Assembly (NCBI GenBank): GCA_029261275.1 | Contig: JAJDBR010000245.1 | Coordinates: 1-41,282, forward strand | Direction: 5' to 3' | DNA from: Nitrospirales bacterium | Lineage (GTDB): Bacteria; Nitrospirota; Nitrospiria; Nitrospirales; UBA8639 | DNA length: 41,282 bases | Part shown: positions 1 through 41,282 of the stretch, one piece after another | How the letters are laid out: each line of letters starts with the position of its first letter | Position numbering within the stretch: position 1 is the stretch's first letter | Notes under the pieces: model-generated | The model's input: only the letters and a program-made list of their open reading frames with translations | Told to the model about the DNA's origin: nothing | The model's database searches: none | Position numbers and translations under genes: made by a program

Positions 1-919
1 AATTGTGTCAGCTGTTGGGCGTCGGATTGATGAATCCGCTCCAATGTGTGATGCGCGTCTATTGGATGGGTCTCGTGTGAATGCCATCATTCCGCCTTTA
101 GCATTGGATGGGTCTTCCATTTCCATACGGAAATTTTCTAAGGATAAACTGCAAATACAAGATTTGGTTGATAAGAAATCTTTAACCCCAGAAATTGCTG
201 AGTTACTTCGAGGGATTGTAGAGGCTCGGCTCAATATTATCATTTCCGGTGGTACGGGTTGCGGGAAAACGACCATCCTGAATATTTTATCCGGATTCAT
301 CCCCGATGATGAACGCATTGTCACGATTGAGGATTCAGCGGAGTTACAGTTACGACAGGATCATGTCGTTCGTTTGGAGACACGACCTCCCAACGTTGAA
401 GGGAGGGGGGAAGTGACCCAACGAGAGCTGGTCAAAAACTGTTTGCGGATGCGTCCTGATCGGATCGTCATGGGTGAAGTTCGGAGTGGGGAATGTTTAG
501 ACATGCTGCAAGCCATGAATACCGGTCATGATGGATCATTAACGACTATTCATGCGAATACGCCTCGAGATTGCTTGACTCGCGTGGAAACCCTTGTGGC
601 GATGGCCGGTCTAAATCTCGCCACGAAAGCCTTACGTCATTACATTAGCTCGGCGATTGATGTGATATTACAGCAAACCCGCTTGTCAGATGGATCACGA
701 AAGACGACGAGTCTATCAGAAATTGTGGGTATGGAAGGCGAAACCATTACGATACAAGAAATTTTCAACTTTCAACAAACGGGGCTTGATTCGGAACGAA
801 AAGTTCATGGGATATTTCGAGCAACTGGAGTTCGCCCGAAATTTGTCGAACGTTTTAAGGCCTTAGGGATTGAATGTGACTTAAGTATCTTTGATCCAGA
901 CAAGATTTATGAAGTGTAA
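1..919 (+). CDS. cpaF: CpaF/TadA-type secretion ATPase (type II/IV secretion ATPase), 5' truncated by window edge
   Basis: Walker A '[15 protein letters not shown]', '[13 protein letters not shown]', '[40 protein letters not shown]' are hallmark GspE/CpaF motifs; ORF open at window start; followed by TadB/TadC. Confidence 0.95.
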
Positions 920-994
920 GAAGATAAAAACCGTAGCATTCGAACTTTCTACTGTTTTACTAGGGCGAACTTTTCGTGTTGTAGGAGCATTAAT

Positions 995-1969
995 ATGACG
1001 ATCGTCATTAGTCTTGGAATTTTTCTATCGTTAATTTTACTGATCGAAGGTGGGTATTACTTTTACCACCAATATGTCAGTCCCCAGCAACGAAATATGA
1101 AGCGGCGTCTGCGCGGATCAGGAAAACGTGTCCAGGAAAAAGAGAAAAGTTCGGAACAAGAAATTTTACGTAAGCGCAAACTCAGTGAAGTTCCCTGGAT
1201 GCAGACCTTGTTATCTTCTGTCAGTAATCTTGGCGGGCTAGAACAATTGTTGCAGCAAGCCAATAGCAAAATGCCCATCGGGGTCTTCTTCTTATTAAGT
1301 GGGTGCTTTGGAATGGTTGGTTGCTTAATTGGCGCTTTCAAAGATTGGGGATTGCCGATATCACTGGCTGCTGGTGTTGTGGGGTGTGTGGTGCCATGGG
1401 GGTTTGTTCGATTCAAACGGAAAAAGCGATTTGCTGAATTTCAACGTCAATTGCCGGATGCGCTTGATTTGATGGCTCGTGCCCTTCGAGCAGGTCATGC
1501 GTTCTCAGTTGGGATGAAAATGGTAGGGGATGAATTTCCTGATCCCATTGGCCCAGAATTTTCGCGAACGGTTGAAGAGATCTCCTTTGGTATTGATGTG
1601 CCGGAGGCTTTGAGAAATTTGACAGGTCGAGTTGATTGTGTTGATTTGAAATTTTTTGTCACGGCTTTGACCGTTCAACGTGAAACCGGTGGAAATTTGG
1701 CCGAAATTATCGAAGCCATCAGCAGGCTCATTCGTCAACGGTACGAATTGTTTGGGCGAATTAAATCGCTCTCTGCAGAAGGACGGTTATCGGGGTATGT
1801 TCTCGTTGCCCTGCCATTTGTGATGTGTGGCGTATTATTTTATTTAAATGAAGAGTATATGTCCTTATTATTAGAAGACCCTATGGGTCACATGATGATA
1901 GCCGGTGCGGGTTTGATGATGGCCATTGGAGCCTACGTGATGAGAAATATGTGTCAAATAAAGGTGTGA
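995..1969 (+). CDS. tadB: Tad pilus inner-membrane platform protein TadB (type II secretion system F domain)
   Basis: T2SSF-type segment 'FQRQLPDALDLMARALRAGHAFSVGMKMVGDEFPDPIGPEF...'; follows cpaF. Confidence 0.9.
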   Translation: MTIVISLGIFLSLILLIEGGYYFYHQYVSPQQRNMKRRLRGSGKRVQEKEKSSEQEILRKRKLSEVPWMQTLLSSVSNLGGLEQLLQQANSKMPIGVFFLLSGCFGMVGCLIGAFKDWGLPISLAAGVVGCVVPWGFVRFKRKKRFAEFQRQLPDALDLMARALRAGHAFSVGMKMVGDEFPDPIGPEFSRTVEEISFGIDVPEALRNLTGRVDCVDLKFFVTALTVQRETGGNLAEIIEAISRLIRQRYELFGRIKSLSAEGRLSGYVLVALPFVMCGVLFYLNEEYMSLLLEDPMGHMMIAGAGLMMAIGAYVMRNMCQIKV

Positions 1970-1975
1970 GCTAAC

Positions 1976-2926
1976 ATGGAACCTCTTCTTGTAATTAGTA
2001 TTTCAGTTTTCTTTCTGATGTTGATGCTTGGTTGGGGCGCCTATGCCTTCTATGAATCCCAACAAAAGAAGTCGGAATGGGGTGCTCGAGTTAAGGGGGA
2101 ATCAAAAAAGGTACCACAGACTGGGAAATCATCTGCCAAAAAATCTAGCGCCTTTCAACAATACTTTGAGTACGTGTTGGACCGCTTGGGACAAGCCAGT
2201 AAGCCAAAAGATCAAGCGCAAGTTTCCCGCATTAAGGAAAAACTCGTGACTGCTGGCTATCGAAGTTCTCGTGCTCCCATCAATTTTCTTGGATCACGGA
2301 TATTGCTTGCGATCGTGTTTGGAGTGAGTTTTCTTGTTTTTGGCACAGAAGCTACTAGGGAGATGACCTCTCCTTATGCCTTTCCAGGACTTTTAGTGCT
2401 CTGTATGGTTGCCGGGTTCTATGGTCCCCAAATGTGGCTCAGTAATGCCATCAGTAAGCGAAAAGAACGGCTGGTGGACGGTTTCCCCGATGCTCTGGAT
2501 CTCATGGTCGTGTGTGTGGAAGCGGGCTTGGGCTTGGATCAAGCTATGAATAAAGTTGGCCAAGAGATCATCATGGGGCATAAGGATCTTGGCGAAGAAT
2601 TTAGTCTGCTTAATCTTGAGCTGCGGGCTGGGCTTTCGCGAGAACAAGGTTTGCGAAATCTGGTGCAACGAACCGATTTGGCGGATATTCGAAGTCTTGT
2701 GGCCTTACTCATTCAAACTGATCGATTTGGGACTAGCATTGGGCAGGCGTTACGGGTGCATTCTGACGGTATGAGATTAAATCGTCGTATGAAGGCCGAA
2801 GAAAAGGCTGCTCAATTGGCGGTTAAACTCATGGTGCCGCTGATTTTATTTATTTTCCCAAGTCTCATGGTTGTTATTGCCGGGCCTGGGGCCATTCGTT
2901 TAATGAATAATTTCGCAGGATTTTAA
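1976..2926 (+). CDS. tadC: Tad pilus inner-membrane platform protein TadC (type II secretion system F domain)
   Basis: 'LVDGFPDALDLMVVCVEAGLGLDQAMNKVGQEI' T2SSF motif; adjacent to tadB. Confidence 0.9.
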   Translation: MEPLLVISISVFFLMLMLGWGAYAFYESQQKKSEWGARVKGESKKVPQTGKSSAKKSSAFQQYFEYVLDRLGQASKPKDQAQVSRIKEKLVTAGYRSSRAPINFLGSRILLAIVFGVSFLVFGTEATREMTSPYAFPGLLVLCMVAGFYGPQMWLSNAISKRKERLVDGFPDALDLMVVCVEAGLGLDQAMNKVGQEIIMGHKDLGEEFSLLNLELRAGLSREQGLRNLVQRTDLADIRSLVALLIQTDRFGTSIGQALRVHSDGMRLNRRMKAEEKAAQLAVKLMVPLILFIFPSLMVVIAGPGAIRLMNNFAGF

Positions 2927-3079
2927 AGGGGAGTATTCTTCTAGAATGTGGATGTGAGTTGGAAAGTAGATGATTTCAATATTTTCAAAGAAGACCATTA
3001 CCCATAATTTTTAGATAATGTTTTGCCATACGGGAAAACCATTAGAGACGTTGTTAACCATTTTGAGGGAGCAGGAAAC

Positions 3080-4066
3080 ATGAAGAAAATATGGATATTC
3101 AGTCTCATGGGTCTATTATTGGTATCCAATGCCTGTAATTCAACAGAGAAATCTAAGTTTTCTGTTCAAGATGAACATTATCAACAAATTTTGGAGCAGC
3201 AAAAGGCTGGACTCGATGCGAAGACTCAACCTCAGGTTGATCTATCAGCGGAGATGACGCAAGGTGATTATGAAAAATTGGGAGATGCTCATTTGCAGCA
3301 AGAAAATCTTCACATGGCCAAGGAACAATACGAAAAAGTTCTGAACATGGAGCCGGAGAATATTCCTGCACGTTATAAATTAGCTGTGATTTACCTAGAA
3401 AAAGGGCAAACTCAGGAAGCCTACGACCAGTTTCATTACATTTTAGACTATGATTTAAGCTTTGCTCCAGCTTATGAAGGCATGGGGCGAGCTTTGTTGA
3501 AGATGGAAAAAGATATGGAAGCCGAACGAGAATTCCAAGCCGCCCTTCTTTACGATTCAGAGCTGTGGACTTCAACAAATTTTTTAGGAATTGTTGCTGA
3601 TCGTCGGCATGCCCATAAGGATGCTATTCACATGTATAAAGTTGCATTAGAAAAAAAATCGAATGATTCTTCCATTTTAAATAATTTGGGCATGGCCTAC
3701 TATCTCGACCAGCAATACGAAAAGGCCGTTCAAACATTCCAACAGGCCTTGCAGACAGGTGGTAATAAGGCCAAAATTTCCAATAATCTTGGTTTAGCTC
3801 TTACGAAACTCGGACATTTTGATTTGGCTTATGATGCCTATACGCGTGGAATGGATTCTGCGAAAGCGTATAATAATTTAGGCGTCGCCTTCCTTGACAA
3901 TGGTCAGTTTGCTCGAGCATCACGATGTTTTGAGAAAGCGATTGATACCCAAGCTACGTATTATGAAAAAGCCAAAGAGAATTTGTCGTTAAGTAACCGG
4001 ATGCTTCAAAAGCTTCCTATGATTCAGCAGCAAACCTTGCTTCGTCAGGAGCCTGCGTGTTTATAA
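3080..4066 (+). CDS. TPR-repeat lipoprotein, TadD-like
   Basis: ORF 3023-4066; preferred start at 3080 (MKKIWIFSLMGLLLVSNAC lipobox) behind GAGGGAGCAGGA; multiple TPR units; at end of tad genes. Confidence 0.8.
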   Translation: MKKIWIFSLMGLLLVSNACNSTEKSKFSVQDEHYQQILEQQKAGLDAKTQPQVDLSAEMTQGDYEKLGDAHLQQENLHMAKEQYEKVLNMEPENIPARYKLAVIYLEKGQTQEAYDQFHYILDYDLSFAPAYEGMGRALLKMEKDMEAEREFQAALLYDSELWTSTNFLGIVADRRHAHKDAIHMYKVALEKKSNDSSILNNLGMAYYLDQQYEKAVQTFQQALQTGGNKAKISNNLGLALTKLGHFDLAYDAYTRGMDSAKAYNNLGVAFLDNGQFARASRCFEKAIDTQATYYEKAKENLSLSNRMLQKLPMIQQQTLLRQEPACL

Positions 4067-4257
4067 GGGAATAGATATACACGTTGATGAAGAAACCCAG
4101 ATTTAAATAAACTACTTGAGGGACAAGGGGGAATTTTCAACCCGTATTTCGCGACATCGTGGTTTGAATACTTGTTTCCCTTGTCCCTTTCCGTGTCCTA
4201 TCTTTTCTCTCCACGTCTTTTTCTGACATTCTCATTAGAGATTCCTTATCAGAACTG

Positions 4258-4307
4258 AGCACGATTGATTCGTTGAATACTCTTTGGTATTCCATCGTGC
4301 TTTTTTT
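4258..4307 (+). terminator. Rho-independent terminator downstream of tad genes
   Basis: AGCACGAT (4258-4265) pairs with ATCGTGCT (4294-4301), inner GAATAC/GTATTC stem, followed by T-run 'ctttttttc'. Confidence 0.75.
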
Positions 4308-4371
4308 CAAGAGTGTATGAGGTAAAGAGGCTCGAGGGAGGTCATTGGTATGCTGCTGCGTTCTGTCTAGT

Positions 4372-7068
4372 TTAGCGCACGGTCTTACCATTTGATTTGG
4401 CACACAGGGATTCAAGGGACTTGGCGAGATCGACAATTTTATAGGGTTTGACCAAAATGTCTTGGAACCCAAAGGCTTGAAAATCCGACATGATCGGATC
4501 GTCAGAATATCCGCTCGTCACAATGGCTTTAACATTGGGATCTAATTTTCGGAGATGTTGAAGGGCTTCTTTGCCACCCATCCCACCGGGAATCGTGAGG
4601 TCGAGGAGTATGGCGTCAAAGGTTTCCCCACTCGTTAAAGCCTCTGAAAACACATCAATAACGGTTTGTCCATCCGGTGCGACTGTAACTTCGTACCCAA
4701 ATTGTGTCAGGGCGTCTTCGACCATTCGCCGAATGCTTTGTTCATCGTCCATGACCAAAATTCGACCGCGTCCCTTCGGAATGGTTTGATGGTCTACCTC
4801 AGCCGTGGAATATGATGATGGCAGATACACCGTGAAGGTTGTGCCTCTTCCTACTTCAGAATGCACACTGATGTGGCCTTGATGTTGCTGAATAATGCTA
4901 TGTGCCGTGGCGAGCCCCAAGCCGGATGCGCCGGGTTTTGTCGTGAAATAGGGATCAAAAATATTGGGCAACTCTTGGTCCATGATTCCTTCCCCCTGAT
5001 CTTCAAATGAGATTTTCACATAGTTGCCAGTTGGCAACGTGGGTGAAGGTAGAGTGGCCTGAGTCTGAAGCTCGATATTTTCGACTCGAATTGAAAAATG
5101 GCCACCTTGAGACATGGCCTGTCGCGCATTGATGGTGATGTTTTGGATGACTTGTCGTAGTTGACTGGCATCGGCATCCAATGGCCACAGATCGTTGGGA
5201 ATATCGAAGTGACAACTGATTGAGGAGCCTGATAGGGCAAAAATCGTGCTTTTTCGAAGAAGGTCTCCCAAGGCGATTGATGTCTTAATCGGCGCGCCGC
5301 CTTTGGCAAACGTCAAGAGTTGCTGCGTGAGTTCTTTGGCACGAAGACACGCATGTTCGGCTTGCTCAAGGTTTTTTGCCAGCGGGTCTTGGGGAACCAT
5401 TCGTAATTTGGCGACAAAGACATTCCCCAGAATGGTCGTCAACAAATTATTAAAGTCATGGGCAAGGCCTCCCGCCAACACTCCCAAGGAGTTTAATTTG
5501 CTGATCCGTTGCTGTTCATCCTGGTGACGGTGCTGATCAGTAATATCGTGGAACACAATCATGGTGCCTATTAAGTGTGAGCTGTGATCGCGAATGGGTG
5601 TTTCTTGTAGGGAAATTGTTCGTTGAATTCCATTTTTGGTGATGAGTTGTTGTGGGGCGTGGGGTTCAGGGAGCGCTGATGAACCGACAGAAAATTTCCA
5701 CGTCGAGTCCATTTCTCGATCAAGGACTTTGTTCGTGACGCGAAACACGTCTTGAAGAGGACGAGATATGGCGTCTTGATGAGCCCATTCCGTGATTTGT
5801 TCTGCGAGAGGATTGAAAAAGGTAATACGACCTTCTCGATCCGTGGTAATAATTCCCTCGTCGAGGGATTGGAGGGTGGTTACCAAACGGTCTTTTTCTG
5901 CGACCAGCGACTGCTCGAGGCGTTTCCGGTCTGAAATATCTCGTAGAATAAAACCATAATGCGTATCTAATCCCACTTTCCAGCTTGTTAGGGAAATTTC
6001 TAGGGGGAAGGCTTCACGGGATTTTCGCAGACCGGTCAACTCTAATGGTTGCTGAATCGGGTGCCCGACCGAGTCACCATAGCTAATATCCTCCAACCCC
6101 TTTCGATAAATGGCGCGATCCCCTTCTTCTAGGAGCATCAGAATAGATTGGCCTATGATCTCTTCCTGCTCGAATCCAAACATGGCTTCGGCAGCTGGGT
6201 TCCAAGAAACAATGGTGCCATGGAGGTCAGCTGAAATGATGCCTTCGTGGGCGGAGTCGACCAAAGAGGAATATTGCGATTGGAGTTCGGTCAAGCCATG
6301 TCTGACACGAACGTGATTCGTAATGTCCAGGCCATATCCTCGGACAAGACCTTTTTCTTGAATGGGAGAAAACGTCCAATCAAAGTGATGAGTATCAATG
6401 ATGGCAGTCAATCCTCTTTGTGGAATCAGCGATTTCAAGCATTCCATGGCAATCTGCTTGAGAGAGGGAGGCAAAACTTGCGGAATGCCATCTTCTCGAA
6501 AACGATACGTGCCCAATAACACGATCATGGCCGGGTTGGCATAGGCCAAACGACCTTGCGAATCAACTTCTACAATAGGATTCGGGCTTTCTTCAGGCAT
6601 AGAGGCGAGATGTTGGTGTTCCTCATGTTGTTGGAGTTGCTGGCTTAAATCACGGAAGATTAATAAGGCTCCGGGGTTGTGAGGGTCGGTCAGTGGGGTA
6701 CATTGGAATTCTACCCAGCGTGTTTCTCCAGAAGGTCGTCGAATCAATAGTTTTGGGGTCCAAATAGATTTCCCAGTCTTTAGGACTTGTGTAATGGGAC
6801 AATCTTCTTGCTGGGTCATGGGGTCGACATAGATACAATCGGAATGGTCATGGAAACTTTGCCCAAGGCAGAATTGTTCCGTTCGGTGAAGAATTCGGGC
6901 CCCCTCTAAATTCAGCGAGAGTATGTGGCCCTGGACGTTCACCTGGCAGATACCAATATGAATAGAATCCAACAGCGTATGGACAAACGCCTGAGCCGAG
7001 CGCAGTGCTTGGTTGAGACTTGGGAGATCCATCTGATGAAGTTCTTGGAATGGTTGGTGTAGATTCAT
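4372..7068 (-). CDS. Multi-PAS hybrid sensor histidine kinase with C-terminal receiver domain
   Basis: Several PAS segments, HisKA 'LGVLAGGLAHDFNNLLTTILGN', HATPase 'DQGEGIMDQELPNIFDPYFTTKPGASGLGLATAHSIIQQHQG', REC 'ILVMDDEQSIRRMVEDAL...DAILLDLTIPGGMGG...VKPYK'. Confidence 0.95.
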   Translation of the reverse strand: MNLHQPFQELHQMDLPSLNQALRSAQAFVHTLLDSIHIGICQVNVQGHILSLNLEGARILHRTEQFCLGQSFHDHSDCIYVDPMTQQEDCPITQVLKTGKSIWTPKLLIRRPSGETRWVEFQCTPLTDPHNPGALLIFRDLSQQLQQHEEHQHLASMPEESPNPIVEVDSQGRLAYANPAMIVLLGTYRFREDGIPQVLPPSLKQIAMECLKSLIPQRGLTAIIDTHHFDWTFSPIQEKGLVRGYGLDITNHVRVRHGLTELQSQYSSLVDSAHEGIISADLHGTIVSWNPAAEAMFGFEQEEIIGQSILMLLEEGDRAIYRKGLEDISYGDSVGHPIQQPLELTGLRKSREAFPLEISLTSWKVGLDTHYGFILRDISDRKRLEQSLVAEKDRLVTTLQSLDEGIITTDREGRITFFNPLAEQITEWAHQDAISRPLQDVFRVTNKVLDREMDSTWKFSVGSSALPEPHAPQQLITKNGIQRTISLQETPIRDHSSHLIGTMIVFHDITDQHRHQDEQQRISKLNSLGVLAGGLAHDFNNLLTTILGNVFVAKLRMVPQDPLAKNLEQAEHACLRAKELTQQLLTFAKGGAPIKTSIALGDLLRKSTIFALSGSSISCHFDIPNDLWPLDADASQLRQVIQNITINARQAMSQGGHFSIRVENIELQTQATLPSPTLPTGNYVKISFEDQGEGIMDQELPNIFDPYFTTKPGASGLGLATAHSIIQQHQGHISVHSEVGRGTTFTVYLPSSYSTAEVDHQTIPKGRGRILVMDDEQSIRRMVEDALTQFGYEVTVAPDGQTVIDVFSEALTSGETFDAILLDLTIPGGMGGKEALQHLRKLDPNVKAIVTSGYSDDPIMSDFQAFGFQDILVKPYKIVDLAKSLESLCAKSNGKTVR

Positions 7069-7108
7069 TGATTACATTCAAAGAACATAAAAGAGGAATG
7101 CTTGCCTC

Positions 7109-8365
7109 TTACCATAGTGAATTCAGGATTTCGGTCATATCCCCTCCGGCTTCATGGGGATTGATAGATTCTTGGATGGAGCGTGGCGTCCCGTGATTCG
7201 TTTGCGAAGAGAGGTCAATAATTTCTTGTTCATCATAGGGTTCCCCAGACGCCTTTTTTAGCAATTTAATGGTAGGGGTCATGCGGGAATGGCTATGTAC
7301 CCAGACCACCACACCCTGTTCGCCAGTGTTCAGCAGGACTAGGGAGCCAATAGGATACACGCCTAAAAGATGAATGAGGCGTTGGACCAAGGACGTTGCA
7401 TACTGTCCCGTCACGGCTGCCCGATATAATTCCGATAAGGCTCGGGATGGAGGGACAGGTGGTTGGCTGCAACGCCCACTAATCTGAGCATCATAGGTAT
7501 CAGCAATACTCAAAATTTGCGTCAATTCAGAAATTTCCCCTCCACGCAAGCCTTTGGGATATCCGGAGCCGTCCAATCGTTCATGATGTTGCAACACCAT
7601 CCGTTTCGATTCTTGGGGGAAATCAGGGAATTGATTAAGGATGGCCTCTCCCATGTCACAATGGGCCTGAATGAGTTTATGATCTTGAGGAGAGTAGGCC
7701 TGAACTTTTCGCAACAGATTGAGCGGCAAACGTAGTTGGCCAATATCGTGGATCATGGCGGCAAGGCCCAGAAGTTTCAGGTGTGACGGGTCACAACCAT
7801 GGTCATGCCCGATGGCCATGGCCAAGACTCCGGAGTCGACGCCATGAGTGGCAAGATTTGCATCAAATCGCCGCATTTGGATTAAGGACACCATGGCGGC
7901 TTGATGGTCTAACAGTCCATCCAACAGGGTGCTCACCACACCTCGAACCTCTATGAGACGCTGTGCCGAAGGGGATTCCATTTGGCGAAAAAAAACATCC
8001 AAAGTCGAAATGGCTTCTGCTCGGAGGAGTCGAGCCGATTCGATGTCTTCGGGATTTGGTCCGAGGTACAACCGTGGGGGTAAGGTTGATTGGCTAGCTC
8101 TCGCTTGAGAGCTTACAGGCTCCTGTATATTGGAAGCAGCAGTCACATCACAGCCCTTTTCTGTATCGATGAACACGTCTTGAATTCCATAACTCCGTAA
8201 CAAAGTAATTTCGTCATCACGCTTCACCAGCCATTTGTGACGAAGAAAGGGGGTTTGAAACCAGGATTGGTCCATGCCTGCGATATACATCCCTGGTCGC
8301 AAATCTTGAATAGCAATGCGTTTTTTCATTGCAACGGGGATAGCCAGAGGGGATGGAAACCGCAC
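7109..8365 (-). CDS. HD-GYP domain protein with N-terminal DUF3391-like domain (putative c-di-GMP phosphodiesterase); likely start at internal MKKRIAIQDLRPG
   Basis: 'MIHDIGQLRLP' and 'HHERLDGSGYPKG' HD-GYP motifs; N-terminal 'KKRIAIQDLRPGMYIAGMDQSWFQTPFLRHKW'. Confidence 0.9.
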   Translation of the reverse strand: MRFPSPLAIPVAMKKRIAIQDLRPGMYIAGMDQSWFQTPFLRHKWLVKRDDEITLLRSYGIQDVFIDTEKGCDVTAASNIQEPVSSQARASQSTLPPRLYLGPNPEDIESARLLRAEAISTLDVFFRQMESPSAQRLIEVRGVVSTLLDGLLDHQAAMVSLIQMRRFDANLATHGVDSGVLAMAIGHDHGCDPSHLKLLGLAAMIHDIGQLRLPLNLLRKVQAYSPQDHKLIQAHCDMGEAILNQFPDFPQESKRMVLQHHERLDGSGYPKGLRGGEISELTQILSIADTYDAQISGRCSQPPVPPSRALSELYRAAVTGQYATSLVQRLIHLLGVYPIGSLVLLNTGEQGVVVWVHSHSRMTPTIKLLKKASGEPYDEQEIIDLSSQTNHGTPRSIQESINPHEAGGDMTEILNSLW

Positions 8366-8591
8366 CTAAGAGAACTACCCAATCCAATAGAGAAAAAAAT
8401 CGGAATGATCAAACGTGTTCGTCGATTAAGAAAATCCCAAATATCGTAAGGTAATTACGCCAAAAGAGCAATAGAGAGTGGGTGAAACTAGTTTTTTTCA
8501 ACCCCGGGGAAGTGAAAAAGCTCCCACAGATCCCATTCATTTTTTTGTAAATGGAAAGCCCCTCCGCTGATGATCAATATGGCAGATGTGC

Positions 8592-9164
8592 TTAAGAAGG
8601 TGTCTGCTCAAGATGGGAAATACGTGATAAGACTTCAATGGCTTCGTCGTGGCGGTCGCTGAGCATCAGTAAGAGATGATAGTGCTTAAGGCTGGGGAGC
8701 AACTGACGGTTAGAGGTCCCCCATGTTTTTTCCTGAAGGGCAAGGGCTCGTTTGAGGAGTGGCAAGGCCACCTGTGGTTGGTCTTTGTGTTCATAAAGCG
8801 AGGCGAGTTTCGTTAAAGGCTCAGCCATGCGTACATGCTCTGGCCCAAGAGAGTTAGCAATAAGGGGCAAGGCTTTCCAATAAAAGGATTCGGCTTCACT
8901 CGTGTTCCCTTCTAGGCGAGCAATCTCCCCCAGTTGGAAAATGACCTGCCCATATCGTTCGTCAGTCGGATCCTTATCCCTAACAGATGGTAAGATATCT
9001 GTCAGCAGTTTTTTCGCGTCGTGGAGACGACCTGCTTTAATCGTTATTTGGACTAGTTGCCATTGTTGTTCCCAGTCGGAAGTAGCTGGACACCCGGTCA
9101 CAAGAAAGGACAGGGGAACAAGAAGCCATACCCAAGAAAAGAGGGTTTCCTGTACGATAGTCAT
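8592..9164 (-). CDS. TPR-containing putative lipoprotein
   Basis: Signal peptide with lipobox 'LSFLVTGC'; TPR-like repeats 'EAESFYWKALPLIANSLGPEHVRMAEPLTKLASLYEHKDQPQVALPLLKRALALQEKTWG'. Confidence 0.7.
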   Translation of the reverse strand: MTIVQETLFSWVWLLVPLSFLVTGCPATSDWEQQWQLVQITIKAGRLHDAKKLLTDILPSVRDKDPTDERYGQVIFQLGEIARLEGNTSEAESFYWKALPLIANSLGPEHVRMAEPLTKLASLYEHKDQPQVALPLLKRALALQEKTWGTSNRQLLPSLKHYHLLLMLSDRHDEAIEVLSRISHLEQTPS

Positions 9165-9339
9165 GAATGAATAATCCTTCTCGTTTGGGCTGTCTTAAGG
9201 GAAATCGCGTTGTGTGGGTTTGAGTGCATTTGTATATATTAACAGGGGCTGAAGAGAAACATGATGGAGTCGGGAGTGAATATCTGGACATTTCCTGTGG
9301 CTCTTTGTAGTGTAGCGATCAAGGAATGATACGACAACG

Positions 9340-10764
9340 ATGGATATAATTGATCGAGTCATACGTTATTGTGAGCATGATTTGTGGACGGTAAACGTTC
9401 AGGAACTTACTGGCTTTCGTCAGTTTGGCGTGAAATTTTTGCGTCTAGGGCTTGTTGCAGCTACAGAATTTCGAGAAAGTTTTCTGAGTATTCGTGCAAC
9501 GAGCTTGGTGTATACCACTTTATTGTCCATGGTTCCTTTCCTTGCCGTGACGTTTTCAGTCCTCAAAGCCTTTGGCGTACATCAACAAATTGAACCCATT
9601 CTATCTCAAGCGTTTGATCCCTTAGGCGAAAAAGGTGCGGAGATTACCACGAATATTATTCAGTTTGTCGATAATTTGAAGGTTGGAGTGTTAGGAGCGG
9701 TGGGTGTGGCTGGGCTCTTCTATACCACCTATTCTCTCATTGAAAAAATCGAAGAGGCTCTCAATTCCATTTGGCAAGTGGAAGTGGGTCGTCCGTTGGC
9801 GAGGCGAATCACTGATTATTTAAGCGTCGTCCTGGTCGGTCCAGTGTTCGTCTTTACTGCCTTCGGTCTGATGGCCTCGTCCCAAAGTCATTGGTTGGTT
9901 CAACGAGTGATGGAGATTCAGCCTTTTGGCTATCTCATTCTGGTACTCACGAATCTCTTGCCCTTCCTGTTTATGTGTATGTTGTTTACTTTTTTGTATA
10001 AATGGGTACCGAACACGCCTGTTAACATTAGCTCGGCCTTCGTCGGCGGTCTGACTGCTGGGCTGTGCTGGCAATTGGCAGGGATGGCCTTTGCTACCTT
10101 TGTGGCCAGTTCAAGTCGATATAGTGCCATTTATTCCAGCTTTGCCGTCCTCATCCTTTTTCTCATATGGCTCTATGTGGGATGGCTCATTGTCCTGGCC
10201 GGTGCCCAAGTCGCCTATTACCATCAACATCCATCGGCGTATTTGCTGCACTTACGGCGGAAGCATCAAACGCCGTTATTCCGGGAGTATTTGACTCTTG
10301 CCATCCTAGCCCATATCACCCGCCGATTCTTATCGGGGAAAGCGCCACTCAAAGAAGAACAATTAGCCCGCGTGCAACGCGTCCCTCTCACCTTTGTGAA
10401 TTCATTAACGAGTGATCTCATTCAGGCCCATATGCTTCTGCGCACGGAGAAGCCAAAAGGTTTAGCTCTGGCCATGGCACCTGAAATGATTGCTGTTGCT
10501 GATGTCTTGAAGGTGGTCCAACATCAATTGCATAATGGGCCGCAAGGGTTCACCGTCGGGACTGACACAATTAGTCAGGTATTGATGCGACGGGATGCCG
10601 CTGTGCAGGGAGCCTTAGAGGGGATGACGCTCCGACATCTAGTGCAAAATCAGCCAAGCGATCTAGTTTCCGATGAAAACTGGGAGAGGTCAGACGAACT
10701 GGATTCTGAGCCACCCGAGGACATGGAACTCATTAGCCCCATCTCTCATGATCCTGTTGGTTGA
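9340..10764 (+). CDS. YihY/BrkB family inner membrane protein with C-terminal cytoplasmic extension
   Basis: 'SIRATSLVYTTLLSMVPFLAVTFSVLKAFG', 'VAGLFYTTYSLIEKIEEALNSIWQV', 'SSRYSAIYSSFAVLILFLIWLYVGWLIVLAGAQVAYYHQHP'. Confidence 0.9.
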   Translation: MDIIDRVIRYCEHDLWTVNVQELTGFRQFGVKFLRLGLVAATEFRESFLSIRATSLVYTTLLSMVPFLAVTFSVLKAFGVHQQIEPILSQAFDPLGEKGAEITTNIIQFVDNLKVGVLGAVGVAGLFYTTYSLIEKIEEALNSIWQVEVGRPLARRITDYLSVVLVGPVFVFTAFGLMASSQSHWLVQRVMEIQPFGYLILVLTNLLPFLFMCMLFTFLYKWVPNTPVNISSAFVGGLTAGLCWQLAGMAFATFVASSSRYSAIYSSFAVLILFLIWLYVGWLIVLAGAQVAYYHQHPSAYLLHLRRKHQTPLFREYLTLAILAHITRRFLSGKAPLKEEQLARVQRVPLTFVNSLTSDLIQAHMLLRTEKPKGLALAMAPEMIAVADVLKVVQHQLHNGPQGFTVGTDTISQVLMRRDAAVQGALEGMTLRHLVQNQPSDLVSDENWERSDELDSEPPEDMELISPISHDPVG

Positions 10765-10830
10765 CTCTGTAACACAACATCCAATTTTCCTCTGGTTGGG
10801 GAGGAAGCCCCTTCATTCCACCTTTTTTCA

Positions 10831-12300
10831 ATGCCTTCTGACTCAATGAAGAAACTATGGATTGTTCCCGGAGCACCGTTGCCGAAAGGCAAGGGGTGGG
10901 TCATTTGGTGTTCACGTCAAGGGGAAGGGAGTTTCACTCCGCCCGAAGTGAAAGTCCGTCGTCAAGGGGCACCGGTCATCTTTAATACGGCTTGGGTTCT
11001 CCTCTCCAAAGTGGCAGGTCTTCAACGCCGGATGGGTTTGTTAACCGTCACACTGACCTCACTCGCGCCACCGGAAGGGGCACAGTTTCACCTCACCCTC
11101 TCAGCGAACAACCAGAGTCAGGATTTTATCTGGTCGACTTTGCCATATCAGGTTAGCGAGAAAGGTGTGACCTTTCTTTTTGCTTCCTGTTTTTGGCAAA
11201 ACAATGACCGAGATGGATATTACCGGGCTGGTCTCAAAGAGTTACAAGTCCTTTCCAATCCTCAGTTTAAAATGCTCATTGGCGATCAGGTGTACTTGGA
11301 TTGGCCGAACGACTGGTCTAATGATGATGATCCTATCGAGCTGTTTGGTCAACGATATCGGCAATATTGGGGCGATGCTTTCTACCGAGAAGCGTTACAG
11401 ACCTGTCCCAATTTTGTCACCTGTGATGATCATGAATATTGGAACGACTTTCCGGAATTCCAATTCCAACTTCCCCAAACCTGGCATTCCAGTAATCGAA
11501 AAATATATGGGCGAGGAGCAGATGACCTCTACTATCAATTTCAGCGCTGTTTGAATCCAGATCAGGCTCGCTGGTATACCTTCACCATTGAACCTGTTTC
11601 ATTTTTTGTGACAGACACTCGGTCTAAACGAGAACGATGTGCCGACGAGGGCACGAGTCATTTTATGACGGAGGAGCAATGGGTGGCCCTTGAGACATGG
11701 CAAGCGTCTTTGGAAGGTCCAGGGGTATTAGTGTTGGGGCAACCGCTGTTTCAAAAAGATGGGGATTTCCGTGACCATTCTTTTTCAAACTTTAAAGAAG
11801 ACTATGCGCGTCTGTGGAGAGTGTTCGAACGAAGTTTAGGGGGAGACAATCTTCAACACCAACCCCATGACATTTTGATTTTATCAGGTGATATTCATAC
11901 TGGGCGCTATGCGGAAGCTCATGGGCCGTTTCCCGATGCCACGTATGGTGTTCCAGAATTCATTGCTTCTCCGGCAGCAATGATCATTCCAGGTAATACC
12001 AAACCGGAAAAACCTCCGAAGAAAATTACTATTCGTCCAAACGCAGAAGGAGGAGAATCAGTTTGGAGAATAGATCGGCGGCAAGATATTAATATCATGA
12101 CCATTAAAAACAATGTGGGGTTGGTGAAAATTTTTCCAGGTGGACAAGTCGGTGGCACACTTCGTATCCGGTTTGAATTGGAGTTATGGCGTCTTCCCGC
12201 TAAAATTCTCCCACCACTTGGGGTGGATGAATATGAACCAGCTCAAGGAATGGGCGGACCTCTCAAGCAACTCTTCAAAAAAGAGTTATGGTTACGTTAA
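10831..12300 (+). CDS. PhoD-like alkaline phosphatase/metallophosphatase family protein
   Basis: 'FLFASCF', 'MLIGDQVYLD', 'FVTCDDHEYWND', 'LILSGDIHTGRYAEAHG' metallophosphatase motifs. Confidence 0.8.
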   Translation: MPSDSMKKLWIVPGAPLPKGKGWVIWCSRQGEGSFTPPEVKVRRQGAPVIFNTAWVLLSKVAGLQRRMGLLTVTLTSLAPPEGAQFHLTLSANNQSQDFIWSTLPYQVSEKGVTFLFASCFWQNNDRDGYYRAGLKELQVLSNPQFKMLIGDQVYLDWPNDWSNDDDPIELFGQRYRQYWGDAFYREALQTCPNFVTCDDHEYWNDFPEFQFQLPQTWHSSNRKIYGRGADDLYYQFQRCLNPDQARWYTFTIEPVSFFVTDTRSKRERCADEGTSHFMTEEQWVALETWQASLEGPGVLVLGQPLFQKDGDFRDHSFSNFKEDYARLWRVFERSLGGDNLQHQPHDILILSGDIHTGRYAEAHGPFPDATYGVPEFIASPAAMIIPGNTKPEKPPKKITIRPNAEGGESVWRIDRRQDINIMTIKNNVGLVKIFPGGQVGGTLRIRFELELWRLPAKILPPLGVDEYEPAQGMGGPLKQLFKKELWLR

Positions 12301-12353
12301 AGGGTTAGGTCATTGATGAACACACCGGAGGTTTTTTCAGAAAGGATCTTATA

Positions 12354-13139
12354 ATGCGCAACTCTCAAACGAATACGAAAAATTTGGATATTAAAGACTG
12401 GACAAGTAAATATCAAAAGCGCACCAACCTGCAATTTTTCAATGATGCCTTTGCCTCCTTGCGCAAACAGGACGTCGGCAATCGTGGTCTCATGACGGTG
12501 GGGTTGGTGGGAAGCCGAGACTTGCCAGGCCATACATTGCGGATGGCCCAAAGTATGTTGCGATGGGATTTGCGGCCCAGTTTCTGGTCGCATGTGTTTG
12601 TGGTTGCAGAGACGGTGACCACCCGGACATCATTAGGCAGTCTGAAAATTCTTGAAATTCCTCTCTGGCCCCGAATTGGAGAATTTCCAAAACCCGAAAA
12701 AAACGGAGTCAACGAAGGTGTCTTAGGTCAATATGAAGACAGAGCAATTGATGCCAATCTGGGCTTGGTCGCGGTGACTATGTCCGATGAAGAAGCCAAA
12801 ACATTAATGAAACGAGCCAAATCCTGGAATGCCGATCGGGTGCGATACAATTTTTGGGACATGTTAGGCGCCTGGCAGACTTATCTCTGGTCGCAAGGCG
12901 CGAAAATCAATCCTTTGCGCGAAGGAATTCCTATTCCGGCTTCTTCTTATATAGAGTTTATTTTTGATCGTTTGGGGATGGGTGTCACGCCAGGAGCCTC
13001 CTCGCGCAATAGTGCACCCGAACATCTGTGGAATGCGGCCTGCTGGTGGCACAAAGCCTTCAAAGAAGATAATCGAAAAATCGCAGGCATGTACGTGGCC
13101 CGAGATCCCGGTTGTGCCATGCTCCGTCCCAAAGAATGA
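12354..13139 (+). CDS. Hypothetical protein, possible permuted papain-like (YiiX/NlpC-P60-type) fold
   Basis: Good ORF immediately downstream of PhoD-like gene; 'WSHVFVVAE', 'YNFWDMLGAW', 'PIPASSYIEFIFDRLGMG' arrangement. Confidence 0.6.
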   Translation: MRNSQTNTKNLDIKDWTSKYQKRTNLQFFNDAFASLRKQDVGNRGLMTVGLVGSRDLPGHTLRMAQSMLRWDLRPSFWSHVFVVAETVTTRTSLGSLKILEIPLWPRIGEFPKPEKNGVNEGVLGQYEDRAIDANLGLVAVTMSDEEAKTLMKRAKSWNADRVRYNFWDMLGAWQTYLWSQGAKINPLREGIPIPASSYIEFIFDRLGMGVTPGASSRNSAPEHLWNAACWWHKAFKEDNRKIAGMYVARDPGCAMLRPKE

Positions 13140-13175
13140 AAAATATTTTCTCCGTCTAATAATTTGGGAAGCCTA

Positions 13176-14054
13176 ATGAATATTGGTTTAATTCAAATGG
13201 CCTGCTCGGCTAGTACTGGAGAGAATCTGGAGCGAGCTGTGGCAAAAGTTGAAGAAGCTGTGAAAGGCGGCGCTCAGATTATTTGTTTGCCGGAATTGTT
13301 TCGGTCTCAATATTTTTGCCAGCAAGAAGATGTGACCTTGTTTGATTTGGCTGAACCTATTCCAGGGCCTTCAATCAAGGCATTAAGCAGGGTCGCGAAA
13401 ACATGCCGTGTGACAATTTTGGTTTCCATTTTTGAACGACGAACGGCTGGGGTGTATCACAATTCTCTTGTGGTGTTAGATGAACGAGGAGAGATCGTTG
13501 GGCTTTACCGGAAAATGCATATTCCTGACGATCCTGCCTATTTCGAAAAGTTTTATTTTACTCCTGGAGATCTTGGTTTTCAGGCCATCAAAACGGCTCA
13601 CGCTACTGTGGGGCCGTTGGTTTGTTGGGACCAATGGTATCCTGAAGCGGCGCGGATGACGGCTTTACAAGGAGCTGAGGTTCTGTGCTATCCCACGGCG
13701 ATTGGCTGGCATCCTCAAGAAAAACACCCGGAAGGTCAGGCTCAACGTGATGCATGGATGACGATTCAACGCAGTCATGCGATTGCGAATGGCGTGTTTG
13801 TGGTGGCTGTGAATCGGGTTGGCTGTGAGGCCCCTGCCGGTGGTGATGGATTAGAGTTTTGGGGAAGTTCCTTTGTCTGTGATCCGTTTGGTGTCGTACT
13901 CGCACAGGCTTCAGTCGATCAAGAAGAAACCTTGGTGGTCGATATCGATTTGAAGCGTATTGAAGAAGTTCGCCGTAATTGGCCTTTTCTTCGTGATCGT
14001 CGTATTGATGCCTATGAGGGGATCACCAAGAGATTTTTGGATGAGCCTGCCTAA
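13176..14054 (+). CDS. aguB: N-carbamoylputrescine amidase (carbon-nitrogen hydrolase)
   Basis: ORF 13164-14054, preferred ATG at 13176 (MNIGLIQMACS); nitrilase triad motifs 'CLPELFRSQYFC', 'YRKMHIPDDP', 'GPLVCWDQWYPEAARM'; followed by agmatine deiminase. Confidence 0.9.
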   Translation: MNIGLIQMACSASTGENLERAVAKVEEAVKGGAQIICLPELFRSQYFCQQEDVTLFDLAEPIPGPSIKALSRVAKTCRVTILVSIFERRTAGVYHNSLVVLDERGEIVGLYRKMHIPDDPAYFEKFYFTPGDLGFQAIKTAHATVGPLVCWDQWYPEAARMTALQGAEVLCYPTAIGWHPQEKHPEGQAQRDAWMTIQRSHAIANGVFVVAVNRVGCEAPAGGDGLEFWGSSFVCDPFGVVLAQASVDQEETLVVDIDLKRIEEVRRNWPFLRDRRIDAYEGITKRFLDEPA

Positions 14055-14056
14055 CC

Positions 14057-15787
14057 TTGGCTTGGTATGATTTTTATGTGTTGCTCGTGCCCTCTCCATC
14101 ATACGGAGCGAGCCGTCATCGCCTTCCAGTTTCTTTTCCGATCAATCATGGGTTTCCCATGAAACGCTGCCCCTTTGGGCTTTGTATTCATCTCAGTCAT
14201 AAGGGTTGGTTGAGTTCCTCGATTCGTTGGAACGTAGTTCAGAAGAGAAGACAAAGAAAGAGTGAGGGGAGGGGGATGAAGCGAATTTCATCGAAATTGG
14301 GATCGTTTGCTGCGCGTTTGGGTGGAGCTCAAACTGACGCAGAGCAAAAGCTATGGATGCGCCTTCGAGATGGTCAGATGAAGGGGTGGAAGTTTCGTCG
14401 CCAACATCCTATCGGTGGGTATGTTGTTGATTTTTGTTGTTTGGAAGGGATGCTGATTGTTGAGCTGGGTAGTCGGCAACATTCAGATGACGACAGAGCT
14501 CATGAGGTGTGCGCAAATTATTTGGGCGCTGTGGGGTTTCGTGTGGTTCGATTTTGGAATGATTATGTTCTGACTCAGATGGATGATGTATTAGAGGAAA
14601 TTTTGAAGAGCTTAGAAGGGGTGGAAAGTCCTGATCCTCAATCTCCAGGGTTCTCTTTTCAGGGAAATTCTGCGGAATGGGAAAAAGATAACCAGATTCA
14701 AGAGAGAAGTGTGAGGGAGACCGTCCGACGTACTCCAGACGAGTTAGATTTGCGGATGCCCGCGGAGTGGGAGCGGCATGAGGCGACTTGGATTGGGTGG
14801 CCGCATAATACGACGGATTGGCCTGGGAAGATGGCGCCCATTCACTTGGTATATGGGGAAATTGTCCGTGAATTATCACAAAGTGAAATGGTGCGTATTC
14901 TCGTCAACAATAAAGTGCATGAGCTGAAAGCTCGTCGGGTATTGGATCGTATTGGGGTGTCCATGGACCATGTTGAGTTTGTCCGGATTCCTACGAATCG
15001 TGGGTGGACACGTGATTTTGGCCCAATTTTTCTTAAACAAGATGAGCCTTCAGCTCAGGTGAGTATTGCGCGCTTTCAATTCAATGCTTGGGCCCGTTAT
15101 CCCGATTGGCAAAAGGATAATCGGATTCCCGAACGCGTCGCCGCAAAATTCCAGATACCTCTAGTTCCCGTGATTCAGCAAAATCGGGAGGTCGTGTTGG
15201 AGGGTGGCAGTATTGATGTGAACGGACAGGGGACGCTGTTAACCACTGAGGAATGTCTCTTGGATCAACATCTTCAGGTTCGGAATCCTGGATTTTCACG
15301 TCAAGATTATGAAGAGGTGTTTAGGCGATTCTTGGGAATTGTGCATGTGCTGTGGTTAGGCGAAGGCATTGCTGGTGACGATACGCATGGACATGTGGAT
15401 GATTTCTGCCGGTTTGTGGATCCCTATACGGTGGTTCTTTGTCAGGAGCCAAATCCTTCAGATAGAAATTATAGGCCCCTTGCTGAAAATCGCGAACGGC
15501 TTGAGGGGATGCGCTGCGAGGACGGTCGGAAAATTGGCATCATAACATTACCGATGCCGGACCCAATATATTTTGATGGGCAACGACTTCCGGCGAGTTA
15601 TGCGAATTTCTATATCGCCAATTCGGTGGTGATCGTACCGACATTTAATGATCCGAATGATCGGGTGGCGTTAGGCATCATGTCTGAACTCTTTCCTGAT
15701 CGAACGGTGGTAGGTCTGCACGCGGTCGATCTGGTGTGGGGATTTGGGACTATCCATTGTCTCACGCAACAACAACCGGCAATGTGA
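14057..15787 (+). CDS. aguA: Agmatine deiminase with N-terminal in-frame DUF559-like domain (DUF559 part from ATG 14276; canonical AguA start could be ATG 14756)
   Basis: C-terminal 'MPAEWERHEATWIGWPHN', 'NRGWTRDFGPIFL', 'GIAGDDTHGHVDDFCRFV', 'GTIHCLTQQQP' (agmatine deiminase incl. catalytic Cys); N-terminal 'AARLGGAQTDAEQKLWMRLRDGQMKGWKFRRQHPIGGYVVDFCCLEGMLIVELGSRQH' (DUF559). Confidence 0.9.
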   Translation: MAWYDFYVLLVPSPSYGASRHRLPVSFPINHGFPMKRCPFGLCIHLSHKGWLSSSIRWNVVQKRRQRKSEGRGMKRISSKLGSFAARLGGAQTDAEQKLWMRLRDGQMKGWKFRRQHPIGGYVVDFCCLEGMLIVELGSRQHSDDDRAHEVCANYLGAVGFRVVRFWNDYVLTQMDDVLEEILKSLEGVESPDPQSPGFSFQGNSAEWEKDNQIQERSVRETVRRTPDELDLRMPAEWERHEATWIGWPHNTTDWPGKMAPIHLVYGEIVRELSQSEMVRILVNNKVHELKARRVLDRIGVSMDHVEFVRIPTNRGWTRDFGPIFLKQDEPSAQVSIARFQFNAWARYPDWQKDNRIPERVAAKFQIPLVPVIQQNREVVLEGGSIDVNGQGTLLTTEECLLDQHLQVRNPGFSRQDYEEVFRRFLGIVHVLWLGEGIAGDDTHGHVDDFCRFVDPYTVVLCQEPNPSDRNYRPLAENRERLEGMRCEDGRKIGIITLPMPDPIYFDGQRLPASYANFYIANSVVIVPTFNDPNDRVALGIMSELFPDRTVVGLHAVDLVWGFGTIHCLTQQQPAM

Positions 15788-15818
15788 TCGCTCATTCTTT
15801 AAGAGGGCTTTTCTCTCC

Positions 15819-16781
15819 ATGACGGTTTCCCCTCTCTCAACCTATATTCTTCCTTCGCCAGTTCGTCTTGGATGGATTGGTACTGGAGTGATGGGTGCAC
15901 CCATGTGTAGCCATCTTTTACGCGCTGGATATTCACTGACGGTTTCTACGCGCACTTCTTCAAAGGCTCAGATGTTATTGAATGAAGGGGCTCTGTGGGC
16001 GGAATCTCCTGCATCGTTGGTCGAAAAAGTTGATGTGATCTGTACTATGGTGGGATTTCCCAAGGATGTTCGAGCCCTCTATTTGAGTAGGAATGGGTTA
16101 CTATCCAAAGCAAAGCCTAGACAGGTGTTTATTGATTTCACCACATCCGAACCCAGTCTCGCCCAAGAGATTGCCAATTCGGCAAAGGAACGACAAGCTT
16201 TTGCGCTGGATGCCCCAGTCTCAGGAGGAGATGTAGGCGCCAAGCAAGGAATCTTATCTATCATGGTCGGTGGGGAATTTCCCGTCTTCGAAGCCCTCAA
16301 GCCTATTTTAGGTATCTTTGGAAAAGTCTTGATTCATCAGGGCATGGCGGGGTGCGGGCAGCATGCAAAATTATGTAATCAAATGACAATTGCTGGCACG
16401 ATGATTGGTGTGTGTGAGGCTTTGTTGTATGCGCGCCAGGCGGGGTTGGATGGGGAGAAGCTATTGCTATCTATTCGGCAGGGAGCAGCTGGTTGTTGGG
16501 TTTTGGATCATCTCGCACCCAAGATTCTGCATCGAGATTTTACGCCAGGGTTTTTTGTGGAACATTTCATTAAAGATATGGGAATAGCTTTGGCTGAAGC
16601 CAAACGCATGGGTTTACTTCTTCCTGGACTTGCCGTGGTTCAGAAACTTTATCAGGGAGTTCAAGCCTACGGGCATGGTCGCTCGGGAACGCATGCTTTG
16701 TTATTGGCATTGGAAAACATGTCTCCTACCCATCTCTCCATTACCCCTGAGTCTTCAAATTCATCAGTTCCAGTTATGTGA
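15819..16781 (+). CDS. NAD(P)-dependent oxidoreductase, 3-hydroxyisobutyrate/6-phosphogluconate dehydrogenase-like
   Basis: 'LGWIGTGVMGAPMCSHLLRAGY', 'DAPVSGGDVGAKQGILSIMVGG', 'GCGQHAKLCNQM'; start chosen at 15819 inside ORF 15744-16781. Confidence 0.9.
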   Translation: MTVSPLSTYILPSPVRLGWIGTGVMGAPMCSHLLRAGYSLTVSTRTSSKAQMLLNEGALWAESPASLVEKVDVICTMVGFPKDVRALYLSRNGLLSKAKPRQVFIDFTTSEPSLAQEIANSAKERQAFALDAPVSGGDVGAKQGILSIMVGGEFPVFEALKPILGIFGKVLIHQGMAGCGQHAKLCNQMTIAGTMIGVCEALLYARQAGLDGEKLLLSIRQGAAGCWVLDHLAPKILHRDFTPGFFVEHFIKDMGIALAEAKRMGLLLPGLAVVQKLYQGVQAYGHGRSGTHALLLALENMSPTHLSITPESSNSSVPVM

Positions 16782-18538
16782 TGAAGAGTCAATCTGATCT
16801 TCGCCAACAACTCCTCAAGCTAGATGGGCGAGGCTATAAAGCTTATAAAATCCTCGAGGGTTCATATGTTTTTGATATCTTTACCTTGTTTATTGATCAT
16901 GTTCAGGGAGACCCGTTTGCTGAGCCTTCAGAAGCACGAATTCGTCTCTCGAATTCTGTGGCGGGCTTTCCTGAAGACCTTTGGAGTAACAAGGTCAGGG
17001 CTGTGGCCTTTCGGGATTTTCTGGCGCGATCAGTGTTCTCAGCGATTCCATTGGTTGTACCTGGGCAGCGGGGGATAGGGAAAAGTGGGTTGATCACGAT
17101 TGATGTTGGTGGTCAAGAAGTTCTCGAGCGCACGGCGGTCATTATTGGTGATGGATGGTTGGAAGCCCGAATAGAATTTGGGCTTCCTGCTCGTGGTCGG
17201 ACAATTATGGGAAAGCAGGCAGAAGTGATGCTTTGTCAGGAAATTCCTCAGATTGTGACCCAGGCCATGCAATGGGAACAGTCCTCCCAAACGGTTTGTC
17301 GGCTCTTCATCGATCAAATAGAGAACTTCAACTCGATTCAATCTCAATTACCTTCAAAAGGACTTGTGGCTTTTGTCGCTGATGAAGCCATATTGCCTCG
17401 AGTGAGTGGCGTTTCGGATCGTCCCCTTGTGGAGTCTCAGGTTACCAAGTGGCATGCTCCTGATTCGCTGGCTGTGTCTTTTCAGGTTCCCCATCTCATT
17501 CAATATGTTGAGGGTCAATCGAAAATGGTGAGAGGGCTGGGCATTCCCCAGGGTGTCACGGTAATCGTTGGAGGTGGCTATCATGGCAAATCGACCCTCC
17601 TCCAAGCCTTACAACGAGGAGTGTATCCTCACATTCCTTCGGATGGTCGAGAAATGGTTGTGACGGTACCTGATGCTGTAAAAATTCGTGCTGAAGATGG
17701 GCGACGGATTGAGCAGGTGGATATCAGTGGGTTTATTCAACATCTTCCCCATGGAGGTTCGACTAAAACTTTTTCCTCAGATGATGCGAGCGGGAGTACG
17801 AGCCAGGCAACGGGAATTTTGGAAGCTTTGGAAGTTGGCGCACAGGTTTTGTTGCTGGATGAAGATACCAGTGCGACCAATTTTATGGTTCGTGATTCGC
17901 GAATGCAGGCGCTAGTCAAGAGGACACATGAACCCATTACTCCCTTTCTTGATCGGGTGCGAGAGTTGTATGAAGGTTTTGGGGTGTCCACGATTTTGGT
18001 GATGGGTGGGTGCGGCGATTACTTTGATGTCGCGGATACGGTGATCATGATGGACGAGTTTTCGCCCCTTGATGTGACAGCTGAGGCGCATGCAGTTGCG
18101 TCACGGCTCCCTTCAAACCGGCAACGTGAGGTGAGTGAGCCGTTGGCGGGCATCGTGCCAAGGATACCTCAAGGAGATTCAGTTAGTGCGACAAAGGGGC
18201 GCCATAAGCCAAAAATAGTGGCAAGGTCTTTTGATGAATTGGTCTTTGGTCATGAGGTCATAAATTTGTTGGGCGTTGAACAACTGATTGATAGGAGCCA
18301 AACCCGTGCCATTGGGCAAATGTTACATGTGGCAGCTACTGGTCTGATGGATGAAGTGCGGACGATGAAGGAGATTATGGATTGCCTTGAGAACCTGATT
18401 GACGAGCAAGGCTTAGAGGTTTTTTCTTTTTTCCCTACTCCTGGTCGTCATCCTGGAAATTTTGCGCGGCCACGGAGATTTGAAATAGCGGCGACCCTAA
18501 ACCGTCTTCGCACGGTGCGTATGCGACAGAAGTCTTAG
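16778..18538 (+). CDS. Predicted ATPase of the ABC class (PF09818-like)
   Basis: 'VTVIVGGGYHGKSTLLQALQRGVYPHIPSDGRE' P-loop, 'VLLLDEDTSATNFMVRDSRMQALV', 'ASGSTSQATGILEALEVGAQ' signature; N-terminal 'LDGRGYKAYKILEGSYVF'. Confidence 0.85.
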   Translation: MMKSQSDLRQQLLKLDGRGYKAYKILEGSYVFDIFTLFIDHVQGDPFAEPSEARIRLSNSVAGFPEDLWSNKVRAVAFRDFLARSVFSAIPLVVPGQRGIGKSGLITIDVGGQEVLERTAVIIGDGWLEARIEFGLPARGRTIMGKQAEVMLCQEIPQIVTQAMQWEQSSQTVCRLFIDQIENFNSIQSQLPSKGLVAFVADEAILPRVSGVSDRPLVESQVTKWHAPDSLAVSFQVPHLIQYVEGQSKMVRGLGIPQGVTVIVGGGYHGKSTLLQALQRGVYPHIPSDGREMVVTVPDAVKIRAEDGRRIEQVDISGFIQHLPHGGSTKTFSSDDASGSTSQATGILEALEVGAQVLLLDEDTSATNFMVRDSRMQALVKRTHEPITPFLDRVRELYEGFGVSTILVMGGCGDYFDVADTVIMMDEFSPLDVTAEAHAVASRLPSNRQREVSEPLAGIVPRIPQGDSVSATKGRHKPKIVARSFDELVFGHEVINLLGVEQLIDRSQTRAIGQMLHVAATGLMDEVRTMKEIMDCLENLIDEQGLEVFSFFPTPGRHPGNFARPRRFEIAATLNRLRTVRMRQKS

Positions 18539-18867
18539 TTTTTTTCCGCGAGGATTCCAAGGAAAATCATGGCAAAGCCCATCCTTTTTTTCGCTGTACT
18601 TTTGGTGGATACCTGGTGGTGATGGACGGGATCTTCGGCTTTCTTTTTCTCCTTTGAAAGGAGAGACAGGGATTTTTTAGTATTGGACGGTGTTGAAGAA
18701 TGGCTATGTAGGGTTATTGGGTGATCGTGAAATGAGGCTACGACTGGAGAGGAAGAATTCGTATAAGCTTGACCTACTTCAAGAAGGACCCCTGCCATGA
18801 GAACCATTACCGTCAGTCCACTGAGACACCACATACTTGTTCTGGAGTCCTGAAGAATCCTTTTCAT
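18535..18867 (-). CDS. Small His-rich hypothetical exported/membrane protein
   Basis: ORF with N-terminal hydrophobic segment and His-rich body 'FHDHPITLHSHSS...EDPVHHHQ'; fits between convergent genes. Confidence 0.5.
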   Translation of the reverse strand: MKRILQDSRTSMWCLSGLTVMVLMAGVLLEVGQAYTNSSSPVVASFHDHPITLHSHSSTPSNTKKSLSLLSKEKKKAEDPVHHHQVSTKSTAKKRMGFAMIFLGILAEKN

Positions 18868-19106
18868 TTGGGTGCCCTCCAGGTCTACGATTGAGTAGTG
18901 GAACGAATATTTGTTGGTGATCCTCGTTTATCGACCGCTCTCCGGGAATCTTGCGCTTTGAAGCGTTACGACATTTTTCTGCCTAATGTTGTTGGTTGTA
19001 TGAATTTGTCTATGAAGATGAAGGGCGGTTTTTTAAGAATAGAGATTTTGATCAATTCGGCAGGGTGGTTCGAAGGTGTTTTGAAGGGGGTTGCAATCGA
19101 AATATT

Positions 19107-20390
19107 CTACAGGGTGACCCAATCCTCCAGGGCGGCATCGAGCTGAACCCCGACTTCCTCTGGCGGTAAAATTTTGACGATCTCGGGGCCTTGGCCATCT
19201 GGTCCCAAGACGGAAAAATTGAAAGGAATGGGTTCAGCTAACGGTTGGTGGGCCGCATCCTGAATGAGCAATATCGTGGGATGAAGAAGATTTTCTCGTG
19301 AATTGGCGGTGACAATACCGCGTTCACCCGTGCTGAGTTCGACTAAGCTGTACGTGGGATAAATCCCGATGAGATTAATAAATTTGCCTACCAATTCTGC
19401 ATCCAATACACCTTTCTTGCCCTGTTGGTATATGGATTGAAGGGCTCCACGCACCGTTTGTGGTTTTCCACTGTGATGGCCACTTAACAGCTCATCATAT
19501 TCATCAACTAGGCGGAGAATGCGACTGGCCGGTTGGATCATAGCCGGATCAATATTTGTGGGATACCCAGACCCATCTAGAGCGACATGATGTTCTCGAA
19601 TCAACGTTTGGACCTGCTCCGAAAGGGTGGATTGTTGCATCAATAGATCGAGCCCGCGTTTGGGATGAGATTGATAAATGCCCAATTCTGAATCAGATAA
19701 TTCATGAAGAGATCGTTGTATCGCTTGAGGAATTTTGGCCAGGCCGGCATCGTGAAGGAGGCCGGCAATAGCCAGGTTTTGGCATTCGGCGTCTGTCAGC
19801 CCGACCCCCCGCCCTAAAAGCACTGATAAGGTACTCACGGCTAATGCATGATCGTAGAGTGCTGGTGAAAACTCTCTAGTACGAATGAGGTGGATATAGG
19901 CTTCTTCATGGTCAAGCGTGTCAGCCAAAATGGATTGGATCACCTGATTGACCTGTTCAACGGCCAGTCCTCCCGTTTTTGATAAGGTCTCCAGAATGTC
20001 CTTCACCCCTTCCAGCATATATAGTCGTGTTTGGGTAATCGAGGTGAGTTCCCCTCCCAAGGATTTTCCTTGGACTTCTTCTGGTAGGTGCTGTATTCGG
20101 GCCTCCTCTGGGGAGATCGAAGCGTTAGCTTTTTCTCGAGGTAAATCGAGCAAAGGCGGGTCGGGTAATTCTATTTGGTGTTCGCTTTTGGTCGAAGTTG
20201 TGTCATCAAGTCCGTGTTCTGTATCGATTGTGATTACTTGGATTCCACAGTGCTGTAGTTTGGTAATGTCCTCAGACGATCGAATCAAGAAACAATGCCT
20301 TAGGAACGGCGTGTCCAACCAGGATTTGTCGATCCCACAGAGATACATACCGACTTTAACCGATGAAATGGGAATGAGTTTTTTTGCCAT
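19107..20390 (-). CDS. HD-GYP domain protein with N-terminal DUF3391-like domain, paralogous to 7109-8365
   Basis: ORF 19107-20573; preferred start at 20390 (MAKKLIPISSVKVGMYLCGIDKSWLDTPFLRH...); 'LLHDAGLAKIP', 'HHVALDGSGYPTN'. Confidence 0.9.
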   Translation of the reverse strand: MAKKLIPISSVKVGMYLCGIDKSWLDTPFLRHCFLIRSSEDITKLQHCGIQVITIDTEHGLDDTTSTKSEHQIELPDPPLLDLPREKANASISPEEARIQHLPEEVQGKSLGGELTSITQTRLYMLEGVKDILETLSKTGGLAVEQVNQVIQSILADTLDHEEAYIHLIRTREFSPALYDHALAVSTLSVLLGRGVGLTDAECQNLAIAGLLHDAGLAKIPQAIQRSLHELSDSELGIYQSHPKRGLDLLMQQSTLSEQVQTLIREHHVALDGSGYPTNIDPAMIQPASRILRLVDEYDELLSGHHSGKPQTVRGALQSIYQQGKKGVLDAELVGKFINLIGIYPTYSLVELSTGERGIVTANSRENLLHPTILLIQDAAHQPLAEPIPFNFSVLGPDGQGPEIVKILPPEEVGVQLDAALEDWVTL

Positions 20391-20690
20391 GGCGTTTGAA
20401 TCCGAGAAGGGTGCCAGTCTTTGAGTAGATGGTTTTTTGAATATGTACCTAGTTCTATTATCGGCGCTCTCATTTTTGTTCTTGATGTGGACGGCAAGGG
20501 CGGCGCTTGGTCGGATTGGAATCATGAATCTTATTCTGAGGGGTTTTCGAATACATGAGAAATATTCTCCCATAGAAAAAGCGGGGTTTATTCAGGTTAG
20601 TAAAGGACGAAGTAACCGGCACCCAGCCTCCTAACTTAAGTTTCCATTTCGCCAGACCGAAGGGAAACGAGAGGTCAAATATGGAGGACC

Positions 20691-21503
20691 GTGATGGTTG
20701 GATATCCGGCATCGTCCTGCAAGCGCTCCCTTCGGTTTCATGTAAGTTCCTTGACGCAAGTCTATAGTTGCGCTCACTCGCCTTGGCTTCTTAATGTATT
20801 TTCTCTTATCATTTCCTTGGTTATCTTCTCCGGTCTTTCGCTCAGTTGGTCCTCGAGCGTAGAAGCGGCCCCGCGCACTGACGAACCTCTGAAACATATT
20901 CGAACAGCCATTCCTATTCTGGGAACGACGATGAATGATGAAGCCGAACCTGTGGGGATTGTGGCCGAAATTGAATTGGAGTTTTTTCAACGTCGTGATC
21001 ACGAAGGGTTAGATGTCCAATTTCACACAACACCAGGGAAATTTTCCCCCTATGCGCAACAGTCCGTTATCCAGGCCCTGAATCGAGTGGTGGAGGCTGC
21101 AGCCTTGAACTCTGACTCGTGGACGGTTCGCTTTCAGTTGCCGTACCCAGGTGTGACATTATATGGGGAAAGCTTGTCAGCTATGGCTGCGTTGACGATT
21201 GTTTCCCTCGCTAAGAATGAGCCGGTTGATGAAACAACGGTGTTGACGGGCACGGTAACAGCTGATGGACATGTGGGAACCGTTGGTGGCGTGCCGTTAA
21301 AAATTTTAGCGGCACATGAACAACATTTTCGGAAAGTCCTCATTCCTGAAGAGCCTGATATTGCCGATGGCGATTGGGAAACTCCGTTTCTCATGGAAGT
21401 ACGACCTGTGAGCTCCATTAGCAAAGCTTATTTGGCGTTGACGAATCGACCGCTTCGGACGATCCTCAGTAAACATTCGCTCACCGCAGTGTTGAGCCCC
21501 TGA
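20691..21503 (+). CDS. Exported/membrane-anchored stand-alone Lon-type (S16) protease-domain protein
   Basis: N-terminal hydrophobic helix, then 'YGESLSAMAALTIVSLAKNEPVDETTVLTGTVTADGHVGTVGGVPLKILAAHEQHFRKVLIPEE' aligns with the Lon proteolytic core. Confidence 0.75.
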   Translation: MMVGYPASSCKRSLRFHVSSLTQVYSCAHSPWLLNVFSLIISLVIFSGLSLSWSSSVEAAPRTDEPLKHIRTAIPILGTTMNDEAEPVGIVAEIELEFFQRRDHEGLDVQFHTTPGKFSPYAQQSVIQALNRVVEAAALNSDSWTVRFQLPYPGVTLYGESLSAMAALTIVSLAKNEPVDETTVLTGTVTADGHVGTVGGVPLKILAAHEQHFRKVLIPEEPDIADGDWETPFLMEVRPVSSISKAYLALTNRPLRTILSKHSLTAVLSP

Positions 21504-21717
21504 AGTTCATCTTCAATGGACATATGTCGGTGCTTGTCCTTATCGCTTTTTTGGGGATCCTTTTGTTGTTTGTACTTCGATGAGTTCTCAGGATGAAATA
21601 TTATGGAATGCTTGATTCTTAACTCACAATATTTCTATGGTGGAGGAACCGGTATGGAAAAACTTCGACCTAGTTCCCATTGCCTCGTTTGCCCTCTGTG
21701 TGTTTCCTCAGAAATAG

Positions 21718-22359
21718 GTGTCTATGAATACTGAGATTCGACCCTGTTTTGCAGTTGATATTGATAATGTCTTAGGGAAAGCAGAACCCGAAGTTCAGCG
21801 CTTGTACCAAGACATTACCCAAACGCCATGGCCACTTGGCAGATATGGGAGTGCAGGAGGGTTAGATTCCAGTGAATATGACCGTGCGCTGATTGAGGAA
21901 ATCTTTACTCGTTTTCACGAAGAATCCATTCCTCAGTTGCCCTTGTACCCTGGAGCCAATTATGCGCTTCAGGTCATTCACCGAACGTGTCGGATTATTA
22001 TTGTGACGGCGCGGCGCCCGTATTCTCGGCCACAAACATTGGAGTGGTTGATGGCTCACGGTCTTCCCTTCGATGCGCTATACCATACTGAAGACAAAAC
22101 GGAGATTCCGGAATCTATCACTGTGGCGATCGATGATCATCCTGAGCATCTTCAAAGTTACCAAGCGGTTGGCGCACGAGTCTTTGTCATGGATCAACCC
22201 TGGAATCGTCAAGGCGTTGATCCGAATGTGATTCGTGTCAGTGGATGGGATGCCTTGTTACAGTGGTGGCATTTTCGGCATATTGGCAAGTGGCTGAACC
22301 GTTTTCATGAAACTCCCGCTCCCGACTATCTTTGGAAATACCCTCCGATTTCTGCTTAG
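21718..22359 (+). CDS. HAD-superfamily hydrolase, 5'(3')-deoxyribonucleotidase-like (ATG at 21724 likely)
   Basis: 'FAVDIDNVLG', 'IIIVTARRPYSRPQTLEWL', 'VAIDDHPEHLQSYQAVGARVFVMDQPWNR'. Confidence 0.75.
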   Translation: MSMNTEIRPCFAVDIDNVLGKAEPEVQRLYQDITQTPWPLGRYGSAGGLDSSEYDRALIEEIFTRFHEESIPQLPLYPGANYALQVIHRTCRIIIVTARRPYSRPQTLEWLMAHGLPFDALYHTEDKTEIPESITVAIDDHPEHLQSYQAVGARVFVMDQPWNRQGVDPNVIRVSGWDALLQWWHFRHIGKWLNRFHETPAPDYLWKYPPISA

Positions 22360-22528
22360 TGGACCATGATTGGGTTTCCTAGGTAGGTCCTTCTTCTAAG
22401 CATTGATGCAAGATTTTCAGCCATTTTGCCGATAAGCGGAGATGACATATCTGGGTCGTGGTGCGTCAATCCAGTGTGTCCATCAGTATTTTTATTCAAA
22501 TGGCATCCAAGAAAAGGGCAGGAACATA

Positions 22529-23014
22529 ATGGTTTACCCTCCTATTCAAACGATATTGTTGGCTGAGGATAACCCTGATGATTGTGAACTGCTCAAAGGA
22601 GCATGGGCAGAGTCACCTGTCGGGGATCGTTTTCGATTGGTCCATGATGGAACGGAGCTCTTGGATTATTTGTGTCGTCGGGGAGCGTTTCAGTCTCCAG
22701 AAACTTCGCCTCGTCCGAGCGTGATTTTATTGGATCTGAATATGCCTCGTATGACCGGAGCTGAAGTCTTGATGGAACTCAAACAGGATTCTGGCCTTGC
22801 CTGTATTCCTATCTTGGTGTTGACGACATCCAAATCCCCAAAGGACATCGTTCAAACATCTGGGTTAGGAGTGAATGGATATATGCAAAAACCTAATACT
22901 TATGCCGGTTATCTTCAGATTTTTACGAATCTTCGTGAGCATTGGGCCGAAATTCTTGATCGACCCCTATCTGGTGGAGGGTCGGAATGGGGTGGAAATT
23001 TGGCGTGGTGCTAG
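22529..23014 (+). CDS. Rcp1-like single-domain response regulator
   Basis: 'ILLAEDNPDDCELLKGAW', 'VILLDLNMPRMTGAEVL', 'ILVLTTSKSPKDI', 'YMQKPN'; start at 22529 (MVYPPIQ). Confidence 0.9.
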   Translation: MVYPPIQTILLAEDNPDDCELLKGAWAESPVGDRFRLVHDGTELLDYLCRRGAFQSPETSPRPSVILLDLNMPRMTGAEVLMELKQDSGLACIPILVLTTSKSPKDIVQTSGLGVNGYMQKPNTYAGYLQIFTNLREHWAEILDRPLSGGGSEWGGNLAWC

Positions 23015-23202
23015 ATGACGATCCCTCCTGTACCCGCCCTATCATCTCATTTGATTTGTCTACGAATCAGTGAACAAACCATCGTTCAAATTTTTTCTAG
23101 ATTTGTGAATTTTCCTCACGTATAGTCGTACTAATCTCGCCTGGCTGCGTTAGGAAAATAGCGAAAGACCTAGTGCCGACCTTCTCGGCAAGGAGGAATC
23201 AA

Positions 23203-24003
23203 ATGAAGCAGAGTGTGTTTGATTCACACACGACCCAATATCGACATCAGAATGCTCGACTTCTGGCTGCGGCCTCATTGCTTGCGTATCAATCTCCTAC
23301 GGTAATTCAGCCAAAGGTCGAACTATGGGGGTTCTCACAGTTCACATTTTTTGATCAAAAGGAATCGCAAGCCTTTTTGGCTGGAAATGAGAAAATGATT
23401 ATCATTGCCTTTCGTGGGACTGAGCCAACCAAATTGCAGGATTGGATGACTGATCTGAAAATTCGTCGAAAAACTGGGCCCTATGGGAAGGTTCACCGAG
23501 GATTTTTAAAAGGGTTTCAAGCTATTTGGCCAGAAATACGGGCGACGGTGAAGAAGTGGCAAACTCAGGCCCAATCGCTGTGGTTGACAGGACATAGCTT
23601 AGGAGGGGCGTTGGCGACGCTGGGAATGGCGTCCTTAGGGGAAGAAGCTAAGCCGGTCCATGGATTATATACCTTTGGCCAGCCGCGTGTGGGTGGGAAA
23701 ACCTTTGCCAGAAATTTTGATTTAGATTTTAAGTCCAGAATGTTTCGGTTTGTGAATAATAACGATGTGGTGACCCGCGTGCCCACTCGAAATTCGGGCT
23801 ACCGTCATGTTGGACAAGTCTTCATGTTCGATGCTTTTGGAAAGCTGCAAACGGACTTACATTTCTGGAATCATTTTTTGGACCGAGTCATAGGGCGGGT
23901 TGTCGATTTAGGCAAGCTGGGAACCGACGGGATTCGAGATCATGGTATGAATCACTATATCAAGCATCTTGAGCGAAAAGAAAATCGAAAAAATATCCTG
24001 TAA
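23203..24003 (+). CDS. Lipase class 3 family protein
   Basis: 'WLTGHSLGGALATLGM', 'IIIAFRGTEPTKLQDWMTDL', 'FGQPRVGGKTFARNF...FVNNNDVVTRVP'; AAGGAGG upstream of ATG 23203. Confidence 0.9.
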   Translation: MKQSVFDSHTTQYRHQNARLLAAASLLAYQSPTVIQPKVELWGFSQFTFFDQKESQAFLAGNEKMIIIAFRGTEPTKLQDWMTDLKIRRKTGPYGKVHRGFLKGFQAIWPEIRATVKKWQTQAQSLWLTGHSLGGALATLGMASLGEEAKPVHGLYTFGQPRVGGKTFARNFDLDFKSRMFRFVNNNDVVTRVPTRNSGYRHVGQVFMFDAFGKLQTDLHFWNHFLDRVIGRVVDLGKLGTDGIRDHGMNHYIKHLERKENRKNIL

Positions 24004-24286
24004 ATCTGTGGTTATTTTCTCTAGGTAATATTTACCTATTTTAGGCTTCGTGTTGATAGACAGCCATCTTACCTGCCCCCTTTATTCCCAGAGTTTCTTT
24101 TACGTCAGATAGCCCAAGTTCCCACAAAAAGAATTCCCCCCCCTCCTCTAAAGTTCTCACAGCAATAACCGACAGTATTGTATACAGATTGGTAAGAGGG
24201 GATGTTGGGATTTGCTTCCGGAATAGACATTGGAGATCTCAAATCATTTCCAACGATTAGGAACCAAGAGGACAACGAGAACTGTT

Positions 24287-25471
24287 ATGAAAACACATCT
24301 TTTATTTATTGGCGCCATGTCATTGTTGGGAACATCATTCTTGTCAACGGGGTATGCGGTAGATAATTCTGAGTATTTGCATTTCACCCGACATCGAGAC
24401 TCAAATGGAAATTTGCTGATGGGGCCGACGCATCATCAGGCTGAGCCATCTGTCATGCAAAAAACTATCATGCCGTCCCAACCCAAGAGTTTTGAGCGGC
24501 GGAGCACCGATTGGGGCATGAGTGTCCAAGAAGTGAAAGAGAATGAACCTGTCCAGTCCTCATGGGAATTGCAGTCACCGGTATTGGCCGATTCTGAGCA
24601 ACGGGTGGCCTATCATACGCAAATCGAAGGGATTGAAGCGGCGTTAACCTATACCTTTTATGAAGATCATTTAGGACAGGCGAAATATGTGTTTGAACCC
24701 CAGCATGCAGATGCAGTGGAATTTGTGAAGGATTTTCACACGGTGGAACATTGGATAAGTCAAAGCTATGGCCCACCTACGTTTGTTCAAGAAATTTGGC
24801 TGGATACGCTTTATCAATATGACAAGAGCTTGTGGGGACAAGCGGTGAAGCGTGGGCATTTGGTGATGGTTGCTGAATGGAAAAACCCTGGCACCAATAT
24901 AGTTCTTGTATTAGACGGAGGCGAAGATACTGTTGGATTAGTTGCTGATTTTAGCAGCTCGACCTTTATGGTGCCGGTGTCGTTGAATTTGCACAATCAA
25001 GAAAAGAATGCCGAAGTGGTGATCGACGAAACACCAATTCAGGAAGGGATTGCTATCGAACCGACAGGAGATTCATTGGGAGAAGATTCGTCTGGAAAAA
25101 ATATGACAAATGAAACCGAGGGTAGTGGGTTACATCATGAAACCAGGGTGAATGCTCCAGGCCTAGAAAATGAAATGGACGAATTAAACGAAATTGAGGA
25201 ATTGCCCAACAACACATTTCCACTAAACGAGCCTCTTAACAAGGAGTTTCCGTTAAGCGAGCCCCTCAATAAGGAATTTCCATATGAAGCCAAGGTGAAT
25301 GCTCCAGGCCTGGAAAGTGGAATGGACGAAATTGAGGAATTGCCCAACAACACATTTCCACTAAATGAGCCTCTTAACAAGGAGTTTCCGTTAAGCGAGC
25401 CCCTCAATAAGGAATTTCCAATTAACAAGTCAGTGGAACCTGAAATGGAATTAGACCCTCAACACCTTTGA
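24287..25471 (+). CDS. Exported hypothetical protein with C-terminal tandem repeats
   Basis: Signal peptide from ATG 24287 (MKTHLLFIGAMSLLGTSFLSTGYA); C-terminal repeats (see repeat feature). Confidence 0.75.
   Translation: MKTHLLFIGAMSLLGTSFLSTGYAVDNSEYLHFTRHRDSNGNLLMGPTHHQAEPSVMQKTIMPSQPKSFERRSTDWGMSVQEVKENEPVQSSWELQSPVLADSEQRVAYHTQIEGIEAALTYTFYEDHLGQAKYVFEPQHADAVEFVKDFHTVEHWISQSYGPPTFVQEIWLDTLYQYDKSLWGQAVKRGHLVMVAEWKNPGTNIVLVLDGGEDTVGLVADFSSSTFMVPVSLNLHNQEKNAEVVIDETPIQEGIAIEPTGDSLGEDSSGKNMTNETEGSGLHHETRVNAPGLENEMDELNEIEELPNNTFPLNEPLNKEFPLSEPLNKEFPYEAKVNAPGLESGMDEIEELPNNTFPLNEPLNKEFPLSEPLNKEFPINKSVEPEMELDPQHL
25145..25422 (+). repeat. In-frame tandem duplication (~140 bp unit) with nested short repeats in C-terminus of 24287-25471
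   Basis: 'agggtgaatgctccaggcct...aaggaatttcca' at 25145 recurs at 25292 with near identity and a 9 bp gap; protein units 'VNAPGLE..MDE(LNE)IEELPNNTFPLNEPLNKEFPLSEPLNKEFP'. Confidence 0.9.
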
Positions 25472-25526
25472 GTATCGTGATTCGGATTGTGTAAAACGAT
25501 ATCAAGCTTCATCTTCAAATCTGATG

Positions 25527-25563
25527 CTAGGGGAGTGGAAACATTCTCCTAGTATTTTTTTTT
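25527..25563 (+). terminator. Rho-independent terminator
   Basis: CTAGGGGAGT / ATTCTCCTAG imperfect hairpin (25527-25552) followed by a 9-T run. Confidence 0.7.
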
Positions 25564-25680
25564 CAACCTCTTGCTGCCTACGCCTCCCACCGGACCTCTT
25601 TCTTTTCTTCCTCTTACTGACAGTAACGGAACAGTTAGTTTTCTCTTGTGTTCGCTTCGAGGTCGGTAAGTCGTGCGTTA

Positions 25681-26292
25681 TTACCAATACCAATAGGGAT
25701 AATGTCCGTAGAAGCGGCCTCGGGGGCCCCAATACGGATGGGCATAGGGGTATGGTCCCCAATAGGGATATGGTTGAGCATAGCCTGGGTAGTTTGAAGA
25801 GTAGGTGGGCCAAATTTTGAACTGTTTAATCGTGAGAGTGGGGTAGGTGTAGTTTGTCTCGTCGAGCTTTTGAGTGACCGACCCAGACAGTTCTCCAACA
25901 AGGGTGATTCGGGTTCCGGTAGGAACCGTGGCGGGATCTAAGAACTTCTGTTGGTAGGCAATGTACCGACCCTGGGTATGGGTTAATTCTGTCGAAGGTT
26001 CTCGTTGCTCGATAAGTGGCAATTGAAGGATGATAAGTTCTGTAGAATCTGTGAGCCGCTTGGCAGAGAGAATTTGCCCTCCGAGTATGACTAGTTTTCC
26101 CTTATGTTCCTCTGGAAATTCTTTGATTTGCGAAAAGGACAGCGAGTTGTTGAGTTGATTGGTTAGATCAGGTGGAAGGGTGGCTTTATACGGTTTGGTG
26201 CAGCTGGGTAAGAGAGCGAAAACACAAAATCCTATAATCAGACTCCAGCAGAGATGCGTTGGTTTTCTAATGCCGCTCGCCAGGTGCAACAT
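25681..26292 (-). CDS. Slp-family outer-membrane lipoprotein with Tyr/Pro/Trp-rich tail
   Basis: Lipobox 'FALLPSC'; 'FPEEHKGKLVILGGQILSAKRLTDSTELIILQLPL' Slp signature; start at 26292 (MLHLASG) chosen over ORF start 26427. Confidence 0.8.
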   Translation of the reverse strand: MLHLASGIRKPTHLCWSLIIGFCVFALLPSCTKPYKATLPPDLTNQLNNSLSFSQIKEFPEEHKGKLVILGGQILSAKRLTDSTELIILQLPLIEQREPSTELTHTQGRYIAYQQKFLDPATVPTGTRITLVGELSGSVTQKLDETNYTYPTLTIKQFKIWPTYSSNYPGYAQPYPYWGPYPYAHPYWGPRGRFYGHYPYWYW

Positions 26293-26326
26293 GCGTTCAA
26301 CCTCATTGACCCTAGAATCTTCCAGG

Positions 26327-26659
26327 CTAGTCCTTTTTCTTGGGTGTGGCAAAGGTGATTTCCGTAGCAACCCAATCTCGATTTTGAGGCAGTCCGTTTT
26401 TTGACACTTCGGCGACCAAGCGATCACCTACTTGTGGGCGGGCCTCTTTCATATGAATGCCATTTTGTTTGAAAATGGTCTGGGGTTGAAAGGCCAGAGA
26501 AACTGAATCGCCTTTAGTCGTTTTTACTACGACATGATCAGCTTCCATCGCGGTCACCGTGCCCATGATATGGGAAGCATCTCCATGCCCCCACGCGAAT
26601 GCCGGAAGAATCAAAAGAGATGCGATAATGAATGTGCGCCACATTGATTGCATTGCCAT
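26327..26659 (-). CDS. Small periplasmic protein, DUF5666-like beta-strand domain
   Basis: Signal peptide 'TFIIASLLILPAFAWG'; 'IMGTVTAMEADHVVVKTTKGDSVSLAF...VGDRLVAEV'. Confidence 0.6.
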   Translation of the reverse strand: MAMQSMWRTFIIASLLILPAFAWGHGDASHIMGTVTAMEADHVVVKTTKGDSVSLAFQPQTIFKQNGIHMKEARPQVGDRLVAEVSKNGLPQNRDWVATEITFATPKKKD

Positions 26660-26677
26660 GCTCCTTAGAAAATCGGA

Positions 26678-27286
26678 TTAATGGTGGTGTGAAGTCGTAG
26701 GGTCCACGTCTTCACCCGATAAGAATTGATCAAGCATTTCTTGCTGTTCTCGTTCAGCTCGAGTTTGAGGATTGTCTTTTTTCATCTCAGCGATTTCTTC
26801 TGGGGAAATGTTCGGTAAATGGCGAATAAAGAGGACCAGCTTCCAGCTTTCCTGATCTTCTTCAGGAGGCCCCTTGCCCCAGGCGGGCATGCCGGTAAAA
26901 CGAATGCCCGAGTGAATCACGTAAAAGAGTTCTCCATCTTGCATCGATTGAATAACTGAATCTCGAAGGTCGGGAACTGGCGGATAAAAATTTGGGCCCA
27001 TGGGGGTTTTTCCGCTTCCATCATTGGCGTGGCACGTGGCGCAATGGTCAGCAAAATGATGCCGGGCTTCTGCTAAAATCTCTGGAGAGAAACCAATTGG
27101 GTTAGACATTTTGAGGAAGTGACTCGGCGTTGCCATGTGGCGAATGAATCGAGCAATTTTGATTTCCCACGCGGGAGGAGTGGCCTTAGCCGTGAAGGTG
27201 CCTGGCAGAAACCACAAGGCAGCCAGGATTCCGCCAATGAGGAGAAGGATGCATATAAAGAATAGCCATTTAATTCGTCGAAACAT
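26678..27286 (-). CDS. Membrane-anchored c-type cytochrome
   Basis: 'FADHCATCHANDGSGKTPMGPNFYPPVPDL' CxxCH haem motif, distal Met 'FTGMPAWG', N-terminal TM. Confidence 0.9.
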   Translation of the reverse strand: MFRRIKWLFFICILLLIGGILAALWFLPGTFTAKATPPAWEIKIARFIRHMATPSHFLKMSNPIGFSPEILAEARHHFADHCATCHANDGSGKTPMGPNFYPPVPDLRDSVIQSMQDGELFYVIHSGIRFTGMPAWGKGPPEEDQESWKLVLFIRHLPNISPEEIAEMKKDNPQTRAEREQQEMLDQFLSGEDVDPTTSHHH

Positions 27287-27457
27287 GTGATCCCTTTATG
27301 AATCAGTGTACCTGGTCAGTGAATTTCGTTACAAGCTGGCGCTGAAATAGGGCTCCAGCTTGTTGCGGCCCTTTTCGAATTGGAACCCAATATTTGTAAC
27401 TGTGAGGGAGATGACAAGTCTTGGGAGCTTGAATGGTAGGATACCAGTGTATGAGGC

Positions 27458-29050
27458 GTGGTTGCTATGAATGAGATATCCGCCACATGGGTCCAGGGAT
27501 TGAAAAATCCCGCATGTTATTCCCATCCTGTTGATCAGGTGAGACTGATCGAAACGCATATTTCTTGGGTGGTATTAACCGGATTGTATGCCTATAAAAT
27601 CAAAAAACCGGTGAAATACTCATTTGTGGATTTTTCAACCCTTGAAAAGCGGCAGTGGTTTTGTGAAGAAGAAATGCGATTGAATCGAAGGTTGGCGGCT
27701 GAAGTATATCTAGAGGTCGTTCCTATCACGGGTTCCCCATCCAATCCTCAAGTTGATGGTCAGGGAACGACGTTTGAATGGGCGGTAAAAATGAAACAAT
27801 TTTCCTCCGAGCAGAAGGTCCATGACCTCTTGGCGAGTGAGGAAAAGGCGGAGAGTCTTATTTTTCCACTGGCTGAGAGATTAGCAATATTTCATGCCAA
27901 TAGTGAAAAGGCTGACGAGGACTCACTCCATGGTACTCCAGTCACGGTATGGCAACCGATGAAAGAATGTCTGCCTGAAATCCCCCTCTCTCTTCTTACG
28001 CAAACTAATCAAGAATATTTGGCCATCATAGACCGATGGGCACAAAAAGAATGGCGGAATTTGTCCGACGTCTTTCTGCGCCGGAAACAGGCGGGTTTTG
28101 TTCGAGAATGTCATGGCGATCTTCATCTCGGCAATATCGCCATGTTCGAAGGAAACGTCTGTGTCTTTGACGCCTTGGAATTTGAACCACGTCTCCGATG
28201 GATTGATGTCATGAGTGAAATTGCGTTTCTGGTGATGGATCTAGAAAAACATAGTCGCCGAGACTTAGCCTTTGGGTTCTTGAATCGTTACTTGGAATGG
28301 ACGGGAGACTACGAGGGCCTAATAGTCTTCCGCTGGTATAAGGTCTATCGGGCGTTGGTGCGAGCAAAAGTGGCTGGATTACGGTTGACCCAGTTGGCCG
28401 GAAATGACACGGAAGAAAAAAGGGCCAAACGCGAACTGGCTGGATATTTGGAACTCGCTCATCGTTTCAGGGCTCGAACCACTCCATCTCTCATCCTCAT
28501 GCATGGGATTTCTGGAACGGGAAAAACAACGGTATCTACAGAAATACTCAAAACAATTGGTGCGGTACGCGTACGATCTGACGTGGAACGAAAGCGACTA
28601 TTTGGAGAACGGTTGGAGTCTAAGGACAAAGATGCTTCAGAGGCGGGACTCTACCGATCAGACATGACAGTGCAGACCTACGATCAATTGCGGGATGTGG
28701 CCCGATTGTTACTGAAGGTGGGGTTCTCTGTTATCGTGGATGCTACCTTTCTTCAACATCAGCAGCGAGAATTATTCAGAGTGTTAGCCAAGGAGCAGGC
28801 ATGTGCTTGGTTCATCGTGGATGTGTTTGCTTCCGCGGCGGTTCTGGCAGAGAGGATAGCGCGGCGGTCTCGTGAAGGTCACGACGCTTCAGATGCTACC
28901 GTTGATGTTATGAAACGACAACAAGAAATCGAAGAGTCTTTTACTCAGGAAGAAGGACCCCATGTGATCAGGGTGGATTCGACCGATTCACAGTCGATTT
29001 TTTCTGCCATCAAGAAGTTAAAGGAATTTACCGAAATTGGAATTGATTGA
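27458..29050 (+). CDS. Bifunctional aminoglycoside phosphotransferase-like / P-loop kinase (COG2187-COG0645 type)
   Basis: 'CHGDLHLGNIAMFEGNVCVFDALEFEPRLRWIDVMSEIAFLVMDLE' plus 'LILMHGISGTGKTTVSTEI', 'VRSDVERKRLFG'. Confidence 0.9.
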   Translation: MVAMNEISATWVQGLKNPACYSHPVDQVRLIETHISWVVLTGLYAYKIKKPVKYSFVDFSTLEKRQWFCEEEMRLNRRLAAEVYLEVVPITGSPSNPQVDGQGTTFEWAVKMKQFSSEQKVHDLLASEEKAESLIFPLAERLAIFHANSEKADEDSLHGTPVTVWQPMKECLPEIPLSLLTQTNQEYLAIIDRWAQKEWRNLSDVFLRRKQAGFVRECHGDLHLGNIAMFEGNVCVFDALEFEPRLRWIDVMSEIAFLVMDLEKHSRRDLAFGFLNRYLEWTGDYEGLIVFRWYKVYRALVRAKVAGLRLTQLAGNDTEEKRAKRELAGYLELAHRFRARTTPSLILMHGISGTGKTTVSTEILKTIGAVRVRSDVERKRLFGERLESKDKDASEAGLYRSDMTVQTYDQLRDVARLLLKVGFSVIVDATFLQHQQRELFRVLAKEQACAWFIVDVFASAAVLAERIARRSREGHDASDATVDVMKRQQEIEESFTQEEGPHVIRVDSTDSQSIFSAIKKLKEFTEIGID

Positions 29051-29065
29051 AATTGAGAGTATTTC

Positions 29066-29242
29066 GTGACCGACCTAATCTTTTACCTATTTTACGCGAT
29101 CGGTGCTGGTTTTGTGTGGCTTTTTAAAGGATGCCGAACTTTTTATTGGGATGAATTTGGAAAACCTGAAACGCGGAATGGATTTTTTGGCCTTTTTATT
29201 CTACTTGGCCTTCTAGGATTAGCGATGTATATCAATAATTGA
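29066..29242 (+). CDS. Small (58 aa) predicted two-helix membrane protein, GTG start
   Basis: Hand translation: MTDLIFYLFYAIGAGFVWLFKGCRTFYWDEFGKPETRNGFFGLFILLGLLGLAMYINN*; below the supplied ORF length cutoff; directly downstream of 27458-29050. Confidence 0.55.
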   Translation: MTDLIFYLFYAIGAGFVWLFKGCRTFYWDEFGKPETRNGFFGLFILLGLLGLAMYINN

Positions 29243-29260
29243 GGCCTTCGAATTTCCCCC

Positions 29261-30331
29261 CTATTTCATAAGTTCTTGAATCCTAACGTCGGTTCCTCCT
29301 AAGTCTAAATACTTTTGGTAGTGGTGTTTTGCTTTTTGAAGGTCTGCTTGGTGGAATTCATAAAAGGCTCCCATATTGAATTGCCCCTCTACCGAATTCG
29401 GTTGCAGGGCTAGGCCTTTTTGATACATCTCTTCGGCCTGGTCGATCTGTTTTTCTGCGACCAACAGCACACCCAAATTCACATAGGCTTCCGCGTCGGT
29501 GGGTTTGAGCTGCCTGACTCGTTGAAAATGTTCAATGGCTTGTTGGGGTTGATTTTGCTGTTGATACAGGAATCCTAAATTGTAATGGGCATCTGGATGG
29601 TCCGGAATGATTTGTATGACGTGGGTGTACGCTTCAAGGGCTTGCACGAATTGTTGGCTTTGTTCGAAGATTCGTCCAAGCAAATACCAACCTTCTGAAT
29701 GTTGGGAATCATGTGTGGTGAGACGAGTGAGGAGCTCTTGGGCGCGATCATGTTGCTGGCCTTGCATAGAGTGATACGCCAGATGGAGCAGAGCCTCCGA
29801 AGCTAGGGGCTCTTGATCAAGGACCGTCTCATATCCTTGAATAGCCTTATCAATATTACCTGTCTGATCGAATGATTTTGCCAGTGTGAGCCGAGCTTCC
29901 CAAAATCCTGGGTAAAGAGTGATGGCATGTTGAATTTCCCTTTGTGCCTCTTCCATCTTTTCTTTCTTCAACAACAGTAACCCCAAATCATAATGGGCTT
30001 GGACAAAGGTTGGATTTAGCTGGACGGCCTGCTTGAGGGCCTGGATAGCGGTATTGGCGTTCTGAGTGCGCTGATACTGGACTAACCCCAGAAGATGATG
30101 AGCTTCGGGGTATGATGGAAATTCTGTGATGGATTGTTGGAGTAGAGTTTCAGCCTCCTGGAAATTTTGGTTTTGAATGGCTTTGCCAGCTTGGTGATAG
30201 AGCTCTCCGGCTGGATGACCGAATCCAGGCACTGGCCAAAAGCTGAGGCTGAATACAATGAAAATGCTGATGGACATCAATAATTTTTGAAAAGACGAAG
30301 GCCAATGAAAGTTATTCATAATACACCTCAA
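29261..30331 (-). CDS. Exported TPR-repeat protein (paralogue of 38763-39809)
   Basis: Signal peptide; 8-9 TPR units, e.g. 'PEAHHLLGLVQYQRTQNANTAIQALKQAVQLNPTFVQAHYDLGLLLL'. Confidence 0.85.
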   Translation of the reverse strand: MRCIMNNFHWPSSFQKLLMSISIFIVFSLSFWPVPGFGHPAGELYHQAGKAIQNQNFQEAETLLQQSITEFPSYPEAHHLLGLVQYQRTQNANTAIQALKQAVQLNPTFVQAHYDLGLLLLKKEKMEEAQREIQHAITLYPGFWEARLTLAKSFDQTGNIDKAIQGYETVLDQEPLASEALLHLAYHSMQGQQHDRAQELLTRLTTHDSQHSEGWYLLGRIFEQSQQFVQALEAYTHVIQIIPDHPDAHYNLGFLYQQQNQPQQAIEHFQRVRQLKPTDAEAYVNLGVLLVAEKQIDQAEEMYQKGLALQPNSVEGQFNMGAFYEFHQADLQKAKHHYQKYLDLGGTDVRIQELMK

Positions 30332-30505
30332 GCGATGAATTTCAGGACGATAGAAACAGGAGCGGGTAGATTAGCAACAGTGCCTGGGGTGAGAAAATAG
30401 CAAGTATTTTATGTAGACACCACGCCATAGCGAAAAAAGAAAAGCTCTTTCGTTGAGGTCGTCAGGATTGGTGTTAAAAATCACTCATAGGCTTTCTTTT
30501 AAGAG

Positions 30506-30538
30506 CCAGGGCCTTTTCCAATTCTGGAAAGGCCCTGG
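30506..30538 (-). terminator. Strong inverted repeat / candidate terminator downstream of the TonB-dependent receptor
   Basis: CCAGGGCCTTTTCC-aattct-GGAAAGGCCCTGG, nearly perfect stem between receptor stop (30560) and the TPR gene. Confidence 0.6.
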
Positions 30539-30559
30539 AATGGCATGGGGCAATAGCCT

Positions 30560-32866
30560 TTAGAACAGTCCCAGCGTGACTCCTCCAAAAACAGAGAGGG
30601 GAGGAGCTAGAAGAAATGCTTGCTTAGACGCATCGGCTGTGCTGTCAGACACGATGGCTCCGCTACCCATATACGTTTGATCGAAGAGATTTTCTACCTG
30701 TACATAGGCTTTGAATAACCGAACCCAACCCCATGCAACGTCCTGGGCATAATGGAGATTCACGTTCACCACGGTGGCGGCTTGAGCCTTCAGGGTATTG
30801 GCATTATTCACAAAATAATCGTCAATCCATGAAACCTCAAACCAGCCGCCTAACCCTGAAAGGTGATCATAGGCGGTTCGGAAATTCAACACATGTGGTT
30901 CTACAGCTGGGACATTTTTTCCGTCACGGTCGACCGAGGTGCCGATGCCTCCGACAAGAATAGTGTCGGTGAAATTTGTGAATTTGGCATTGACATAGGT
31001 ATATGCTGCAGAAAGTGTGAGTCCGTCAAGAGGCATCCATTCTGCGGCGACTTCGATTCCGCGGTATTCTGAAGAATCTGCATTGGTAGTAAAGCTTCCT
31101 GTTCCACCGACAACGGATTGTGAAATTAATTCGTCTTTGAAGAAGTTCCAAAATCCAATGAGTTGGAAATTAAAACGCGGATGAAGACGAACTTGGCCTC
31201 CTAGCTCCAAATTGATATTCCGTTCATCATCGAGGTCATTATTGGCACCGGGCAATCCTGTTGGAGAGGTCGTGAGGTTCCCAAAATTTGGAGTACCATA
31301 TCCGCCTGACACACGTGTCCAGTATCGATCATGTTCGTTGGGATGAAATTCGATAGAGACATCTGGGGCAACATTATGAAACTTGCGGTTGGCACTGGCT
31401 TTGCTAGTGACGGTTCCGCTGAAAAATCCAAAATTGACTTGATCGACGGATAAATGGGTTCGCTCGTACCCTAGCCCTGCTGCGATAGTCCATTGAGGAG
31501 CTAAGTCTAATTCTTCGCGGATACGAAATCCAACATTTCTGATGGAACCACGTTGGTTATTTATGGCATTTTGCTTGCTGCCTTTACCATCAGCCAAGTT
31601 GCGGAGATTCGTGGTTTCCGTTTCAAGGTACTCAAAAAATACTCCACCATGACTGCGAAGTGGCATCCCGAAGAAGTTGTACACATTCCGCACATCAGCG
31701 CGCGTTTTCCAATTGGGTTGTACTTGATCTAACGTTATCCCAAATTTTTGATTGATATCTTTATTATCGTAGAGCCCAGAGAGAGAGACCTCGGTGTCGG
31801 GAGTAATTTGATTGGCGTATCGACCACCGATGATGGTTCGGTGGTCACGGCGAGAACGATCATTGGCTTTTGCTCCTGTTCCTGCCTGTTTTGGTTGTGT
31901 TTGGAATTGCGTAAGTGTGAGTCGTTGAGGGGTCAGGACATCCAGGTCATTGTTGGCAGCCTTAAAGAAAAAGGTCTGTTGATCATCAATTTTGAAACGA
32001 AAATTGGCATCGACGGTGGTGGTCGAAAAATCGCTGTGATCTTGATAGCCATCACCTCGTTCATGGCTCACGAAGACGGCAGCGTCCATATGCTTATATT
32101 CTTTTCCAATAGCTGTTCCATATTTTTGATAGCCGTAACTGCCCACGCTGGTGAACGTTTCCACGCCATTGATGTCACTTCCTTTGCGCGTTCGAAAATT
32201 GACGATCCCACCCAGAGCATAGTTGCCATACAACGCAGATGATGCGCCTCGCTCGACATCAATGGCTTTCATAAACCAGGGGTCTTGCAAATCCAAGCGA
32301 GATAGGCCGTCTGATTGGGTGACGTCAAACCCATCTTCAAACACCCGAATCTTCTGAACACCGAATGCTTGTTTCGCCCCAAATCCTCGAATAGCAATAC
32401 TATAATCGCGTGGGCCATTGCGTTTGCGCAGAATGATTCCAGGTTGGCTTTCCAATGACTCCCTGAAATCTTTGGCAGGTTGGTTGTCAATCTGATTGCG
32501 ATTGACTGTTGAACGTGTGATGCCCTGTGGTGCTTGTTGAAGACGAGTGCTAACGACGGAGATTTCATCTAACACTGTTACTTCTTTTTCTTTCAGAACG
32601 GTCTTTGCTGTTTGCGTTGCTGACGAATTATTGGGCGTGGATTCCAGGGATTCAAGCTCGGCTTGAACACGACGCAGTTTCTCTGTGAGTATTTGAAGTT
32701 CCTTCTCTAATGTCTTTCGTTGTTCCAGTAAGGCTTCTTGGTTTACCGAAGAGCCTTCCGAAGTAGCCGGCAGAACTAGAGAAAGACTCATATTGAAGAC
32801 AATGAAGGCTATGCTGATAGGTATGTTGTGACTGACAGATGACATTAACCATTGGCGCATGTTCAC
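30560..32866 (-). CDS. TonB-dependent outer-membrane receptor with N-terminal coiled coil
   Basis: TonB box/plug 'VTVLDEISVVSTRLQQAPQG...DFRESLESQPGIILRKRNGPRDYSIAIRGFG...IDVERGASSALYGNYALGGIVNFRTRKG', C-terminal beta-barrel strands ending in aromatic 'GGVTLGLF'. Confidence 0.95.
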   Translation of the reverse strand: MNMRQWLMSSVSHNIPISIAFIVFNMSLSLVLPATSEGSSVNQEALLEQRKTLEKELQILTEKLRRVQAELESLESTPNNSSATQTAKTVLKEKEVTVLDEISVVSTRLQQAPQGITRSTVNRNQIDNQPAKDFRESLESQPGIILRKRNGPRDYSIAIRGFGAKQAFGVQKIRVFEDGFDVTQSDGLSRLDLQDPWFMKAIDVERGASSALYGNYALGGIVNFRTRKGSDINGVETFTSVGSYGYQKYGTAIGKEYKHMDAAVFVSHERGDGYQDHSDFSTTTVDANFRFKIDDQQTFFFKAANNDLDVLTPQRLTLTQFQTQPKQAGTGAKANDRSRRDHRTIIGGRYANQITPDTEVSLSGLYDNKDINQKFGITLDQVQPNWKTRADVRNVYNFFGMPLRSHGGVFFEYLETETTNLRNLADGKGSKQNAINNQRGSIRNVGFRIREELDLAPQWTIAAGLGYERTHLSVDQVNFGFFSGTVTSKASANRKFHNVAPDVSIEFHPNEHDRYWTRVSGGYGTPNFGNLTTSPTGLPGANNDLDDERNINLELGGQVRLHPRFNFQLIGFWNFFKDELISQSVVGGTGSFTTNADSSEYRGIEVAAEWMPLDGLTLSAAYTYVNAKFTNFTDTILVGGIGTSVDRDGKNVPAVEPHVLNFRTAYDHLSGLGGWFEVSWIDDYFVNNANTLKAQAATVVNVNLHYAQDVAWGWVRLFKAYVQVENLFDQTYMGSGAIVSDSTADASKQAFLLAPPLSVFGGVTLGLF

Positions 32867-33073
32867 TGATGAGTTCTCCTTATGAAATTAATTAGGCGAT
32901 GAATGGTTATCTAGTGGTGTGGTATAAAATATTTTGTATTTGGGCGCGGCTGATGAATGGGCTGGCCCCCATTCTTATTGTGTATACACCAATTAGTTTG
33001 GTGCGTGACTGATTGACTCGCTGAATCACTGAAGATCTCACTGTTGAGTGAAGTGTTGGCAGAGCAAGGATGC

Positions 33074-34339
33074 CTAAGTGTTTGGCCAAGACATCACTTG
33101 AAGGACGGTGTGCCAACCAGGGAAGCGAATTTGCTCTTGCCAGGCTAGGATTGCTTGTCCGTGGGAATTGACGGCTACCGCAGGATGCTTCGATTTTTTC
33201 GTATTCAATTTTTCCGGAGCACTAAACGAGAGTCCGCGGTCCAATGAATAGCTCATCACGACTTCACGCCTGACTGGAGATTGTTCTTCCCAAATCACGA
33301 GAAGGCGGCCTTTGCGATCAACGGCCATTTGCGGGTGATCTGGGAAGGTGCCTTTGGAGACGTTCAGCTGACGTCGAGGGGTAAAGGTTTTTCCTTGATC
33401 ATCTGAATAGGCGAGATAGACGCCTGGAGTATCATCAGGGCCTTCTGTGTACCATGTGACGTAGAGGCGCCCTTGTTGGTCGGTTCCCATGGTCGCAGGT
33501 CGATGAGGGCACCCCTCGAACGCCCAGCGATCATGTCCGACGATGACCGCAGGAGAAAATGTTGCGCCATGATCAGTGGATCGAGTAACGACGGTCTCTC
33601 GAATGTTTTTAGGAAAAACTTTTCGCCAAGCAAGATATACCGTACCATCCGGTGCAGTCGTGGCATGTGTGCGGCAGCAGACACAACTCGTCTCATCAAT
33701 TTTCAGGTTTGGGGAAAGTGTCTGACCCTGGTCTTTCGAAAATGAGGAATAGGTAGCAGGGTCTTTTTCCCCTTCCCTGGCGTCCAGCCACACTATATGG
33801 ATGGAACCATCCTGGCCTACGGTGAGGTGGTCAAAGGAATGGCCGGTCACAGCATTGTCATCGTTGACTTGGATTGGCGGGAGAAATGTCTGTCCACCGT
33901 TAAGCGAGCGGCTTAAAAGGAGGAGGCTGGTAAAGAGTTTTTCTTTTGCGTTTGGATGGGGAGTCGTCCAAGTAAGGTAGACATCATTTTTCTTGCCTAA
34001 GGCCAGTGCTGGAGGTGCATGGAGAGACGCGGCAGGAGTAACGGGAGAATTGAGGTTTATGGGATGAGGAAGTGGTTCCTTTGAGTTGAACGGCGCTTGG
34101 ATATAATAAGTGCTGAGTTTCTTTTGGTTGGCTTCAATCCATGATAAATGAAATATGCCTGTATCAGACAATTGAATGGCAGGTCCTGAGACCGGCTTTG
34201 TGCCATGGTTTAAGCGAATTTTTTCCCCTAATGCGATAGATGAACGTGGCACATTTTGATCGGAATAACTCAATCCAGGGGCGATGAATCCTAGTGAGAG
34301 AAAACAAAGTGTGGCGATATATTTAATTTGGCAAGTCAT
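33074..34339 (-). CDS. Exported BNR/sialidase-like beta-propeller protein with CVCCRTHA motif
   Basis: Asp-box-like repeats 'SLNGGQTFLPP', 'SKDQGQTLSP', 'STDHGATFSPA', 'SDDQGKTFTPR', 'SLDRGLSFSAP'; signal peptide; 'DETSCVCCRTHATT'. Confidence 0.85.
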   Translation of the reverse strand: MTCQIKYIATLCFLSLGFIAPGLSYSDQNVPRSSIALGEKIRLNHGTKPVSGPAIQLSDTGIFHLSWIEANQKKLSTYYIQAPFNSKEPLPHPINLNSPVTPAASLHAPPALALGKKNDVYLTWTTPHPNAKEKLFTSLLLLSRSLNGGQTFLPPIQVNDDNAVTGHSFDHLTVGQDGSIHIVWLDAREGEKDPATYSSFSKDQGQTLSPNLKIDETSCVCCRTHATTAPDGTVYLAWRKVFPKNIRETVVTRSTDHGATFSPAVIVGHDRWAFEGCPHRPATMGTDQQGRLYVTWYTEGPDDTPGVYLAYSDDQGKTFTPRRQLNVSKGTFPDHPQMAVDRKGRLLVIWEEQSPVRREVVMSYSLDRGLSFSAPEKLNTKKSKHPAVAVNSHGQAILAWQEQIRFPGWHTVLQVMSWPNT

Positions 34340-34489
34340 GGCTACCCCCTTGGCCGTGATGGAGTTGAAAGTTTTGCATTTCGTTTTTGAGTAGGAAATA
34401 GAACATAGTAGTGAAACTTATGGTGGACTCTGACTCATGCCTATATTTTCCAGCGTATGCTTCACCATGTTGGTAAAAAGCATGAAAAA

Positions 34490-34534
34490 ACAGGGTGAAG
34501 GCCAAGGAGGTCGATCCAAATGCCTTCACCCTGT
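34490..34534 (-). terminator. Rho-independent terminator of the 34559-35365 gene
   Basis: 13 bp perfect inverted repeat ACAGGGTGAAGGC (34490-34502) / GCCTTCACCCTGT (34522-34534); on the minus strand followed by TTTTTT. Confidence 0.75.
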
Positions 34535-34558
34535 GAGATCCAAGGTCAGGAGGAAGAC

Positions 34559-35365
34559 CTACCTTGGATCATCAATGTCGTCATGTGTGTTCGTCCTTGC
34601 TACTTTTTGAGGCATATGAAAACTTAGTGGGTTTAATGCCTGGTAACTAACCCTTGCCTGTTCTTCAGCTTCAGGATCGAAAAATCCTTCGGACATGCCT
34701 GTTTCATGAAGATAGAGCGGTTGGTGAGGTTTCGGGTCTTTATTGTAAGTTTCGACCATTGAGTGAAACTTCAATCTTCCGGCTTCAATCCGGTCAATTT
34801 CATCGTCGGTCCCATACGTTACAGTTGGTGGATAGGGGCGGCATGAATCAATCGCCGCATTGATAATGGGTTGGAGTTGCAAAAAAGTGTTCAAAGCTTG
34901 AATGGCAATCGGTTGTTGTCTGGAAGGAAGTGTGGACACAAAGGCCCGTCGCGATATACCTGTCGGCCTATTCTCTGTAAAAATGATCGCTCGATCGGTT
35001 CGAAACGCAATTGCCCCATGAAGCAGGGCTCCATTCGAGAGATCGTCCAATGTGATGAAATGAGTATAATCTTTTCGTCGTGCTTCTCCACGATTCTGAG
35101 GGACATATTGTCCAGGAATCCGTTGAATAACCAAGTCACGATGGACAGCGGCTTTAATTCTGATACTTGCTCTTTGATATTGCTTTTTACAGAGGCTTGG
35201 ACTAAACGGTCTAGAATCTAACCTTAGATGAAATACTTCTTCAGCATGAGTGGGGGACGCCATGATTACCAGAAGCATGACGCCTCCAATTCCTGTCGTG
35301 AAAACTCTAATTGTGTTGCGACATCTTTTCAGTATCTTCGTTATCATGGTGATTTCCTTCCCCAC
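34559..35365 (-). CDS. Hypothetical exported protein
   Basis: Signal peptide-like 'VFTTGIGGVMLLVIMASPTHAEE'; co-oriented in TonB locus; no family recognised. Confidence 0.65.
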   Translation of the reverse strand: MGKEITMITKILKRCRNTIRVFTTGIGGVMLLVIMASPTHAEEVFHLRLDSRPFSPSLCKKQYQRASIRIKAAVHRDLVIQRIPGQYVPQNRGEARRKDYTHFITLDDLSNGALLHGAIAFRTDRAIIFTENRPTGISRRAFVSTLPSRQQPIAIQALNTFLQLQPIINAAIDSCRPYPPTVTYGTDDEIDRIEAGRLKFHSMVETYNKDPKPHQPLYLHETGMSEGFFDPEAEEQARVSYQALNPLSFHMPQKVARTNTHDDIDDPR

Positions 35366-35502
35366 ATAATGTCTCAGAATTCCGATTCTGGACCGGCGCG
35401 AAATGAACCTCGGGTGTCTGGATTAGGCGAATCAGAACAGCAAGAACATGTTTAGAGACGAGGTGAAAATGCTGCCATCATCACTGGGTTGCAACAGAAC
35501 GA

Positions 35503-35820
35503 TTATGGGAGAAGAAAAGGAGGACCGCGAGAGGCCGGGTGATGGCTGAAGCCAAGACTTGGGAGTGTTGGGCGAGGAAGGTCAAGAAGAGCAAGAATCT
35601 TCGAAGAATTTTCTACAAAAATTTGAAGAACATGAAGCCCTTGTCCTGCTTGGCAAGACCAGCTACACCAATCTTGCTCATGTGTCTGTTGATCATGCCC
35701 AGCGTGCTCGAGGTGCACAGAAAGGTTTTGTGTCAGGCCAGTACTAACGAAAAGAAAGCTGACCCCTAGGAATAGGCAGAAAAATTTGCGCATGAATGGA
35801 GACTGAGGAAGTAGAGTCAT
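35503..35820 (-). CDS. Small exported His/Cys protein, CxWxC family member A (DUF2946-reminiscent)
   Basis: Signal peptide 'FFCLFLGVSFLFVSTGL', 'HLEHAGHDQQTHEQDWCSWSCQAGQ', C-terminal 'SRGPPFLLP'; motif shared with 36435-36806 and 40701-41003. Confidence 0.7.
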   Translation of the reverse strand: MTLLPQSPFMRKFFCLFLGVSFLFVSTGLTQNLSVHLEHAGHDQQTHEQDWCSWSCQAGQGLHVLQIFVENSSKILALLDLPRPTLPSLGFSHHPASRGPPFLLP

Positions 35821-36000
35821 GTCTAACGAAAATTTGAAATGTAATCCCTAAATATTTTGCTCAACCTAACGGGTTTTCAAAAAACTGTCTACCTACTGCT
35901 GCTTATCAATGCTACACTTTTTATTACCTGTTGATGCTACGCATTTATGCACTTTCCTCTACAGATGAATGCGGTCACTTTCAACACTTCAGGCAAGAAA

Positions 36001-36207
36001 TTATCGCGTGCCAGTGGTGATCGGTTCCCAATAGTCTTTGCGGTTGTGTTCAACCAAGGTGTCAATTGAATCACGGAAGATACGCAAACTCCCTTTTCCG
36101 ATTTTCGTGGCTTTGAGACGGTCTTCTTCTACCCAACGGTAAATGGTCCACCGGCTCACGTTTAACGCCTTGGCGGCTTCGCTGACACGTAACAATTCTT
36201 GATTCAT
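36001..36207 (-). CDS. Excisionase/MerR-type helix-turn-helix DNA-binding protein
   Basis: 'LLRVSEAAKALNVSRWTIYRWVEEDRLKATKIGKGSLRIFRDSID' HTH_17 pattern. Confidence 0.85.
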   Translation of the reverse strand: MNQELLRVSEAAKALNVSRWTIYRWVEEDRLKATKIGKGSLRIFRDSIDTLVEHNRKDYWEPITTGTR

Positions 36208-36434
36208 TGCCTGCCCTCCTTAACACGCGAATAAAAGCGTTCCTCACGTTCATAACAATAACCAAAAGTTTTTCCCCTGAGATGAAATAGGTTCCTGGTT
36301 TCCTGAGCTGACGTTTTGCAGACTCAGGGAGTCGTGTATTAATCCCTAAAGAATCACAATGCAGAGGAAAGGTAATTGTTTCCTTGTCTGTGAATGGTAT
36401 TCATCACAATTGAGAACTGGGGATTGAGAAGGAA

Positions 36435-36806
36435 TCAGAGCAAAGGAGGTCCACGGGGGGTTGCAAAGGAAAAGGGAGAGGGAACTAAAGGAATGGCTAG
36501 GGGGAGTACGATTCTAAGAAGAATGAGAAGGGGAAGTGGAGTAAGGTTTTCTGTTGGCGTTGCCGAAGCGGTGATTTGCCCAACCTGGCATGCCCATACA
36601 CAGAGGATAGAAGTTGATGATTGATGATCCTGATGATGTGAAGGTTGGGGATTGCTTGCGGTTGAAGCACAAAATGTTCCAACCGCTATAAGAGTGAGGT
36701 GAATTCCAAGAAGACCGGCGACCAGAAAGGTGGTGAAGGAAGGCCTGGTGTCTACCCGCTTGAGGGACAGAAATGAATTGAGCTGAGAAGGTCGGTGGAA
36801 GCGCAT
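36435..36806 (-). CDS. Small exported His/Cys protein, CxWxC family member B
   Basis: Hydrophobic N-terminal segment, 'HHQDHQSSTSILCVWACQVGQ', C-terminal 'PRGPPLL'. Confidence 0.65.
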   Translation of the reverse strand: MRFHRPSQLNSFLSLKRVDTRPSFTTFLVAGLLGIHLTLIAVGTFCASTASNPQPSHHQDHQSSTSILCVWACQVGQITASATPTENLTPLPLLILLRIVLPLAIPLVPSPFSFATPRGPPLL

Positions 36807-36825
36807 TGGATTCGTATGGCAAAAA

Positions 36826-37236
36826 TTATTCTGAAGATGACGGTTGTGTTGCGATGCCCATACTGGTGATCCCGCTGAGACGAATGAGATCCATTACCTT
36901 AATGACTCGTCCGTGTGGGACATATTCGTCGGCATTGATGAGTAAAGAAGGATCCGATGATGTTTGTCGAAGGTAGGTTAGTCGTCTTTCGAGTTCTTCT
37001 AGTGTAATGACCTCTTTGTTGTAATAGAGTATGCCTTCTCGAGTCAGCGTAAGGGACACATGCTCGTCGAGGGAATCGGTTGAAGATTCGGCTGTGGGCA
37101 GTGAGACGGGCATACCATGCTGAAGGGTCATGGACAGGGTAGCGATCATGAAAAACACCAGCAAGAAGAACATGGTGTCAATCATGGGAATGATTTCGAT
37201 GCGCGGTTTCTTTTTGGCGGCGGCTGACAGTCTCAT
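36826..37236 (-). CDS. exbD: Biopolymer transport protein ExbD
   Basis: 'IEIIPMIDTMFFLLVFFMIATLSM', 'YYNKEVITLEELERRLTYL', 'LINADEYVPHGRVIKVMDLIRLSGI'. Confidence 0.9.
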   Translation of the reverse strand: MRLSAAAKKKPRIEIIPMIDTMFFLLVFFMIATLSMTLQHGMPVSLPTAESSTDSLDEHVSLTLTREGILYYNKEVITLEELERRLTYLRQTSSDPSLLINADEYVPHGRVIKVMDLIRLSGITSMGIATQPSSSE

Positions 37237-37844
37237 AGATTGGTGGGCTTGATCAGGTGTTGGAGCATGGCCTCGGTTTTCGTGGCAAAATGTTCGATCT
37301 TTTCGGTTTCTTGTTCCATTCGCGCGACGAAAAAATTGTAGGGGATTAGGGTGGTCACCGCGACAACAATACCCGCTGCGGTGCAGATTAGGGCTTCCGC
37401 CACTCCTCCGGTCACCGCATGGGGATTACCTAAGCCAGTTTGGGACATGATGCCAAATGAATCAATCATGCCGATGATCGTTCCCAATAATCCCAAGAGT
37501 GGCCCGAGGGTGATTACGGTATCCAATAGGGGAAGGCCGCGTTTCATCTTGGTAAGTTCGACAATGGCGGCAGCTTCCATGGCTTGGCTTGGATAGTTGG
37601 TGCGTTGGTGAACTCCTGTGGATATGACTCGAAGCACAGGGCTGGGTTGAGGCTCTGCGACGGCGAGTGCATCGGTGAATTTTTCTTGTTCGATAAGCGA
37701 GAGCATTTTCGGTGCCAAACGACTGGCTTGGAAATTTCTAAAATAGATGAATCGTTCAATGCTGACGGTAAGTGCGAGAAGAGAACAACCTATGATGGGA
37801 ATCATCATCCATCCCCCGCTCATGAGTAAGTTAAGAAATTTCAT
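37233..37844 (-). CDS. exbB: Biopolymer transport protein ExbB (MotA/TolQ/ExbB family)
   Basis: 'LPLLDTVITLGPLLGLLGTIIGMIDSFG', 'VTGGVAEALICTAAGIVVAVTTLIPYNFF'; start 37844 (MKFLNLLMSGG); overlaps exbD by 4 nt. Confidence 0.9.
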   Translation of the reverse strand: MKFLNLLMSGGWMMIPIIGCSLLALTVSIERFIYFRNFQASRLAPKMLSLIEQEKFTDALAVAEPQPSPVLRVISTGVHQRTNYPSQAMEAAAIVELTKMKRGLPLLDTVITLGPLLGLLGTIIGMIDSFGIMSQTGLGNPHAVTGGVAEALICTAAGIVVAVTTLIPYNFFVARMEQETEKIEHFATKTEAMLQHLIKPTNL

Positions 37845-37869
37845 CGGTGTACCTTCTCTGTGGGAGTCG

Positions 37870-38766
37870 TTAACTATTGAGGTCAAAGTTTATGGGGATA
37901 TCAACCCATTTTGCGATGGGGATGTTCCCATCTTTGGCTGGTTGGAAGATCCAGTTTTTCACGGCGGCTTGTGCCGCCTGATCCAATGTTGGATGTCCAC
38001 AGCTTTTACGAATTGAGACTTGGCTGGGAATGCCGTTTGTGTCGATGAGGGTACGAATAATGACTGTTCCTTCCCATTCAGATTCTCGTGCCACTCGTGG
38101 ATAAATCGGCTTGGATGATGACATGATCGTTGGGCGAGTCATCGTCGTTCCTGAATGAGCTGGTGGTGTGGCAGTGAGCCTCGGTGGTGCTGTCAATGTC
38201 GGTGGAGCGGGAAGTGACCGAGCTCCTGAATGTTTGTTTGTCACTATCGGCAACGGGGGCAAGCTCCGATTCTTAGACTTGGGGCGACGATTCAGAGTCG
38301 GCAAGGAATGTGCTGTCTGTTGGCTGTGTGGCTGCTCTCGCATTTTCATCATCGCTCTGGCTTTCATGGCTTCTGAGGCTCGGATATCTTTCAGGATTGA
38401 TTTCTCTGGAATAGGTGGGGGCAATAGGGACTGTTTCATGGGCGGTGAGGGCGTCAGGTTGGTCTGTAACGGAGGTGATGGAGCCTGTGACCGATTGAGT
38501 GGTGTCGGAGGGGCCATAGCCGGAGGCGCAGATTCCCGCATAATGGTGTGCGGATGTTGGGACGACGTGGGAGGGGGTGGCGTCTGAAGGATATCCGGCG
38601 CTGGCAATAATCTAACCTGAACCGTTGGGGGTTCATCCTTTACAATAGTGGAGTGTGGCATAGAGGCCCAGCTGGCCAGGAGCAAACCATGCACCAGAAG
38701 ACTGCCTAAAGCGCTAAGCACAAAAATTTGAGTATCGGAGTGGTGATCAGGAAATGTCGACGTCAC
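37870..38766 (-). CDS. tonB: TonB family energy-transducing protein (canonical, Pro-rich)
   Basis: N-terminal TM 'LSALGSLLVHGLLLASWASM' containing SxxxH, Pro-rich linker, C-terminal 'YPRVARESEWEGTVIIRTLIDTNGIPSQVSIRKSCGHPTLDQAAQAAVKNWIFQPAKDG'. Confidence 0.9.
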   Translation of the reverse strand: MTSTFPDHHSDTQIFVLSALGSLLVHGLLLASWASMPHSTIVKDEPPTVQVRLLPAPDILQTPPPPTSSQHPHTIMRESAPPAMAPPTPLNRSQAPSPPLQTNLTPSPPMKQSLLPPPIPEKSILKDIRASEAMKARAMMKMREQPHSQQTAHSLPTLNRRPKSKNRSLPPLPIVTNKHSGARSLPAPPTLTAPPRLTATPPAHSGTTMTRPTIMSSSKPIYPRVARESEWEGTVIIRTLIDTNGIPSQVSIRKSCGHPTLDQAAQAAVKNWIFQPAKDGNIPIAKWVDIPINFDLNS

Positions 38767-39809
38767 GACCCAACCCGTTTCAGGAGTTTGGCAATTCGCT
38801 CATCCTGTCCCCCAAGCTTCACATATTCTTTGTAATATTCCAGAGCTTTTTCTGAGTCATTAAGGTGAAATTCATAGAGCAGCCCCAAATTGTAATGGGC
38901 TTCGGATAAATCTGGGTTGAGGGCTAATGCGGCCCGGTACTGCTCTTCTGCCAACTTCAGTTGGGAAAGGGCAGCATAGACCACGCCTAAGTTAATATGG
39001 GCTTCGGAATTTTCCTGATCCAGCCGGAGGACATTTTTGAACGCCTCGGCTGCTTCTGTGTATTGTTCTTGTTGTTGGTACAACATTCCCAGATTGAAAT
39101 ACGGGTCGACGAGTTGTGGGTGGAGATCGATCACCCGTTGATAGGCGGCGATAGCTTTTTGGGTCTGGTCCGACTGCTGCGCCAATGCTCCTATCATGAG
39201 CCACCCATTCAAATGTTCAGGATTTTGGGCCGTCAATTGTTCAACATACGGCTGTGCCCGCTCGGGCTTGTCCTGCTGTAGGAACCAAAAGGCTAGGCCG
39301 TACAGTGCGTCAAGGTAATGAGGATCCAATTCTAAGACCTTCTGATGTGCTTCTATGGCCTGGGTGGCATCTTGACGTTGATCAAAAAGCGCAGCGAGTG
39401 CCGTCCAGCCTTCCAGATAATGCGGGTAGATCACTGAGGCCTGCCGAAAAGCCTTTTCCGCTTGTTCGAATTGGAATTGATCTTGATAGACAAACCCTAA
39501 ATCCACATACGCTTGAGCAAACGAGGGATAAGCATTGACGGCTTTTTTCAGTGCGACAATGGCCTGTTCCGGTAGGTTGAGTTGGGTCAAGACTAAGCCC
39601 AATAGGTGATGCGCTTCAGCATAGTTAGGATAGAGATGGATCGCATGCTCCAAGGGAGCTTTGGCGGATGCCCACTGATTGTGCTGATAGGCGGTATAGG
39701 CCTGAGAGAAGAGGTCTTGAGCCTCTCCGGCATGACTGTTTGTTTTAGGGCTGAATAGTAAGATGATGGTATAAAACAAGAAAAGATAGGTATTTCGATT
39801 AGAATTCAT
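38763..39809 (-). CDS. Exported TPR-repeat protein (paralogue of 29261-30331)
   Basis: Signal peptide; ~8-9 TPR units; overlaps tonB start by 4 nt; 'EAHHLLGLVLTQLNLPEQAIVALKKAVNAYPSFAQAYVDLGFVY'. Confidence 0.85.
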   Translation of the reverse strand: MNSNRNTYLFLFYTIILLFSPKTNSHAGEAQDLFSQAYTAYQHNQWASAKAPLEHAIHLYPNYAEAHHLLGLVLTQLNLPEQAIVALKKAVNAYPSFAQAYVDLGFVYQDQFQFEQAEKAFRQASVIYPHYLEGWTALAALFDQRQDATQAIEAHQKVLELDPHYLDALYGLAFWFLQQDKPERAQPYVEQLTAQNPEHLNGWLMIGALAQQSDQTQKAIAAYQRVIDLHPQLVDPYFNLGMLYQQQEQYTEAAEAFKNVLRLDQENSEAHINLGVVYAALSQLKLAEEQYRAALALNPDLSEAHYNLGLLYEFHLNDSEKALEYYKEYVKLGGQDERIAKLLKRVGS

Positions 39810-39840
39810 CTTTCCGTCCTTTTGCGTGGGTCGAAAGCAT

Positions 39841-40446
39841 TTACTGTACTAAATCAAATTGAATAGGAATATTGACGGTGGCGGCCACCGGAAAACCACC
39901 ATTCCTTGCTGATTGAAAAGTCCAGAGTGTTGCAGCCTTGATGGCATGGTCATCCAGGAGTGGATAGCCAGAACTTTTGTGGATACTGCCAGATTCTACT
40001 TTCCCGTTGGGCGCAATCTTCAACCGCACGATGACCCGACCGTGCCACCCCTGTTCACGAGCTCGTCTCGGGTATGGTGGGTGTTCTGTTTTCAATGGCT
40101 TAACCGGAGTATGGAGATTTGTGGTTTTGGCTGTGTGATCCAAAAGGATGCGCGACTGAGGAGGGATTGGCTTCATGATTTTCAGTTTTGGAAGAATCAA
40201 GTGGGTAGTGAGGCTCAGGGGATCATGTGTTGGCAATATAGGAATTGGAAATTTTAGGTCCCGAGGTGCCTGTTTAATCACTGCCCCTGTAATTTCTATT
40301 ACCTCTAATGTTTCAATCTCTTCCATGGCAGGCTCCATGCTGTGAGCGACGACCAGAGGGGAAAGAATCAATATGGCTGTTAACCAGAAGCTACCCTGAT
40401 ATGATACCCTTAGTGGAGAGAATATGAGAAATTTAATTATGGCCAT
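39841..40446 (-). CDS. Second TonB C-terminal-domain protein, atypical N-terminus
   Basis: 'HPPYPRRAREQGWHGRVIVRLKIAPNGKVESGSIHKSSGYPLLDDHAIKAATLWTFQSARNGGFPVAATVNIPIQF'; start 40446 preferred within ORF ending 40488. Confidence 0.85.
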   Translation of the reverse strand: MAIIKFLIFSPLRVSYQGSFWLTAILILSPLVVAHSMEPAMEEIETLEVIEITGAVIKQAPRDLKFPIPILPTHDPLSLTTHLILPKLKIMKPIPPQSRILLDHTAKTTNLHTPVKPLKTEHPPYPRRAREQGWHGRVIVRLKIAPNGKVESGSIHKSSGYPLLDDHAIKAATLWTFQSARNGGFPVAATVNIPIQFDLVQ

Positions 40447-40700
40447 TACACCCTGTTCTTTACTATAGGACTGTATCTTTCTCTGCAATCTTATCAGGTT
40501 CTAGGGCCCCGATCTTTGGGAACTATAGCTAGCTCACCCTGAAAAATCACGGGAATGGTTCCCCTGAATGATCCAATACCTCATGAGTGAAGTCACCAAG
40601 CCAGATCCCCTTGGCTTAGCTAGGCTACGAAATTTTCGCAACCAGCAGCTGGTCTAAGAGGTGCGTCGGGAGTACGGTAAAGGATAAATTTTCACAAAGG

Positions 40701-41003
40701 TCAGATCGGGGGAGCTCGGCTGGGAAGGAAAATCTGACGAGGAGCCTTGATCAATGAAGGGGATAGTGGCTGTAAAATGTCGAGTGGTGAAATTTCCGGC
40801 GAGAAAACTTGCGCCTCAGTAGATAGGGCTTGTGCAGCTGTGCACATCCAAGCACAAATACCGGTGGTGTGGGTTTGCGAGGAATGATGCTGATGATCAA
40901 TGGCATGCAAGGCCATATCAGCCTCTAGAGAACCCATGACAAAGATGAGCACCATCGTGAAGGCCAGTGAGAGAGATTTGAGAAATGGCATCATCGAATG
41001 CAA
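40701..41003 (-). CDS. Small exported His/Cys protein, CxWxC family member C
   Basis: Signal/TM 'SLAFTMVLIFVMGSL', 'DHQHHSSQTHTTGICAWMCTAAQ', C-terminal 'SRAPPI'. Confidence 0.65.
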   Translation of the reverse strand: MHSMMPFLKSLSLAFTMVLIFVMGSLEADMALHAIDHQHHSSQTHTTGICAWMCTAAQALSTEAQVFSPEISPLDILQPLSPSLIKAPRQIFLPSRAPPI

Positions 41004-41282
41004 TAAAGTGCGTTGACCAAGTACATTATCTAAATCTAGGGAAAAAATCGTATGAAACTCTGCAATATCCTGTCAAGGCAATGAAAGGAATAGAGAGGGC
41101 AACTCCTCAACCTCAATTTGTTCTGGTTTCTTGACATTATCGGCTGGCTCGAGTTGATTCCCATCGATATTTCGGTATACTAAGGACATTCAAGAGAGCA
41201 GAAGGCTTTCCAGCCAACAATCCCTATCTCTTATAGCGTCGTTCCACATCCATAAACTTTTTCTAAGGTAGCGTGGGCTTAT

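Follow-up and report, generated by a model that had tools for sequence, protein, structure and literature searches.

The stretch of DNA analyzed here (the window) is a single contig of 41,282 nucleotides from a Nitrospirales draft genome (3.8 Mb in 283 contigs, ~90% complete), in which 13 minus-strand genes spanning 29.3-41.0 kb bring together the parts of a TonB-dependent uptake system and three small ORFs, each bearing a CxWxC motif. What such small ORFs do among the genes of an outer-membrane uptake system, and which substrate that system serves, are the questions this locus raises.

Organization of the locus

An earlier, sequence-only reading had listed these minus-strand genes, and its account of their order, strand and kind held up in full, every gene being found where it had been placed. 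The features are given below in order along the minus strand, where spacing denotes the number of residues from the start of CxWxC to the R of RAPP or RGPP and the three small ORFs are named as the putative leaders for which we argue in the next section.

41047-41076, minus strand: promoter-like sequence, TTGACA-18-TACGAT (10/12), just upstream of uC
40701-41003, minus strand: putative leader uC (class I), H-rich, with an export signal; CAWMC at 40842-40856, RAPP at 40707-40718, spacing 46
39841-40488, minus strand: TonB2, 215 aa (Pfam TonB_C, 8e-23), starting 212 nt past uC
38763-39809, minus strand: TPR2, an exported TPR protein
37870-38766, minus strand: TonB, 298 aa, 15.8% Pro, with a TonB_C domain
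37233-37886, minus strand: ExbB; no other ExbB belonging to a TonB system was found in the genome
36826-37236, minus strand: ExbD (Pfam ExbD, 6e-31)
36435-36806, minus strand: putative leader uB (class II); CVWAC at 36588-36602, RGPP at 36444-36455, spacing 49, with an extra Cys
36001-36207, minus strand: HTH_17 DNA-binding protein (Pfam HTH_17, 5e-12), 227 nt past uB
35503-35820, minus strand: putative leader uA (class I); CSWSC at 35653-35667, RGPP at 35518-35529, spacing 46
34559-35365, minus strand: orphan exported protein HYP, 137 nt past uA
34483-34535, minus strand: intrinsic terminator in the HYP/BNR gap, a 13-bp stem and T run (dG -30.4 kcal/mol, z -5.0)
33074-34339, minus strand: exported BNR beta-propeller protein (Pfam BNR_2, 1e-11)
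30560-32866, minus strand: TonB-dependent receptor with an N-terminal extension (plug, E 3e-17; barrel, E 3e-30)
29261-30331, minus strand: TPR1, an exported TPR protein

Pfam searches found TonB_C, ExbB, ExbD and TonB-dependent receptor domains all to be present, as in a TonB-ExbBD uptake system. The gene pairs TPR2/TonB, TonB/ExbB and ExbB/ExbD overlap by 4, 17 and 4 nt, respectively; the sequence-only reading had put these overlaps at 4 nt or nearly so and taken them to indicate a transcription unit. The strong terminator between HYP and BNR splits the locus, which therefore comprises at least two units, uC-TonB2-TPR2-TonB-ExbB-ExbD-uB-HTH-uA-HYP and BNR-receptor-TPR1. Promoter and terminator scans of the region returned matches no commoner than by chance; the HYP terminator, whose loop length kept it out of the scan results, was recovered by RNA folding. 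Downstream of uC, uB and uA lie long gaps of 212, 227 and 137 nt, beyond which stand TonB2-TPR2-TonB-ExbB-ExbD, the HTH_17 gene and the orphan HYP, respectively, and uB begins 19 nt past the exbD stop codon, which makes it an internal leader. The HTH_17 protein is found at the same position, with 68-85% identity, in most relatives that carry this segment.

Conserved anatomy of the small CxWxC ORFs

All three small ORFs carry an export signal and end within one to four residues of a RAPP or RGPP motif (SRAPPI in uC, where a single residue follows, PRGPPLL in uB and SRGPPFLLP in uA), and three such ORFs are observed where 0.01 are expected per dinucleotide-shuffled window. The sequence-only reading had recognized the three ORFs, which are not products of chance, but overlooked both the long gaps 3' of them and their terminal RAPP/RGPP. 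Using a search pattern of a Cys motif followed by a terminal R[AG]PP, in which CxxC and spacings of 30-65 were also permitted, we recovered 62 leaders from 25 relative loci and the window; every one has CxxxC (62/62), 59 have CxWxC, and the only spacings are 46, 47, 48 and 49. A further set of 80 named loci, which were located via the BNR protein and overlap partly with the first set (some genomes being in both), contains 183 leaders, all of them on the BNR strand (183/183) and 182 of them with a spacing of 46, 47 or 49. Class I leaders (spacing 46; uA and uC) share the invariant residues H33, H39, H44, C49, W51, C53, R95, P97 and P98, and class II leaders (spacing 47-49; uB) have a third invariant Cys. 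In the alignments of both classes, the stretch between CxWxC and RAPP is fixed in length and free in sequence, a pattern that suits an arrest peptide. Counts of substitutions at the three codon positions (243/198/578 and 37/19/86) point to coding selection on the leader ORFs, and a hydrophobic N-terminal segment, as judged by hydropathy only, is present in 99% of 182 leaders.

Small ORFs of this general design have been described in other bacteria. CruR of Bordetella pertussis (bp2923, DUF2946), which heads operons for TonB-dependent receptors, senses copper through a CXXC motif (C90, C93) and arrests the ribosome at RAPP (R139), with 49 residues between C90 and R139; copper relieves this arrest, upon which Rho terminates transcription and the downstream TonB-dependent transporter is turned off (PMC9426467). 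CutF of Rhodobacter capsulatus (cutFOG) combines a Sec signal, a CxxxC motif and a proline-rich C-terminus, and switches on a multicopper oxidase when copper is in excess, with a stem-loop hiding the start site (PMC9973294). Passages of a third study describe RAPP and RGPP as motifs able to cause arrest in most contexts, the arrest being most stable with RGPP, and report that CruR arrests in vitro (PMC12992588). The proteins treated in those passages (ApdA, ApdP, CruR and a Streptomyces set) are, like ours, products of small ORFs of secretory type that carry RAPP/RGPP close to the C-terminus and have TonB- and Cu-related genes downstream, and the same passages contain no Nitrospirota family, fixed CxWxC spacing or arrays.

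Among the closest parallels is the CruR-crtA/bfrG-PepSY_TM operon (PMC9426467, PMC12914433), with which the Nitrospirales loci share an exported-type small ORF, a Cys motif, a terminal RAPP at 49, a long gap after the leader, a TonB-dependent receptor operon and a C>G stretch in the leader. Unlike CruR with its CXXC, the Nitrospirales leaders have CxWxC and two spacing classes (46 and 47/49), occur several to a locus with at least one of them internal (uB, which is not in the first operon position), also precede TonB-ExbBD and an HTH gene, and score below the PF11162 cut-off; in addition, no OprC-type receptor was found in this genome. They resemble CutF in the CxxxC motif, proline-rich C-terminus and Sec signal, and differ from it in that the three gaps of the window lack unusual structure and the genes downstream serve uptake. 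By analogy with these systems, the small ORFs look like self-stalling leader peptides that would sense a metal, most likely copper, during their own synthesis.

Their signal-like N-terminus and His/Cys-rich mature part would also suit secreted metal-binding proteins, such as periplasmic chaperones, that work in uptake and bind metal after export, and the sequence-only reading had indeed counted them among the components of the uptake machine. Given that only length is conserved between CxWxC and RAPP, that RAPP/RGPP lies so close to the stop codon in the window, that the leaders stand ahead of other genes, on the same strand and with gaps, and that the CruR product escaped detection by proteomics (PMC9426467), we regard a chaperone role as highly improbable and rejected it on the conservation pattern; arrest leaders are the better fit to that pattern and to the fixed CxWxC-to-RAPP/RGPP spacing.

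A class I profile matches 115 of the 296 Nitrospirota genomes sampled, 107 from the same order and 8 from elsewhere in the class; among the genomes listed from that sample, none of the same order is without a match and none outside the class has one. DUF2946 (PF11162) is the Pfam family that matches most members, 22 of 48, weakly (best, 3.7e-5), and it matched none of 21 Nitrospirota genomes. The scores of uB (19.6 bits) and uC (16.2 bits) are both under its curated cut-off of 23.7 and uA has no match, which counts against a copper leader and is also why family-based annotation misses these ORFs. The published CruR survey, which relied on the same profile, found Proteobacteria and a few Planctomycetes, Firmicutes and Deinococcus (PMC9426467), and a RAPP-motif survey counts many phyla in bulk in the passages concerned (PMC12992588). 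What is new here are the individual members of the family, the class of mechanism being already known.

Downstream genes and the proposed copper control

Across relatives, the gene headed by a class II leader encodes a TonB-dependent receptor 55 times, and class I leaders head a 380-aa gene (32; the cluster includes porin-like proteins), a TonB gene (23), a TlpA/AhpC-TSA gene (10), a second BNR gene (10) or the orphan HYP (7); simple linkage was used for the clustering, which makes all of these counts approximate. A leader lies directly upstream of the receptor in 60 of the 63 loci where BNR is followed by a receptor no more than 3 kb away, and the loci of N. moscoviensis and N. defluvii have the same leaders (L144, L178). 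In the sister loci L122 and L134, a class II leader separates BNR from the receptor; when compared with them, the corresponding interval of the window (32867-33073) holds neither a class II leader nor a relic of one. The BNR-receptor-TPR1 unit of this genome thus lies behind a terminator and lacks its own leader, which counts against the copper-leader reading. A long open frame ends within 150 nt upstream of 127 of 175 leaders, some of these frames being spurious in G+C-rich genomes, and this suggests that internal leaders may be common in relatives.

Other leaders were seen beside these. The genome itself has a fourth leader, of class I, on contig C271 (L109:3683-3994), which heads a two-gene unit encoding a 387-aa protein without a Pfam match and a 268-aa CarboxypepD_reg protein; other Nitrospirales have the same unit downstream of class I leaders too. 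A third leader form, FVCxTCF...CHHG...WAC...RGPP, is present in N. defluvii (L119:319-750 and 5115-5540), where it stands ahead of genes for a FoxA/FhuA-like receptor and PepSY_TM, an order resembling the published CruR-CrtA-PepSY_TM arrangement, and two more copies occur in a relative's locus (L136:15553-15960 and 19802-20209).

From sequence and analogy together, we consider it probable that the locus is a TonB system for metal uptake, most likely of copper, under several copper-sensing arrest leaders. As inferred from CruR and CutF, the ribosome would stall at RAPP/RGPP during translation of the leader, and when copper is scarce the stall would shield the transcript from Rho so that the downstream uptake genes are made. 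Copper would bind the nascent CxWxC and flanking His residues, 46-49 residues from the arrest site, and relieve the stall, whereupon Rho would terminate transcription and shut uptake off. The receptor would import copper or a copper chelate, energized by TonB-ExbBD, and the BNR propeller, with its invariant set of four Cys and two His, is a candidate exported copper-handling protein. The sequence-only reading had proposed dedicated acquisition of a metal, possibly copper; both the TonB uptake locus and the guess of copper gain indirect support.

The leader ends are C-rich, G-poor and rut-like, with a mean percentile of 91 relative to the same loci and 44% of them above the 95th, and uB, with a C>G ratio of 8.25, exceeds the 99.9th percentile (5.9); part of this C-richness may come from the Pro/Ser/Thr-rich composition of the leaders. 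No unusual RNA structure was detected in the three post-leader gaps (folding z of 0.4, 1.2 and -0.5 versus shuffles), and on this ground a CutF-type stem-loop over the downstream Shine-Dalgarno sequence was rejected. Because the leader ends are C>G-rich and the gaps without unusual structure, the sequence favors a Rho-type control over the stem-loop control of CutF. CutF and CruR act in opposite directions, and the sign of control can therefore not be read from sequence. That copper instead stabilizes the stall and induces the downstream genes, as in CutF, would agree with the CxxxC motif, which is that of CutF and not the CXXC of CruR, and with the export signal in nearly all leaders. We nonetheless judge it unlikely in view of the downstream TonB, ExbBD and receptor genes, which are uptake genes like the copper-repressed bfrG/CrtA, and of the three gaps devoid of an unusual stem-loop.

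A different signal must also be considered, be it Zn, Ni/Co, the redox state of the Cys pair or, in a SecM-like manner, Sec export, with the locus importing something other than copper. His-only CutF-like proteins precede the Ni/Co genes HupE/UreJ (PMC9973294), leader-like ORFs in L119 and L137 are followed by FhuA/FoxA-like receptors, and RAPP arrest peptides also monitor Sec, according to passages of PMC12992588. Yet the Cys pair is present in 62 of 62 leaders of the aligned set, and it is the Cys-bearing CutF-like proteins that precede copper genes (PMC9973294). The neighbors seen here, namely TonB-dependent receptor, TlpA/AhpC-TSA and PepSY_TM (L119), match the published CruR gene set, AhpC-TSA being part of the CruR/CrtA sets as well (PMC9426467, PMC12914433), and no sec or yidC genes were seen in the main downstream clusters. 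On this evidence, we think a non-copper signal improbable.

Three MotA/ExbB-type proteins are encoded in this genome. One is the ExbB of the window; from gene order and sequence start, the others were assigned as TolQ, which sits among Tol-Pal-type genes (L202), and MotA, whose cluster is flagellar (L203). With these two so assigned, uC heads the only TonB-ExbBD found in the draft; the draft being ~90% complete, a second copy could have been missed. Three such proteins are likewise present in two genomes of the genus that are closed or nearly so, and from matching scores and lengths we infer that the other two are TolQ and MotA there too. This genome has four TonB-dependent receptors. With uB starting just past exbD, the leaders from uC to HYP would act one after another, and we raise as a tentative and rather doubtful extension of the copper-leader reading that they form sequential gates in one transcript (uC for TonB-ExbBD, uB for HTH, uA for the orphan), with the copper level setting how much of the sole TonB energizer is supplied and hence all TonB-dependent import in the genus.

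Copper availability shapes nitrifier communities. Should copper-sensing leaders operate as proposed, Nitrospirales in general would have a copper-controlled TonB uptake regulon missed by family-based annotation, nascent-chain copper sensing would extend to another phylum, arrest leaders could be arrayed and act inside operons, and copper might control the sole TonB motor in the genus. A 2026 paper credits PcoB/CopB outer-membrane copper uptake almost exclusively to comammox Nitrospira (PMC13374858).

The receptor, the BNR protein and adjacent genes

The nearest solved relatives of the receptor are YncD/PqqU (6v81, 9c4o; E 3e-33), and generic siderophore-receptor models match it too, as would be expected of a commonplace TonB uptake locus of siderophore or PQQ type to which the small ORFs were unrelated. 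Against the PqqU equivalog NF041535, however, the receptor scores 186 of 1200 bits, far below the cut-off, and such a locus would leave the 60/63 association of leader and receptor unexplained; we therefore hold this to be very unlikely. Unlike YncD/PqqU, the receptor has an N-terminal extension and would be leader-controlled in relatives.

Observations on the receptors also count against the copper reading. An OprC/NosA-type copper receptor was rejected, there being no TIGR01778 match in this genome at E 1e-10, as was a conserved His/Met/Cys copper site, no such residue being invariant in 53 receptors or in the 47 at ≥40% identity, and the receptor of the window has no Cys at all. CrtA copper receptors, whose loci have cruR and in some cases also TonB/ExbBD, likewise lack conserved Cys/Met (PMC12914433), so receptor composition neither supports nor excludes copper.

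The AlphaFold2 model of the BNR protein is a confident beta-propeller (mean pLDDT 87.7). As regards a sialidase, its structural matches amount to generic propeller similarity (sialidase/lectin-like, TM 0.5-0.6, 10-18% identity), and no significant sequence match was found in the PDB. In a 39-sequence alignment that includes Nitrospinota, H167, C219, C221, C222, C277 and H279 are invariant, forming H167 and the motifs CxCC (219-222) and CPH (277-279). Going by strand order in the model, they occupy positions immediately ahead of strands in three successive blades, ~58 residues from one to the next, and may therefore come together as a metal site. The orphan HYP has no relative in Pfam, NCBIfam, PHROG or the PDB, and its model is of low confidence (pLDDT 62).

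The sequence-only reading had made its case depend in part on whether this neighborhood is conserved outside the genome. It is conserved well beyond it, recurring throughout Nitrospirales, and the combination of BNR, receptor and ExbBD extends to Nitrospinota, so the reading stands on that point. In the Nitrospinota loci L197-L200, BNR adjoins receptor, ExbB and ExbD (with TonB in one locus), and a pattern search of these loci found no CxWxC/RAPP leaders. The BNR family is thus common to two phyla, both of which contain nitrite oxidizers.

Outside the locus, the window encodes a protein with a repeated PLNEPLNKEFPLSEPLNKEFP tail and no Pfam match (24230-25471) and, on the opposite strand, an APH-like kinase joined to an AAA_33 ATPase domain (27458-29050). 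At 26327-27286, a 110-aa exported HGDASH protein with a weak DUF5666 match, perhaps CusF-like, adjoins a cytochrome c and an Slp lipoprotein, and this set is kept beside the locus in sister genomes.

Follow-up and report, generated by a model that had tools for sequence, protein, structure and literature searches.

Three small exported-looking proteins encoded in a 41,282-nucleotide stretch of a Nitrospirales genome (hereafter the window) are probably regulatory leader ORFs of the CruR/CutF kind, in which the nascent chain would act as a metal sensor in cis. Metal-gated ribosome stalling is known from a few Proteobacteria. The family described here suggests that it may be a main form of control over TonB-dependent uptake in Nitrospirota, including gates within operons, and it turns anonymous small exported proteins of relatives of nitrite oxidisers into a testable gene-control system.

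The three ORFs, which we call A, B and C, are all encoded on the minus strand, and an ORF check of the window confirmed them at the coordinates and with the motifs that a first-pass annotation had reported. ORF A (35503..35820; 105 aa) comprises a signal-peptide-like helix, a His cluster, CSWSC, a 41-residue linker and RGPP followed by a 4-residue tail. Its putative metal site, CSWSC, is encoded at 35653..35667 and its RGPP arrest motif, with a function taken from PMC12992588, by the codons CGC GGT CCT CCT at 35518..35529. ORF B (36435..36806; 123 aa) has a hydrophobic helix at its N-terminus with a Cys after it, a His cluster, the putative metal site CVWAC (36588..36602), a 44-residue hydrophobic linker and RGPP (CGT GGA CCT CCT; 36444..36455). 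ORF C (40701..40994; 97 aa from its ATG) carries CAWMC as its putative metal site (40842..40856), a 41-residue linker and RAPP (CGA GCT CCC CCG; 40707..40718) plus one residue. A TTG at 41003 is also open and would give 100 aa, the ATG at 40994 being the likelier start. A fourth family copy is found on another contig of the same metagenome-assembled genome (L058:3683-3988). A and B are under peptide-level selection (dN/dS 0.12-0.38) and C gives 0.13-0.37 where dS could be estimated, with an overall range of ~0.1-0.45 for the three. Additionally, a codon-level comparison revealed that the codons for R[AG]PP have changed synonymously. A, B and C are thus translated ORFs, and they belong to one family.

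The motif layout of this family is far beyond chance. R-x-P-P lies 41-44 residues past the second Cys in 110/110 unique ORFs found in the fetched Nitrospirota loci with an HMM of the N-terminal half, which stops a few residues past the Cys pair, and it lies near the C-terminus, always at the same 41-44 residues, in 170 of the 171 non-redundant relatives in a larger locus set. The loci had been fetched with full-length queries, which leaves the sampling partly dependent on the C-terminus. These results bear out the earlier view of A, B and C as a single paralogous family. The 171 members end in RAPP (93), RGPP (74), RSPP (2) or RPPP (1). All have CxxxC, 167 have CxWxC, and 98% have at least three His in the 30 residues before the first Cys. 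Only C, C, R, P and P are invariant in the alignment, and the linker has diverged strongly. In a set of 3,818 mechanical ORFs 70-250 codons long, those with a C-terminal R[AG]PP were 129 family members plus 15 ORFs from outside the family, and the endings A[AG]PP, K[AG]PP, Q[AG]PP and S[AG]PP occurred 2, 0, 0 and 1 times, respectively. The long ORFs of the window contain no R[AG]PP in 12,012 residues.

Members are present in 110 of 295 Nitrospirota genomes, with up to nine copies per genome in Nitrospira-type bacteria, and many adjoin TonB-system genes. This search was the test proposed with the first-pass annotation, and its claim of motif-bearing homologues near TonB genes was not refuted. 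Leader lineages follow the type of downstream gene on the tree (17 changes vs 69.8 expected by shuffling), and the leaders linked to the gene we call unk268 form a single group. The suggested diversification of the family beside TonB genes also stood. The family profile gave only chance matches against solved structures, a plasmid search likewise yielded chance matches alone, and A, B and C gave nothing above cut-off in Pfam, NCBIfam or PHROGs.

A likeness to DUF2946 (PF11162) had also been suggested, and it held as a profile relation while falling short of the curated Pfam cut-off of 23.7 bits. B scored 19.6 and C 16.2, both below the cut-off, and A had no match; nearly all other members fell short of it too. 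One relative (L051:13572-13919) scored 23.7, covering positions 30-117 of the 117-position profile, and 11 of 50 members matched at E<0.1. A whole-genome scan found DUF2946 above cut-off in 0 of 59 genomes. Judged by these scores, the family is a divergent DUF2946 relative and not a formal member, and existing family models miss most of its genes.

The DUF2946 protein CruR (bp2923) of Bordetella pertussis is the copper-responsive leader ORF of cruR-crtA(bfrG)-bp2921, placed ahead of a TonB-dependent transporter, and consists of a CXXC, 45 residues and RAPP (PMC9426467). Across >2000 DUF2946 proteins, this gap varies by no more than 1-2 residues (Roy 2022, PMC9426467). Insertion of 5 residues into the gap broke copper control, and RAPP mutants abolished expression of the downstream receptor (PMC9426467). 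CruR arrest has been demonstrated in vitro (PMC12992588). RAPP and RGPP are known ribosome-arrest motifs (PMC12992588, PMC10951233), the strongest and least context-dependent of their kind (PMC12992588). Since R-x-P-P at a fixed 41-44 residues over an unconserved linker reproduces the CruR layout, we read the family as leader ORFs and not as folded chaperones. Thus, of the roles first put forward (metallochaperone, substrate presenter or sensor), sensor is retained, while the arrest motif and fixed spacing do not favour a stable metallochaperone or presenter.

The genes around A, B and C, all on the minus strand, are consistent with control in cis. A is separated by 137 nt (35366..35502) from unk268 (34559..35365), which encodes a 268-aa exported-looking protein and is a conserved partner of A-type leaders; its product had no match in Pfam, NCBIfam or PHROGs. 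Downstream lie genes for a BNR-repeat protein (33074-34339) and a TonB-dependent receptor (30560-32866). Two close relatives (L031, L032) have an extra leader ORF between these two genes that is absent in the window. C is separated by 212 nt (40489..40700; longer if tonB1 uses an internal ATG) from tonB1 (39841..40488; TonB_C 8e-23), the first gene of the energising operon that C leads, and a TPR protein, tonB2, exbB and exbD make up the remainder (36826..39809). B starts 19 nt 3' of exbD and hence within the transcription unit, and a B-type leader follows exbD in nine related loci as well. A 227-nt intergenic region 3' of B (36208..36434) leads to the gene for an HTH_17/excisionase-like small DNA-binding protein (36001..36207) that many relatives likewise encode between B and A. 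With exbD directly on its 5' side and just this HTH gene next, the target of B is less clear. The first operon position is plausible for A- and C-type leaders, and B is not first. Similarly, 24 of the 29 receptor-linked copies begin <60 nt from an upstream same-strand ORF, and so are not first in their operons.

Across the family, the downstream genes encode TonB, TonB-dependent receptors, ResA/TlpA-like thioredoxins and outer-membrane proteins. One relative (L049) has the order leader-receptor-PepSY_TM, as in cruR-crtA-bp2921. A Met-rich copper outer-membrane partner was considered and rejected, as a composition check found the common outer-membrane partner not strikingly Met-rich.

In 98-99% of 124 loci, a C>G bubble spans the ORF from linker to stop, and it is gone within 40-60 nt past the stop. 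Most of it derives from amino-acid composition, the linker being rich in Ser, Pro, Ala, Thr and Leu and poor in Lys, Glu and Arg. Relative to codon usage of the same locus, the third-position C excess is small (10.8 vs 7.4, p=3e-4), and it is absent from the N-terminal part. After this correction we no longer take the bubble by itself to prove a rut site. Intrinsic-terminator-like sites are few (9 of 124 loci). A crude fold test of downstream starts (-60..+30) found no excess structure (mean z -0.29; 8% below -2), and stem-loops sequestering the SD sequence were rejected as a general mechanism at this resolution.

We propose that each translated leader would be directed to the membrane by the signal or hydrophobic segment at its N-terminus, this helix being the predicted secretion signal of the family. 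The ribosome would then stall at R-A/G-P-P near the C-terminus, a motif at which stalling has been proven for CruR, ApdA, ApdP and other peptides (PMC12992588, PMC10951233). At the stall, the Cys/His site 41-44 residues back would be leaving the exit tunnel or entering SecY, where binding of metal, most likely Cu(I), may cause folding or a pulling force that releases the stall (CruR mode) or prolongs it (CutF mode). Whether or not a ribosome covers the C-rich end of the ORF would in turn decide Rho termination before the next gene. C would gate tonB1-exbBD, A would gate unk268 and the BNR/receptor genes, and B would gate the HTH gene and those after it. Arrest in A, B and C and copper as the most likely metal are inferred by analogy and, for the metal, from guilt by association; the polarity and Rho dependence of control are likewise presumed.

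CutF of Rhodobacter capsulatus (cutFOG), which has a CxxxC, a signal peptide, a Pro-rich end and a cis position, activates a multicopper oxidase via a stem-loop over its start site (PMC9973294). Leaders of this polarity, in which metal would favour or lengthen the stall and so turn downstream genes on, for instance by opening such a stem-loop, would share the Cys spacing of CxWxC and the Pro-rich end (PMC9973294). We consider this improbable: downstream start regions lack excess structure in the crude test above, the gap from leader to next gene (median 104 nt across family loci) mostly exceeds the <100 nt usual for CutF-like genes, and downstream uptake genes better fit metal repression as in CruR. 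Also unlikely, though a little less so, is that the leader ORFs respond not to copper but to thiol redox state or to a different metal (Fe, Zn, Ni, Co). ResA/TlpA-like thioredoxins, a DsbA-like protein and VKOR occur near members, and CutF-like proteins with His-only motifs adjoin Ni/Co genes (PMC9973294). However, AhpC/TSA and Sco genes often adjoin cruR as well (PMC9426467), and the combined Cys and His sites, the receptor and PepSY_TM neighbours and the CruR precedent favour copper.

That the proteins are instead stable secreted metallochaperones or metal buffers, passing metal to TonB receptors, is very unlikely, despite the signal-peptide-like N-terminus, His cluster, Cys pair and nearby TonB genes. 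What is best conserved besides the Cys pair is not a fold but an arrest motif held at constant spacing. AlphaFold2 was confident for the signal helix only (mean pLDDT 55.9, ~50 after residue 31, from a shallow alignment). Moreover, mature CruR and CutF were not detected (PMC9426467, PMC9973294), and the ORFs sit directly upstream of their presumed target genes. We give similarly little credence to secretion monitors of the SecM/ApdA type, whose stall is released by Sec pulling and which would report export capacity and not metal. Sec genes are frequent targets of RAPP peptides (PMC10987492), and secA adjoins C in relatives (L038), but it is transcribed divergently and was therefore rejected as a cis target of C. 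A pure Sec monitor would have no use for the invariant Cys pair and the His cluster, and the targets are TonB and receptor genes.

The preferred reading of A, B and C as nascent-chain metal sensors leads to a broader and more tentative idea, to which we give slightly less than even credence. Nitrospirota may possess a distributed nascent-chain network for metal sensing, in which a genome carries as many as nine paralogous stall-type sensors. Each would be lastingly assigned to a single target module, and several would lie between co-transcribed genes, which would let the genes of one TonB uptake locus be metal-gated separately without a dedicated protein regulator. The 171 sequences, with a fixed 41-44 spacing and a free linker, also amount to a large natural mutagenesis set for asking how metal binding at the tunnel exit signals to the peptidyl-transferase centre.

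Similar to CruR, the family consists of small exported proteins with a Cys pair, a fixed distance from Cys to RAPP and a C-terminal RAPP, with a long gap to the next gene (162 nt for CruR, a median of 104 nt here), adjoining TonB-dependent transport genes and a C>G bubble at the 3' end. Unlike CruR, it has C-x-W-x-C plus a His cluster in place of CXXC, a Cys-to-RxPP gap that is 1-4 residues shorter (41-44 vs 45), RGPP nearly as often as RAPP, TonB/ExbBD modules among its targets and no recognition by the Pfam model at cut-off. Furthermore, a locus can hold several copies and many copies lie inside operons, whereas genes for CruR were reported to be systematically first (PMC9426467). CutF shares the CxxxC spacing, signal peptide, Pro-rich end and cis position, and differs in its start-site structure and shorter gaps. 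As in ApdA, ApdP, ApcA and the S. lividans set, R-A/G-P-P stands near the C-terminus of small secretory proteins, and family members have the co-directional downstream gene that, together with this motif, marks arrest peptides; unlike those, they form a paralogous, multi-copy and often intra-operon family with a Cys/His site, which was not described for Nitrospirota in the papers examined. RAPP/RGPP leader ORFs of a TonB-related class have already been reported across Gram-negative phyla (PMC12992588). New in this family are the C-x-W-x-C plus His-cluster sensor, the presence of up to nine copies per genome, the linkage of leader lineage to target and the intra-operon copies.

The three small ORFs reported by the first-pass annotation, A (35820-35503), B (36806-36435) and C (41003-40701, or 40994-40701 from a likelier ATG), were confirmed, and each is encoded on the minus strand. 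The gene order on that strand is C, tonB1, TPR, tonB2, exbB, exbD, B, HTH_17, A, unk268 (encoding a 268-aa exported-looking protein), BNR protein, TonB-dependent receptor and TPR. The window belongs to a Nitrospirales metagenome-assembled genome (MAG), and its receptor product shares 84–87% identity with the counterparts in two other MAGs, 'Nitrospirales bacterium OFTM334' and 'OFTM76'. The HTH_17/excisionase-like small DNA-binding protein (36001-36207) shows 63–94% identity across relatives, where its gene is often retained between B-type and A-type leaders (putative regulatory ORFs preceding their target genes). The BNR-repeat protein (33074-34339) has a CVCC motif, is possibly a metal-site protein, and recurs adjoining these receptor genes.

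The proposal that A, B and C form one family was borne out: with B as the only query, 47 of 59 related genomes yielded relatives. A 50-member profile (E ≤ 1e-6) matched 110 of 295 Nitrospirota genomes, a single genome holding as many as nine copies, and almost all matches fell within the window's own order and class. In the 50-member alignment, invariant columns are limited to both Cys, the Arg and both Pro, the Trp being nearly invariant. The window's genome has a fourth copy (CSWYC ... SRAPPSV) on contig C271 (L058:2305-3988 region), upstream of a 387-aa outer-membrane-like gene whose product lacks a Pfam match and clusters with the Phenol_MetA_deg-type outer-membrane protein that commonly partners other copies. 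This copy also leads an exported protein of 268 aa that carries a carboxypeptidase-regulatory-like domain.

To limit circularity, an HMM of the N-terminal half, ending just past the Cys pair, was run on all ORFs of the fetched loci; the first screen had left the Cys-to-RxPP spacing free between 15 and 80 residues. R-x-P-P occurred in 110 of 110 unique matches, 41 to 44 residues beyond the second Cys, in loci fetched with full-length queries, so that sampling was not entirely independent of the C-terminus. Once more genomes were added, 170 of 171 members carried the motif. The sole exception, a copy in L104 labelled as TonB-linked, looks decayed because it stops short of the motif. Outside the family, 15 of 3,818 ORFs ended in R[AG]PP, while control motifs were almost absent; several of the 15 look like further leader peptides. 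A second, unrelated-looking family of small proteins, with W-A-C, a conserved PEVPRLPI and a C-terminal GRGPP (L101, with two ORFs, and L103, both on the minus strand), probably represents a further Nitrospirota family of RGPP leader peptides. RAPP-ending small ORFs that escaped the family HMM in L109 and L112 (CGGDCQN ... SRAPP) and at L048:17655-17990 (CYSFCQHP ... LRAPP) suggest that these genomes hold yet other types of RAPP leader.

Codon changes indicate translation of the family ORFs. Within sets of orthologues, pairwise dN/dS was mostly 0.12–0.45, reaching 0.55 for one pair, and codons for the R, A/G and P of the C-terminal motif change synonymously while the residues are kept. From a shallow alignment, AlphaFold2 was confident for the N-terminal helix alone; CruR, the DUF2946 copper-responsive leader of Bordetella pertussis, is likewise predicted to have little structure (PMC9426467).

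Ribosome arrest by RAPP and RGPP is known from many contexts (PMC12992588; PMC10951233). CruR has a Cys pair followed by a 45-residue gap, conserved within 1–2 residues, and then RAPP; copper control is lost in a Cys mutant, downstream expression is lost in RAPP mutants, and adding five residues to the gap breaks regulation (PMC9426467). Its arrest was later demonstrated in vitro (PMC12992588). A, B and C match this layout of Cys pair, fixed gap and arrest motif, and by this analogy the family members are likely to be stalling nascent-chain sensors. If the ribosome stalls with the third residue of the motif in its P site, the second Cys would lie ~43–46 residues from the peptidyl-transferase centre and, given standard tunnel length, would be just leaving the tunnel. 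Metal sensing is favoured over pure export sensing because a His cluster, with at least three His in 98% of members, precedes the Cys pair. Our best guess for the metal is copper, from the CruR precedent and from the order leader, receptor, PepSY_TM in L049. The thiol-redox partners of family copies leave room for leaders that sense another signal, which we judge unlikely.

Across 124 loci, C exceeds G over the leader 3′ part and stop region in 98–99%, peaking at +20 percentage points and fading 40–60 nt past the leader stop. This resembles the C>G bubble of cruR, which carries a Rho site (PMC9426467). The excess is mostly due to linker amino-acid make-up; third codon positions hold a small significant extra of C in the leader 3′ part and none in the N-terminal half. 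The bubble, the lack of special structure at downstream gene starts in a fold test, and the scarcity of terminator-like hairpins among the 124 loci lead us to lean toward Rho-dependent attenuation, as in CruR, over a start-site stem-loop, as in the Rhodobacter capsulatus leader CutF. Both C and A have promoter-like sites upstream, but sites of this kind are no commoner than in shuffled sequence.

By cluster, the gene following a member encodes a Phenol_MetA_deg-type outer-membrane protein (43), a TonB-dependent receptor (29), a ResA/TlpA-like thioredoxin (16), unk268 (14), a 520-aa protein whose propeller match is weak (12) or TonB (10), after a median gap of 104 nt. In a tree of 170 members, built on few columns and with many forks unresolved, unk268-linked and propeller-linked leaders each form a single group (support 96 and 87), receptor-linked leaders require three changes, and all target labels require 17, against 69.8 with labels shuffled. 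Cys-to-RxPP spacing also tracks the target, being 41 for TonB- and unk268-linked leaders and 42–44 in all except one receptor-linked leader. A Pfam-identified secA is divergent from and adjoins a C-type leader (L038:15314-18028); ORFs of ~900 aa, similar in size and place, occur in L044, L045, L046, L049, L050, L052 and L053.

B starts 19 nt past exbD, and counterparts occupy the equivalent site in nine other loci. Receptor-linked copies mostly start no more than a few bases from the stop of the preceding BNR or thioredoxin-like gene; by mechanical ORF calls, 24 of the 29 have a same-strand ORF less than 60 nt upstream of their start. Between the BNR gene and the receptor, L031 and L032 carry a further copy that the window lacks.

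RAPP/RGPP leader ORFs ahead of TonB-related genes have been noted across Gram-negative phyla (PMC12992588), which gives the general principle a precedent; the literature searched held no account of the Nitrospirota paralogue network, of the sensor variant or of the internal placement. This placement is a real architectural difference, since many family copies are operon-internal whereas Roy et al. found DUF2946 genes systematically in first position (PMC9426467). The likeness to DUF2946 seen in the first-pass annotation held in part: A, B and C fall below the curated cut-off, and one relative scores exactly at it across the portion of the profile that is shared. Because of this failed cut-off, a Cys spacing like that of CutF, and an arrest end and gap like those of CruR, we would call the family a divergent DUF2946-related branch that probably works like CruR.

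Follow-up and report, generated by a model that had tools for sequence, protein, structure and literature searches.

We identified a small secreted protein, here called TonB2, which ends in a TonB C-terminal domain (CTD) and whose N-terminal segment is very probably a TonB box of the receptor type, the short handle on which TonB pulls outer-membrane nutrient receptors. The TonB2 gene is the first of a conserved operon, TonB2-TPR-TonB1-ExbB-ExbD, at the right end of the window, that is, the whole 41,282-nucleotide stretch of a Nitrospirales contig that was analysed. By its CTD TonB2 belongs to the TonB_C family, and by the defining features it is neither an energy-transducing TonB nor a receptor. 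Judged from its motifs, it appears to be without either known motor contact, yet with the contact through which a receptor meets TonB.

Architecture of TonB2 and its operon

TonB2 consists of a signal peptide, the TonB box, a short linker and one CTD (Table 1). The sequence-only reading had described a protein ending in a full TonB CTD, and PF03544 (TonB_C) indeed matched residues 122-199 with 81 bits. The signal peptide was called by simple rules, not by SignalP, from the hydrophobic segment and the small residues that orthologues have at -1/-3; these rules place a probable cleavage near VVAHS, the site suggested in that reading, and the box of the orthologues lies within about 5-17 residues past the predicted cleavage. 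The frame is also open from a possible TTG start further upstream, at 40488. As had been read, the SxxxH membrane helix is present in the canonical TonB of the operon (SLLVHG) and absent from the TonB2 of the window, while two TonB2 orthologues (L027, L029) show an SxxxH string close to their signal peptide. Plug and beta-barrel are absent from the 201 residues, with no match to PF07715 or PF00593. Immediately before the CTD, the linker holds a short motif conserved in the orthologue alignment A1, ILLDxTAxT...VKPLK.

Table 1. Coordinates of TonB2, its parts and the neighbouring Ton genes in the window
Feature	Coordinates	Strand	Basis
TonB2, secreted TonB-CTD protein, 201 aa	39841..40446	-	ORF, Pfam domain match, orthologues
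TonB2 signal peptide, residues 1-36	40339..40446	-	Probable cleavage near VVAHS
TonB2 candidate TonB box ETLEVIEITGAV, residues 45-56	40279..40314	-	Receptor-trained motif, column entropy
TonB2 linker	40084..40278	-	Alignment A1 of orthologues
TonB2 TonB C-terminal domain	39844..40083	-	PF03544, AlphaFold2, Foldseek
TPR1, secreted TPR protein between TonB2 and TonB1	38763..39809	-	Domain match, synteny
TonB1, canonical TonB: SxxxH helix (SLLVH), D-box PTVQVRLLPAP, TonB_C	37870..38766	-	
ExbB	37233..37886	-	Conserved position, 49-83% identity in relatives; named from sequence and neighbours
ExbD	36826..37236	-	As ExbB: position and identity in relatives, sequence and neighbours
TonB-dependent receptor, box TVLDEISVVSTR	30560..32866	-	Domain matches, receptor motif, structure/family comparison

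The genes follow one another on the minus strand in the order TonB2, TPR1, TonB1, ExbB, ExbD, small secreted proteins, a BNR-repeat protein and the receptor. TonB2 ends 31 bases before TPR1, and the pairs TPR1/TonB1, TonB1/ExbB and ExbB/ExbD overlap. The order TonB2-TPR1-TonB1 is kept in about 25 relatives, together with ExbB-ExbD where the contig extends that far. TonB1 (ILKDIRASEAMKAR) and TonB2 (ILLDHTAKTTNLHT) share a short linker motif, which the intervening TPR protein may bind.

Three small secreted proteins (35503-35820, 36435-36806 and 40701-41003), conserved in relatives, lie on either side of the Ton operon. They contain His residues and a CxWxC-like motif and are possibly metal-related; two resemble DUF2946 weakly (under the curated cut-off). 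The BNR/sialidase-like secreted protein (33074-34339) has a CCRTH motif and adjoins the Ton operon in several relatives. YncD/PqqU is the nearest solved relative of the receptor, which scored 186 bits with the PqqU family against a cut-off of 1200; a coiled-coil-looking extension, EALLEQRKTLEKELQILTEKLRRVQAELESLES, precedes its TonB box. Elsewhere in the window, a single open frame (14057-15787) has, by eye only, a DUF559-like segment upstream of an agmatine-deiminase-like protein. In the 3.8-Mb draft genome containing the window, TonB_C gave five matches, and four clear receptors were found. At G000:C135 of this genome (about 34819-37255; L080, L004), a receptor plug whose frame contains two TGA codons lies near a TonB_C match with a TAA; these are decayed genes or assembly errors.

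The N-terminal segment resembles receptor TonB boxes

The sequence-only reading had aligned TLEVIEITGAVIKQAPRDL of TonB2 (residues 46-64, 40255-40311, minus strand) with VLDEISVVSTRLQQAPQGI of the receptor (32519-32575), and the letters and positions of both are right. The pairwise match is weak: five of 19 residues are identical, the BLOSUM62 score is 29, and the best-19-mer score was reached in 13 of 300 shuffles, so that the match proves little alone. The QAP described as invariant did not survive, since orthologues read YAPRD, QTPRN, PTPRD, QQERT or KTSRT at this place and the L047 relative of the receptor reads KRPEG; QAP was thus rejected as a meaningful part of the match and is a chance agreement. 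What stood of the 19-residue alignment is its box-like core, which was recovered by a motif trained on receptors.

We employed an expectation-maximisation (EM) procedure with a 12-residue motif and no prior on 44 non-redundant segments that precede the plug domain, taken from receptors of related genomes and excluding TonB2. The TonB box, [EVQ]TL[DEP][PE][VI][VTI]V[TS][AG][TS][RK], was recovered. This receptor motif scored a mean of 13.4 bits, and up to 27 bits, on 34 TonB2 relatives, compared with a mean of -2.7 bits (99.9th percentile 14.6) on shuffled TonB2 proteins and a mean of 2.0 bits on the N-terminal parts of TonB1 proteins. The shuffle P was at most 0.004 in 24 of the 34 relatives, and the TonB2 of the window reached 9.7 bits (shuffle P 0.004). 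In a random-region control of 383 genes from one relative, four reached 9.7 bits anywhere in the protein and none reached 12. When proteins with a rule-based signal peptide were surveyed, every one scoring at least 9.6 bits was a receptor or a TonB2, counting four receptors and one TonB2 that had been roughly sorted as 'other' and were reassigned on reading; the best of the remaining secreted proteins sampled scored 8.6 bits. In several genomes with a receptor in the same cluster, the mature ends of receptor and TonB2 are nearly alike, for example in the receptor of L037 (QIETLPTLTVEGTR; DEQIETLPTLTVEGTR) and the TonB2 of L012 (PIETLEVIEVTGAT; SEPIETLEVIEVTGAT).

When 59 related genomes were searched, TonB2 orthologues were found with 33-65% identity over the mature protein. 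The sequence-only reading had proposed a search for homologues retaining both box and CTD, and had named homologues without a conserved box-like segment as evidence against its inference; in alignment A1 all 29 orthologues keep the segment, with one Leu invariant and one Glu nearly invariant. Right after the signal peptide they keep (I)ETL(D/E)xIE(V/I)(T/P)(G/A)T, with the consensus (I)ETLDVIEVTGT. The mean column entropy was 1.08 in the box and 1.15 in the CTD, compared with 2.70 in the residues before the box and 2.69 in the linker, indicating that the box segment is under constraint while its flanking residues drift. These orthologues share descent and are not independent observations.

The resemblance might be a matter of chance, as the five identities in 19 residues would allow, but the motif scores, the random-gene and secreted-protein controls and the conservation across 29 orthologues make this barely credible, and we rejected it. 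Altogether, the receptor motif and the orthologue conservation strongly support the idea that TonB2 is a periplasmic protein combining a TonB CTD with a receptor-like TonB box. The box of TonB2 differs from those of receptors in its nearly invariant Glu (LxxIE), at a position mostly taken by V, T or I in receptors. Another partner or a weaker binding is thus possible, and the Glu may mark a dedicated partner of TonB2.

TonB2 lacks the motor contacts of TonB1

TonB binds ExbD via a short strand right after its membrane helix (PMC10907165, PMC10771500). The same EM procedure, run on 35 TonB1 proteins, found this D-box as PTVQVTLVPA, with 26 bits for TonB1 and a mean of -3.4 bits for TonB2; in the reverse test, the receptor motif gave TonB2 14.9 bits (30 proteins). 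The ExbD-binding D-box was accordingly not found in TonB2 with this motif, and a motor-binding role of TonB2 is unlikely. That the segment is itself a D-box, making TonB2 an anchorless but motor-driven TonB, is suggested by D-boxes being likewise short strands near the TonB N-terminus (PMC10907165, PMC10771500). However, the receptor motif shows the opposite of the D-box scores, and the TonB2 segment is without the proline flanks described in PMC10907165. We consider this reading very improbable, and the D-box identity of the segment was rejected on the D-box motif scores.

Predicted structure of TonB2

In the AlphaFold2 model of the mature window TonB2, the CTD was predicted with a pLDDT of about 92. 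Foldseek matched it to TonB CTDs, including those solved with receptors, with a TM of up to 0.85 (target-normalised); the modelled CTD has the box-binding TonB fold. With a linker of about 55 residues, the box could reach back and fold onto the CTD of its own chain until a receptor box displaces it. The models speak against such self-inhibition: residues 1-66 of the window TonB2 were coil, with the box at pLDDT 53-61 and no strand, and for the relative whose box is most canonical, the model was poor (pLDDT 57) and showed no confident docking (pLDDT about 40). A confident contact in cis between box and CTD was thus not found in the two models, which are single-chain models from shallow alignments and weigh little as evidence. 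We regard self-inhibition as decidedly improbable.

Distribution of TonB2

TonB2 proteins with the box were found in the family of the window and in three genera of a second family, and those bearers for which a name was given are nearly all Nitrospirota or Nitrospirales, with one entered as Nitrospinota. Among the matches seen, other families of the order have TonB1-like proteins only, and some Nitrospirales relatives carry TonB1 without TonB2, indicating that TonB2 is not essential to such a motor. In a small sample, no N-terminal box was found in the TonB_C proteins of other phyla (L150-L162) or in part of those from other Nitrospirota classes; the top box score among them was 9.1 bits, in one protein at residue 208.

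In one genus (g4), where the TonB2 gene adjoins receptor genes, most TonB2 proteins have two tandem TonB CTDs, and their box has diverged (L069, L070, L072, L138, L139, L141-L146; box SVEFLDAIEIADTL). The diverged box of this lineage, EFLETLEIADTL, scored 1-3 bits with the receptor motif.

A possible relay between TonB1 and receptors

The sequence-only reading had offered a mimic or competitor of the TonB box, a relay between TonB and receptor, or a receptor-derived fusion. The relay fits best, since TonB2 is without SxxxH and D-box, yet keeps box and CTD; the mimic or competitor still stands as a rival, and a receptor-derived fusion is possible as the origin of TonB2. We propose for TonB2 the role of a soluble adaptor in the periplasm, held by TonB1 at its box and gripping receptor boxes via its CTD, and give this an even chance. 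The CTD of the membrane-anchored, motor-coupled TonB1 would grip the TonB2 box by beta-strand addition, as it would with a receptor, and the CTD of TonB2 would in turn grip an outer-membrane receptor by its box; the ExbBD pull would then pass from TonB1 to TonB2 to the receptor. TPR1, more speculatively, might hold both TonBs together. The receptor-type box on a TonB-domain protein suggests a chain in which one TonB pulls another. The resulting two-stage Ton system, with force from ExbBD going through an anchored TonB and a free TonB to the receptor and the CTD-box joint being used twice, has by our estimate a little under an even chance.

Several observations weigh against the adaptor. The box Glu is unlike that of receptor boxes, the window copy reached just 9.7 bits and the box of the two-CTD lineage has diverged, Nitrospirales relatives with TonB1 only exist, the linker of TonB1 seems long enough for unaided receptor contact, and the supporting orthologues share ancestry. 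Instead of transmitting force, TonB2 could act as a decoy or regulator whose box competes for TonB1, or whose CTD shields receptor boxes, thereby setting the number of receptors energised. It has both binding halves and no motor link, and within the same operon its levels could track those of TonB1; however, one half would suffice for this, and box and CTD are about equally conserved, which favours the use of both ends. We consider a decoy unlikely. Having box and CTD in one small protein would also allow the box to bind the CTD of another TonB2, forming head-to-tail chains across the periplasm, and the two CTDs per chain of one lineage would make branching possible. The nearly invariant box Glu might tune partner choice either way, and self-assembly seems to us quite improbable. 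Nitrospirales include important nitrite oxidisers, and TonB2 may show how they divide one motor among several receptors.

Comparison with known Ton systems

TonB2 shares its CTD and fold with the energy transducer TonB (E. coli TonB, HasB; PF03544, TIGR01352), but is without the SxxxH helix and D-box and has a cleavable signal peptide and a TonB box. With TonB-dependent receptors (PF07715, PF00593) it shares the signal peptide followed shortly by the box, but is without plug and barrel. MxcH-type receptors (NF038079) are the nearest known oddity, as they too have a TonB_C domain outside the usual inner-membrane TonB. However, MxcH is a receptor of 792 positions with TonB_C at the front, whereas TonB2 has the box, then the CTD, and no receptor; its NF038079 match of 31 bits, against a curated cut-off of 925, covers the TonB_C part only.

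TonB boxes also occur on non-receptor proteins, namely the TonB-dependent colicins and pyocins. A consensus pentapeptide is common to colicins and receptors (PMC11658791). These colicins and pyocins are imported toxins, whereas TonB2, a resident protein, has a TonB domain. FusB is a TonB homologue which contacts its ferredoxin substrate and, like TonB2, places a TonB CTD in a dedicated paralogue (PMC7593965). Unlike TonB2, it is an inner-membrane protein, and we saw no TonB box reported for it. In the literature searched, of which coverage is incomplete, we came across neither a TonB homologue bearing a TonB box nor a TonB-TonB chain. The standard model places motor contact and receptor contact together on each TonB. 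A TonB-domain protein with the handle of a receptor and without the motor contact would imply either that CTD-box joints can work in series or that cells regulate TonB through a built-in decoy.
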